Source of the DNA: Chamaelirium japonicum
Taxonomy: Eukaryota; Streptophyta; Magnoliopsida; Liliales; Melanthiaceae
Direction of reading: 5' to 3'
Length of the DNA: 64,000 bases
Assembly (NCBI GenBank): GCA_947650365.1
Contig: OX393549.1
Location: forward strand, 87,981,703 to 88,045,702
A model generated the notes under the pieces. That model ran no database searches, had not been told where the DNA came from, and was given only the letters and a program-made list of their open reading frames with translations. Shown here one piece after another: positions 1 through 64,000 of this stretch. The translations under genes were made by a program, and so were the position numbers. The stretch's first letter is position 1. Every line of letters starts with the position of its first letter.

Positions 1-1253
1 TAGGGAGTTCAACCCAACCACCTCGCCGCCAGTGCCTTCTCTGTCGTTGTCAGAGCTGCTCGTCGACGCCGCCAGAGCTGTTGGCCACTGCCCTGGCCTC
101 CTCTGCTACAGTTGCCACCGCCGGATCTACTACTCGGGGTTGAGTGTGAGGTCGCTGGGATCGAGCGCGAGGTCGCCGGTGCTGCTCGGGAGAGTAGGGA
201 GAAGATAGGGGCAGCTTCGGGTTAATCATGAAAGCAGGGACCTTAGGCTAAATGAAACATTTTGATATTCTGCCCATGCGATGGATCTGTTGTCAGGGAC
301 CTCTCACACATTAACCCAAGCAAAATTGAACTAACTGTTCATCTTCTCCGATTTCATCGGATAAACCATAACCAACCACCGCCCCTCCCCAATGCGCGCG
401 CGCAACCGCCTCCACCATGATTTAAGACCGACCGAAGTCGCCACCGACGAGCGAACGGCGCCGTCTGATTTGCATCAGTCCCCGCCGATCACATATGCAT
501 GCCTCCGACGGAGCCGCCACTATTGTGCAAGCCCGTAGCCCTCTCGTGCGGCAGTGGCCACTGTGGCTACTGTACCTGGCCGGGCACCACTATTGTATGC
601 TGCAGTAATGGGTCGTCGCTCGGGCTGCTGCTTCGTGCGTGGCTCAGGTGGTGCTCCGGTCGGGCCACCGAACGAGATCGAAATCCGTTGGGTGTGGCTG
701 ATGAAAGGGGTTCTAATCGGATCTATGATGGGATCACGATCCCAAGGCTATGGCCGGACAGTATCGATCCAAAAAATAGGTAGGAAATTACATATGCAAA
801 TCTTCGACGAGATTCGATCTCCTCGAATCAAAAAGACCATGAATCATCATCTAAAAACGACGAACAAGGTCTAAACCTCACTCTGATACCAACTGTTGGG
901 GTTTCTCTACGAGATCAACCCGATCTACGACCAAGAACGTTGCCATGGACGAAGAGCGTACCTTCGTGAGAAGATGAGAGAGATCGTTCGCAATACCGGG
1001 TGAAGATCTTTCACATGCTGCTGTCTCCCGTGGATTCGATGGATCCTCCTGAATCCCTCTGGATTCACAATGGTGGCTCTAATGACATACGTATGGGGAC
1101 TCCACCCCTACACATCAATTTATAATAGATGTGTCCAACCGGTAGACGCAATCCTTCGGGGCATCTATCGGTTATTGGTTGCACACGAGAATGAGGGCAG
1201 GTTCACCACCAACCCGTCAGGCCTCCTCGTCCGATCTGACCATACTCGCAACA
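1..1253 (-). mobile_element. LTR retrotransposon, 5' end only (runs off window)
   Basis: At 881-892 the plus strand reads CTCTGATACCAA, the reverse complement of the initiator-Met tRNA primer site common in plant LTR elements. Directly after it a TGTTGGGG start at 894 and a CAACA end at 1253 bound a 360-bp LTR-like block with inverted TGTTG/CAACA tips. A TATA-like motif on the minus strand (about 1117-1128) fits transcription leftwards. Bases 1-880 would then be the leader or internal region of the element; I recognise no gag or pol protein in them. The second LTR lies outside the window, so no target duplication can be checked. The LTR outer edge at 1253 is an inference. Confidence 0.5.
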
Positions 1254-1575
1254 ACCAACTTGATCCACCTAGTTCAGCAACTCTCCCTTAAAGAGCTATC
1301 AAAAAACCAACAAGAACTCCTGAAGGGAAGTTCGAACGCCACACGCGGCCGATGCCTGATGTCCTTGCAAAACGACGCCAACCCATCCACAACCGAATGA
1401 TCTTTGTGAAGATGCGCAAAATCCGAACATGTGGAAGCTGTTGAAGTAGTGACGAGCAGTCAAAACGGATGGAGTCGAATCGCCTTGCACCGAAATTACA
1501 TACCATACCTCTTCAAGTGGCTAATTGCTAAACCACCTCAAGGTTGTACAAATTCCTGCGTATGAATACTATTGA

Positions 1576-1607
<32 letters not shown>

Positions 1608-2248
1608 AGGGAAAAGGCCTACAGTGACAGGCACCCATGAATGGGCTCATATCATGATGTATGTTGTATGGGAATGGGAAATGAGAGTGAGCCCACACGC
1701 ATAAGATTTTGAGCAACCGATTTGGTTACCAAACAAACAAGAGTTTCAGGGCTTCCACGCCCACATGGGGGGGAGGAAGGACCTGCCATGATTCCCTCTG
1801 TTGAACAGAAACAGCCCCCCCCCCCCCTCTGCAGACCCACGAGGAGGGAGGGCCGAAGCCCAGGAGGATAACCTTTCCCAATCGAGTCCCATGCTTCCAA
1901 ATCTCTATACTTTCATGAGAATCGATGATGGACCCATTTCGCACTATGCAAAGCTTTCAGTGTTGGGAGGACATGTGACATACCTGCATGAGGTCAGCCT
2001 CGGCCTGGCGCCAATGAGCCCCATATTATTGGGACGGCCATGATGAAGACCCTGCAACGGTTTAGGAGTGTATGTGAGGAGGGTTTACAATAAACAATTT
2101 TTCACAAGAGCAACCCTATTCAGCCATCCACTTTTCCATCCAGATTAGGCCATCCTGACGTGGAACCTGATCGCAACCGTTCCTTTGCATGCCAAAGACG
2201 GCTGAGTGAGAATCACCTGTTGGGGGGTGGGTGCAACGGCCGACTGTG
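1254..2248. other. Intergenic, no recognised gene
   Basis: There is a (GA)n microsatellite near 1572-1601 and a short poly-C tract near 1816-1827. No open frame here resembles a known protein. The frames near 1800-2040 are short and lack any family hallmark. Confidence 0.5.
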
Positions 2249-2256
2249 ATTACGTG

Positions 2257-2705
2257 TAGGGCTGGCAATTTTGGACCCGACACGAAGTTAGCGGGTCTGG
2301 GTCTGGGTTAAACGGGTTCGGGTCGTAAACGGGTCGACCCGATAGACCCGTTTAATAAACGGATCCGGTCCGGTTTTAGGATCTGGACACGGTAGATCTG
2401 AGAAGGCCTGTTTAAAATTCAACGGGTCGTGTCGGGTCGGGTCTATCCGCAATCTGATAGTGTAATATGTAGTACTAGTGGGTCTATCGGGTCAGGTTGG
2501 GTTGAGTCGGATTGGGTCATATCGGGTCAACTGAATAGATCTGTGTGGTAAACGGGTCTTATCGGATCTACCCGTTTATAAGTGGGTCGGGATTGGGTTT
2601 AGGATCTAGACAAGATTAGCTAAACGGGTTGGGTCCGGGTCTAGGGGTTTTAGACACGACCGACACGGCATGAACCCTACCCGACACGACCCATTGCCAC
2701 CCCTA
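2257..2705 (+). mobile_element. hAT-type MITE, copy 1 (GGGTC-rich family)
   Basis: The 449-bp element starts TAGGGCTGGCAAT and ends ATTGCCACCCCTA, giving imperfect terminal inverted repeats of hAT type. It is flanked by ATTACGTG (2249-2256) and ATTAGGTG (2706-2713), an 8-bp target duplication with one mismatch, the length hAT transposases make. The interior is full of GGGTC/GACCC words. It has no coding capacity and would depend on a transposase elsewhere. Two more copies lie at 25654-26071 and 53173-53653. Confidence 0.85.
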
Positions 2706-2713
2706 ATTAGGTG

Positions 2714-3172
2714 CCACATCATGATGGCCTGATCTGGGTGGACAACAAGATGCCTGAGAAGCATTTTCCTATTGCCTATGTTCCATCCAATATAACTAAA
2801 TTAGTGCAAACCCCGGGCAAGTCATGGGATCCACTCATAGACTCCCCCCTCCCCTTCCGAAAATAGAAAACATTAAAGAAAGAGAGAGGCAATCGGTTTC
2901 TGAAAGAGAGGGGGGTATTCCGTCTCTTGAGGTTGGCACGTGGCGCCAAGAGAGGGATGAGAAAGACGGGACGGGTTTTCTGATTAGCGAGGGAGCCACG
3001 TTTTGATCCCCCACCTTATATTATAGTATAGATTTTTACATGTAAAAACAAGTTCCAACATCCACTATCCAAAACAAACATCACTTCATTTCTATTGTCC
3101 TCATATAGTGAACACATATGCTCCTAGATTGCATGAGCTTAAACTGCATGCATAATCATAAAGGTAAAGGGG
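2714..3172. other. Intergenic, no recognised gene
   Basis: This is single-copy-looking sequence between the MITE and the LTR element at 3173. Nothing in either strand resembles a known gene. Confidence 0.5.
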
Positions 3173-3862
3173 TGTTGAGGATGTTGGCTTGAAACAAGTC
3201 CTCCACGATGTCAAAGGTTCGTGCGCGAAGAATGGCGAAAGACGGAGCAGCTACGGAACGATGACAGAGCGAAAATGGAGTAAAAAGGGCGCCAGCCAGA
3301 GGTGGCCCGGCCCGCACGCATGAAACTAGCCCCCAAGACACCAGGCACCAGATATGCACGCGTAAGGGATTTTTCGGTTGTGTTTTTTCGTGGATTTTCA
3401 AGAGAACTTTTAGGGGTTTGCCTCTATCTTTTCTCCTAGATCTTGCACAAACTTGGGGATATAAAAGAACCCCTAAGGAAGAAGAAAGGATCATCATGGT
3501 GGCACATGAATATCCCGGGTTAGAGTTTAGAAGGTAGCCAAATTCAAGGGAGAGGGAGAAGAAACCATTGGAGACCGGAGTGTTTTCGAGAAGGGTTTCT
3601 TCTTGTCTTCGGGGTGTAAGGCTGTGGGATCTATTCTCCTTAGGGGGATCTCTTTGTGGATGTATGAGAGATTGGTTATAGATAATTGTTCATATACTCG
3701 GGTTTTCCACATACTGGTAAATCCATTGATCGGTCTTTGCTGGACTTTCTTATGGTATGTTTCTTGTGTTTATTCTATTGCTCGGTCTTGTCGGTGGTCG
3801 TCTCCACCGTGATGGTACTACGCAAATCATGTTCCACTACGTGAGGATCTCGGATCGCAACA
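3173..3862 (+). repeat. 5' LTR of the 2.6-kb element
   Basis: This 690-bp LTR has TG/CA tips. It carries a TATA-like GATATAAAAG at about 3458-3467, which would start transcription rightwards. It contains the GGCGCC-type word also seen in the LTR-like block at 7385-8171. Confidence 0.88.
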
Positions 3863-5039
3863 ATTGGTATCAGAGCTTAAGGTTCGGTGGGAAAATTAAT
3901 ACCAATAATTGGTACCAGAGATTTTTGTTGGTGATCCGGGAAGACTCTAGTTCAATTGCGTAAATCAAGGTAGACTTAGGAAAAGGGCCCGAGATGCACT
4001 CGCGGCACGCGGTGAGACAGAGGACCCATGAGCTAGCTACATCCAAAGAGGAAGCTAGAAGCCCAGAGGGAGGTTAAGGTATAGCACCTCTCCCCCGGGT
4101 AGGCTTATTGGCGACAACGGTCAACGCCCTAGGCGAAAGCCACGGCGGGGAGAGGCACGGTCCAGTGCTCTCCAGGTGGCCGGGTCTTCAAAGGAGGATT
4201 CGAGGAGGAGGTTGCGGTCGAGCACCTCCTCCCTCGGGGAGGTTCGAGACATCGAAGGCGTTAACTGGGAGGAGGGTGCGGTCTTGGCACCTACTCCCCC
4301 GCTTGACGGTTCACGGCGAAAAAGTAGTGATGGCACGGTATGTGTGGGCACCTAGATCGAGGGGGAGCACCTCGATGGCACAAGAATCATCGACTGCATC
4401 GTGTTCAACCACCGACGAGCGGACTGATATGGGTTGCCGACGAGCAACTGGTGGAGGTGCCAACGGGCACCAGTGCGGATCGTCGACGGGCGATGTGGGC
4501 ACTGACGGGCACGGTAGCAGTAAGCACGACCGCGGGCACACCTGCGATTTAATAGGGTGCAGTGACTGTCGACGGATAGCAAGAAAAAAGCGACAACGGT
4601 CGTGGTGGCAGCGCACTTAGTTGCGTACACACCTATGGTGTAATAAGGTGCAGAAGATGTTCGAGCATTAACCGACGGGCAATAGCTCGGGGGCGATGTG
4701 TGCGGGAAGCATCGCAGAGCGAATCAAGAGCCGTGGTTTACGGCGAGGTCATTGACGGACAATGGGTGGCTTCCTTGATCATGATATAAGCCGGGAGAGC
4801 GGCAACACATGCACGATATTCGATGAAGAACAAGGGTGCTGGTAAAGCACGCTCAGGGGCGAGGTTGATTAGAAGGCCGACCAAGTCGAAAAACTTAGGC
4901 AATTACCAAGCTTGGTGATTGGGCTCCCGGTGCAGGGGCAAAGGGGCGGCGGTGATCAGGAGATGGATTCACAGTTCAAAGAGATAAAGTTTGTGTGCAA
5001 GGTTCTTGCTCTTGTCTTATTTGAAGCCAAGGTAGAGAT

Positions 5040-5741
5040 TGTTGAGGATGTTGGCTTGAAACAAGTCATCCACAATGTCCAAGGTTTGTGCGCGAATGAT
5101 GGCGAAAGATGGAATGGCTACTGAGCAAAAACGAGGACTGATGCCCTGGGCGCCAACCAGAGGCAGCTCGGCCCTTGAGAAGGAAACTGGCACCGAGGGC
5201 GCCAATTCTGGCTCCTAGGGCGCTAGGCACCAGATATGCACGTGTAAGGGATTTTTCGGTTGCGTTTTTTCATGGGTTTCAAGAGAACGTTTAGGGATTT
5301 GCCCCTATCTTTTCTCCTTGGTCTTGCACGAACTTGGGGCTATAAAAGGACCCCTAAGGATGAATAAATGATTATCATGGTGGCACATGAGTATCCCGGG
5401 TTAGGGTTTAGAAGGTAGCCATCATCAAGGGAGAGAGAGAGAACTATTGGAGACTGGAGGATTTTCGGGAAGGATTTCTTCTTGTCTTCGGGGTGTAAGG
5501 CTACGTGATCTATTCTCCTTGGGAGGATCTCTTTGTGGGTGTATGAGGGATTGGTTAGAGACAATTGTTCTTATACTCGGGTTTTCTCCATACTAGTAAA
5601 TCTATTGATCGGTCATTGTCGAAATTTCTTATGATGTTTTACTTGTGTTTATTCTATTGTTCGGTCTTGTTGGTGGTCGTCTCCACCGTGGTGGTACTAC
5701 GCAAGTCGTGTTCCGCTGCGCAAGGGCCTTGGATCACAACA
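5040..5741 (+). repeat. 3' LTR of the 2.6-kb element
   Basis: This 702-bp copy is colinear with the LTR at 3173-3862. It ends CAACA immediately before the AGGGG target duplication. Confidence 0.88.
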
Positions 5742-5746
5742 AGGGG

Positions 5747-7384
5747 TATCGGCCAGCACTCGATGTGATAGCCGATGCACTGAGCTCTGGGCGAGACCCC
5801 CTATTTTGGAATTATGTCTGCATTTGTGTTCCATTGTATATTCAAATAGCAACGCTCTAATCCTCCTAGTTGCATGATCAAGAAAATCTTATGTTGGCCA
5901 GAGAAAATCAATAATCGTAAACTTTCTTTGAAACAAGACATACGCCCACTCAATAGAATTTTTCGATAGGACTAACTTCAAATCTCCTTTCAGGATACAA
6001 CAAAGCCTTACAGAGTCAACAACCACAAAGAACTCTTACTGACATTGAAAATTTTAGAAAGAGAGAGAGAGACGAATAGGAGTAATCAAATGTTTGACGT
6101 GTCCGGAATTCTAAAATCCACCTCCATAAAAAAACTACTTCAAATGGACTCAAACATAAGGTAGATCCTTTCATATGGGTGTGTCCCTTGGATAAAAGTA
6201 CCCCTACAATCTGATAATAAAACATATCATCGAATATAAAGACGCAAAACATATCATCAAATATAACGGCACGTCTTCAGATCTACAAGTACCTCTTATA
6301 ATTTGAATGCGCATAGCTAGGATTAAAACAATATTTACACTTTATATATGTAAATTACAAGAACCTATACCATACAAAATCGTGATTTGATCAAAGGAAG
6401 TATCGGAAGAAGTCAAGCATTTGTTACCACTTTAGTGGTACTTCCTTGTCTGGCAAAAAATGTGTATTAAAAAAAATTATAGTTGTCAATCAGAATTAAG
6501 CTCTTGTTGATTATCATTGATCTACAATTTTAGTTGGTAGGTATAACATGTCATCCATGATCGATTTATTTTCTTGACAACATTGTGATTCTCTTCACTA
6601 GAGAGAGCATGGAGAGTGGGGGAGTATGTTTATTGTTGCTATATATTTCTACTATAGCCTCACTTCACAGATAGATATTATTTTTTCCTTTCATTACTTT
6701 ATTTCTGTTTACTTAGACTACCTATTCACATTTACTTCATGCTTGTTATATTGTGAAGGAGAAGGACAAACAATTTTCATGCATGAGGAGGGATGAGCTC
6801 TGGTCAGTTCTTCAACAACTCAGTGCTAAATGTTTTTTTATTATTATTTTGAATATACAGTCATGTAATGATAAATATATAAGAATCGGAGAATGGCAAC
6901 GTAATATGTCACCTTCATGCAAAATATGAAAAACTGTTACCGCTAAGAACGTCCATCTTTGTTGGCATAATTTGTGTATATGAAACATTCTCAGTGAGAT
7001 CAATTTATAAGTTGCATGATCATAATCAACGAATACATCATATATATATGCGACATAGATTCAAGTTGAAGGGTAAAGCCCAGAATCACTTCAGATCAAG
7101 GTATGTTTCCCTTTTTCTTTTTCGGGTGGTAGGACTTTACTCAGAACTATAAGGCTTATAGTTTAATGGCATCCGATTTATGACATCCGAAATTGAATTT
7201 AAATGACTCATTGAAGTTCCTAAGTTTGCACACCCCTATATTGTATTCGGGCTTCTTTTTTTATTTCAGAAAATCGAGTTTTGGGCTTTGTATGTCTACA
7301 CTTGATCATTTTGTGTTTGGAGTTGCACACTTGTTAGTGCATGTTCCTACAATATTGGTGTACCATCATGCACTATGACCTTAG
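5747..7384. other. AT-rich intergenic DNA, no recognised gene
   Basis: No long frame, no splice-linked coding pattern and no repeat termini could be recognised over these 1.6 kb. A short GA tract sits near 6060. Confidence 0.5.
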
Positions 7385-8171
7385 TGTTGATACAGAATAC
7401 CTTAGACGAGGCCTCGATCCGCCACCACACACTCGTGGAAGCGTTTTAGGGTTTTCGGATCCCCGACTATCCGAATAGAAAGATCGAATCCACCGACAAC
7501 AATTCCAATCACAGAGAAAATATAACAAAAGAAAAATCAATCCATACAACACAAAGAAGTTTGTTTACGCAATTCAAAAATCCCTATCTCTGTGGGTGTA
7601 AGTCACCGCTCTTAAGCAAGATGGAATTAGAACGTAAGAGTATACAACCCTCTTCTTCTTCCACGCCTCCACCGAATCTCAAGAAGGTCAATCTCCTATC
7701 TCGATCTTCGATCTTCTTCATTTCTCAAACTCAATACACTAAAACCAGTCGTTAAACACAATGACAACTCCTTACAAAACCTAGAGTGAAAACCCTATTT
7801 ATAGCCCCCATAATTCATGCAGATCCAAGTCCAACCCGTGCACGTTTTATGTCTGGCACCCAGTGATGCCCAGGGCGCCAATGACCTAGCAGCCCAAAAA
7901 TCACTGATGCGAGACTTTCGCCCTGGGCGCCAAAAGTGGCGTCCAGGGTGCCAACCCGAGAAGTTGGCGCCCGTCAGTGAGTGGGCACCACACAGTTGGC
8001 ACCCAAGGCGCCAAACCAAGGCTGGCTCCGATCCTAGCATCGTCCACCAGTGATCGGGCGCCGCACAGTTGGCGCCCAGGGCGCCAACCCGCTGAAGTGC
8101 ACGCCCAGGTCCTCTGCGCCGAGTCTCCTATCACGCTCCGTACTTGCCGAAACTAAGCCAAAACTCCGACA
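7385..8171 (-). mobile_element. LTR-like remnant (possible solo LTR)
   Basis: Read on the minus strand, the block starts TGTCGGAGTT and ends ATCAACA. It holds a strong TATA box, CTATAAATAGGG (about 7794-7805), and upstream of it several GGCGCC words like those in the LTRs at 3173 and 5040. This is the layout of an LTR promoter region. No matching 5-bp flanks were found (CTTAG versus TAACA), and no second copy is present in the window, so solo-LTR status is tentative. Confidence 0.45.
7860..8100. repeat. GGCGCC-word cluster
   Basis: The words GGCGCCAA, TTGGCGCCC and near variants recur about every 30-50 bp inside the LTR-like block, some arranged as short inverted pairs. They probably belong to the upstream promoter part of that LTR. 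Confidence 0.5.
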
Positions 8172-9449
8172 TAACAAGGTATCATATAGGATTCCTTGGA
8201 GGCCTTGAACTTCGTTCTATATTTTATGCACATGTGACTTGAATTCTCACCCTTGTGCAACACACCACCTAATATTCGGGAGACTGTTTAGTGAGCCTAG
8301 GCGGTGCGCACTATGCTATCTTGCTAGGTTGACGATTTTAACAATATTAGCGGTTAAATTGTACCGTTGAGTGCCAAAATCAATGGCAATCAAAGGGGTA
8401 CTATTTAGACCACATATAAATTCAGCCTTATTAGCCATTAGGTTAGGAGATATATAGAGAAATTTAAGGAGGGCCCCTTCCTTCATCCCTAAGTCTCTTC
8501 AATGTTGGAGACTCGTTCCTTTTGTGCCATGTTTTGATTCTTCGATTTAGTCGATTCATCCTTCATATTGTATGGAGAGTCAATCCTCAAAGTTAGAGCT
8601 CGTCAAAATCCATGCGTGGGAAAGACCTTTCTCGATCATTTTAGTTCTTCATTTTTCAAAATGAAGACATTCGAATCCCATCTTTGGGTCCTATCGTGGA
8701 ATCAACTGGATATATATATTCCTCGTCATATAGGTCAGGCTTTTTATTTCCCTTCGAAGCTCCCACATAAAAAATATGTGATGTGCTTACTTTTCATTGC
8801 AAATGATTAGGGCTTTGTACATTCCCAATTTTATAGCAACCCATCGAGAGTAAGACCGATTTAATCTATGATGCATATCCCCGTCGCACAACCTTTTCAT
8901 GATTAAACCCTATGTCTTCGGGCTCATGGTTTGAGAAAAAATACCTTTGTGATCAAGAAGATCGACAAACTCAGGAGGAATTTCCTCTTGAAATGAAGGA
9001 GCCGACATGTCTTCGGACTTTTACTCGCTGATGCCATAAGGAGCAGCATGCAAATCTAAAGAGCAATGAGGCTTAGGAATCATTGATCTACGCGACTTCA
9101 ACCAAGCTATGTTAAGTAAATAGTGGTGGCCGGATCCTTCAAAACTCATTCAGTGACTCCTGGAGGGAAGTCATCAATTCATATACTTCCACATATTTTC
9201 TCCCCCTTTAGGTACGATCAGAGTCTTCGGCATGGTATTCCACTTCTGGAAAGGTGTCATCAAAGTTTTCAAGCCATTCCGATACTGCAACAAGCTGCTA
9301 GTGAGAAACGAACTCAAGGTCCGATTCAGGAAGGACCTTTAGCTCGGTGAGGTACCACTACGCTCAGTCTTCCACCAACTATATGAGCTGGCTCGAAACA
9401 AAAAATGCATGGTCCCCTCCCAATAACCATAAAAGAATCTATGGCGAAC
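8172..9449. other. Unidentified sequence
   Basis: Several short frames exist on both strands (for example 8568-8810) but none has a recognised domain. It may be decayed transposon interior; I cannot name a family. Confidence 0.4.
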
Positions 9450-12269
9450 TTGTTGGGATTGATGTGTCCTACATGCCAATTCCAGCAGTGATAATACTTG
9501 ATTAGGATTGCTTCACTAAAACTCACACACCAGTGTGCATAAAATGCATAAATCCACTAGTCCATATTAGTGTAGTTGAGATGATTCGGGTATGTAGATG
9601 AGATCTGCATACAGGAGATATAAGTTATCATACACACTGATCGATGTAGGTTCGCAGTCATTGCTGGACTGGACACTTAGCATGAAAGATTGTAACACAC
9701 TAGCTTTCTCCTAGTGAGAGATGACCTATCTCGGCCATTGGTATGAGATACTAAGTCAAGATGTATTAATGTAACCGGAATGCATCGAACATAATCAAGA
9801 GAGGAAAGTCGTCTTAATTATTGTTATCCAAGACCATAGGACCTCTACAGCTAGTTGACTAGAACCATAATCCTAGGATGTGTTGCCAACCATAGGTCTG
9901 GTATTTATTACTTTGACCTACCAATCAATGCGGTCTTTGACAGACCTAAACCTGGGTAGGTTGGGTGTATGTGGTTAGCATTAGGCACTAGGGAATACAA
10001 GCAGGCCTTGTAATTACTGATGCAGGAGATCGGGTCCCACCAAACAAGGCAGCTATAGCCAGCCCACACTTCTCCAAAAGCGGTAGCTGCAACCAGTCCA
10101 TGCTTCTTCAAAAGGGGCAAGCCATTATGTCCCCCCTAAAGATGGCAGCCACAACAACTTAAAAGGAATACCATCCGATCATAAAGAAGAAAGAAGTTAA
10201 TGGCGAATAATCGGTATCCACGTGCTCTTACACCTAAACCAAAAAGTGCGTCAGATTCATCAAAGGCTCTTAAGAAATGTTATTAATTTTTTATTATATT
10301 TAATTTTCTTTCCTTCTTAATACTCGGCTCGGCCCTATATAAAGGCCTACTACTAGCATGTAATAGATCTAGATTTTGATATTTTCTAATGAAGTAATTG
10401 TTATTCCCCAAAGTTCTTGCGCCTCGTAAAATTTACAAGAGTTCTTGCGAGATGATCGTTGCATCTTCTCTCTATCATCAATCGAAGAAGATATGCTCCT
10501 CTTCGACCCTGCTTCTGCTACGCCAATTCCATATCCCCTGAAGGTGACTGGGTGTCTCATTGAGTGACTCTTATGAAGGGCTGATCACCAAGGCTGACCA
10601 GCCACACTAATGCACAAGGGGTTTATCACAAAGTATTGAGAAGTCAGAACCCAATTGAATGGACTAACTTGAGAAGGACAGTCGGTACTGATCTGAGTTA
10701 GTTGCACGGACATCAGCTTGGAAGAGTTTAAGTGCAGCATAGTAGGGTAAAGGGTACTCGTATAATTACTAATACCCTTGGAGTTCAGCAATGTCTTAGT
10801 AGTGGTTGTAGACACTGTTCACTGGTATGGCCTTGGCCATGGTACCAGTGTGAGCCAAGGTTATCAGGGTCCCGAAGATTTCAACTCCTAGCAAACTCTT
10901 ATAGCCAGGTAGACCTAGCCCAATGCCGTTAGGGTTTACTGATAGTGGTTAACACCATGGAGATCAGTAAAACCAGGGGCATATGGATTAGGAGATATAG
11001 CTTAGATTCACCTAAGCGGTTCCTCCCTATGATCCTCTATAAAAGAAAAAACCTAGTTTGACTAGGGTTCCTCAATGGGACCCACCTGGTGGGTTCCAGG
11101 CTCGTAGAATGAAGACATGGATATTAATGTGTGCAAATTAGTCATGTGTGATCCCTATGTAATTCTAGGATCACTAGGACTTGACTAATGTTGACTAAGT
11201 TGATTTTTTTCCCAGAAATGTCATAAGTGTCATTTAGGGCTAAGTTGGCCCTCAGACATTCTAGGAGAAGTCATCAGAGCCCAGTCAAGTGTACTTTGAT
11301 GACTGATCTAAAATATAGAAGATAAGTGTCCGGGGATGGAGTGCAACTCCATCTCTCTGGTCATCAGAGCCCAGTCAAGTGCACTTAAATTAATTAATTA
11401 CTTTCTCTTATTGGTTGTCTAATTGGACTAGGAAAAGCCATGGCGCAAGTGAGGGTTTGACCGTAGTCAAATCGGACTAACAAGTGCGCTTTGCTTTCTC
11501 GACTTAAGTGGGTATTAGAACCCGTGGGTGCATCTTGGGTGTAGTTGGCCGCCCCCTATAGGTGCTACCCATGAGAATTTCGGTCAAGGGATGAACCCTA
11601 GCCGAAATCCTCATATGGTAGCAACCATAAGTGGTTGAGAGGATAGAGATCCAAGGGATCTCAATCCCCCCAAGTTAGGTAATCCCTTTTAGGGATTTCG
11701 ACATATACACCAAACCCTAACCGCCCCCCCCCCCCCCCTTGGCCATCCAGAGAAGCAAAAGCCATCCCCCTCTCTCCTTGAGGGTTTCGGCCAAGAAAGA
11801 AGAGAAGGAAAGAAAAATAGAGAAGGAAGAAGGTCTTCCTCCCTTCAAGCTTGCACACTACGGATTTGGATCGTCTTCACCGAGCGTCATCATGAGGGTT
11901 GTGAGGAAGGAGAAGACTCCCACAAATCTACCATCGTCAGCTACGTGCATGGGATAGGCACTGAATCTAGAAGGTAACGAGATCGAATCTTTCGGCTTCA
12001 TCTTCATCAACAAATCTACAACCTTAGGCATCTAAAAGTCCTAAGAGGTAATAATCTTGATAATCCATAGATGGTGTTAATAATTAGTTTTAATTATTCT
12101 AATGCCATGATAAATCATTATCTAGCAATGATAGAAATTTGGGATCAATCGGATGCGAAAGGTTTCGTATCCCGATTTTTTGCTGGGTAATTTCAGCCCA
12201 ATTTCTATAGGGCTTTTTAGCCACTGAACTCGGGCCCACCACCGACCACTCTTCCACCACAGGAACCAA
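9450..12269 (+). mobile_element. Probable long LTR of a retrotransposon, decayed
   Basis: The block opens TGTTGGGATTGATG at 9450 and could close CCAACA at 12269, followed by GAAGTGGCGACC, a string resembling the start of the internal region in some plant gypsy-type elements. TATA-like strings occur at about 10337-10345 (CTATATAAAGG) and 11035-11045 (CTCTATAAAAG). The phrase CATCAGAGCCCAGTCAAGTG occurs twice (about 11273 and 11360). No second LTR or coding region was found, so both boundaries and the single-LTR reading are inference; two overlapping remnants are possible. Confidence 0.4.
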
Positions 12270-12499
12270 CAGAAGTGGCGACCAAAGTTCACCCCACCAT
12301 TCCCTACGAAGCTTATTAGCCTACAAGGAGAGCTTCTGGACCTGCGTCAAGCAATCAGACTAATCGCATGACCGAATACTACGGGCAGGAGGTAGTTAAC
12401 CAATTAACATGGATTTTACCATGAAGACATTCTACAACTTCCTCAACTTTGGAGGAACCGTGTACCCCGTGGCCAGACAGTTATATAAGAACAAGAGCC

Positions 12500-13021
12500 C
12501 CCACTGAAGGCCAAGATTTTTATGAGGTTGGCAACCCTAAAAGATCTTGACCAAAGTCTATTTGGTGAAGAAGAACGACAATGCACCCAAGGATCCAAGA
12601 CATGCTTTGCACGTTTTACGAGTGGACCGGAGTCTAAAACAGCCCACCGTATACTACGTATGTGCGACTATTCGAGAGAAATCTACGATGTCTTCAAATC
12701 TAAGAACTCACACCCTTTCACCTTGCTCTCCCTATGGGGCCCTTGGAGAAAATGGATCAAATCATCAATGAGGGGAGGTTGGGACATTCTTGGAATAGCC
12801 ATCTATTGGACCATCTGTCTAGCAAGAAATGCTAAGACCTTGCAATATAAGATCTGCTCGACGGCCAAAATCATCAACGAGATGAAATCGCGGGCTACGA
12901 AGACCTTACTTTTAACTCTTTGCACCTGACCCGTTTGTGACCTCCATTTGTTCAATAAACTGGTAGGGGTCTAGGTCGAAACCCCCTCTCCTATATATTT
13001 TGATGGATTCGAAAAAAAAAA
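12500..13021 (+). mobile_element. L1-type LINE, 3' end fragment
   Basis: The frame at 12522-12929 ends in a stretch typical of the reverse-transcriptase C-terminal zinc-binding region of plant L1 ORF2 (C..C....ES..H..... CDYS.EIYDVF, then AIYWTICLARNAK). After the stop come about 90 bases of 3' untranslated sequence and an A-run at 13012-13021. The start is undefined because the upstream ORF2 (endonuclease, reverse transcriptase) is absent, as expected for a 5'-truncated LINE insertion. Adjacent frames share the homology, so the copy is degenerate. Confidence 0.7.
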
Positions 13022-13182
13022 CCTTTGTGATTGTCGTGCATACACATGTTGTTTTAATGAGAGGTGCGAGTGGTTTTAACCCCTCGGGGATTTTCAGGAG
13101 ATACTGACTTCCAACATTAATAATCTGGATTTTTCTTATTTAAGTAAAAGTGAAAATTGCAAATGCCCCCCTCCTAAGGTTT

Positions 13183-13549
13183 AGGGTAATTGCAGTGACC
13201 TCACCCGAGGTTTGAAATATTAGACCTTTTCTAAAGTTTTATTTTATCAGCAACAACCTCCATATTTCAAATCCATTGGACTTTATCATCAAATAATTCC
13301 GAAAATTGCTATCTTACCCTAACTAAAATTGAAAAATAAATATAAAAATCTCAAAAATGAATTTGAAAAGAACACATTAACTTTACACATGATGACTAAT
13401 TGTATTTTTCAGAGTTTTTAAATCTTTTTTAAGATAATTTAAATAAAAATAAAAAGATATTTTCAGACATATTTGATGATATAGTACTTCAATAGCTGTT
13501 TGTCCAGAGGAGGTTGCTTCCAATAAAACAAATCACTGCAATTTTCCCT
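13183..13549. mobile_element. Candidate MITE with short inverted ends
   Basis: The left end reads AGGGTAATTGCAGTGA and the right end TCACTGCAATTTTCCCT, which pair as imperfect inverted repeats. The interior is AT-rich and non-coding. No clear target duplication was seen, so the family is open. Confidence 0.35.
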
Positions 13550-13617
13550 GAATGAAACTACTCAAAATGGTGGGATTCGTTGCAGGCAAACATATCTTCA
13601 CAGCAAATGGTTACACC

Positions 13618-13620
<3 letters not shown>

Positions 13621-13662
<42 letters not shown>

Positions 13663-13684
13663 ATAGCAAATGGTTACAGCACTC

Positions 13685-13771
<87 letters not shown>
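13621..13771. repeat. (CT)n microsatellite, two blocks
   Basis: Near-pure CT dinucleotides at 13621-13660 and about 13683-13771 are separated by a short spacer that repeats the phrase AGCAAATGGTTACA found just upstream. The long Ser/Leu and Glu/Arg frames across them are artefacts. Confidence 0.95.
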
Positions 13772-13774
<3 letters not shown>

Positions 13775-14132
13775 AAGTGGGTATCCCCGTCACAAAAGAA
13801 ACATTACTACGTGTGATGCACCTTCAGATGTTCTTAATATTTCTCTAGGAATTAATTGATCAAGTCTAACGAGTTTGAACTCTCTAGTTTCATAAAAAAA
13901 AAAGAGCATGGAGGGGGTAAAACATGAAGAGAGTCACCATCTAATTCAATCCACAATCTCATGCTTCACCTTCGAAAGGGGTCGATCAAGGGCCTCTCTC
14001 TCCTGATATTTCTGCACCCACCCAACTTCTACAGCATGCCCCCGTTCTCCCATGATGCCACCTGGCTCTCCAACAAACCATTGCATCCTCCCTCCAGCTT
14101 CTCGGTCGATCCCTTCCCTCCCCTCCATAGCT

Positions 14133-15806
14133 TCAAGTGGCTCCGACTCCAAGGAAATCAATGAAATGAGGTGAGATGGAGGGCTCAAACCGGCTGTCTT
14201 CTCTCTCCTCCTCAGTAGCTGAAACCGGGGATGCTGCTGCTGCTGCTGTCCCTGTAGAGTACGAGAAGTTGGCCGGAAAACCTGGCCGCTGCATTGCAAG
14301 CATGAATGGGTTGTGGTGCCGGTAGAGACCCTTGAAGCTCCCATCCCTTTGGCTCTCCCAACACCCCTTGTTGTAGAAGCTTGTAGTCTTGTCACCTGAA
14401 ACTGCACCAACCAAACATTAATGAAGATCGATGAAATGTCTTCAATAAGAAAAAAAAACAGGAAAAATCTCTTCTGAGTTCAAATCTCAGACCAAACTTT
14501 ACTCTACTGCATGTCTGTCTTCAGTTCTTCTCTCTCTCTCTCTCTCTATCTTTTTTTTTTTTTTTCTTTCTTTCTATAGCAAATTTCAACCAAAGTTGCT
14601 TGTGGGTCTTTATGAAGTACAGTTTTTTGTCCAAGCTGGGTTTTCCGGCAGGATCTAGCTCTGATCTTCACTTCCCATTTCAAGCAGACTTTAATGGGGA
14701 GGTGGGTCATGGATGTACCAAGCTACCAGTGGTGATAGCTGTGAAGGAAATGGAAAGGCCGGCCACAAGGGCTGTGAATCCGAAGGCACAGACGAAGCAG
14801 TGCATCCAAAATCCATGGCAGAAACGTAAGCTCAGAGATGGGAATCCATTTCCAACAAGTGAGTAGTGGGTAGGAAAAGACACACCGGAGAGGAGATCGA
14901 AGGGGGCTGGCTCTGCGCCGAAGCCATTGCAGCGTGAGATTGGATCCTCCTCGCCGTGTTGGGCCTGATGCGAGCCGTTGAGGGGGGCACAAGGAAACGG
15001 GAAGGAGGGGAAGCTGAAGGCGCGGTCCGGCCCCGGTGCAACCTCCTCCAATCTCCTGCTCACAGCTAGGCTCAGCTTCCTCCTCCGGTAGGCACTGGAC
15101 TGCTCCCTATACTTTCTAGCCATGATCACATGCCAGTGGTTCTTGACCGCATTGTCAGTCCGGCCGGGGAAAAGCCTCGCAATCAACGCCCATTTGTTGC
15201 CGTAGTGGCGGTGGGCGGCCATCAGCCGCTCCTCCTCCTCCTCGCTGAAGGCCCTCCGGTTGATCCGGGGGTCCAGCTGGTTGAACCACCGCAGCCTGCA
15301 GCTCTTCCCTTGCAACCCCAACACACACCAAATAAAACATACAATCATGAAAACAAAAGGGAAGGAGGGGTGGAGAGGAGATGATGGGGCTTGCTGCTTT
15401 TTTTTTTTGTACCGGATCTGCCCTCCAGCTTCTCTGCTATGAGGTTCCAGTTCTGAGGGCCGTAGAGGGAAACCAGCTCTTTGAGCTTGTTGTCCTCCGC
15501 GGGCCTCCAATGGCCTCTGGCGCAGAGCTTGGACTGGCCACAGTCGGCATTGCTGTTCTCTCCATCTGGGTTGTGTTTCTCTCCGAGCCCATCGGTTGCG
15601 TCGGAGCCCTTCGCTTCACCCAGAGAAGGGACGGTCCAGCAGGTCCTCTCGGAGCCCTTGGGGCGGTGGTGGCTCTCCACTGAAGAGCTTGGGTTGATGG
15701 AGAGAGAACCCATGTCGGCAAACACCCCTTTGGGGGAGGAGGAAGAGGAAGAGGAGCTCCTCAAGGGAAGGGAGTCGTCTGATGTGTAGATGCATCTCCT
15801 TGCCAT
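14133..15806 (-). CDS. R2R3-MYB transcription factor, subgroup 21-like (MYB52/MYB105/LOF type)
   Basis: Nuclear DNA-binding regulator with three exons on the minus strand: 15806-15413, 15308-14886 and 14395-14133, giving 359 aa. Donors are CCG/GTACAA and CCG/GTGTGT; acceptors are TGCAAG/GG and TTTCAG/GT; both introns are phase 1 and the first splits the [11 protein letters not shown] junction as in most plant R2R3-MYBs. An acidic/Ser-rich N-terminus (1-95) precedes R2 (about 97-147; W100, W120, W139) and R3 (about 149-199; F152, W171, W190, with [13 protein letters not shown]). The linker after R3 ([15 protein letters not shown]) and the C-terminal [10 protein letters not shown] are hallmarks of the group that includes Arabidopsis MYB52/54/56/105 and LOF1. 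Relatives act in organ-boundary formation, cell-wall and seed-coat programmes; which role applies here is not visible. I see no bHLH-binding signature in R3. Length and reading frame look intact. Confidence 0.93.
14396..14885 (-). other. MYB intron 2 with tandem acceptor
   Basis: This 490-bp intron contains a CT microsatellite and a T-run (14529-14575). Its 3' end offers two in-frame acceptors six bases apart, GTGCAG (exon starting 14401) and TTTCAG (exon starting 14395). Both preserve the frame; the first would add Val-Ser before the Gly-Asp-Lys-Thr that opens exon 3. Confidence 0.75.
15309..15412 (-). other. MYB intron 1
   Basis: This 104-bp intron sits between R2 residues S131 and G132. 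It has a GT start at 15412 and an AG end at 15309. Confidence 0.85.
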
Positions 15807-15837
15807 GCCTTCACTTCCACTGTAGTGGAAGGGAACG

Positions 15838-15946
15838 AGGGAGAGAGAGAGAGAGAGAGAGAGGAGGAAGAAATGGAAGAAGTAAAAAAGAAAGATGGAG
15901 TGGGTGAGAGAGAGAGAGAGATAGAGAGACAGAGAGAGAGAGAGCT
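15838..15946 (-). repeat. (GA)n tracts in the MYB 5' leader/promoter
   Basis: Two GA/AG blocks (about 15840-15865 and 15906-15945) lie 30-140 bp upstream of the MYB start codon; on the coding strand they read as CT runs. CT-rich leaders are common in plant regulatory genes, and GAGA-type repeats can bind BPC factors; that role here is inference. No convincing TATA box was seen further upstream. Confidence 0.6.
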
Positions 15947-16128
15947 AACAAACCTAGAAACAGCAAAAGTGCTTTAACAGAAACCCACACGGCTTCTCTA
16001 CTCTCCTTTCACCACCTTGGCCCAGCTAGCTGTTACCCTTTTAACCACACCCCGAGTTGTATCCCACACGTGTGGGTGTCATCTCAACCACATGTGAGAT
16101 GTAAGGAATCCCTCCCCTCTCTCTCTCT

Positions 16129-16167
<39 letters not shown>

Positions 16168-16657
16168 CTCTGAATGGCTGTCCTTATCTCTCTTTGACAA
16201 AAGAAACTGTGCTGTCTGCTAGTAGGAGCTCTGCAGAAGGCTATGAGGCTATAACACACCTTTCTTTTCGAGGGCATTCAATGGATCAGACATCTCTCTC
16301 TCTCTTGTTCTCTCTAGCTCTAGAGAGAAGGGGAGTTAACCTGAGTTTCAGCTAACCACCTGAGGTAGACCCAACAGAGAGAAAGAAGACCCATAACTGG
16401 AATGACATGCACATGTCCATGACTGGTGGGAGCAAGCAGTCCAAGGAGGACATGGATGGTCCCCATACCCCATGGGTGAGGTTACAAGGTAAACACCTAA
16501 ACCCCCCCCCCCCCCCCCCCCCCCCCTCACTCATCACACAAAATTCATTCCCTCTAAATCTCTAATCAGTTACCCAACAAGAGGCTCTTTCTTTCTGTGT
16601 GCAGTCTTTACACCAATCCCATTTCCTAAATTTCCGCAACGCGTCTTCTACTGCCGA
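15947..16657. other. Upstream region of the MYB gene, low-complexity tracts
   Basis: It holds CT/C-rich runs at 16112-16160, CT runs near 16293-16312 and a 26-base poly-C tract at about 16502-16527. No gene is recognised; it probably contains the MYB promoter. Confidence 0.55.
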
Positions 16658-17122
16658 AGGGCTGCAAACGAGCCCAGCCAAGCCGAGTTTGAGTCTGGTT
16701 TAGTTAAAAGCTTCATTGTTTAAACTTGGACTTGGTTTTATTAGTAATCGATCCGCGTCAAGCTTTGGTCTGTTTGAGCGCTTGGTTCGTTTTGGTTCTT
16801 TTAATAAACGAGACTACTCAAACAAGCTCTTAACAAATTTATTCATGAACTCTATCTTAAATTAAATCTTGGATTATATATATTTGGTCTATACATGTTT
16901 TTATGAATTAACTATTCACAAGCCTATTCACGAGCTTACTCACTATCCCTAAATGAATATGTTCACAAGCCCAACTGAGCCGATTTCTAGTATGTTTGAG
17001 CTTGACTTGTTTATCAAACGAGCCTAGGCCTGGGCTTGACTCGAATAGTAATCGAACCAATGATCCTTTATCGAGCTTGTCCGCAAGCTCCTCATGAATA
17101 GCTTGGTTCATTTGCAGCTCTA
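16658..17122. mobile_element. hAT-like MITE candidate
   Basis: The start AGGGCTGCAAACGAG and the end TTCATTTGCAGCTCTA form imperfect inverted termini of the hAT MITE type. The flanks ACTGCCGA and ACTGCATC share five of eight positions, a weak remnant of an 8-bp duplication. The 465-bp interior is non-coding and rich in CAAGCTTGAG-like words. Confidence 0.6.
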
Positions 17123-18735
17123 ACTGCATCCACCGAATTCGACTTGCCATCTATATTTTTTAAGTTTTTCTCAATACCTAAACTACCCTCAGCCTTAACC
17201 TGCATTCAACACCCCCCACCCTCCCCCTCGCCTAAGCCGTTGTCCCAACCTCGTCTCCCCCTGATGTCGAGCCCAGCTTTCTCTTTTGCCCGGTCTCCCT
17301 CCACATTCCTCTTTCCTCCTCCTTTCTCCTTCTTCTTCTTCTTCATCCTTCATCTTTCTTGTACCAAAATGCTAAGCCAACCAGAGCATATGTCGACTAT
17401 CCTGCTGACAGTGTCGACGAGCAACCATCGATATATGATTAGGGTTTCAACAAGAGAAAAATGGAGGAAGAAAGAAGGAGGAGGAAGGAAGGAGAAGGAG
17501 GACGGAGTTGGGGCATCGTATGAGTTGGGGCTGGCGAGAAGACGACGGTGGCGGGGGTTGTAGGCGGTGTCGGAGGCTCAGCACATCGGACCGAGGGATC
17601 GAATGGTGGGAGATAAGGAACGAGAGAGTTTAGGGTTATTGATGGTGGCAAGATTAAAAGAAAAAAAACATATGTGCCAAAGGAATCCGGATGCTAAGTC
17701 GAACTCGGTGGGTTAATAGATTAAAAGAAAAAAAACATTGTGCCAAAGGAATCCGGATGCAATCACCCTAGCTTCACCTTGTAATCAGTGTAATGCTCCC
17801 CCCCCCCCCCCCCCCCCCAACCCCCGCCAACCCAACACACACACACACACATCTCATATCATTAATTGAATTCAAATAAGAGTTTTTAGCAAATCGATCC
17901 CTACAAACTAATCTAATTTCATATTAACTCTTAAATTTTATATTTTTGCACATCGCACTCCAAAACATATAAAGTTGTACATATATTCATCCCTACCTTA
18001 CTATCTGTAAACAGAATGTGACTAAGCCACAGTGAGCCTCTAACCCGAGCTCCAAATAGCAATTATATTTTATTCATGGTCAAATAGTGAACTACCATCT
18101 AAATTAGCTAAATCCAATTCTTTTAGGGCTTGTTTGGATGTTGAATAAATATAATGTGTGTTTATTTTGCATAATTGTAATGCATATGCAAAAAAATACA
18201 TGTTCATAATTGTACTTTTTTGTCTGTTTCTATCATTTGTATATACTTGTGCATATGTTTATGTCTCCAATGACGATATATGTAAATAAGTGATGGATTT
18301 CTATTTATTCATGGAGTGAGACAAAGTCTCAAAAGACCGGTCAGCTAGCGGCATATATTTGAACGTGTACAATTGGTTGCACATCTAAAAAATCAACCAC
18401 CAAATATAAAGTTTTATTTGTATACTTGTGCAAATAAAAACACACCCCTATTAGCATAGGATCCAAACAATACCTTAAGTGTTATAGTGACCCAACCATA
18501 ACTCCACTCTAGTCTCCTCTCCATGCTCGTCCAAACCTCCAGGCTCGGCTGGCGACCCTCCACGCTGATTTGGCAAATCCAATAGCCCCTCATCTTTAAA
18601 CTTTACAGTCAACATTGGAATATTCTAGGTATATTTGCCCTTTTGAGATGGTAGCTAATTGGAGGCCGGGATAAATATACACAGCTTAATAGGTTTTGGA
18701 GGGTCGTTATGCAATTATTCCCAGTGGTTAATATG
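17123..18735. other. Intergenic with pyrimidine and poly-C tracts
   Basis: It has a CT-rich stretch (17200-17350), a repeated phrase near 17650 and 17720 (AAAGAAAAAAAACAT followed by GTGCCAAAGGAATCCGGATG), a poly-C tract at about 17797-17818 followed by (CA)n, and AT-rich sequence to 18735. I recognise no gene. The frame at 17144-17563 is low-complexity. Confidence 0.5.
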
Positions 18736-19332
18736 CAATTGTACTAATTTGTAGTAGTGGTGCAACACGGGTCGGGTTGGTTCAGTTTTGAGCCAATCCG
18801 TAGCCGAACAAAACTAATTCAGTTATACCGAATTCTACCAAATTGAAACCCAAAACCAATCCAAATTAGGCATAGGCCCAAACCAACCCAATGCACACCA
18901 ATTGGGCAAATTGATTTTTTTCTCATCGAGATGGTTCCTTTTTGCTCAAGTTTGAGTAGGAAGAGGATTGTTCTCGAGTGGTGGAGGCCAGGAGTACCTT
19001 GGTTCTTCAGGGGGAATTTGTTAATCTTACAAAGATGGAGTAAAGAGAGGGATTTTGAACAACAGGTGTTCAAGAAAATCCCGAAGTCTTGCTAGCTGAC
19101 CTTGCTGGTTTCCCTTTCTAAAGGGACCATCAAACTAGCCTTTCGGAGATGATTGATTACGCAAGATGTTGTGTGGAAGTCAGTGGAGAAAAGGGTGAGG
19201 TGCAGTTGATGCAGAGAGTCTTGCATGAATGGAAAATCTTGGTTTGTGCAGACTGTCATGGTTTGGTGTTAGTTCTTGTCCTTCGCTCATGAAGAAACTT
19301 TTTCAGTTTGGAGAGACGAAAGGTCCTTTCTT
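18736..19332. other. Unidentified flank of the copia element
   Basis: It begins with a TAGTGGTGCAACACGGGTCG string resembling a hAT MITE end; a possible partner end, CAAGTTGCACCCCCTAG, lies far away near 25397. The rest resembles neither a known protein nor a known repeat. The pairing is speculative. Confidence 0.3.
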
Positions 19333-19429
19333 AGAGAAAAGACGGCTTGGATTTGGAGAAAATGGGATGATTCTCATTATGGGATTAAGCCCAATATAAA
19401 AAGTTTTAATGAGAGCCAGCCCGTCCGAT

Positions 19430-19850
19430 CCGAATGAATCCAACCGATGGGATTCACCCGGACATCACAAAATCGTTGTTACTGTAGTGGCTACAGTACC
19501 AGCGAATTTGGTGATGTCCGAGTGAATCTCATTCGTTAGATCAATGGGAATAAAACAGTTCAAAAAAATTTCGTTGTTACTGTAGCGGCTACAGTAACAG
19601 CGAATTCTCTTTAGTCTGTTCAATTCCTATCGATCCAATCGATGCGAATCGAACGGACCACAGAGAATTCCCTGTTATCGTAGCCGCTACAGTAATAGTG
19701 AAATTTTTTTGGACCGTTTGATTCTCATCGATCCAACGGATGGGATTCATCCGGACAACCGAATTCGCTGTTACTGTAACCGCTACAATAGCAACGATAT
19801 TGTGTTGTCCGGGTGAATCACATCCGTTGGATCAATTCCTATTGGACGGT
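19430..19850. repeat. Nested palindromes with TACTGTAGC/GCTACAGTA cores
   Basis: There are three successive hairpins. Their loops contain TTACTGTAGC-GCTACAGTAA-type palindromes (about 19480, 19580, 19680 and 19770), and their outer arms are GATTCACCCGGACATCAC with GTGATGTCCGAGTGAATC and a similar distal pair near 19745 and 19810. The whole block can fold on itself. This suggests a foldback/MITE composite inserted in the copia 3' LTR. Confidence 0.65.
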
Positions 19851-19901
19851 GCTCGGCTCACACCACACTTATTCAGCACGCCGCACGCCGAGTCCTATCA
19901 C

Positions 19902-19904
<3 letters not shown>

Positions 19905-19981
<77 letters not shown>
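19905..19981. repeat. (TA)n array
   Basis: About 77 bp of pure TA. It is one arm of the microsatellite flanking the hairpin at 19982-20122. Confidence 0.95.
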
Positions 19982-19985
<4 letters not shown>

Positions 19986-20120
19986 AGAGAGAGAGAGGAA
20001 TGATAAAATGCGGCGTGCGGTGTGTGCGGCGTCGCACTACAGCCACCTGATGCACCGCAGCTGTACATCAGGCGGCTGCGGTGCGACGCCGCACGCACCG
20101 TACGCCGCATCCTGACACGC

Positions 20121-20122
<2 letters not shown>
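19982..20122. mobile_element. Short foldback element between (TA)n arrays, copy 1
   Basis: The 141-bp unit has arms TGCGGCGTGCGGTGTGTGCG and its near-complement CGCACGCACCGTACGCCGCA, forming a long GC-rich hairpin. It sits exactly between TA arrays, like microsatellite-associated MITEs (the rice Micron type is the known precedent). It is non-coding. Copies lie at 20185-20326 and 58818-58978. Confidence 0.65.

Positions 20123-20184
<62 letters not shown>
20123..20184. repeat. (AT)n array
   Basis: About 62 bp of pure AT separating two foldback copies. Confidence 0.95.
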
Positions 20185-20187
<3 letters not shown>

Positions 20188-20326
20188 GGCGTGTTAGGAT
20201 GCGGCGTGCGGTGCGTGCGGTGTCGCACCGCAGCCATCTGATGCACCGCTGCGTGCATCGCACACACGCAGCGGGTGCATCAGATGGCTGCGGTGTGACA
20301 CTGCACGCCGCATTTTATCATTCCCC
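20185..20326. mobile_element. Short foldback element, copy 2
   Basis: A hairpin with nearly perfect arms of about 55-60 bp. The left arm includes CACCGCAGCCATCTGATGCA and the right arm TGCATCAGATGGCTGCGGTG, with the centre near 20255. It belongs to the same family as copy 1. Confidence 0.65.
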
Positions 20327-20764
20327 TATATATATATTCCTCGGTTTATTCGGGTTGATCATACGGCTGACCATGTTTGCCCAAATTCAAATTCAGGCAA
20401 AAAAAAAATACTCATGCACATCCAAATTCTCAAAGTTTGTTGCATGTGAGTGTCCAAATTCAGAATTTGATCTGGTTGCTCAGGTTCGTCCGGACCAAGT
20501 CTCAGTCCTAATTTAGAGTTTGCTAATAAAGTGATGGAAGCATGCAATAGTGTAAAATATGTGGAAAAGAAAGAGTCTATAATCGGAATTTGGCAACTGC
20601 CTCTTCTGAATAAGAGGCCTATGATTATTGGAGCATGCTGATTGATAAGGCAATTGATATCCCATGGATGGCAACTAATATCCCATGATTATCGGATCAC
20701 ATATGGTAATATGAAATTGTTGGATGATAGCCATATATGATAACATGTTATAACTGATGACATC
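20327..20764 (-). other. Probable remainder of the copia 3' LTR
   Basis: This is AT-rich non-coding sequence between the foldbacks and the copia polypurine tract. Its minus-strand start TGTCATCAG directly follows that tract. Assignment to the LTR is inference from position. Confidence 0.4.
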
Positions 20765-23739
20765 TAATACTCCCCCGCAAGGTGGAGCGTGTATGTGAGT
20801 AACGCCCAGCTTGCTGATTAGATGAAGAAATGACTCTTTCCCAATGGTTTGGTGAATACGTCGACAAGTTGTTCAGATGAGCGAATGTATCAAGGAGGGA
20901 TTAATTTTGATTGAATCTTCTCCTAGACAAAATAACAATCTAAATCAATATGCATAGTCCGTTCATGAAAAACAGGATTTTATGAAATGTGAATCGCTGT
21001 CTGATTATCACAATAAAGGTTAATTGGTAAAGTATGAGGTACACCAAAGTCTTGCATCAGATATTTCAACCATTGAAGTACAGATGTGAGTATTGTCATA
21101 GCGCGATACTCCGCTTCTACAGAGGAGCGTGAGATGGTCGATTGCTTCTTAGTTTTCCAAGAGATAGGATTATAATCAAGTATTGTGCAGAAGCCAGTAG
21201 TGGAACGGCAAGTTGTGGGACAGTTGGCCCAGTCAGAATCATAGTAACCATTAAGTTAAAGATAATTAAATGAAGAAAGAAGTATGTCTTTTCCAGGTGT
21301 GCCTTTAAGGTATCAAAGAACACAGATGGTAGCGTCCATATATATGAGTGGTGCGAGGAGCTTGCACGAATTGACTCAATGTATTAATAGAGTAGGTAGG
21401 GTCAGGCCTTGTAATTGTAAGATAGATGAGTTTTTCGATGAGCTGTCTATAAAAAGAAGGATCATCTAATGGGGTGCCATCCGTTCGAGTTAAACGAAGT
21501 TGCTGATATGGGGAAGGAGGATGACTTAGCGCCAAGTAATCCAGCTTCCTTGAGCATGTTCAAATTGTATTTCCGTTGGCAGAGGAATATACCATCACAA
21601 AAGCGAGCGACTTCAATACCCAATAAGTATTTCAAGCATCCAAGATCCTTACAAAAACATAGTAGCCAAACTTGTCAGGAGAATAGTCATATCAATCAGG
21701 AGGGTGATGTTCGTGTGTAGAGAAACATTGAACGAAGGCAAGATCCATATCCGGAGAGGAAGGAGCAACTGCAGGTAAGGGAGCACCAGTGGAGTTAACC
21801 TCGGTGGGAGTACTGTGGAGTGACGAACGTAGACGCGAGTGATAGGCAGTGGTGGTGGGGGTGTGGGAGGCATGGGGGGCATGGTAGGTGGGGGTGAAAG
21901 AGTCGATGGAGGTGGAGGAGGCTGGAGAGGTGGAGGAGATGTAGGCGAGGAAGGATCTGACGGTGGTAGGGGAGGATCAATCGAGGAAGAGATAGCCATG
22001 GGCGTAGGATCAAGATACAGAGGTAGGAAAGGGATATTGAGTGGTGAAGAAGGCATAAAGAGTAATACGGGCAGTGAGGGAAGATCCCGGGACTCTGAAA
22101 AAGTACAGGATATCCTCAACATAGGAGAAGTGACGAGCATATCTATTGAGCCATTGGATCGTAGCCTAAATAGCCCTTGTGCTCATGACTAAGCCCAAAG
22201 TTGACACGCCTAACAGACCTAGTAGAGAGTTTGGTATGCTTGTGGGGAGGGAGGAGGATGAAACACGTACACCCAAACATATGAAGAAGTCGAGGATATG
22301 GAGTAAAATCGCTCATATGGAGTGACACCAAATACGGAGAAGGACGTAGTCAGTTGATAAGGTGAACAGCAATCAAAACAGCCTCCACCCAGTAGGAATG
22401 TGGAACAGAAGTAAACCGAATTAGAGCTCACGTTGTCTCAACAACATGGTGATACTTGCGCTCGGTGAGTATGTTCTGTTCATGGGTGTGGGGGCACGGC
22501 TGCTGGTGAAGAGTGCTATGATCGAGTCTGAAGAATCTCACGTATCTTAGAGAAGAAATACTCTTGGAAACAGTCAAACCGAAAGATCTTAATTCACCAA
22601 CCAAACTAGACGTGGAGCATAGTGAAGAAGGTCCTATAAATATGAGGAATCATGGAGCGGCGACGCATGAGATAGACCCAGGTGTAGTGGGTGTAATTAT
22701 CTATGATGCTCACATAATACAGGAAACTAGTAAAGGAGACAACCGAAGCAAGACCACAAACATCAGAATGCACTAGATCAAAAGGGGTGTTTGATTGGGA
22801 AGTACTAGCAGAAAAAGAAAGAGCTAAGTGTTTTGCCAATCGACAACCAATACAGACAGAGGGGGGGGGGGGGAAAGATACTCGACCCAAAGCACCTAAG
22901 CAAAAACTGCTAGGGAGGTGATCATTGAATATGTGACCTAATCATCTATGCCACAGGTTGGCATCAGAGGTGACAGTCAGAGTTGATGGAAGGTAAGGAG
23001 TGGAAGTGGGGATCTTAAGGTGATTAAACTGGTAGAGTTTCCCTACTCCAGCCCAACCCTCTGACCCGTCCACGAATCCTGCACAAAGCAAGAAGAAGAA
23101 GTAAAGGTAACAGTTAACCAAGATTCACAAAGAAAACTAACAGAAATTAAATTAATATTTAAGAAAGGAGCATGGTGGACACAGGGGGTCAGGTGACCAG
23201 TGGGATCGGAGGCAGAGGTAATGGAACCACAGTGCAAAATAGGCATGAGTCTCCATCAGAAGTACAAACCTCAAATAGGTGAGAGCGGGGATACAGTCGG
23301 TGAGTACTGTAGAGTCAGAGGTGAGGTGGCATGAGGCACCATAATCGAAGATCCATGGAGCAGCATTAACATAAGTGGCAGACAAACCGTGACCTACCAA
23401 AGAGCTAGTAAATGTGAGGTACCGAAGAAGTAGCTCCTCAAATCACTAAAGACAATCGAAGTCGGATGGGGGAGTTGCGGGGGTAGCGAGATCGGCAGTA
23501 GTAGCAGAAGTTGCAGTGCTGCCATCATAGCCGAGAGGACCCTGACCATGTCCATGGTGGGCTAACTTGACGAAGAGACTTGGCCGGAGAACACCTTCAA
23601 AAAATAGGGACTTGGCGAGCAGGTGGCACAAGAGCCGAGAGGTGCTGCAGGAGTCCATAGCAGAAGTACGTACCCACGACAGGTAGCAGACCTAATCTGT
23701 AAGAAGAAGGAGACAGCATTCCTGCAATAGTGGTACAAC

Positions 23740-24440
23740 ACAGAGGGAGAGGCTATAAGGAGGTTTACAGGGAGGTGGGGAGTAGGGAGATCTGCAGAAA
23801 GTGCATATGTGGGTTGTAGAGAGGTCTGCAGGGAGAGAGGCTATAGAGAGGGGGCTGTGGAGAGGTCTGCAAGGAGGTGGATTGTAGGGAGGTCTGTAGG
23901 GAGATCTGCAGGGAAGGTGCTATATGTTTTTATTTTTTTTAGTGGGAACTGTAGGAATAGGGTTGATCGGTAGAGGGGGGTGATTCGAGGAGGAGGATCG
24001 TAGGGGAGGCAGGCAGTGTGGGGGTCGCCGGGGAGGCTGCGGGATTGGAACGCAGGCATGGGGTGCAGGGTGGCCGCCGATGAGGGGTTTCGAAAGAGGA
24101 AAGGGGCAGCCGGAGGAGGGTGCAGCAGGGGTGAAAGGGGAATGAAGAAAGGGGGCTACCGGATCTAATGAACAAAGGCCGGAGGAGGGGCTGCCGGCTG
24201 CGGGTGAGGGAGATCGGGGAGGGGCTGTTGGATCTGATAAAGAGAGGCCAGAGGAGGAGTTGCCCGCTGCGGGTGAGGGAGGCCAGGGAAGGGCTACCGG
24301 ATCTGGTGATGGAGGCCGGAGGAGAGGCTACCGGATGCGGGATAAGGAAAGTAGTGGAGGGGCTGCCAGATCTAGTGAAGGAGGACGGAGAAAGGGTTAC
24401 TAGCTGCGAGTGAAGGAAGCCAGTGGAGGGGCTGCCATCG
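23740..24440 (-). repeat. Two decayed tandem arrays in the copia leader
   Basis: At about 23740-23925, units built on GGTCTGCAGGGAGGTG recur every 25-40 bp. At about 24165-24440, units containing GGAGGGGCTGCCGGA/CT recur about every 60 bp, roughly five times. Both lie between the primer site and the protease-like region, where gag coding would be expected. I recognise no gag motif there. Confidence 0.6.
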
Positions 24441-24606
24441 TTGTCTCCTAGGGCTCTGATATCATGTTAGAGAAGAGACGGCTAGGGTTTGGAGAGAATG
24501 GGATGAATCTCATTAGGGTACTAAGCCCAATTTATACAATGATCTAGATATGTAACTCGACCCGTCTATACATGTAACTCGACCCATCTATATATATGTT
24601 AACACA

Positions 24607-25653
24607 TTGGTTGTTCATCATTCGGAGACTGCAACTCGTGTTACTGACACCAAGGGGTCGACGTTTCGTGCCGCTTGGATCCTGCTTTCACCCATAGATA
24701 GGTCCAAAAGCAAGTAGCTATTGGGAATCAGCTTCACTATGAGGTTTTCGTGCAGTTTGTGTTAGGACTTCCTTCTCGACTCTGGTCCAAGAGGGGGAGG
24801 GGGGGAGCTTGTACTATCATTTCCATTGTTCATTTGGTACTCATTCCATTGAGTGTATGTTTTTTTTCATTTATTTTAATGAACAGCTAGGGGTCTGCCT
24901 AACCCTCTTCAACTTAGGGATGTGAACTCGGCTACAAAAAAAGCGCTAGAGGTCCATTGGGCTTTAGCCACGCAGTGAGTTCTCTTGATTAGGCGCGGAA
25001 TCAAGGGGGAGCTAAGAGGGGCCGTGGTCCTCCCAAAGTTGGCAAAATTTATAGAGATGAGGTTTTAAAAATTTAAGAAAAAATCTTTACACATTACCCT
25101 CCCAAAATTTTAAATTTTAGAGTTTTTGGATCCGCCACTGCTCTTGATAATTGACTCCAAATTAACAAACAACAAACAAGTTACTCGTGTACTAGCACAA
25201 TGTAGCCCTCAAGTCCAAACTCATGACGTAGATATGTGACCTATCATATATTGTACTAATGTACATGAGTTTGGTTCTCGGATTGGGTCATGTCGAGTCG
25301 ACCCACAAAACTTAGAACCAAACCAACCTAACACGTTTAGATCGAGTCGGGCCGGCTCTCGGCTTTACCCGACCCAACCCAAGTTGCACCCCCTAGCTTG
25401 TAGGGATAGATCTGTATAAAAAAAACCCCCACAAACAAACAAGACACTCTGTTCACACCAATAGACTTTTTGCTCCATGCGGCTGTGTCCCGCAAGGATT
25501 CCGCCCAACTCTACAGGGAGGCTGTCGTTGCATCCCAACCCACAGCCACGACCAGGACACCCGAACAACAGGAAAAGTATTCAAGGGGTTGCATGTTTTC
25601 CATAAGTGGAATGTACGGTCCCTGCATCTCTTTCCCTGAAACACAGTAAAACC
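24607..25653. other. Unidentified sequence right of the copia element
   Basis: No gene or clear repeat family. The segment 24880-25400 has weak transposon-like features (GTCGGG/CCCGAC words near 25280-25390 and a CAAGTTGCACCCCCTAG end), possibly a hAT MITE remnant. Confidence 0.4.
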
Positions 25654-26071
25654 TAGGGCCGGCAATTTCGGATCCGACACAACCCGATAAGAAGTTAGCG
25701 GGTCTGGGTCAGGGCTAAATGGGTTCGGGTCGTAAAGGAGTCGACACAATAGACCCGTTTAATAACAGGTCGAGTCCGGATTTAGGGTTTGGACACGGTA
25801 GATCGGGAAGACCTGTTTAAAATTCACCGGGTCGTGTCGGGTCGGATCGGGTCGGGTCTACCTGCAATCTGATACTATAATATATAGTATCAGCGGGTCG
25901 GATCGGTTGTGATAAACGGGTCTTATTGGGTCTACCCGTTTATAAACGGGTCGGGTACGGGTTTAGAATATGGACTCGATTAGTTAAACGGGTCGGGTCT
26001 AGTGGTTTTGGACACGATCCGAAGCTAGACAAGACACGAACCCGACCCGACACGACCCATTGCCACCCCTA
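25654..26071 (+). mobile_element. hAT-type MITE, copy 2 (GGGTC-rich family)
   Basis: The 418-bp element starts TAGGGCCGGCAAT and ends ATTGCCACCCCTA. It is flanked by a perfect 8-bp duplication, GTAAAACC, at 25646-25653 and 26072-26079. It is colinear with the copy at 2257 and non-coding. Confidence 0.9.
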
Positions 26072-26134
26072 GTAAAACCCATGTAAGTATTCTTGTTCTT
26101 TTCCGAATAACTGTTCACCCTGTGGAAAACAAGG

Positions 26135-26552
26135 GGTTCGACTCCTCTTCACTATGATCGTCTCTCCCTATCGGTCGCTGGCGATTTAGATAGCAACATA
26201 TGACGATCAGAAACCTTATGGGAAGAACCTAAGGGGGATACCGCCGCTGTCAGTGACCGTACCCGCAGGCCACCGCCGGCAACCACCCGTCGCCATCGGG
26301 AGACGAGTGGTGGCCGGTAGGGGTGGTCGCCGACGGCGGTGGTGATCGGTTGACAACAGGAGTGGTCATCGGAGGCGTGGCCGGCAGACAGCGGTTGATA
26401 GTGGGGTGGCGGCCGGAGGTGGTGGCATCTCTCCTTGGGTTCATCCCATGACCTAAATCATGGTCGTTGGTTTTTGGATCGCCACATGTTGCTTTCCAAA
26501 TATTTAGCGATCGATACGGAAGACTGATCATCAGTGGAGAGGAGTTAGATCC
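26135..26552. mobile_element. DNA transposon with ~75-bp terminal inverted repeats
   Basis: The left arm (26135-26210) and right arm (26475-26552) are imperfect reverse complements: GGTTCGACTCCTC...CAACATATG against CACATGTTG...GAGGAGTTAGATCC. The interior is a GC-rich block with many GCCGGC words. Long TIRs suggest a MULE-type MITE; a 9-bp target duplication is not evident. Confidence 0.55.
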
Positions 26553-26594
26553 GAGAAGAAGGCGGCCGACGCTTCACTCACAGCATTAGAGCTA

Positions 26595-26929
26595 GCATCT
26601 TCAACCATCTTCATATTTGGGGGTGATATAGTGCCAACTTAGCTTTTGGGGAGGGGGCAACATCATGTGTTTCCAACCATCCCCCCATCCACCCATCCCT
26701 ATTTTCAGAAAATACCTCCCATCCATCCATCCCCATGTTGCCAACTTAAATTTTAATTTTTTTTTTAATTTTTTTAATAAAAAATAGGGGTTTAAGAGTA
26801 CCCCCAAAATATGGTGGCCTCCTCATAAATGGTGGTCACAATGGGGTTCCGTTTGAGTGGTATTTTGGACTTTCCACCCCAAAACCTTATGTGGATGGGG
26901 GATATGGGGCCGGTTGGAGAATGATATGC
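26595..26929. mobile_element. Candidate MITE, GCATCTTCAACC ends
   Basis: The left end GCATCTTCAACC and the right end GGTTGGAGAATGATATGC are imperfect inverted copies. They resemble widespread plant MITEs that begin GCATCTCCAACC. The interior has ATCCATCC tandem words and a T-rich stretch. No convincing target duplication. Confidence 0.35.
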
Positions 26930-27997
26930 TGCCAGCCCACTTTGCCAATTTCTGATTGCCAACTTGACATTTTATGATCACAGCCGTCCGTTTCACACAG
27001 CTCCAACCAAAAACGAACCGATCGAGTGCCACGTCAAGTTGGCTACCAAAACCTGGAAAAGCAGTTGGCAGGAAAGCACTGCCCAAAGGGAAATGAGAAA
27101 AAGTAAACAGTGGAGCAGGATCCTACTCTATTCTGATTGAAGTAAAGTAAATTTAGGGCTAATGTGCGTAAGGCCCCTCAAAACAGATCCATCATGTGAA
27201 CAGGACCTTAAGTAGTTTCATTTTGCCTAAGGTCCCTATCTTTTTATGATAAACCCGATACTAACCCATCTTCCCCTATCTCTCTCCCGAGCGGCAACAG
27301 CGGCAGTGAGAGCAGCGGCGCGACCTCGACCCCCGGCGACCTTCGGCGACCCCGACCTTGACCCCGACGAGCTCGACTCGGACCCCAACCTCGACCTCGA
27401 CCTCGACCTCGACCCCGACGACCCAAACCTCGACCCAGATGTGAGCTCGACCCCCGGTGACTTGAACCATTCGGTTTTAGGTTAAGAAATCCTAGCTAGG
27501 TCTAGGATTCATTCAATGGCATATAGATTAGGGTTTTTTTTTTTGGAGGAGGGGGGGTCAGTTAGGTCCGGTGGTCATGGGGAGAGGGGTTCGGTTAGGT
27601 CCAGCGGCGGTGGGGGAATCGATTAGGTCCAGCGGCGATGGGGGAGGGGGAGGGGGATGGTTCGGTTAGGTCCGGCGGGGGGTGGTGGCATTTCAAAAGA
27701 AATTTTGAAATGTTGTGGAGGACAATTCCGTCCATAGCATTTCAAATGACTTAGGCTTAAAGGATGTTTTTGTCAGGGACGGCTCACTAAGCCCCCCTTA
27801 AATTTATTGACTGGTAAAGTAGTTAAAAGAATCCTGATCCGGTAAGGCATCCCGTATCAGGAGATAAGGTGAGTAGCCTAGTGGCAGCGACTCATTGTAA
27901 CTAAAAAAAAAAAGGGGGTTAATTAGCCCTAAATCCCTTTGCAGGTCTTTATTTAAGCTAAATGATACAAATTGTTAGGATATTAGCTAAAGTCCCT
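26930..27997. other. Intergenic with two small tandem repeats
   Basis: A CTCGAC hexamer array lies at about 27390-27416 within a longer GACCCCGACC-rich stretch (27310-27440), and units containing GGTTAGGTCCGGCGG recur four times at about 27555-27690. The Leu-Asp-rich frame across the first is an artefact of the hexamer. No gene recognised. Confidence 0.55.
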
Positions 27998-29304
27998 TCC
28001 GAAGGATACGTTTGTACAATAAGTCCTTGACCAAAAATGTTGACTTTTTTCTACCCTTTAAATTACAAAACTGTTCCTCCAGTAAGAGTATATATTTGTT
28101 TCACGTAAGAGTATCCATTCGTCTTTGGTATGAGTATCCATTCGCCGATTAACACTATACATGTAGCGATTGCTATAGTGATTTCATTTTAGCTACTACA
28201 ATGAAAACACTATAGTAAGAGTACACATTCATCTTCGGAATGAGTACCCATTCGTCATCTACAAGAGTATCTATTCACCGAGTGACATTGTGCATGTTGT
28301 GGTTGCTATAGTGATTTCACTATAGCAAGAGTAACCATTCATTTTCAGAAAGAGTATCCATTCGGCTAATTAATACTCTTGCTACAGTGAAATAGTTGTA
28401 GCAGCTACAGTGAAATCACTGTAGCAACAAAAAATTCGCTAAATTGATACTCTTACCAAATCGAATTGATGCTCTTGCTACAGTGATTTCAATATAGCAG
28501 CTACAGTGAAAATCACTGTAACAGCTATAGTGAAATCTGCAACAACCGCTACATGCACAGTGTTAACCAGCGAATGGATATACTTTTTATGGACACGAAT
28601 GGATACTCTTTCTATAGCACATGAGAGGTTAAATAAGGACGAGGGATTTGCTATAGCATGCAATATTTAGGAGGGACTTAATGCAATATTGAAATATTGT
28701 CCATTTGGAAAATATCCATTTTATCCCGATATGTAGTTGTACAGGAAAATCATGTCAAGAGTAACGTTTCGATAATAAAGAGTAACATTTATTTGAAATG
28801 GAATTTCACTATATCTGCTAAAGTGATTTCAGTGTACCTGCTAGAGTGTCCTACATTGACTTCATTGTACTAGTTACAGTGATTTCACTATAGCAAAGAA
28901 TAACAATCTGCAAAGTATTGTACGATGAAATCACTGTAACAGTCATTGTATCTGCTATAATGAAATCACTGAAGCAAGAGTAACATTCTGCAAAGTACTG
29001 TAGCAAAAGATTAACATTTGCATATTGTTACTTTTTGCTATAGTACTTTGCAGATTATTACTCTTTGCAATAGTAAAATCACTATAGCACTCATTCTATA
29101 TGCTATCATGAAATCACTATATCAAAGAGTAGCAATCAGTAAAGTACTATAGCTAAAGAGTAACATTTGCATATTGTTACTCTTCTCTACAATGAAGAGT
29201 AACATTTGTGATCTTAGTATTATGGTCAGTTTTGTCATTTAAAGGGGAGAAAAAGTCAACAGAGGAACTTATTGTAAATGCATCTTTTCGAAAGGGACCT
29301 GGTG
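27998..29304. mobile_element. Foldback transposon with ~80-bp terminal inverted repeats
   Basis: The left arm (27998-28078) contains TACAATAAGTCC and TGTTGACTTTTTTC, and the right arm (29228-29304) contains their complements GAAAAAGTCAACAG and GGAACTTATTGTAAA. The 1.1-kb interior has no coding capacity but many copies of GTAGCAGCTACAGTGAAATC-like palindromes mixed with AAGAGTATCCATTCG phrases. It is probably a non-autonomous MULE or foldback; exact ends and target duplication were not fixed. Confidence 0.6.
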
Positions 29305-30509
29305 TGAAACAATCTTGTTGTCCATCTTTTTCACCAAACTGATATCTAGCCAAGGACCTAACACTAAGTCCCCCTAAAAAACTTTGCCCCTGATTTTTTC
29401 TGTTCTATATAAGATAGTCTTGCATCGATTTAGCGATTGATGACAAATGAGTAGCTGCCCATAGGCCACCTTACCTTGATTCCTTGGCTAGATATCAGTT
29501 TGGTCCTTGGAAAAACACCGGCCACCCAGCTTTTCCTCCTGATAAATGATAGTATTAAAGTCGCACATTAATATCATTGGAGTAGAGAGTGAGCACATTG
29601 AGGATAGAAGATGCCACAGAAACCGACGATTACGATAATTAAGATTTGAAATTTTGATTTTGGCTAATATTATACTGCGGAATATGAAAATATTGCGTTG
29701 AAAAATTTTGACAGTGTCAAAATATTACAGTTTTATAGAAATGATACAAATATCATTAAGATAATTGAATAATTGAACAAAACTTTTGAGAATCATAAAT
29801 CAAGTATAGATACATATTGTGAAATGCTTAAATCATATTTTTTACACTATCAAAAGTTTAAGACGTCCATCTAGTATGTATTTTTATGCATACTGTGTAG
29901 ATAAACATAACGGTCTAAGATCTACAATATATTCAAAGTTCGAGTGATTTTATTAATATTAAAATCTATTTTTTTTTTCAAGAACCTCCAGAATTTCAAA
30001 AGGTAAATTTGATTAATTCCGTTATTTATCTCCAAATCCATTGTAAAAATATCAAATCTTGAATCCTGATAGATTTGATGCCTCTTATACAATCATATTA
30101 ATTAAAAAAATATAAACGGATTAATTGAAAGGAATCTGAGATTTACTATATTCGAAAACTTTCAGAAAAATATACTTCAATTTGATCGAACATATATTTG
30201 TATGCATTTTTTGTTGAATTGATCTTCTCGATCACGTTGGTGTTTGATAGTAGATCGCACCCCAAAACAAAATTTTCAAAAAAAAAACACATCGGAGAAG
30301 TCGTACGATCTGATTTGAGGGTTTAAAGTTTATGGCCAGTTTAGGTTTTAAAAGTTTACGAGTTAGTTTCAAAGTTTTAGAAAATTTTAAAAATTTTAAT
30401 AAATTTTGGAATATTTATGCCCCCCACGTTTCGTTTCAAGGGTTATAAAAATATAAATATTTCAAAAAATTTCAAGAAATTTAGGAAGATTTTTAACCAT
30501 GACGATAAT
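29305..30509. other. AT-rich unidentified DNA
   Basis: At 29336-29360 and about 29480-29505 there is an inverted pair, CCAAACTGATATCTAGCCAAGG and its complement, enclosing a TATATAAG motif, possibly a small foldback. The rest, to 30509, is AT-rich and not recognised. Confidence 0.45.
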
Positions 30510-33500
30510 AAACTAAAGCATAAATGACTGTCAAAATCCAATGACGGCCTCTCGAATCAGAGATGATTGGCACTGCCAATTGGGATATGGGTGATTGAAG
30601 CGAAACCGAACCCACGGATTCCAGTCACAAAACTAGAATACCCCCCCCACTAGACTAGAAACAGCGACACAAAAGGATTGCCAATCCCTCCCAATCTGGG
30701 AGGCAATCTATTTGGCCCCTTCATGAGAGAGATGAGTCTCTAATAAACAAATGATGGAGGGTTTGAAAACTCTCAAAATCTGACGAAAACGATTCAAACA
30801 CGAAAGCTTCTTAGCCTCTCTACAATTCCACGAGATTATCTTCATCGAAAGAAGGAACAAAATCATAAAACAAGCTTAAGATCAAAACAGCCCAAAAAAT
30901 AGGGGACTAAAGGATAACAAGAGCTCTGTAAGCTCCTTTCGGCACTTACCTTGACCATCCTCTGCACTAGCCACCACAAAGCCCCCCAAAGGAGCATCTC
31001 CGGAGGATCTTGGAGTTAGGGAAATCACCTCACCACCATCGGATAAGGAGGCCATCCCAGCTACTCGATCCGAAACTAGTTTGACAATCGCCAGATGTTG
31101 AGAAAACGTCGAACCCCCATCCGAAAACCGACAAGCAGTAGGGCCCTCCTGACCGACCGACGATCGAGGAGGAGACTGTAGTTGCTGTTTTCTTCATCGT
31201 CCTTTAGGAGTTCCACTAGAAAGACGGCCAAGGTTAGAAACTCCATCCCCCTCCATATGGAAAACTTCATCTAAAGATACAAAAATAAAAGGAACGTTGG
31301 ACGTGGATGCCCCTACTGCTGCACAGTGGACGATACGGAGCCTGGCATAGAGAGAAGGTCGAAGGATACAGACACACGGCCCGGCGCAGCGGATCCCCGA
31401 AACGTCAAATCCCATCGATGCATCCCATACTGTACCGATCCGATACGGCACAAGATACACAGAAAAACACAGAGACAAAAGAGAGGGATACATGATTTAC
31501 AGAGGTTCACCCCAAACGGGGTTATTTCCTGTCTCTGGTAACCACCTCCTCCAGGAATCCACTATGAAGAAGATAAGCAAGATTATACCTGACGGCACTC
31601 CATACCCTCTAACAAATTCTCACATATCTCTCCACCACAAAAAATGATCATGTGCATCAACAGAGACCAGACTGTCTCCAACATGCGCCAACGGTCCTCC
31701 GAAAAAACCACCAAATAGAGAAGACCAAAACCGAACATGCTACATGATAGATGGAGAAGAAAGCTCTACCTCTTCATGCGCTCTCTCTTCCACAGATTTG
31801 GCTGAACAGATCGCACATGGCAATCTCCAAAAAGATAACCATTACGGGTTCCACAAAAGTCATGATCTAGATACTCACCAGTCACGATCTGTCAGATCAA
31901 TCATCATCGAAGCACCATGGATCTCCCAACGGTCTTTCGCTCCTCATCTCGGACTCGCCCCATCATGGCCTCGGTCTCCATAATGTGGCATTGCCCTCCA
32001 TGGCTCGCCACCATGCCCGAAGGCATCTTCCCCAGAATGGGGGTGTTCTCTAAGTTTTTCTCCAAGTAGAATTTCTTCAGAATTGATCATAGAGCACCCG
32101 CAAAGCGGTGATCCAACACGGCGTCGTGCACGTCGCTCGCCAGCTCTTCAACGGTCCAGGAGAGGAGCAAGGCATGCTCCTCCCCCGGGTTCATCTTATC
32201 TGCAAGAAGCTTCACCAAGAGCCGCCGCCGATTGATCAAAGGATCAAGGATCAAAGATGATCAAAGGTTGATCCAAGAATAAGTTCCCAAAACCCTAGAC
32301 CCCTTTATATACTAGGGGAATAGGTTATAAGAGATTAATCTCGAGATTCCCCCAAAATAGCCCAATCTGGAAAGTGCAATCGTGCAAGACCAAGTCAAAC
32401 CTGTGTCTATCAGGCACAGTCGTGTGCACGACCTGAAAAAGTTGTGCGCATGATTGCCTGTAGCAAGACACGCCTTTCTGGAGAAAGATGCATCGAAAAA
32501 GTAGGGCTCCAGGTCGTGCGCATGACACGACAGTCGTGCGCATGACCTGCCCGAGGAGACGGGTTTGACTCGAGCCATCATCAACACCTACCACCCTATC
32601 CCCAGCACCACCAGGATGCACTCCTCCTGACTACCCAACCTCAAGAGGGGCATTCCCCCTCGCAGCAACATTGTCCTCCGTGGTAACCTTTCGACCACAG
32701 GGAAAAGGATTAGGACCCCCTTGGACCTTGCCCTCAGCACCACCCACCGCCTGTCTACCCCCCTGTCTCCAGACATGGAGCCAACGCATCCCTCACCGCT
32801 TACCGAGGGACCTGCCCATCACCTCCCTGCCTCCTACTTTGAACTACCATCCACCCATAATCAGCTCCAACTGGTTGTGGCTGAACAGGGACAGGTCCAT
32901 GGGGGACTAGAGCTGGGTGTGATGGAGAAGGGACCGAAGAAGACCTGGGATCGACACCACCACTCGAAGACGAGTGAAGATAAGGACAGACATTAGAGAA
33001 ATGCCCAATAAGGTAGGCTTTCATATTGGACAGCTTGCCAGAAAGAAAATTTATCCCCATTTGGTCGAGCCCCATCGATCCAAACTCCTTGTTCAAGGGG
33101 ATTAGAGGTGTCTACTTCCACACAAACCCTAGCGAATTTCCCACGAGAAATGTTTCCCACAAATAAGTCAACATCTACCGGACGACCAGCCGCAGAAGCA
33201 AAGGCCAGCAAATGATCCGTATGCCAAAATTCAAAGGAAAGATCCACTATACAAAGCTAAAACAGTGGCTTTTATAGCCAGATCTAGAGCCGGTTAAAAC
33301 CCTGGCTTCCACAGCTCCAACGCTAGGGTTTGGCCATACAAAACCCAGGGACCTCCAGTAGATATTCGGAGAAGAACATTGCCATTTTCGAATCGAAACA
33401 AGAAAATCCTATAGTTGAGAGAAATTATCGGCCTCCACTGAGTTGTCACTACCCCACATCTTGGGTAGAACCCGCACCGCCACATTCGGATGAAATCCCT

Positions 33501-33816
33501 TGCCGAGAAATTTACCGGTCAAAGATTTATGCCAAGAAGAGCATGCATGCTCTACCAATTGAGGTGAGAGAAAATATGACCATTAATTACCTGAGGTAAG
33601 GAAGTTAGGTACTCATCCGAGACCCTTTGTCGCCCAAACTTTCTAAGCAGATCTAACCACAGTCTCTTGACTAGAGCTGGCTCCTCCCCTGCCGAGAGAG
33701 GAGACTCTCCCGCCGCTCCCATCGTAATATTCGGCGGTCCTAAGGGACCTAGAGGGGAGCCCTCCCGAGCCACCTTCGTCACCTCGAACCCTAACCCTCG
33801 AGATCGCCCCACATCG
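30510..33816 (-). mobile_element. L1-type LINE, decayed, with nested solo LTR
   Basis: Minus-strand L1. ORF1 (about 33812-32590) shows a DUF4283-like region (FLFRFENGNVLLRI, then GGPWVLYGQTLALELWKPGF near 33300), ARVCVEVD near 33140 and a YLIGHFSNVCPYLH knuckle-like segment near 33000. After the solo LTR the ORF1 tail continues to about 30900. ORF2 opens at about 30849 with MKIISWNCR, the start of the apurinic endonuclease domain, and its similarity fades by about 30510 (ILTVIYA). The rest of ORF2, including reverse transcriptase, is absent from the window. Stops and frame changes occur in both ORFs, so it is a dead copy. The right limit coincides with the target site of the gypsy element at 33817-33821; the true 5' end may lie just there. 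Confidence 0.8.
31317..32586 (-). mobile_element. Solo LTR inserted in LINE ORF1
   Basis: The 1270-bp block has TG/CA tips: it starts TGCTGCACAG and ends CATCAACA on the plus strand. It is flanked by CCTAC at 31312-31316 and 32587-32591, a perfect 5-bp target duplication. On the minus strand a TATATAAAGGGG box at about 32301-32312 fits an LTR promoter. There is no internal region, primer site or coding sequence, so this is what unequal recombination between two LTRs leaves behind. LINE similarity resumes on both sides. The parent family is not otherwise present in the window. Confidence 0.85.
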
Positions 33817-33821
33817 CCCCC

Positions 33822-36705
33822 TGTGGACGCGGAAAAAAGCGCGGGTCGTCTTTATTGCGAATCACACGAGATTACAATTGTGGCCGGGACCCGGGTTGCT
33901 CGGGTGTAGCGAGTCCGGGTTGCGGCGAGTTTTGCTCAGGGGATTGTGGGAAAGATCTTCTGGGGGATCCCTTTGATCCGCGTCTCCATGTGGTGTTCGT
34001 GCGAGAGCTCTGAAGGGGCTGCCCAGGACAGGGGTTTTACAGGGAGAGGGTTTTGGAGAGGCTAAGGAATGTCCACCGTTGTTTTGTCTCTTCCGTGCTT
34101 CGTGCTTTCTCGGCTAGGGGGTTTTCGGCTTCGTTCCTCGGTCTTCGCGTCTTCCTCGTTCCTTGCTTGACCTCGGTGTCCTTGATCGTCGGTTCGCGGC
34201 GTCGATCTAGCTTTTGGCGTTGGCTTTGGCTTTGGCTTTTTGGCTTTGGCTTTGCTCCGGCGTGGCTCTGGCTTTTGCTTTGCTTCGGCGCTTGCACTTG
34301 GACGTAGCTGGGAGAGACTTGCGATGCTTTCGTTCTTCCGGACTTCGCATCGTATCGGCTAGAACGTGCGGTGCTTTTGCTCGTGGCCGGCGTAGTCGCT
34401 TGGCTTTGGCACTTGCGTTGCTTTGGCGCGGGCTTTACTGGGGCTTTGCTTTGGCTTCTTGCGTTGGCTTTAGCTTTGGCGTCAACTCGATCTTCTTCTT
34501 CGAACGACGTGGGCTACTTCTCCGGTGCTTCGACGGTTTACGTATCGACTGGACTTCTCTTCTTCTCCGGGCTTCTTTGGCGTGATCGGAGTCGAAGAAT
34601 GCTTTCGAAGATGGTGGGGGTAGCACCGATCTCCGTGCGACGGTTGTAGCGTCGGCTTTTGTTGATGAAGACGACGAGGGTAGCGACGGTCTCTGTGCGA
34701 CGGTTGTAGCGTCGACTTTTGTTGATGAAGACGACGGGGTCGCGACGCTTCAGACGATCTGCTCCAGGCTTTCTTCTTCGTGGATGGGGCAGGCGTTAGT
34801 CGAAGACGACGGGGTGATGACGCTTCGCTTCTCTCCTCCGGGCTTTGGGGCTTGATCGGGATCGAGGATTTGTTGGAGCCGACGGGGTAGTGCCGCTCCT
34901 CTTCTTCTCCGGGCTTTTGAGCTTGATCGGAGTCGAAGCTTGTTGGAGACGACGGGGTAGTGCCGCTCCTCTTCTTCTCCGGGCTTTTGGGCTTGATCGG
35001 AGTCGAAGCTTGTTGGAGACGACGGGGTAGTGCCGCTCCTCTTCTTCTCCGGGCTTTTGGGCTTGATCGGAGTCGAAGCTTGTTGGAGACGACGGGGTAG
35101 TGCCGCTCCTCTTCTTCTCCGGGCTTTTGGGCTTGATCGGAGTCGAAGCTTGTTGGAGACGACGGGGTAGTGCCGCTCCTCTTCTTCTCCGGGCTTTTGG
35201 GCTTGATCGGAGTCGAAGCTTGTTGGAGACGACGGGGTAGTGCCGCTCCTCTTCTTCTCCGGGCTTTTGGGCTTGATCGGAGTCGAAGCTTGTTGGAGAC
35301 GACGGGGTAGTGCCGCTCCTCTTCTTCTCCGGGCTTTTGGGCTTGATCGGAGTCGAAGCTTGTTGGAGACGACGGGGTAGTGCCGCTCCTCTTCTTCTCC
35401 GGGCTTTTGGGCTTGATCGGAGTCGAAGCTTGTTGGAGACGACGGGGTAATGCCGCTCCTCTTCTTCTCCGGGCTTTTGGGCTTGATCGGAGTCGAAGCT
35501 TGTTGGAGACGACGGGGTAGTGCCGCTCCTCTTCTTCTCCGGGCTTTTGGGCTTTATCTGAGTCGAAGCTTGTTGGAGACGACGGGGTAGTGCCGCTCCT
35601 CTTCTTCTCCGGGCTTTTGGGCTTGATCGGAGTCGAAGCTTGTTGGAGACGACGGGGTAATGCCGCTCCTCTTCTTCTCCGGGCTTTTGGGCTTGATCGG
35701 AGTCGAAGCTTGTTGGAGACGACGGGGTAGTGCCGCTCCTCTTCTTCTCCGGCCTTTGCTTCTGGCGTCTTCGGAGTCGAAGGGTTCTTCTTCTCCGAGC
35801 TTTCTTCTTCGTGCACGGAGTCGAAGGGATGATCTTCGTGTGCAAGGGCCTTCACATTGATGAGGACTTTCAGTAAGCCGATCCCTCGGGACAGGCTTGA
35901 CTGTGCCTCGTGAAGCCTTGGGTCGATGAAGAAGCGTCTCCTCTTCTGCAGAGCTCTGGCGTTTCGTCTTCAATTTCCCGACCATTTTTTCCTTCCCCCA
36001 CCCCCTCTATTTATAGGCAAAGAGGTGGGGAGAGAGATATGGGAACTTTTTAATTTTAAATCCCTTTTGTATCTCTCTCATAATTACCCGGATTTTATTC
36101 ATCCATTGATGAAGGGAATAACATTTAGTTGTTTTCCTTTTCTGGCGGGTGCAATTATGGCTGGATTTTGCGCACGAAATCGATGGCGATCGGGCGCTTC
36201 GTCTTGTGCGTCGGATCGAGGGATCGGCGCAGATCCGCGTGTGTGCAGACGTCATACGCTACCTCCCCCCGCGCATGGCGGTATTTTTTTTCCTTTTCTT
36301 TCTTTTCTTTCCTTTTCTTTTCTTTCCTTTTTCTTTTCTTTCCTTTCTTTTCTTTCCTTTTTCTTTTCTTTCTTTTTTCTTTTCTTTCTTTTTTCTTCCC
36401 TTTCCTTGCAGGGCCGGCCGGCCCCTCCATGGGGTTCGGTCCCCACTAGGGCCGGCCCTATAGGGTTCGGACCCTAGTAGGGGCCGGCCCCTCTTGGGGC
36501 GGGGTCCGAGTCCGTGTCGGCGCGCGCGAGTCGGGTCCGCGTGTCGGGTTTGCATCCACGTCGGCGCGAGCGAGTTGGGTCCGCGTGTCGGGTTTGCATC
36601 CACGTAGGGGCCTTCGAGTCGGGTCCGGGTCCGAGCGCGTCGGGTTTGCATCCACGTCGGCACATGTAAGTCGGGTCCGGGTCCGACAAAATTCGTGTGT
36701 CTACA
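33822..36705 (-). repeat. 3' LTR of the gypsy element
   Basis: This 2884-bp LTR, on the minus strand, starts TGTAGACACACG and ends CGCGTCCACA. It contains the 70-bp array (13 copies of its core word), a TATA box CTATAAATAGAGG (about 36005-36015) and a long purine-rich (AAAGG/AAAAG)n tract on the minus strand at about 36281-36400. Confidence 0.95.
34860..35755 (-). repeat. 70-bp tandem array in the 3' LTR
   Basis: The word GACGGGGTAG recurs exactly every 70 bp from 34881 to 35721, 13 times, with very few differences between units. Units contain GCTTGATCGGAGTCGAAGCT. The array is directly repeated without unique spacers. Confidence 0.97.
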
Positions 36706-36720
36706 AATGCCCCCTCAAGG
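36706..36720 (-). other. Polypurine tract
   Basis: The minus strand reads CCTTGAGGGGGCATT directly before the 3' LTR start TGTAGACAC, as required for plus-strand priming. Confidence 0.8.
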
Positions 36721-37209
36721 ACGAGTGTGTCGATGAGAACGTGTCGGGTTTGGACGCGTAAGAATCGTAGAGCACTTGTCCTTGATTCCTTTTGTGGGCA
36801 GGGTTGGGAGTCTATCTAAGGACCCCTACTCCCTTCATCCGTCATTGTGTTTCTTTGCGAAGGTTCTGCCGGCTTCTGGAGACCGCTGTCGGAAGAGAGC
36901 TGCCTGGGTTTGCACGAGACTTGCTCCGTCTTCCCGGTGTCGCTTCTTTCGTCGGCCTTGTGCTTCTGCGCGACGGTTCTGCCGGCTTCTGGAGACCGTT
37001 GTCGGAAGAGAGCTGCCTGGGTTTGCACGAGACTTGCTCCGTCTTCTCGGTGTCGCCTCTTTCGTCGGCGGCGATGGTGCGCGATTTTGCGGTCGTTGCG
37101 AAGGCGGGCTCGAAGCGACGATGCGACGAGGCTCGAGGCGGGGAGGATGTAGAAGCGCGGCTGAGGTGCGAGTTGCCTTTGCCGCCTCTCTCTTCCTCTT
37201 TCTTCTTCT

Positions 37210-37244
<35 letters not shown>

Positions 37245-39388
37245 GACCACGGGAGCTGCAGCGGCAGTGGCAGGGTCGGCCAGGGCTGCAGCGGCTGGGC
37301 ATGAAGCCAGCGGCGTGCGGCGCGCAGAGCTGGGTGCCGGTGCGAGCAGTTGGCTGTGGCTCTTGCTTGTAGAGAAGACCTTCGCTATGGTTTCGATCAT
37401 CTTCTTCGTTGCGGACCTCTTTTGCTCCAAAGATTGCACGGACGTCGAAGGTAGCCGCTGTACGGAGTTCGAGTGTGGCACGAAGGCGGCTGGAGTGCGA
37501 GGACGGCCACGGTGCATCTCGGCGGAGGACTATTGCCCCTTCTTCGGTGTGGGAGTGCAATGGCGAGGCCGATTGTCGCATCCGAGGTCGATGACGCCGG
37601 CGTAACGAGAGAAGAAGGCGGAGTTGTCGTGGTCGAAAGCGCCGCAAAGAGAGGAGGTGGAGTCGTCGCGGGTCAGGTATGGCGACTCTAACTCCTTTTT
37701 TTTTTTTTTTTTCTTCTCTTTCTTTTCTTTTTTTCTTTTTTTCTTTTTCCTTTTCTTTCCTTTCTTTTCTTTCCTTTTTCTTTTCCTTCCTTTTCTTTTT
37801 CTTTCTTTTCTTTTTTTTTTCTTCTTCTGGTTCTGGTACGCGGGGGCAACGGCAGCAGCGGCTCGGTGCTGCGGTGGCGGCGACGGCCCGGGCGCAGGTC
37901 AGAGGTCGCGGCACGCGCGAAGGGACCCTGGCGCGGGGCGCGAGCGGCGGTGGCTGCGGCACGCGCGGAGTGGCCCTGGCGCGGGGCGGCTGGGGTGTCG
38001 CGGTGGCGGGCCCGGGCGCGGGTGGTGCGAGGCCAGAGGCCGGGGCGGCGACGGTTTGGTCGGGCGCGGCGGCCAGCGGAGGTGGCGCGGAGGTGGAGTC
38101 GGGCCGGCGTCCCCGAGTCGGGCGGCGAAGGAGGGGGGCTGCAGGCCCCCCCTTTTTCTTTCTCTCTTTTTTTTTTTTTTTTTTTTTGTGTGTGTCGGGT
38201 GCTGATTGGAGAGGGAGCGCGGTGCAGGCTGCTGCTGCCCTCTTCTTTTTTTTTTTTTTTTTCTTTCTTTCTTTCTTTTTCTTTCCTTCTTCTTTTGGTC
38301 CGCGAAGGCGGCAGGTGGCGCGGCTGTCGGAGCAGGCAGCGGCGGCGACGGCCCACAGCGCTAGCTGCAGTATGCGCGGCGCGGGGGCCGGGAGCGAGTG
38401 GCGCGGAGGCCCGGCGCGGTCGCAGAAGCAACGAGGGCGGCCGCCGGTGCGACTCTGAGTCGGGCGGGCCCCGATTGGGTCAGAGGTGGAACGCAGTGGC
38501 AATGGCGGTGCGATTCCGAGTCGGCCGGGCGTGGGGCGCAGCTGCGGCTCGGCGCGCGGGGTTGAGTGTAGGCGGCATGGGTACGTGGCGCAGACGACGG
38601 GCGTGTGGAGCGGCGCCGGCGCGGCATAGGCGGGCGGTGGCCAGGCTTCAAGCTGCGCGAGTGGTGTGCGGCGCTTGAAGACGAAGGCTTCCGTCGGCTT
38701 GGAGACGAAGGCTTCTTCGATGCTTGGAGACCGTCGGCGGAAGAGTGTTGCCCGGGGTTGCACGAGACTTGCTCCGTCTTCCCGGTGTCGCCTCTTTCGT
38801 CGGCGGCGGTGGCGGCGGCGATGGTGCGCGTCGCTTGAAGACGAAGGCCTCCGTCGGCTTGGAGACGAAGGTTTCTTCGATGCTCGGAGACCGTCGGCGG
38901 AAGAGTGCTGCCTGGGGTTGCACGAGACTTGCTCCGTCTTCCCAGTGTCGCCTCTTTCGTCGATGGCGGCGGCGAAGGTGCGCGGAGCTTGAAGACGAAG
39001 GCTTCCGTCGGCTTGGAGACGAAGGCTTCTTCGATGCTTGGAGACCGTTGGCGGAAGAGTGCTGCCTGGGGTTGCACGAGACTTGCTCCGTCTTCCCGGT
39101 GTCGCCTCTTTCGTCGACGGCGGCGGCGATGGTGCGCGGCGCTTGAAGACGAAGGCTTCCGTCGGCTTGGAGACGAAGGCTCCTTTGGAGGCTTGAAGAC
39201 GAAGGATTCTTTGACGGCTCGCGAAGGTGCGCGGAGCTTGGAGCCGAAAGATTCTTCAGCGGAGTGTTATCGTCTTCTTGGTGCGGGAGCATAATGACGA
39301 CGGCACGGCGAAAAGACGAAGCCGAGTGTGGTGGCGATCGCCTGGTGCGAGGATGAGTCGGAGGCGTTGAAGGCCAAGGAAGGTGGCT

Positions 39389-39422
<34 letters not shown>

Positions 39423-40377
39423 GAATTGACTTTACCTCTCGATCGGTCTTGCGCTTTTCATATCCTTGCAAGATTCGTCCCCCTGAGTACCTTCCGAAGG
39501 CTGGCTAGATTATTGATGAGGTCAACCGCGGGTTTAGAGTTACTAGCGAGGTTGCACCTTTCTGGTAGCAATGTCAGCTTGAAGGATACCGAGAAGGGCG
39601 TTCTGAAGAGGATGACGAGGCCACGAGCATCAACAAGGAGTAGACTGCTTTGGTTGTCTTTTGCTTGTCGATCTTGACCTTGATGACAGCTCCAGTGGTT
39701 CTTTTGGTTGTGGAGGTCACGAAGGCTGCGGTTGTTGTTTATGCGTCCGCCATTCTTCGGGTTGCTGCTTTTGACTTCAGTGGCAGTTTCCATCCTTCAG
39801 GTGGGCCTGAGCTTTTGCATGAGCCCGGTGGATTTCAAGGCAACGACTCTTTTTCTGCGGAGCAGATGCGCACCTTCTTTGGAGGGTGGCGAGCTTCATT
39901 GCTTACGACCGTCTTCGCTGGAGGACGCTTTCTTGGGCTTAGTTGCGACTCTGGAGTTGCAGCGCGTGTAAGCTGCGGAGGGCGAGCCACTTCGGCGCCT
40001 TAAGGACTTCGACTTGCTACTCGTGCGTCGCTTTAGAAGCTGGAGTTCCATTTGGGGAAAGCTCGAGCGACCGAGAAGATGTCTGGAGCAGAGCTTGCGA
40101 AGCAGCGTGCATAGCTGACGACGCGTCGGAAGCTGACGGTTTTTTTTACCTCTGGAGTTGCAGCGCGTGTAAGCTGCGGAGGGCGAGCTGCTTTGACGCC
40201 TCAAGGACTGTGACTTTCTTGTCATCTTTTGGTTTGCTGACTGGACTTGTGGATTTGCACTTGTTCTTCTCTGGGCTGGCCTTCTCGGACGACGTTTGGG
40301 ATGTTTCTTTTGTATGGACTGAACCTTTGTAGGTTGCCTACGTACCCTACTGAGAGGGATCAAGTCGCACGTAGTTC

Positions 40378-40426
<49 letters not shown>

Positions 40427-40447
40427 GGCAAGGGGGGTAACCTTGCG
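36721..40447 (-). repeat. Non-coding 3' region of the gypsy element: tandem modules and poly(A) tracts
   Basis: A module containing ACGAGACTTGCTCCGTCTTC occurs five times (about 36914, 37027, 38762, 38922 and 39076), the last three as a tandem set of about 155-160 bp units. Plus-strand T runs, i.e. A runs in element orientation, lie at about 37210-37243, 37697-37712, 38168-38187, 38247-38262, 39391-39420 and 40380-40425, several extended by (TTTC)n. GC-rich stretches between them give long but meaningless Arg/Lys- or Ala-rich frames. Tat-lineage elements are known to carry long non-coding and tandemly repeated DNA between the coding region and the 3' LTR. Confidence 0.75.
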
Positions 40448-43400
40448 TTAGGCAAAGTACCTTTTGAGGGACTTGCCACTGGTAGGCAGAGTCGCCACTG
40501 GTTCGCAGCTGTCGCCCACCTTCTTCGCTTCAATATAGTTGGAAGTGAAGATCTTCTTGACTGGAGTTTTGACGATTGCTGGAGTTTGACTGGAGTCGAT
40601 GCCCCGGCAATTTGGAAGGATTTGTTCGCCGCTTTTGCAGAGACGAGCTTGAGTCTTTGTCAGGCGATGTGGTATTGCAGCTGAGGGTAGTGATCCCATG
40701 TGTGCCATGCTTTCTTTGCTGCGGCTGGATTTGAACATTGACTCGGTGGAGTTTTGCCCCCGAGTGTTTTCTGACTTGATTGCAAGTTGCTCAGAGCTGG
40801 TGCGCTCGGAAGACTCGGTTGAGCTCGAGATGTGCAACAGACCACGTAACGGTAGTGTCATCTCTTGCAACGTGCTGAAGTTGGCCCCGAAGAATGATAA
40901 CGCTGGTTCCTTTGCTGGAGGGGAAGGCGATCGTCCTGGTTTGCGAAGCCATTGAGGTATGAGCCGCAGGACTGAAGCAACTTGAGCAGGCAACGGAATG
41001 CATCGCATCGAGCTTGATTTGAAGTTGATGTGAATTTTCCGTCTTGGTGCTGGCGCTTCTTTGTCTTTGTGTGCTGTCTGGATGGAGGATGTCACTAGTT
41101 TTGCAAGTGGAGAGCTTTTGTCCATCGCAGCTGTTTTGACTTCCTGGACTTGTGGAGCTTTTGCTGGAGGAGCTTCTGCAACGAAGTCTTTGGCCTCGTA
41201 AAACTTGGCATCAGCAAGGTGTGCTTTAGCCTTGTTGAACAGCTTGCCGTTGGCGGCGATGCTTCTCCCCATGCTTTCGATGTTAATGCTGCTTTCTTCA
41301 TCGTCTTTCCGGAGCACTTGGTGAACTTCTATTATTCTGCAGGAGATCTTAAAGTTTTGACCAGCTTCAAGGAAGCAAATAGGAAAGAACTTCTGGAGTG
41401 TCACTGGCTCTAGAGAGCTTTGCTGGAGGAGATTTTTCAGATTTGCTGGTGGTACTTTGGACGTCTTTCTTCCTGGAGCTTCATTCTTTTCCTTGAAGGA
41501 CTTTCTTCTGAGGAGTTTTCTTGTCGCCCGATCTTTCTCATGGTTAGCTAGGCGTGCTATCCTGTAGCTTGATCGTCGTGGCCTTCTCCTTCGAGGCGCC
41601 ATAGCCCATGTGTTAAGATCTTCCTCGCCAAGGTGAAGAACTGGTGTTGCGACTGAAGGCTCTTCCTTGATCAGAAGGACTTGCACTTCTAGAGACGGTA
41701 CCAATTCATCTTCTGATCCCCAGCTGGTTGGCTTGATTTCTTTATTTGGAATCGAAGGAGGCCTGGAGTAGAGGACATAATAGTCAATTTTGCCCGATGG
41801 TTGGCCTAGCAGGTTGACTTCGGGGCTTCTTTGTTCGTCTCTAGCTTTGAGCAGGTGCCGGGACGTAGCTTTGTTTGGAAGAGGGAGTGCTTGCATGAGA
41901 GACGGTTGCCCCCAAGACAGTAAGGATTTGGCCCTAGGCACTGAAGAAGTATGCCGTCGTCGTCTTCTTGGACTGCCCCCTTTCTTTGAGTCATCAACGG
42001 TGGACTGCCCCCCTTCTGCGAGGACCGACGGGGCATCTTGCAATTCGTCGTCCGAAGTAGAAGTATCACCGTTGTCGGGATTCGTAATGGAGATATGATT
42101 GACGGCAGCCATGGGTGGGTGGGTGGGTGTTGAGACGAAGTCCTCGATTGGCATCCCCAGACGATTGAACGCCGACTTCTTCTTTGATTGTTTGACTGGC
42201 CCGAGCCTCTCGAACACGGATGTGTGTTTTCGATTCGACCAGTCTTTACCACCTCTGGTTTGCTTCCGGAACAAGGCTTGGCATCGAGCCCGTCGTCGTC
42301 TTCTCCTGCTGTCTGGATGGCTGAGGTAGGTAGAGCGTGCATCGGAGATTGTCGATTTTTCGGCTGCTTCATCTGCCATCCTCGCCTCGATGTAGTTCGA
42401 GGTGAAGTTCTTCTTCGCTGCGGTTCTGATGACCAACGGAGCTTGACTGGAGCCGATGCCTCGGCGGTTCGGGGGAATTTGCTCTCCGTTTTGAAACAGC
42501 CGAGCTTGAGTTCTCGTCATCCCATGCGGAGTTGCTGCTGGTGGGAGTGTGCCCATGGCGCTTTCCTCGTTGTAGCCGGCTCTGAACAGCAACTTGGCAG
42601 CATTTTGCCCCCAACTCCCTTCCGGTTTGAATCTGAGTTGCTCGAGGTCTGCTGATTCGACAGGTCTACTTGGGTCCGGAGCTTGCGTCAGACTAGGTAG
42701 TGGCACCGTCATTTCTTGCAGAGTGATGACGTTGGCCTGAGATAACGACGGGGCCAGCTTCCTTGTCGGAGTAGAAGGCGATCGCTCGGATTTACGGAGC
42801 CACTGCGGCGCGAGGCGCAGGATAGGTGCCGTTTGGACTGGCAAAGGGGTATGTTGCATTGCTCTTGGCTCGAAGCTGATGCGCATCCTTTGCCCAGGTT
42901 TCGGCGTTCCTTGGACCTTGAGTCTTGCCCCTTCAGAGGGTGGCGCCGAATTTACTGGAAGAGGAGTCTTGTCCTGCTTCACTTCTTCAATCTTTTGGGC
43001 TCGAGGAGCTTTAGCTGGCAGAACTTCCGCGACCAGGCCCTTTGCTTGGTAGAACTTAGCGTCGGCCAGGTGTGCCTCGGCCTCGTTGAATGGCTTGTTG
43101 TCCGCAACTATGCACCTCTCCATGCCTACTTCGTAGTATTTGAGGCACTGGTGCCAGGTGGAGACCACGATGCCGTTCTCATGCAGCCATGGTCTTTCCA
43201 ACAGGAGGCGATATGACGTCTGGCAATCGATGATGTGGAAGAGGACCGTTGTATCCAGCGGGCCGATGGAAAGCTTCAAACGAATGATTCCGACGATGGA
43301 CTGTCCGCCCTGGTTGAAGCCTTGAATGATCAATTGAATTGGTGAGAGCTGGTCGTCGGTGATGCCGAGTTGCCGCATTGTCTGGATGGGCAGGATGTTG

Positions 43401-46400
43401 ACGGTAGAGCCACAGTCCAACAAGATTCGGTTCACTGGCTTCTCCTTGATGTATCCCGAGACGTAAAGAGGCCGGTTGTGCAATCGCGCCCCGAGTTGCA
43501 GGTCCTCATCTGAAAAGGTTATCGTCGCATCACACGAGGCCATAGCTTTGCGTCTTTGATCATCCTTCCTCTTCCTTTTGTAGCTATCTGGATCGGCCAA
43601 GGCCGCCGCCATTGCTAGGCGAGCCTTCTTCGGAAGATGCAAAGCTTCTACGAGAGGCATATGCAAGATCGCTTCGTCGTGAGCCGCGGTGCCCCCATCG
43701 TTGGAGTCGTCCCCCTCATCGGTGGAGTCGCCTTCTTCAGAAGTTTCGCCTTCGTTCTTTCCTTCCGATACTTCATGGACTTCGACCATGCAACAAGACA
43801 CCTTGACGTGCTGGTCCACTGGGAGGAAGTGATCCGGGAAGAACTCTTGCAACGTTGTCGGCTCTGGAAGACTCTGCTGAAGGATATCGTCTTGGCTTGC
43901 TGGCGGCACTTTGAACGCCTTCCTCCCTGGAGCCTTGCCTTTCTTCTTGTAGGTCCTCCGCTTGGTGAATCCCCTCATCACACGGTCTTGTTTAAGCTTC
44001 TTTTCTTGCCACGGCTTTCGCCGCCGCGGTAGCATGATCCATGCTTCTTCGTCGGTGGATTCCCCTTCGCTAGGATGATGGTCGACAGAAGCAACTGGTT
44101 CCCTCGAAGGCACTTGTTCTTCCTGAGCCTCTACTGGCTCGTCTTCCGATCCCCAGCCGGTGGGCTTGATTTCGTCGATTGGAATGGACAGAGGCCTTGA
44201 GTAGAGGACGTAATAGTCGAACTTCCCCGAAGGCTGGCCCAGCAGACCGACTTCCGGATCTCCCTGCTCGTATCTTTTCTGGAGAGCGTATTGGGACGTA
44301 GCTTGACTGGAAGGGACTTGCTCTTCTCGAGGCTCTACTGGCGCGTCTTCCGATTCCCAGCCGGTGGGCTTGATTTCGTTGACCAAAACGGACGAAGGCT
44401 TTGAGTAGAGGACGTAGTAGTCGAACTTGCCCGAAGGCTGGCCCAGCAAACCGACTTCTGGATCTCCTTGCTCGTATCTCCTTTGGAGCGTTCGTTGGGA
44501 TGCAGTATTGCTTGGAAGAGGTGCTGGCATGAGCGATGATTGCCCCCTGGGCAGCGGTGTTTCCTCCTCGGTGAGCGCAGGAGTATGTTGACGTCGCTTT
44601 GAGACTTTCGGCTGGGAAGTTGACTTAGCGATTGGAGCTTGACGATTGATGCGCAATTTGGGCATGCTTCGCCGAGCAGCGACGAGTACTGGCGAGAAGG
44701 AGCCGAAGGTGATGGACGTCATGTTGGCCGTAGCAACCTCCCCGGAGTCGATCTCTATCTTCCCTTGCTTAGCGAGCGCCATGATTCTTTCCTTGAAGAC
44801 GAAGCATCTTTCGATGGGATGACTCACCACCTGGTGGTATTTGCAGAAGAGAGGGTCGTCGACACGATGCATCTGCTCGGGCCTCTTTGAAGGAGGGAGC
44901 TCTATCATCTTCTCTTGCAGCAGCTGGTCGAACATGGAGGAGACTTCCGAGTCTGGGAAAGGGTACTCCTTGGCTTCGAGCTCCTCGAGAGTCATCCTTT
45001 GTCTTAGCGGCGGAGGCGGTGGTATGGCGACTCCCTTCTTCTGATCTGGTTTGCCACCGATCTTGAGCGGCTTGGAGGTTGAAGCGACGTCAGCAACATT
45101 GACTTGTTTCAGTTTCGTTGCCGGTGGCTTGTCCTTCTTCTCTATCTTCAAGAAGTCCTTGTTCTTCAAGTCCCCGCGGTTTGCTAGGCTGAGTTCCATG
45201 TCATGAGCCCGAGTTGCGAGTTCTTCGAAAGACCGAGGCTTGATACCTTTGAGGATGTAGAGCAGACCCCAGTGCATGCCTTGGGTGCACATCTCGATGG
45301 CCGAGTCTTCAGACAAGCGGTCTCGTGAATTCAGCGCGAGGTTCCTCCACCTGTCGATGTAGTCGATCACTGGCTCATCTTTCCTTTGCTTGACGGCGGT
45401 GAGTTCGGTCATACTGACTGTACGTCTGGTGCTGTAGAAGCGATTGAGGAACTCCCTTTCCATCTGGTCCCAGCTGTCGATGGTCCCTGCAGGAAGATCA
45501 ACGTACCAGTCGAACGCGTTGCCTTTGAGGGTGCGAACGAATTGCTTCACCATCTCGTCGCCATATGTGCCGGCATTATTGCAGGTCTCGATGAAGTGGG
45601 CGACGTGCTGTCTCGGATTTCCCTTTCCATCGAAGTGCTGAAACTTTGGCGGCTGGAATCCGACTGGGAAGCGTAGCTGCTGGATCCTCGTAGTGTAGGG
45701 CTTCGAGTATGCCGCCGTGATCGGAGGAAGGCTACTGCCGTGGGATCGCATCATGTCGGCTATCAATGCTTGGACTTGCTGAGCACTCATCGCAGCCGCT
45801 GCCGGAGGTTGTGTGGCCACCGAGGCTGGCATTGGGGAGACGACTTCCACTGGGATGGGAGCCGAAGAGAGCCCTGGAGTAACTGCTTGAATCGTCGAAA
45901 CAACCTCTGTAGGAGCGGGAGTTGAAGACGGAACTGGAGCGGCTACTGGAGAAGCGACGGGTTGGCCGACTGGTGCAGCGTCCTTTGCGCTTAGCTTTTG
46001 GAGCAGAGTGTTGATATGACGATCCTTCTCCTCCATTAGCCGAGTAATCTGCGCCATGTGCTCGTTCATCTGCATGACTTGGAGCTGAAGAGCGGACGGA
46101 GGATGGTGACGGAGAACGTCTCGGTGTTGCATGTTCGCATCCTCGCCATCATCATCGGAGACGTAGTTACGCCGACTTGCTTCTGGCTGATGATTGATGT
46201 TTGCCCCCTGCAGAGGAGGTGCAACGTCTGCTGGAGAACCCGAACGGGTTCGGGGTTGGGGCTGGTCCTCCCCAAACTTCTGGACATGGGCTCCAGGATC
46301 GAGGCTCGTTTCTTCATGCACCAGGGCCTCGTCGGCGCTTTGGCGAGCATCTTCGGTAGTAGCTTCTGGCACGAAGACGTCCGCAAGAGTCCGAGTACGC

Positions 46401-46528
46401 CGAGTGTAGACGTGCACCATTGGAGGAGCATCACCCTCCGGATTTACTGGATCACCGTGTCGGAGTAGAGGAGACTCGGCGATTGGTGAGAGGCTTGGAG
46501 CAAACGCATCGTTGTTTGTTCCGGCCAT
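40448..46528 (-). CDS. Gag-protease polyprotein of the Tat-like element
   Basis: One uninterrupted frame of 2026 aa from the first ATG (MAGTNND). Residues about 300-430 match plant Ty3-gypsy gag (HFIETCNNAGTYGDEMVKQF, then FLNRFYSTRRT and a CTQGMHWGLLYILKGIKP segment). A CKYHQVVSHPIERC motif near residue 560 is a noncanonical zinc-finger-like element seen in Tat relatives. A retropepsin-type protease lies near residue 1030 (ILLDCGSTVNILP, later YRLLLERPWLHENG). Phrase GQPSGK(F/I)DYYVLYS occurs three times (about 703, 770, 1580), and the region after the protease (about 1150-1400) recurs at about 1770-2000, so a large part of the C-terminus is a diverged duplicate. Much longer than a usual gag-protease. 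No polymerase domains follow. Confidence 0.85.
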   Translation of the reverse strand: MAGTNNDAFAPSLSPIAESPLLRHGDPVNPEGDAPPMVHVYTRRTRTLADVFVPEATTEDARQSADEALVHEETSLDPGAHVQKFGEDQPQPRTRSGSPADVAPPLQGANINHQPEASRRNYVSDDDGEDANMQHRDVLRHHPPSALQLQVMQMNEHMAQITRLMEEKDRHINTLLQKLSAKDAAPVGQPVASPVAAPVPSSTPAPTEVVSTIQAVTPGLSSAPIPVEVVSPMPASVATQPPAAAAMSAQQVQALIADMMRSHGSSLPPITAAYSKPYTTRIQQLRFPVGFQPPKFQHFDGKGNPRQHVAHFIETCNNAGTYGDEMVKQFVRTLKGNAFDWYVDLPAGTIDSWDQMEREFLNRFYSTRRTVSMTELTAVKQRKDEPVIDYIDRWRNLALNSRDRLSEDSAIEMCTQGMHWGLLYILKGIKPRSFEELATRAHDMELSLANRGDLKNKDFLKIEKKDKPPATKLKQVNVADVASTSKPLKIGGKPDQKKGVAIPPPPPLRQRMTLEELEAKEYPFPDSEVSSMFDQLLQEKMIELPPSKRPEQMHRVDDPLFCKYHQVVSHPIERCFVFKERIMALAKQGKIEIDSGEVATANMTSITFGSFSPVLVAARRSMPKLRINRQAPIAKSTSQPKVSKRRQHTPALTEEETPLPRGQSSLMPAPLPSNTASQRTLQRRYEQGDPEVGLLGQPSGKFDYYVLYSKPSSVLVNEIKPTGWESEDAPVEPREEQVPSSQATSQYALQKRYEQGDPEVGLLGQPSGKFDYYVLYSRPLSIPIDEIKPTGWGSEDEPVEAQEEQVPSREPVASVDHHPSEGESTDEEAWIMLPRRRKPWQEKKLKQDRVMRGFTKRRTYKKKGKAPGRKAFKVPPASQDDILQQSLPEPTTLQEFFPDHFLPVDQHVKVSCCMVEVHEVSEGKNEGETSEEGDSTDEGDDSNDGGTAAHDEAILHMPLVEALHLPKKARLAMAAALADPDSYKRKRKDDQRRKAMASCDATITFSDEDLQLGARLHNRPLYVSGYIKEKPVNRILLDCGSTVNILPIQTMRQLGITDDQLSPIQLIIQGFNQGGQSIVGIIRLKLSIGPLDTTVLFHIIDCQTSYRLLLERPWLHENGIVVSTWHQCLKYYEVGMERCIVADNKPFNEAEAHLADAKFYQAKGLVAEVLPAKAPRAQKIEEVKQDKTPLPVNSAPPSEGARLKVQGTPKPGQRMRISFEPRAMQHTPLPVQTAPILRLAPQWLRKSERSPSTPTRKLAPSLSQANVITLQEMTVPLPSLTQAPDPSRPVESADLEQLRFKPEGSWGQNAAKLLFRAGYNEESAMGTLPPAATPHGMTRTQARLFQNGEQIPPNRRGIGSSQAPLVIRTAAKKNFTSNYIEARMADEAAEKSTISDARSTYLSHPDSRRRRRRARCQALFRKQTRGGKDWSNRKHTSVFERLGPVKQSKKKSAFNRLGMPIEDFVSTPTHPPMAAVNHISITNPDNGDTSTSDDELQDAPSVLAEGGQSTVDDSKKGGSPRRRRRHTSSVPRAKSLLSWGQPSLMQALPLPNKATSRHLLKARDEQRSPEVNLLGQPSGKIDYYVLYSRPPSIPNKEIKPTSWGSEDELVPSLEVQVLLIKEEPSVATPVLHLGEEDLNTWAMAPRRRRPRRSSYRIARLANHEKDRATRKLLRRKSFKEKNEAPGRKTSKVPPANLKNLLQQSSLEPVTLQKFFPICFLEAGQNFKISCRIIEVHQVLRKDDEESSINIESMGRSIAANGKLFNKAKAHLADAKFYEAKDFVAEAPPAKAPQVQEVKTAAMDKSSPLAKLVTSSIQTAHKDKEAPAPRRKIHINFKSSSMRCIPLPAQVASVLRLIPQWLRKPGRSPSPPAKEPALSFFGANFSTLQEMTLPLRGLLHISSSTESSERTSSEQLAIKSENTRGQNSTESMFKSSRSKESMAHMGSLPSAAIPHRLTKTQARLCKSGEQILPNCRGIDSSQTPAIVKTPVKKIFTSNYIEAKKVGDSCEPVATLPTSGKSLKRYFA

Positions 46529-46575
46529 TGCAAACTTCAAGCAGCTTCTTCAACCGTACGGATGAAAGGAGAAGA

Positions 46576-46594
46576 GGTCCCACCGGGCGTGCCA
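46576..46594 (-). other. Primer binding site
   Basis: The minus strand reads TGGCACGCCCGGTGGGACC, beginning six bases inside the 5' LTR. A TGG start complements a tRNA 3' CCA end; this string is familiar from plant Tat-lineage elements. Confidence 0.8.
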
Positions 46595-47260
46595 GAAATC
46601 TGTGGACGCGGAAAAAAGCGCAGGTCGTCTTTATTGCGAATCACACGAGATTACAATTGTGGCCGGGACCCGGGTTGCTCGGGTGTAGCGAGTCCGGGTT
46701 GCGGCGAGTTTTGATCAGGGGATTGTGGGAAAGATCTTCTGGGGGATCCCTTTGATCCGCGTCTCCACGTGGTGTTCGTGCGAGAGCTCTGAAGGGGCTG
46801 CCCAGGACAGGGGTTTTACAGGGAGAGGGTTTTGGAGAGGCTAAGGAATGTCCACCGTTGCTTTGTCCCTTCCGTGCTTCGCGCTTTCTCGGCTACGGGG
46901 TTTTCGGCTTTGTTCCTCGGTCTTCGCGTCTTCCTCGTTCCTTGCTTGACCTCGGTGTCCTTGATCGTCGGTTCGCGGCGTCGATCTAGCTTTTGGCGTT
47001 GGCTTTGGCTTTGGCTTTTTGGCTTTGGCTTTGCTCCGGCGTGGCTCTGGCTTTTGCTTTGCTTCGGCGCTTGCACTTGGACGTAGCTGGGAGAGACTTG
47101 CGATGCTTTCGTTCTTCCGGACTTCGCGTCGTATCGGCTAGAACGTGCGGTGCTTTTGCTCGTGGCCGGCGTAGTCGCTTGGCTTTGGCACTTGCGTTGC
47201 TTTGGCGCGGGCTTTACTGGGGCTTTGCTTTGGCTTCTTGCGTTGGCTTTAGCTTTGGCG

Positions 47261-48694
47261 TCAACTCGATCTTCTTCTTCGAACGACGTGGGCTACTTCT
47301 CCGGTGCTTCGACGGTTTACGTATCGACTGGACTTCTCTTCTTCTCCGGGCTTCTTTGGCGTGATCGGAGTCGAAGAATGCTTTCGAAGATGGTGGGGGT
47401 AGCACCGATCTCCGTGCGACGGTTGTAGCGTCGGCTTTTGTTGATGAAGACGACGAGGGTAGCGACGATCTCCGTGCGACGGTTGTAGCGTCGACTTTTG
47501 TTGATGAAGACGACGGGGTAGCGACGCTTCAGACGATCTGCTCCAGGCTTTCTTCTTCGTGGATGGGGCAGGCGTTAGTCGAAGACAACGGGGTGATGAC
47601 GCTTCGCTTCTCTCCTCCGGGCTTTGGGGCTTGATCGGGATCGAGGATTTGTTGGAGCCGACGGGGTAGTGCCGCTCCTCTTCTTCTCCGGGCTTTTGAG
47701 CTTGATCGGAGTCGAAGCTTGTTGGAGACGACGGGGTAGTGCCGCTCCTCTTCTTCTCCGGGCTTTTGGGCTTGATCGGAGTCGAAGCTTGTTGGAGACG
47801 ACGGGGTAGTGCCGCTCCTCTTCTTCTCCGGGCTTTTGGGCTTGATCGGAGTCGAAGCTTGTTGGAGACGACGGGGTAGTGCCGCTCCTCTTCTTCTCCG
47901 GGCTTTTGGGCTTGATCGGAGTCGAAGCTTGTTGGAGACGACGGGGTAGTGCCGCTCCTCTTCTTCTCCGGGCTTTTGGGCTTGATCGGAGTCGAAGCTT
48001 GTTGGAGACGACGGGGTAGTGCCGCTCCTCTTCTTCTCCGGGCTTTTGGGCTTGATCGGAGTCGAAGCTTGTTGGAGACGACGGGGTAGTGCCGCTCCTC
48101 TTCTTCTCCGGGCTTTTGGGCTTGATCGGAGTCGAAGCTTGTTGGAGACGACGGGGTAATGCCGCTCCTCTTCTTCTCCGGGCTTTTGGGCTTGATCGGA
48201 GTCGAAGCTTGTTGGAGACGACGGGGTAGTGCCGCTCCTCTTCTTCTCCGGGCTTTTGGGCTTGATCGGAGTCGAAGCTTGTTGGAGACGACGGGGTAGT
48301 GCCGCTCCTCTTCTTCTCCGGGCTTTTGGGCTTGATCGGAGTCGAAGCTTGTTGGAGACGACGGGGTAGTGCCGCTCCTCTTCTTCTCCGGGCTTTTGGG
48401 CTTGATCGGAGTCGAAGCTTGTTGGAGACGACGGGGTAGTGCCGCTCCTCTTCTTCTCCGGCCTTTGCTTCTGGCGTCTTCGGAGTCGAAGGGTTCTTCT
48501 TCTCCGAGCTTTCTTCTTCGTGCACGGAGTCGAAGGGATGATCTTCGTGTGCAAGGGCCTTCACATTGATGAGGACTTTCAGTAAGCCGATCCCTCGGGA
48601 CAGGCTTGACTGTGCCTCGTGAAGCCTTGGGTCGATGAAGAAGCGTCTCCTCTTCTGCAGAGCTCTGGCGTTTCGTCTTCAATTTCCCGACCAT
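47261..48694 (-). CDS. Long basic repetitive open frame within the 5' LTR, doubtful as a gene
   Basis: A 477-aa frame opens at an ATG (48694) some 25 bases after the LTR TATA box and runs through the 70-bp array. Because 70 is not a multiple of 3, the translation cycles through all three frames with a 70-aa period (RRRRGAALPRRLQQAS..., PIKPKSPEKKRSGTTP..., GEEEERHYPVVSN...), very rich in Arg, Lys, Ser and Pro. The 3' LTR carries the equivalent 457-aa frame (34482-35855). No domain is recognised. It may be an accidental reading of a stop-free repeat; the start codon may lie at the very edge of the transcript. Confidence 0.25.
   Translation of the reverse strand: MVGKLKTKRQSSAEEETLLHRPKASRGTVKPVPRDRLTESPHQCEGPCTRRSSLRLRARRRKLGEEEPFDSEDARSKGRRRRGAALPRRLQQASTPIKPKSPEKKRSGTTPSSPTSFDSDQAQKPGEEEERHYPVVSNKLRLRSSPKARRRRGAALPRRLQQASTPIKPKSPEKKRSGITPSSPTSFDSDQAQKPGEEEERHYPVVSNKLRLRSSPKARRRRGAALPRRLQQASTPIKPKSPEKKRSGTTPSSPTSFDSDQAQKPGEEEERHYPVVSNKLRLRSSPKARRRRGAALPRRLQQASTPIKPKSPEKKRSGTTPSSPTSFDSDQAQKPGEEEERHYPVGSNKSSIPIKPQSPEERSEASSPRCLRLTPAPSTKKKAWSRSSEASLPRRLHQQKSTLQPSHGDRRYPRRLHQQKPTLQPSHGDRCYPHHLRKHSSTPITPKKPGEEEKSSRYVNRRSTGEVAHVVRRRRSS
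47640..48464 (-). repeat. 70-bp tandem array in the 5' LTR
   Basis: Same unit as in the 3' LTR; the core word recurs 12 times from 47660 to 48430. The single-copy difference accounts for the whole 70-bp length difference between the LTRs. Confidence 0.97.
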
Positions 48695-49460
48695 TTTTTT
48701 CTTCCCCCACCCCCTCTATTTATAGGCAAAGAGGTGGGGAGAGAGATATGGGAACTTTTTAATTTTAAATCCCTTTTGTATCTCTCTCATAATTACCCGG
48801 ATTTTATTCATCCATTGATGAAGGGAATAACATTTAGTTGTTTTCCTTTTCTGGCGGGTGCAATTATGGCTGGATTTTGCGCACGAAATCGATGGCGATC
48901 GGGCGCTTCGTCTTGTGCGTCGGATCGAGGGATCGGCGCAGATCCGCGTGTGTGCAGACGTCATACGCTACCTCCCCCCGCGCATGGCGGTATTTTTTTT
49001 CCTTTTCTTTCTTTTCTTTCCTTTTCTTTTCTTTCCTTTTTCTTTTCTTTCCTTTCTTTTCTTTCCTTTTTCTTTTCTTTCTTTTTTCTTTTCTTTCTTT
49101 TTTCTTCCCTTTCCTTGCAGGGCCGGCCGGCCCCTCCATGGGGTTCGGTCCCCACTAGGGCCGGCCCTATAGGGTTCGGACCCTAGTAGGGGCCGGCCCC
49201 TCTTGGGGCGGGGTCCGAGTCCGTGTCGGCGCGCGCGAGTCGGGTCCGCGTGTCGGGTTTGCATCCACGTCGGCGCGAGCGAGTTGGGTCCGCGTGTCGG
49301 GTTTGCATCCACGTAGGGGCCTTCGAGTCGGGTCCGGGTCCGAGCGCGTCGGGTTTGCATCCACGTCGGCACATGTAAGTCGGGTCCGGGTCCGACAAAA
49401 TTCGTGTGTCTACACCCCCAAATCACATTAGGAGCTCTACCCTCTTACTTTCTTGGTATA

Positions 49461-49641
49461 GTTTGACCCAGTACAATGTGAGGTTTCATGTAGGTATTGG
49501 TGAAGGCGAATGGGGCCCATGGTATAAAAAATAACAAAAAAATAAGTGCCCTTATGAGTTGTTTTTTTTTTTGTTGGTATTGTGGACCTCACTCTTCTTC
49601 ACCAATACCTGCACGCCACCTCACCGTGTGTTGGATCAACC
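49461..49641. mobile_element. Small foldback (hairpin) element
   Basis: The left arm (49461-49506) ends AGGTATTGGTGAAG and the right arm (49597-49641) begins CTTCACCAATACCT; the arms pair imperfectly over about 45 bp around an AT-rich loop. Non-coding. It starts 46 bp beyond the gypsy target duplication. Confidence 0.5.
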
Positions 49642-50759
49642 AGAACACGGGTAGCCGTTAGGTATTATTTGTAGTTTATTACTTTCTATTTGCTTTTATG
49701 TATTGGCTCTGAAACATTCTCAATTCATGAGGCTCGTTAGGATGTGATTTCTAATCGATTATGACATATTTACGCATCAACTTTCTAATCATCGAATTAG
49801 AGGCCATTATGTTATTTTACTTAACAACCCAAGATATTTAAAGCTCTAAAAAGTAAGAAAAACGACAGAAATAAAACTTACCAAAACTTGGTAAAGTTTT
49901 TTTTATTTTTTTTTGCTAAACCAGCCGAACAGTCAGAGGACAGGGTATTATAGCAAGGGTACCAAGAGGTTTGGAGATTGAAATGAGGGAGGCAGCTGCT
50001 ACTACTTATTAATTCCATAATCCTATGAACATAACATCAATGGTCAGGATTCGTACGCGTAAACAAGGCACAAGGGCATTAAGAAAAAAGTTCGCTCCAA
50101 GGTATCCATACTGGGAGACGAACAAGGAACCTTTCCAACATGGGAGAAAGGAAGTACCGCTGCCAAGTGCTCGTTGGTTTAGTAAAGGTTTTTTAAAAGT
50201 GAAAGAAACGATGCCAAAATAGCCATTTGGTCCCAAATTAGACCCTAACCTCTTGGGAGTTAGCCTCAAAGTAAAAGCTTTATGAATTGAATTGCTATAA
50301 AGATTATGATCATCGAGTGCAAAGTTATGACGGTTTAAAGTTGAAACGAAATCACTTATTTTGATTGGGCAATCTAGGGTGGATTAGAGGCTGCCCTCAC
50401 ACTCCAGACCCCATTTGGGCAAATTGGGTCCAAAACTCGACACACCCTAACAGCACGCACAACCTGGGTGACATCCTGTAGCTCTTTCACCCTGGAGACC
50501 CTGGCAGATTCCCCATCATCAGTGACGGAGAAGGCACGCCGGACAAGCCACTACCCCTAACCCTATGACCTTGAATGTTCCCCTGCTTCTTGGGAAGCGA
50601 CGAAGTCTCAACCACAAATAACACTCCGAACTCCTTAGCCACACCCACAATGCCTGAAGAAGCCACCATTGGACGGCTCGAGCTCACCCTGTGTTCCGAC
50701 CGCACTCGGTACGTGTTAGACCCCGCACCACCCCCCTGCTGTGAAACCAGAAACTCTAT
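49642..50759. other. Unidentified sequence
   Basis: No gene recognised. The minus-strand frame at 50487-50705 is weakly reminiscent of a LINE ORF1 tail but shows no diagnostic motif. Confidence 0.4.
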
Positions 50760-51031
50760 TATATTACCGACGGAAGCTATGATTCCATCGGCAATACTCT
50801 ATTATATTTTTAATTAAATATTATTATATAACCGACGGACATAAATTTTTCATCAGTATTAATTATTAATACCGACGGATATTTTACGTCCGTCACCGAT
50901 TTTTTCCGACACCTTTTTTCCCGACAGACTAGCGACGGAAATAGGTTCCGTCGCTATAAATCTTTACCGACGAAAAAGTAACTTTACTGACGGATATTGT
51001 CCGTCGGTAAAAACTGTTTTTTTTTGTAGTG
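50760..51031. mobile_element. CACTA (En/Spm) transposon end fragment
   Basis: The right edge reads TTTTTTTTTGTAGTG, i.e. CACTACAAAAAAAAA inward from 51031, the hallmark of CACTA elements. The adjoining 270 bp hold many subterminal words in both orientations (CCGACGGA, CCGTCGGTAA, GACGGAAATAGG). The opposite CACTA end was not found, so the element is partial or its left edge is lost. Confidence 0.75.
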
Positions 51032-51445
51032 TCCCATTGCACCCTCAGACCCAGACACCCCATCATAGCTCCCTGCACCGCCCTCACCATCTCTGATCGA
51101 AGCCCTACTCCACAGATCCCCAACAGCACCCCTTCACGGATCGAACTACTCCTTTCCACTCTGAACGGCTTGAGCCAACCCCTTCACAGATCGGAGCCTT
51201 ATCATCGCACCCGATCGAAGCCCTAATCTGCTTCGCTTGCACAACTGCACAGATCGAAGCTCTGCTCCAAATTGAAGCCCATAGAATAGAGTCCCCGCCA
51301 CGACCGCTCCGCTCAATCCATAGATCGAGAGCTTGCACATAGATCGAAGCCACAGTACTCCCTGCTCCGCTCGCATCGACCCTGGATCGAAGCCCTCTCC
51401 GCACAAAGCCCCGCTCCGCTACCACCGACCCTATAAACTTGAGCA
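51032..51445. repeat. Decayed GATCGAAGC repeat
   Basis: The words GATCGAAGC(C/T) and CAGATCG recur irregularly about eight times between 51095 and 51395. They resemble a degenerate tandem or dispersed short repeat. No coding assignment. Confidence 0.45.
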
Positions 51446-52511
51446 AGTATATGATCAAATTAAAGCTCTTTAAAATTAATAAAACTTATAAATTCTATGA
51501 AAAACTAAAAGATCTCATTATCCGATGGCGGTGGACATGATCGTCGATGGCTGGCGGTTGCCTGCGAGTGACATAAAAGTTTGTGGAATCTATCATACAA
51601 TAATTTTTCTTGAATTAGAACCGGAGCCCTTTGAGATCTTGTAAATTCCAAATGTGTTAGTAATACTTCACACGACCACCACTTCAAACCTAAGGACACA
51701 AAAGCTTTGGAATCTCAAAATACTTACCAAAACCCGACTTAGGACATTTTTGGAGCCCTAAAGTTCAGTGAACTTTTTAATGGCATCCTTCAAGATTTTG
51801 ATGTACTTAATTAAAGCATTCCTATTTGCGGCAACATTCCTTTAATGTGTTTGGCACCTCTATGTTCCGGAAATGACATACAAATTATGAGCCCATTGTT
51901 TTTGTGTCTTTTTATTGGTACATAGTGGGGCCCTTGCTAGACCCATAAGTCACTATTACAGGCGAACAACACACAGGCACCGGATCAGAACCGGCCAAGA
52001 GGAAGGACCCACCTGCCACAAAGGAACTCATCACGACACCAACGAGCGGGAGAGCCATACAGAGTAGGGAAGGACCCACTAATTGGTCCACAGGAATTCA
52101 CCACACCATCGAACGAAAGTGCCACGAAGGACAGAGAGCGGATATCGAACCCGGGTTAGATCCCACGAGGAGCAGTAGCATACCAACTGCCCAAAGCAAC
52201 GGTGAGCCCGTTGTTAACTTACCAACTCATCTAAAAACTTTGAACTAAGAAGTTAAGAGGTGCATTGCATGGGACTATTCCGGAACAATGCACTTTGCCT
52301 AGCTAATAAATGCACGATACCATGTCAATTTATTAAAGTTGATGTCCTCACATGGGCTCTCAGCTCAAGCTTGCCTCAATCGTTTTACCTCTACAAATAA
52401 ACCTCCCGCAGTCCCTTTCCTCGGGACGGTGTGGCCCGCTCTTGCCAGGTGTGGTGACTTTTTTTTGCTCAGGCGTGATGATCTCTTGCTAGTGTGGTGA
52501 CTACCTATTGG
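51446..52511. other. Unidentified, with a tRNA-like (SINE-like) stretch
   Basis: On the minus strand at about 52130-52200 the words TGGGCAGTTGGTATG and GGGTTCGATATCC resemble polymerase III A and B boxes at plausible spacing, as in tRNA-derived SINEs. The rest is not recognised. The SINE reading is tentative because neither a poly(A) tail nor a target duplication was found. Confidence 0.35.
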
Positions 52512-52819
52512 TAGAGCTGGCTCGACCACAATACCATTAAGGCGGTCGCCTAAGACCTAATGTGAAAAAAAAAGATCTCCAAGGACCCAACCAACCTAAT
52601 AGACTAAGCCCCCCCACCCCTCTCCTGTCGTCTGGAAAGAAGCCCCCAACACATTTAAATAAGCAAAGAACCTATATAAAATAAAAACCTAAGGCCCAAT
52701 ATAAACTATAAACATTTCTTATATGTAAAAATTGGTATTATTTATATTAATGTATTAGTTAGTAAAAATGTATATTTTTGAGTTTTGCCTTAGGCCTCAA
52801 CTTGTATTGAGCCGGCCTA
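52512..52819. mobile_element. hAT-like MITE candidate
   Basis: The start TAGAGCTGGCTCGAC and the end ATTGAGCCGGCCTA form imperfect inverted termini. The subterminal GGCGGTCGCCTAAG phrase is familiar from plant hAT elements. The 308-bp interior is AT-rich. No 8-bp duplication is preserved. Confidence 0.5.
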
Positions 52820-53172
52820 GCGTTTAGGACCTGATGGATCTTTCTACGCTCAATGTGGTGACTACTGTAATCAACGTGGCTGATCGACCGCATGCGCTAT
52901 GCCAATAATAATAATAATAATAAACTCATCAGTGGATAGGGGAGTTGGTAAGTAATTGATGCTTTGGTGAGAAGGTTGTGGATTTAACCCCCACCCCCAA
53001 GTAACTCATAGGGAAATTTTCGAGTGGGTCGGTGGTCATTTTTGAAGGGATTAGTCTGAATTCGAAGCACTAGATCCATTGCCCTAAAGGTTTTGGGACG
53101 CCCGCCGATTAAATAATTGTAATAAGTTATCATAAGTGAAATATGATTGAAGATGTAAATCAAAGTAAAAGT

Positions 53173-53653
53173 TAGGGGTGGCAATGGGTCATGTCAGGTC
53201 GGGTTCGTGTCATGTCTAGTTTCGAGTCGTGTCTAAAACCCCTAGACCCGGACCCGACCCGTTTAACTAATCGTGTCTAGATTCTAAACCCATACCCGAC
53301 CCGTTTATAAATGGGTAGACCCGATAAGACCCGTTAGACCAGTTTACCACACGTGTTTATTCAGTTGACCCAATCCGACCTGATCCGACTCAACCCGACA
53401 TTAGTCAATAGACCCGCTGATACTATATATTACAGTATCGGATTGCGGGTAGACCTGACCCGACCCGATACGACCCGGTGAATTTTTAAACGGGTCTTCC
53501 CGTGTCTACCGTGTCCAGACCCTAAATCCGGACCCGACCCGTTTATTAAACGGGTCTATCGTGTCAACCCGTTTATGACTCGAGCCCGTTTAATCCTGAC
53601 CCAGACCCGCTAACTTCGTGTCGGTAGTGTCGGATCCTAAATTGCCAGACCTA
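53173..53653 (-). mobile_element. hAT-type MITE, copy 3 (GGGTC-rich family)
   Basis: The 481-bp element is in opposite orientation to the copies at 2257 and 25654. It starts TAGGGGTGGCAAT and ends ATTGCCAGACCTA, with a perfect 8-bp duplication GTAAAAGT at 53165-53172 and 53654-53661. Confidence 0.9.
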
Positions 53654-53661
53654 GTAAAAGT

Positions 53662-58978
<5,317 letters not shown>

Positions 58979-59029
<51 letters not shown>
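58979..59029. repeat. (TA)n array
   Basis: About 50 bp of TA between the foldback and the family 2 element. Confidence 0.93.
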
Positions 59030-59032
<3 letters not shown>

Positions 59033-59435
59033 CAGGATCTGATGACCCCCCCCCCCCCATCAAAATTTTGACCCATTAATAAGCCAGCACCCTTTGAGGC
59101 ACCTAGAGGTTTTAGAATGGGCTGATTTTCTGTAGACATGTTGTCTATGATATGTTGATCATCCTCACAAAAAATCAACCCATTCTAAAACCTCTAGGTG
59201 CATCAAAGGGTGCTCTTCAAATCAACCGTTAAAATTGACAATCAAAAACCGTTGATTTGAAGTGCGCATTTGATGCACCTAGAGGTTTTAGAATGGGGAT
59301 TTTTTTGTGAGGATGATCAACATACCATAGACAACATCCCTACAAAAAATCAGCCCATTCTATAACCTCTAAGTGCCACAAACGGTGTTGGGTTTTTAAT
59401 GAGTCAAAATTTGCTGGGTCATCCGATCCTGACCC
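59030..59435. mobile_element. TA-anchored MITE, family 2, copy 2
   Basis: The 406-bp unit starts GGGTCAGGATCTGATGACCC and ends GGGTCATCCGATCCTGACCC, clear inverted termini, flanked by (TA)n on both sides. Internal arms GCACCTAGAGGTTTTAGAAT recur inverted. A poly-C tract (59046-59059) interrupts the left terminus. Confidence 0.8.
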
Positions 59436-59447
59436 ATATATATATAT

Positions 59448-61117
59448 ACTAGTAATGCCCGTGTCTGTCGGCACGCAAAAGATTTCGAGGGCGTCAAAAC
59501 AAATTTTGAAGGCGTGAAAATTTTTGAGAGGGAACAATATTTTAAGGTGGTAATAGTAATTTAAAAGTGGCAATAATATTTTGAGGGTGGTAATAATATT
59601 TTCATAAAAGCATTTTTGGAAGAAAGTGGCAATACTTAAACGGTGTCAAAAATATTTTGAGGGAGTTGACAATATTTAGAGGGTAGATAACAAAATATTT
59701 CGAGTGTGGCAAAAGATTTCGAAGTAAAAAATTTTGAGTGCACGCAAAAGATTTTGAGGTGATTGCAAAAAATTTAAAGAACAGTGACAATATATTGACG
59801 ACGGAGACAATATTTAATTGCTAATAATGTAAATTTTAATTAGTTTTAGTGATGTAAAATTACTATCATAGGATCACCTCGCACACTCTTCCCCTTCTCT
59901 GCTGAGTCTGCTCCCCTCCCTCCTTCGGTTATCGGCGACGGCACCTGCAACGGAGAGAGAGAGAGAGAGAGAGAGACCTCCCACACTAGATCGCGTGTTC
60001 CCGACCCCATCGGTGATAATCTCCTATTAGCCAAACACTTTCGGTGCATGTGCCCAAATTCGGCGGGGTAGTCAAAATTCATTCTACGGTACCCACATTC
60101 GGCGAGAATGCACATATTCGTCTTCAAAACACTTGATCACTGTCCTACTTGATCACTGTCATCATGTCGGTAGTCGGACGGCCGTCTTTAGCGGCAACAA
60201 ATCCCCGGCCACCCAAATGTGCTCTACCACCAAAGACTGCCGCTACAGTACTGAATGCGGCCAGCGAAGTGTTGCCACCGAAGACCTTCGGCCCAACACG
60301 AAGCAGACGCCTTCGTTGCGACACCCAACAGGTGCCTTCAGCACAACACACAGCAAAGTCCTTCAGCCCAACACGGTCAACACGCATGAAAATCCATGCG
60401 ACCAGCGTAATAAACCTCATGCCAATCAGCACACACGACACAACCTATAAGGCTAGTTACGCAAACCTATAAGGCTAGTTACGCAAATTCAACTCAAGCC
60501 CATCCATGATGCACCCCTTCAATATTTTACAATTTTGTCAGGAATCTAAACGAAGAGAGTAAACTTCTTTGTAGAATACAAATTAGAATTTAAGTAAAAG
60601 AACATTGGCAACGTATTGACATCCCCAAGCATCAACACAATCATTCCTGACTTATTGCAATTCAGTATTTCTAATTAATCAATTAAAATTTTTCATAATT
60701 TTACTTTTTTTTGCAAAAAAAAAAGACATTCTACTAAAGGGTTGGAGGCTTACAGATCATCCTTCGTCCCAAACATTAACACAACAAAACTCATATTAAC
60801 ATACAAAACCCACTGAAGCAGGTGTAGCAAATGAACCCCATTGCCCAAGTGATCCAAATTCACCGCCACCACCAGCAGGCCAGTGTCAGGTTCAACCTCG
60901 CCAGCAATTCCTGCACATTTCTTTAGCACTGATCGAGATAGTTATTTGGACAAAAAGAGTGGACATCAATGAAGGGGTCTGATATCTGTGTTAATGTTGG
61001 TTAGACGACTGATGTTAGTCTAGGGGTGGAATGGAGGTCTGATCTTGACCCGATAAAAAAATAAAAAAAAGTCATCATTTTTTTGAAATATATGAAGATT
61101 TAAGGTAGGAGACTGAC
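59448..61117. other. Anonymous DNA, possibly part of a gene-fragment-carrying element
   Basis: It opens CTAGTAATGCCCGTGTCTG, similar to strings at the edges of some plant Helitron-like elements (from memory, uncertain). 59490-59770 is a decayed short tandem repeat around TGGTAATAATATTTTGAGG. A (GA)n tract lies at 59955-59975. At about 60790-60915 the minus strand shows an exon-like stretch after a TGTGCAG acceptor (GIAGEVEPDTGLLVVAVNL), not recognised. Confidence 0.4.
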
Positions 61118-61215
61118 CAAGCAACGAAGAAGATCTTGCCCTTCTGGTAGTTATCAGCAGTCACAAAGTCGAAGTCGAAGACGCCGTAGCAGCAGTTATA
61201 ACAAAGCGATCTCTG
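61118..61215 (-). pseudogene. ADF/cofilin-like exon fragment
   Basis: The minus-strand frame contains [20 protein letters not shown] followed by FVAW, closely resembling the plant actin-depolymerising-factor segment [27 protein letters not shown] donor at 61117 follows the TG of the Trp codon, which is where I recall plant ADF genes having an intron. The upstream part of the ADF fold is not recognisable beyond about 61215, and no matching last exon (with the conserved C-terminal Arg/Lys-rich helix) was found downstream. It is a captured or decayed fragment of a host gene rather than a working ADF. Confidence 0.6.
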
Positions 61216-63004
61216 AAGATTGGGGCAAGGATCTAGCTGTCGTGCTCCTAAGCCTCCTTTGAACAAATAGCAGTTAGCAATCAATCACAAATCAGTGACC
61301 CACATGAATACATGAATGCCCGTGACTATCTTCACCATCAAAAGACTTTCGGCAGGAGCACCCACAGTCGGCGAGGGACGGCAAAATTCGTTTGGATGAC
61401 AATGGTGTGTTTTGACATCCTACCTCTAAACCTGGGATACTTTATCTTTAAGTTTGCCAACGTTCAAGACTTCACCAAAGTCTTGATCGGCGGCCCGACT
61501 TTGGCACTAGAGTGGTGGCGATCGGGTTTTTCGCTTAGAGTTATGGCTCGTGGGGGAAGAGAGGGGTTCCACTGATCGGGTCCATATGAGGTCGAGGGTT
61601 GGGGCGAAAGAAGGGTCGTTAGCATATTGTCGAATTGAGGGAATAAACGGACGATGCCGCACCACTCGATCTCGGGTGATATCTGGTGATCTTTGGTGAA
61701 TGCCAATAAAAATTTTGATGCCAATAAAAAAAATTCAGTACAAACAGCTCATAATTAGCTGAGATCCAAAATGCCAACCAAATTCGATTTTTTTTTTTGA
61801 AAGAAAACATTGATGTCAACTAAAAATTTGAACATAAAAGTAACTATCGAGAGACGTGAAAACTGAACACAGATGCCAACACATAATGAATTACAAAAAA
61901 AAATGACACAAAATTATAGCAACAAAACTTTGGACTGCAAAGCCACATATTGCCGCATAGCCGCATATTGCAAACCTCTGTCCCATTCTTACTACAAATG
62001 AAAAGCTTAAAAAAAAAAGCAAAAGTTTTTAAAACTTGCTGCAGGTTCATCCATTCTTACTTTACAAATGAAAATCTTTTAAAACAAAAAAAGAAAAAGC
62101 TTTTAAAACTTGCTATAGGTTAAAATGAATTAAAACACACTCTTTGTTTTTCACGGTGAAGGGGAAAGAGAAGATTAAAAACCAAGTGCTAATTCTTTAT
62201 TTTACCCCAATTGTGATAAAAGATTGAAAATTTACAACTTTTTTTTTTTGACAAAAGATTAACAATCGGAGTCGCCTAAAAAAAATAAAAAGAAAGAATA
62301 GATAGCAACAATCAACGCTATGTCAACCATTGTAAGGAGATTAAGACACCTGCAGTGCTGAAGTTGGCACTGTAGCGGGCCGTCTTCGGCGGCAACACAC
62401 CTATTAGCAATGCAGCGGGCCACCTTCGGCGGCAAGATACCCCCCGGGCAATACAGAGGGGGCTAAATGCAGATGGAGCATAGTTCAGGGATCAACTTGT
62501 TCAAAAAAAAAGTTGAGGCACCAATATGAAATGCGGTGAATAGTTCAGGAGAGGTTTTTGTAATTTGCCCTAATTTTTAAGAGCGAAAAGCATGGATTTG
62601 TATTAGGAGTAAAATCTTCCTTTGAAGATTCTATAAATTGTTGTCTTTGTAATAATAGGATTAGAACTAAGCTCATTTAGACTCTCTCCATCTTTTCTCT
62701 AGACTGTATCCTATACATCATCTGCAGATTGTATCTTACAAAGCTATGAAGAACAAATAGTAAAATACACATCCTGCAAGAATTTTCGAATCTATTAAAC
62801 ATAATCAGTGATTTTAATAAACAAAATCCGATAGATAAATTTTTTAATTGGAGATTTTCCACAAAGTTGACCCTTTTAGGCACCATACCGTGCCAATCAT
62901 TCCCAGAAACTTAACATTAGCCCATCAGGAGGCAGTCGAGCATCATTGCCTAGCGACTTGAAGGAAAGGAGATAAATTACATTTAGGAAGTTGACAGATC
63001 TCAC
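61216..63004. other. Unidentified, AT-rich with short GC-rich repeats
   Basis: The phrase CTTCGGCGGCAA occurs twice near 62381 and 62422 within a direct repeat of about 40 bp; a CGGCAACA relative is near 60192. No complete gene recognised. The frame at 61312-61575 lacks a domain. Confidence 0.4.
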
Positions 63005-63073
63005 CTCGGCCTTGGCGGAGGCGGCGCCGCCGAGGTCGCCCATGTGGATCTCACTGCCCTCGGTGTCCATCAT
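63005..63073 (-). other. Exon-like open frame with splice donor
   Basis: ATGATGGACACC starts a GC-rich 23-codon frame ([20 protein letters not shown], then KAE) that ends exactly at a GAG/GTGAGA donor. Its composition differs sharply from the AT-rich surroundings. I do not recognise the protein. It could be a first coding exon of a decayed or captured gene; no acceptor partner could be assigned. Confidence 0.35.
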
Positions 63074-63443
63074 GACAACATATCATCCCAAACCACAATG
63101 ACAAATCCAAAAAAAATCAGATGGGTAAAAAATATATTTCAAAAATCAGACGGGTAAAAAATATGTATGATTTTTTGCATTTAAAATGGCTGATATTTCC
63201 ATGCAAAACCAAAGGAAAGCGATCGGTCACATTGCCCATCTTCACATGGAGATGAGGAGTACTGGAAGATCCGAAAATATGGATGGCTGCATACAATGGA
63301 CGGCTTATTCTTAATTGAAAACCGGAAGCAGGGTTGAAGCCCGAAAGAGAACTGTGCACTCAAAGATAAAAAGAAGATTATAAATGGTGAATCAAATCGT
63401 ATGCAACTATGGAAATTATGCCTTTATGATTGTGTATCATTAC
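63074..63443. other. Unidentified sequence between exon-like pieces
   Basis: The minus strand has an 80-aa frame (63117-63359) without recognised domain; it could include another exon-like segment (LHVKMGNVTDRFPLVLHGN). Otherwise nothing is seen. Confidence 0.35.
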
Positions 63444-63633
63444 CTTGATGTTGTGTAGTTGCAAGTATAATAGTGCATGCAGAGATAGCCCTTTGGATAG
63501 TAGCATCAACAAAGCCATCTCCCAAGCTCAGCTCCCCATTGACAATGGCCTCCACAGCTATAAAAGACTCTGTTTCCTTGACAAACCCGGCGACCCCTCG
63601 CATATTCTCCCCGAGCGTGGACAGCGAGAACAT
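63444..63633 (-). other. Second exon-like open frame with splice donor
   Basis: The frame from ATG at 63633 (MFSLSTLGENMRGVAGFVKE and on, about 63 aa) ends at a strong AAG/GTAATG donor at 63443. A possible acceptor TTTCAG lies just upstream of the ATG (63636-63641), so the ATG may be internal to a longer exon. Coding-like composition, but the protein family is unknown to me. The gene, if real, may extend beyond the right edge of the window. Confidence 0.35.
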
Positions 63634-64000
63634 GGCTGAAACCTTCACGCTTCGATCGAGATTGAAGGTAGGTCCTGAGGGGGGATTGGATCGAGTGTAA
63701 GGCAGGAAGGATTCAATTTAGCTGATGCTTGCTGCTACTAACAACAATGCCACTGATGTTCATATAGGGAAGAAGATTTATGAGGTGGGTTCTGATCCAT
63801 GAGGCTGCTGAAGCTTTGGGCTTCAGCGGTTTACCATGAAGAAAGCCCCAGATTGTATACATCAAAATTAGGAAATAAAAATAAAAATCAAATTGAGTTG
63901 TCGTAGCCGGCGGAGGCGTAGGAGGAAGGGTCGATCGATTCCCCCTTCGACCTAGATCTCGACGTCCCCCCCGCACCCTCTTCCCCTCCTCCACTGAGTC
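63634..64000. other. Right edge, possible leader of the exon-like series
   Basis: A minus-strand frame (63713-63994) begins with a GC/GA-rich stretch resembling a 5' leader. The text at the right edge (CTCTTCCCCTCCTCCACTGAGTC) resembles the stretch near 59886 (CTCTTCCCCTTCTCTGCTGAGTC). No gene can be named. Confidence 0.3.

Follow-up and report, generated by a model that had tools for sequence, protein, structure and literature searches.

The window, meaning the whole 64-kb stretch of DNA under analysis, carries a long LTR retrotransposon whose limits are set by its two LTRs and by the CCCCC repeats that flank them. Comparison of the window with itself returned one bounding pair of long direct repeats. 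The right-hand repeat is the 5' LTR and the left-hand repeat is the 3' LTR, as the sense direction shared by the gag-protease frame, the polypurine tract and the candidate primer site is that of the minus strand. The parts of this outer framework are as follows.

33817-33821: target-site duplication CCCCC, left copy
33822-49414, minus strand: LTR retrotransposon, whole element
33822-36705, minus strand: 3' LTR, 2884 bp, exact ends, TGT...ACA on the plus strand
33851-33856, minus strand: AATAAA, resembling a polyadenylation signal, about 30 nt short of the LTR end
34804-35757, minus strand: 70-bp tandem array of the 3' LTR, 13.6 units; it follows the TATA box, in the part predicted to be transcribed
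36008-36015, minus strand: TATAAATA promoter-like box of the 3' LTR, sense offset 691
36094-36099, minus strand: second AATAAA, upstream of the TATA box
36706-36716, minus strand: polypurine tract GAGGGGGCATT, abutting the 3' LTR
46577-46594, minus strand: candidate primer-binding site TGGCACGCCCGGTGGGAC, TGG-initiated, 6 nt inside the 5' LTR
46601-49414, minus strand: 5' LTR, 2814 bp, exact ends, TGT...ACA on the plus strand
47583-48466, minus strand: 70-bp tandem array of the 5' LTR, 12.6 units, against 13.6 in the 3' LTR
48717-48724, minus strand: TATAAATA promoter-like box of the 5' LTR, sense offset 691
49415-49419: target-site duplication CCCCC, right copy

Structure, age and surroundings of the element

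The element has the two LTRs, 5-bp target duplication, primer-site position and polypurine tract by which a full-length LTR retrotransposon is recognized, and it inserted recently. Specifically, the LTRs are 99.4% identical, differing by 14 transitions and three transversions over 2814 aligned bases (K2P 0.0061), which corresponds to about 0.23 million years at 1.3e-8 substitutions per site per year, the rate applied to plant LTRs (PMC5818461), or 0.43 million years at 7e-9, and thus to an insertion roughly 0.2-0.4 million years ago. These differences are unevenly spread, with 13 of the 17 falling within the last 987 of 2884 alignment columns. Further, nine of them touch a CG dinucleotide in one LTR or the other, as expected from methylated-cytosine decay, such that the age may be overestimated. 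The LTR ends, target duplication, polypurine tract, candidate primer site and LTR identity together indicate that an RNA was copied and integrated recently. The difference in length between the LTRs amounts to one 70-bp tandem unit, which would fit slippage during or after reverse transcription.

If the TATA box and the end-proximal AATAAA are active, transcription would cover almost everything in the LTR that follows the TATA box, the 70-bp array with it, and the predicted leader from the TATA box to the gag ATG would be about 2.2 kb. The primer site is a candidate to which no tRNA was matched. The 64-kb window contains no tRNA genes, the 5' LTR contains no exact self-priming stretch of 9-14 nt, and the site's first 15 bases had no occurrence in a full-text literature search. 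For imperfect primer sites, an offset of 0-5 nt was used in PMC6317226, against 6 nt here.

Relative to the rest of the window, the element is rich in GC (0.56 versus 0.44) and in CpG (observed/expected 1.06 versus 0.69). No further copy of its sequence was found elsewhere in the 64 kb (blastn, E 1e-10). Of the stop-to-stop frames in the window, 30 reach 180 codons or more, eight of them outside the element (longest, 302 codons); Pfam was run on seven of these eight, with a MYB domain in two and nothing in five. The type of element and this MYB neighbour point to a plant as host. Six-frame Pfam searches also covered three more 5-kb stretches, which make up about 15 of the 48.4 kb beyond the element, and detected no polymerase there; the remaining 33 kb were scanned through those long frames and one reading of 13900-16599. 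No autonomous partner was seen in the scanned parts of the window. A decayed DUF4283 stretch adjoins the element at about 33119-33428 on the minus strand.

An intact Gag-protease frame

The interior is dominated by one open frame, within which we identified a capsid domain, a zinc-knuckle-like motif and a putative protease core.

40448-46528, minus strand: Gag-Pro ORF of 2026 codons, counted from its first ATG (46528); stop to stop 40448-46549, 2033 codons
45272-45541, minus strand: capsid domain, Pfam PF03732 Retrotrans_gag, E 6.4e-13, aa 334-423 counted from 46540
44804-44845, minus strand: CHHC zinc-knuckle-like motif CKYHQVVSHPIERC, aa 566-579 of the frame from 46540
43316-43462, minus strand: retropepsin-like protease core, Pfam PF13650 Asp_protease_2, E 0.025, below cut-off, aa 1027-1075 from 46540

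A frame of this length lies far beyond those in 300 first-order Markov sequences of interior composition, where the longest frame was 243 codons at the median and never exceeded 532. The capsid is the best supported part of the protein. Beyond the Retrotrans_gag match, a sequence search matched a wider stretch to the capsid of Arc (E 5.7e-4), a domesticated Ty3-type capsid, and on these two matches the element is provisionally placed in the Ty3/gypsy class, whose other marks, RT phylogeny and the domain order RT-RH-INT, belong to a pol that was not found in this element. Structure prediction from the single sequence gave a marginal, all-helical capsid model (pLDDT 48.8). A fold search with this low-confidence model ranked two Arc chains at the top (E 0.017 and 0.037, TM-scores 0.23-0.28, rmsd 19.5 and near 20), to which we attach little weight, and returned nothing at E 0.001 or better.

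The protease is less certain. In addition to the Asp_protease_2 hit, a gag-asp_proteas match (E 0.2) also lies below the Pfam cut-off, and the stretch can be aligned with a solved structure, retroviral-like aspartic protease 1 (E 0.073), whose DSG faces the DCG of the active-site-like motif LLDCGS (aa 1040-1045 of the Gag-Pro frame). The middle residue of this triplet varies among plant elements, and we therefore do not call a DCG protease dead, although given the substitution and the sub-threshold hits the enzyme may be inactive. The structure predicted for the protease from its single sequence was too poor for use (mean pLDDT 35). An NYD-SP28 match in the ORF (E 0.0038) was rejected as below the Pfam cut-off. 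A search for relatives with 901 residues of Gag-Pro as the query, in two collections of viral and prokaryotic sequence, gave one and 36 pattern matches, none of which was confirmed, a result without bearing on plants.

A missing polymerase and a duplicated half

Beyond the protease, no part of a polymerase is detectable. A Pfam-A scan of the interior (36706-46599; six frames, stops written as X, E up to 1) found no reverse transcriptase (RT), RNase H, integrase or TRP28 and hit only gag and protease, the controls that this X-masked reading recovered being the element's own gag and the neighbouring MYB domain, with no plant RT among them. Likewise, no RT, RNase H or integrase came up when the three sense frames that follow the ORF were searched against PDB sequences; the two matches at E up to 1 were a ribosomal protein and Tic100. 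The ORF is followed by a repeat-bearing region.

36706-40447, minus strand: region between the ORF and the 3' LTR, 3.7 kb, no domain above cut-off, A-runs on the sense strand
36845-37069: 113-bp tandem repeats within the 3.7-kb region
38657-39200: 154-bp tandem repeats within the 3.7-kb region

NCBIfam gave no match, which is part of the basis for describing this region as without a domain above cut-off, and Rfam none in the 64-kb window. The long frames that run through the LTR array and the 3' region were rejected as coding, as the 70- and 154-bp units are not multiples of three; these repeats hold several frames open simultaneously. Hits to RPN2_C (E 0.0026), PSP94 (E 0.00039) and Hyd_WA (E 0.28) were also set aside, all being below cut-off and in repetitive or low-complexity frames.

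These results bear out the description given by the first-pass annotation, which had reported a structurally complete element with nearly identical LTRs, a 2026-aa open gag-protease frame and an interior without RT, RNase H or integrase. The ends, CCCCC, candidate primer site and polypurine tract are in place, with 17 substitutions in 2814 bases between the LTRs; the frame is open from the ATG at 46528, with a clear gag and a weakly supported protease; and the profile search that the annotation had proposed as a check, run as the six-frame Pfam scan above, detected none of the three polymerase domains.

What stands behind the protease, and is not mentioned in the first-pass annotation, is a second reading of sequence already present in front of it and after it. 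When the last 530 residues of the frame were compared with the first 1500, aa 1556-2013 proved to be a diverged second copy of both protease-flanking stretches (linkers A and B), in the same order but without the roughly 205 residues in which the protease lies.

43739-44308, minus strand: linker A, first copy, aa 745-934
42359-43123, minus strand: linker B, first copy, aa 1140-1394
41288-41875, minus strand: linker A, second diverged copy, aa 1556-1751
40502-41272, minus strand: linker B, second diverged copy, aa 1757-2013

The copies of linker A match at E 5e-49 with 54% identity over aligned codons, and those of linker B at E 1e-65 with 47%. Their differences bear the mark of codon-level constraint: pN/pS is 0.37 for linker A (95% interval 0.30-0.47, 186 codons) and 0.44 for linker B (0.36-0.55, 255 codons), and differences at the first, second and third codon positions are 0.33/0.28/0.55 and 0.33/0.30/0.48, respectively, at silent sites that are saturated or nearly so (dS not computable for linker A and 1.44 for linker B). 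Around LLGQPSGK, a shorter repeat is present three times (aa 698, 766 and 1577), with pairwise dN/dS of 0.18-0.34. The third-position bias is hard to square with a frame that has been dead since the copies parted. Thus, the copies were probably read as protein long after they separated, although a pairwise ratio is blind to which copy was constrained and to any later relaxation. The arrangement behind the protease is therefore probably old, unless the autonomous family has the same duplication upstream of pol.

How the second half arose is a question of its own, nested within any account of the element, such that its likelihood is not to be added to those weighed below. One explanation, which we regard as plausible but somewhat short of even, is that reverse transcription switched template to the RNA of a second, diverged gag-pro family and joined it in frame. 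The copies are only 47-54% identical in protein and their silent sites are saturated or nearly so, which is more than would be expected of a recent rearrangement, and recombination among gag variants has been described for RLG_Quinta (PMC11302176). Nothing decisive stands against it, but a tandem duplication of long standing, whose second protease was later lost, would leave the same picture. A review of extra frames in plant LTR elements, PMC7264820, has no word beginning with "duplicat"; we do not claim that such a duplication is unpublished.

Class assignment and known semi-autonomous systems

The Tat-like label in the first-pass annotation is unproven, as what sets the Tat lineage, with Retand and Ogre among its members, apart is an additional RNase H (aRH) domain (PMC6317226), and an element without pol lacks it. 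With respect to Retand, Pfam searches of both strands of the interior found no TRP28 (PF04195) in the antisense frame of the 3' region. This frame is reported in 97% of recently active Retand clusters (PMC11963269) and in 23% of Retand elements (PMC6317226), and given that these surveys differ, its absence argues weakly against Retand and does not exclude it. The LTRs here, at 2814 and 2884 bp, are also longer than any of the surveyed Retand LTRs (315-1194 bp; PMC11963269). Neither the plant mobile domain PF10536, present in 57% of Ogre members, nor ATHILA ORF-1 (PF03078), present in 16% of Athila members, was found in the interior, which is weak evidence, as many Ogre members and most Athila members lack these domains (PMC6317226).

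The first-pass annotation had further judged an element of this kind uncommon, with plant TR-GAG elements as its closest known class. What stands of its reading is that the element is young, complete and non-autonomous, that its gag-protease frame is intact and that no polymerase could be detected; the claims of rarity and of closest class do not stand. TR-GAG elements are LTR elements with Gag and without a Pol region, but in PMC5818461 and PMC10552921 the term is a structural label, and the element studied here also has a protease-like domain. As a loose structural label, TR-GAG fits. The wording of a pol-less gag-protease had no match in a full-text literature search. Elements that encode Gag and protease and borrow pol are already established in plants. 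Specifically, RLG_Sabrina is among the most abundant wheat and barley elements, and its Gag-proteinase form, termed semi-autonomous (Sabrina_SA), makes up 5397 of 15,427 full-length wheat copies; RLG_WHAM, with similar copy numbers, codes for Gag and proteinase only; and RLG_Wilma, which shares their primer site and the first nine nucleotides of the LTR, has been proposed as the autonomous partner of both (PMC9744471). By description, Sabrina_SA and WHAM are, like this element, Gypsy-class and without RT and integrase. They also differ from it: Sabrina_SA is 8.1-8.3 kb rather than 15.6 kb, its primer site matches tRNA-Asp, and sections 2.7 and 2.8 of PMC9744471 mention neither a duplicated protease-flanking half nor a 70-bp LTR array.

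Other systems resemble the element in part. Retand clusters 2 and 3b of Alopecurus myosuroides, represented by 55 and 43 copies chosen for identical LTRs, have GAG and aspartic proteinase but no RNase H or integrase in Table 1 of PMC11963269, a table with no RT column and with two such clusters where the text has one. They share with this element a long region before the 3' LTR (4.1 kb), but have LTRs of 564-577 bp rather than 2.8 kb and have the TRP28 that is absent here (PMC11963269). RLG_Quinta, which codes for Gag without RT and integrase, has been proposed to provide Gag while being mobilised by its autonomous partner RLG_Cereba; it is, however, centromere-targeted, derived from Cereba and described as coding for Gag and a domain of unknown function only (PMC11302176). 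Zeon and Cinful of maize have Gag and Pol encoded on different copies of one family, with Zeon described as GAG-coding, and the same split is seen in 25 further maize families (PMC8547701). The abundance of Gag-proteinase copies of RLG_Sabrina, together with RLG_WHAM and the maize split families, is what removes the claim of rarity (PMC9744471, PMC8547701).

A proposed route to mobility and its alternatives

We consider it likely, though well short of certain, that this is a semi-autonomous plant Ty3/gypsy-class LTR retrotransposon, which supplies Gag-Pro and borrows polymerase and integrase. The anatomy, the intact frame, the lack of detectable pol, the youth and the codon-level constraint between the internal copies are shown by the sequence; transcription, translation, particle formation and a partner we infer, as follows. 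The LTR promoter would yield a full-length RNA with a roughly 2.2-kb leader carrying the 70-bp array. Its translation would give a Gag-protease polyprotein from which the particle is assembled, while RT, RNase H and integrase would be provided in trans by an autonomous relative able to recognize these LTR ends, this primer site and this polypurine tract. Integration of the resulting DNA, with the 5-bp target duplication, would have taken place roughly 0.2-0.4 million years ago. In support of this reading are an open frame far beyond the Markov maximum, a CpG ratio above that of the rest of the window and the precedent of mobile elements with the same coding content, RLG_Sabrina_SA and RLG_WHAM (PMC9744471), with Quinta and Zeon being similar. 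Weighing against it are the sub-threshold protease hits with DCG in place of DSG and a primer site that is a candidate matched to no tRNA.

Alternatively, the element could be a pure parasite that contributes no working protein, its protease being inactive or its polyprotein unmade, and that takes both Gag and Pol from a partner. The weak protease score, the DCG at the aligned active site and a predicted leader of a length that hinders ordinary translation all point in this direction. We nevertheless think it improbable, though a serious contender, in that the 2026-codon frame is uninterrupted and its internal copies show constraint.

A slightly less probable account is that the window holds a single defective copy, in which a deletion, either ahead of reverse transcription or in the course of it, removed pol from an RNA of an otherwise autonomous family, and the proteins of intact siblings integrated the product once, the gag-protease frame being intact merely because the remnant is young. 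That one copy lies within the window agrees with this account and counts against a semi-autonomous family. The 3.7-kb region before the 3' LTR, with tandem repeats and without a recognized domain, also agrees with it, being similar to the region between pol and the 3' LTR in Retand (PMC11963269). What follows the protease, however, is no abrupt junction into 3' sequence but an in-frame, diverged second copy of the flanking stretches, and this second copy keeps codon-level constraint at silent sites that are saturated or near saturation. Finally, an assembly artefact or nested chimera is highly improbable: tandem arrays such as those in both LTRs are prone to mis-assembly, but the target duplication and LTR ends match, the window contains no N bases and the 6.1-kb frame is unbroken.

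Returning to the semi-autonomous reading, a stronger version of it can be hypothesized. In that version, the retrotransposon system has two components, of which the 2026-residue protein is the helper, conserved over a long time; pol would have been missing for tens of millions of years, and the second copy, which lacks the protease, would serve as a functional structural module that replaced pol behind the protease. We put this forward as speculation that is more apt to be wrong than right by a wide measure.

Regardless of its fuller history, the element adds a young and intact case to the semi-autonomous gag-protease elements of plants, for which the worked examples compared here come from grasses. 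The diverged internal duplication of its frame could help to date the loss of the polymerase. Further, if copies and a partner were found, the family would offer a test of whether such elements are parasites of, or contributors to, a shared particle.

Internal repeats of the young element

Both LTRs of the young minus-strand retrotransposon that carries the Gag-Pro frame contain a 70-bp array (34804-35757 and 47583-48466), which is predicted to lie in their transcribed part. The number of units differs by one between the two LTRs, even though both normally arise from a single template. Between the frame and the 3' LTR, the element also holds three pure T runs, each read as A on its sense strand:

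37212-37243, 32 bases
39391-39421, 31 bases
40379-40425, 47 bases, shortly past the stop codon of the frame

Each may be a simple repeat or else the poly-A tail of an RNA that the element captured.

Other elements and the host sequence

A second, short LTR element, at 3173-5750, is old. Its direct repeats, of about 700 bp and 82% identity, begin with TGTTGAGGATG and enclose an internal part of about 1.2 kb; directly after the first repeat stands TGGTATCAGAGC, which we take to be an initiator-Met tRNA primer site. No domain was found in the six frames of 2000-6998, which cover this element, when searched against Pfam at E 0.01. The window holds further repeats:

2275-2706, 25653-26071 and 53173-53654, one dispersed repeat in three copies, one inverted, 80-88% alike over aligned pieces
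19905-20184 and 58725-59028, palindromic (foldback) repeats with AT-repeat borders, about 77-82% alike
57270-59448, clustered direct and inverted repeats, 80-82% alike

The foldback pair resembles a miniature inverted-repeat element. Within the cluster, at 57837-58704, five frames stay open for 180 codons or more, and the four searched against Pfam gave no match. Two domain matches lie on the minus strand:

14707-15944 (-), MYB DNA-binding domain in two overlapping frames (E 2.4e-19 and 4.1e-10)
33119-33428 (-), remnant of a DUF4283 domain, matched in two frames (E 2.6e-7, and 0.003, the latter below cut-off)

The former, a MYB-related gene, is the only clear host gene within the scanned parts of the window; some 400 bases separate the decayed DUF4283 stretch from the point where the young element inserted.
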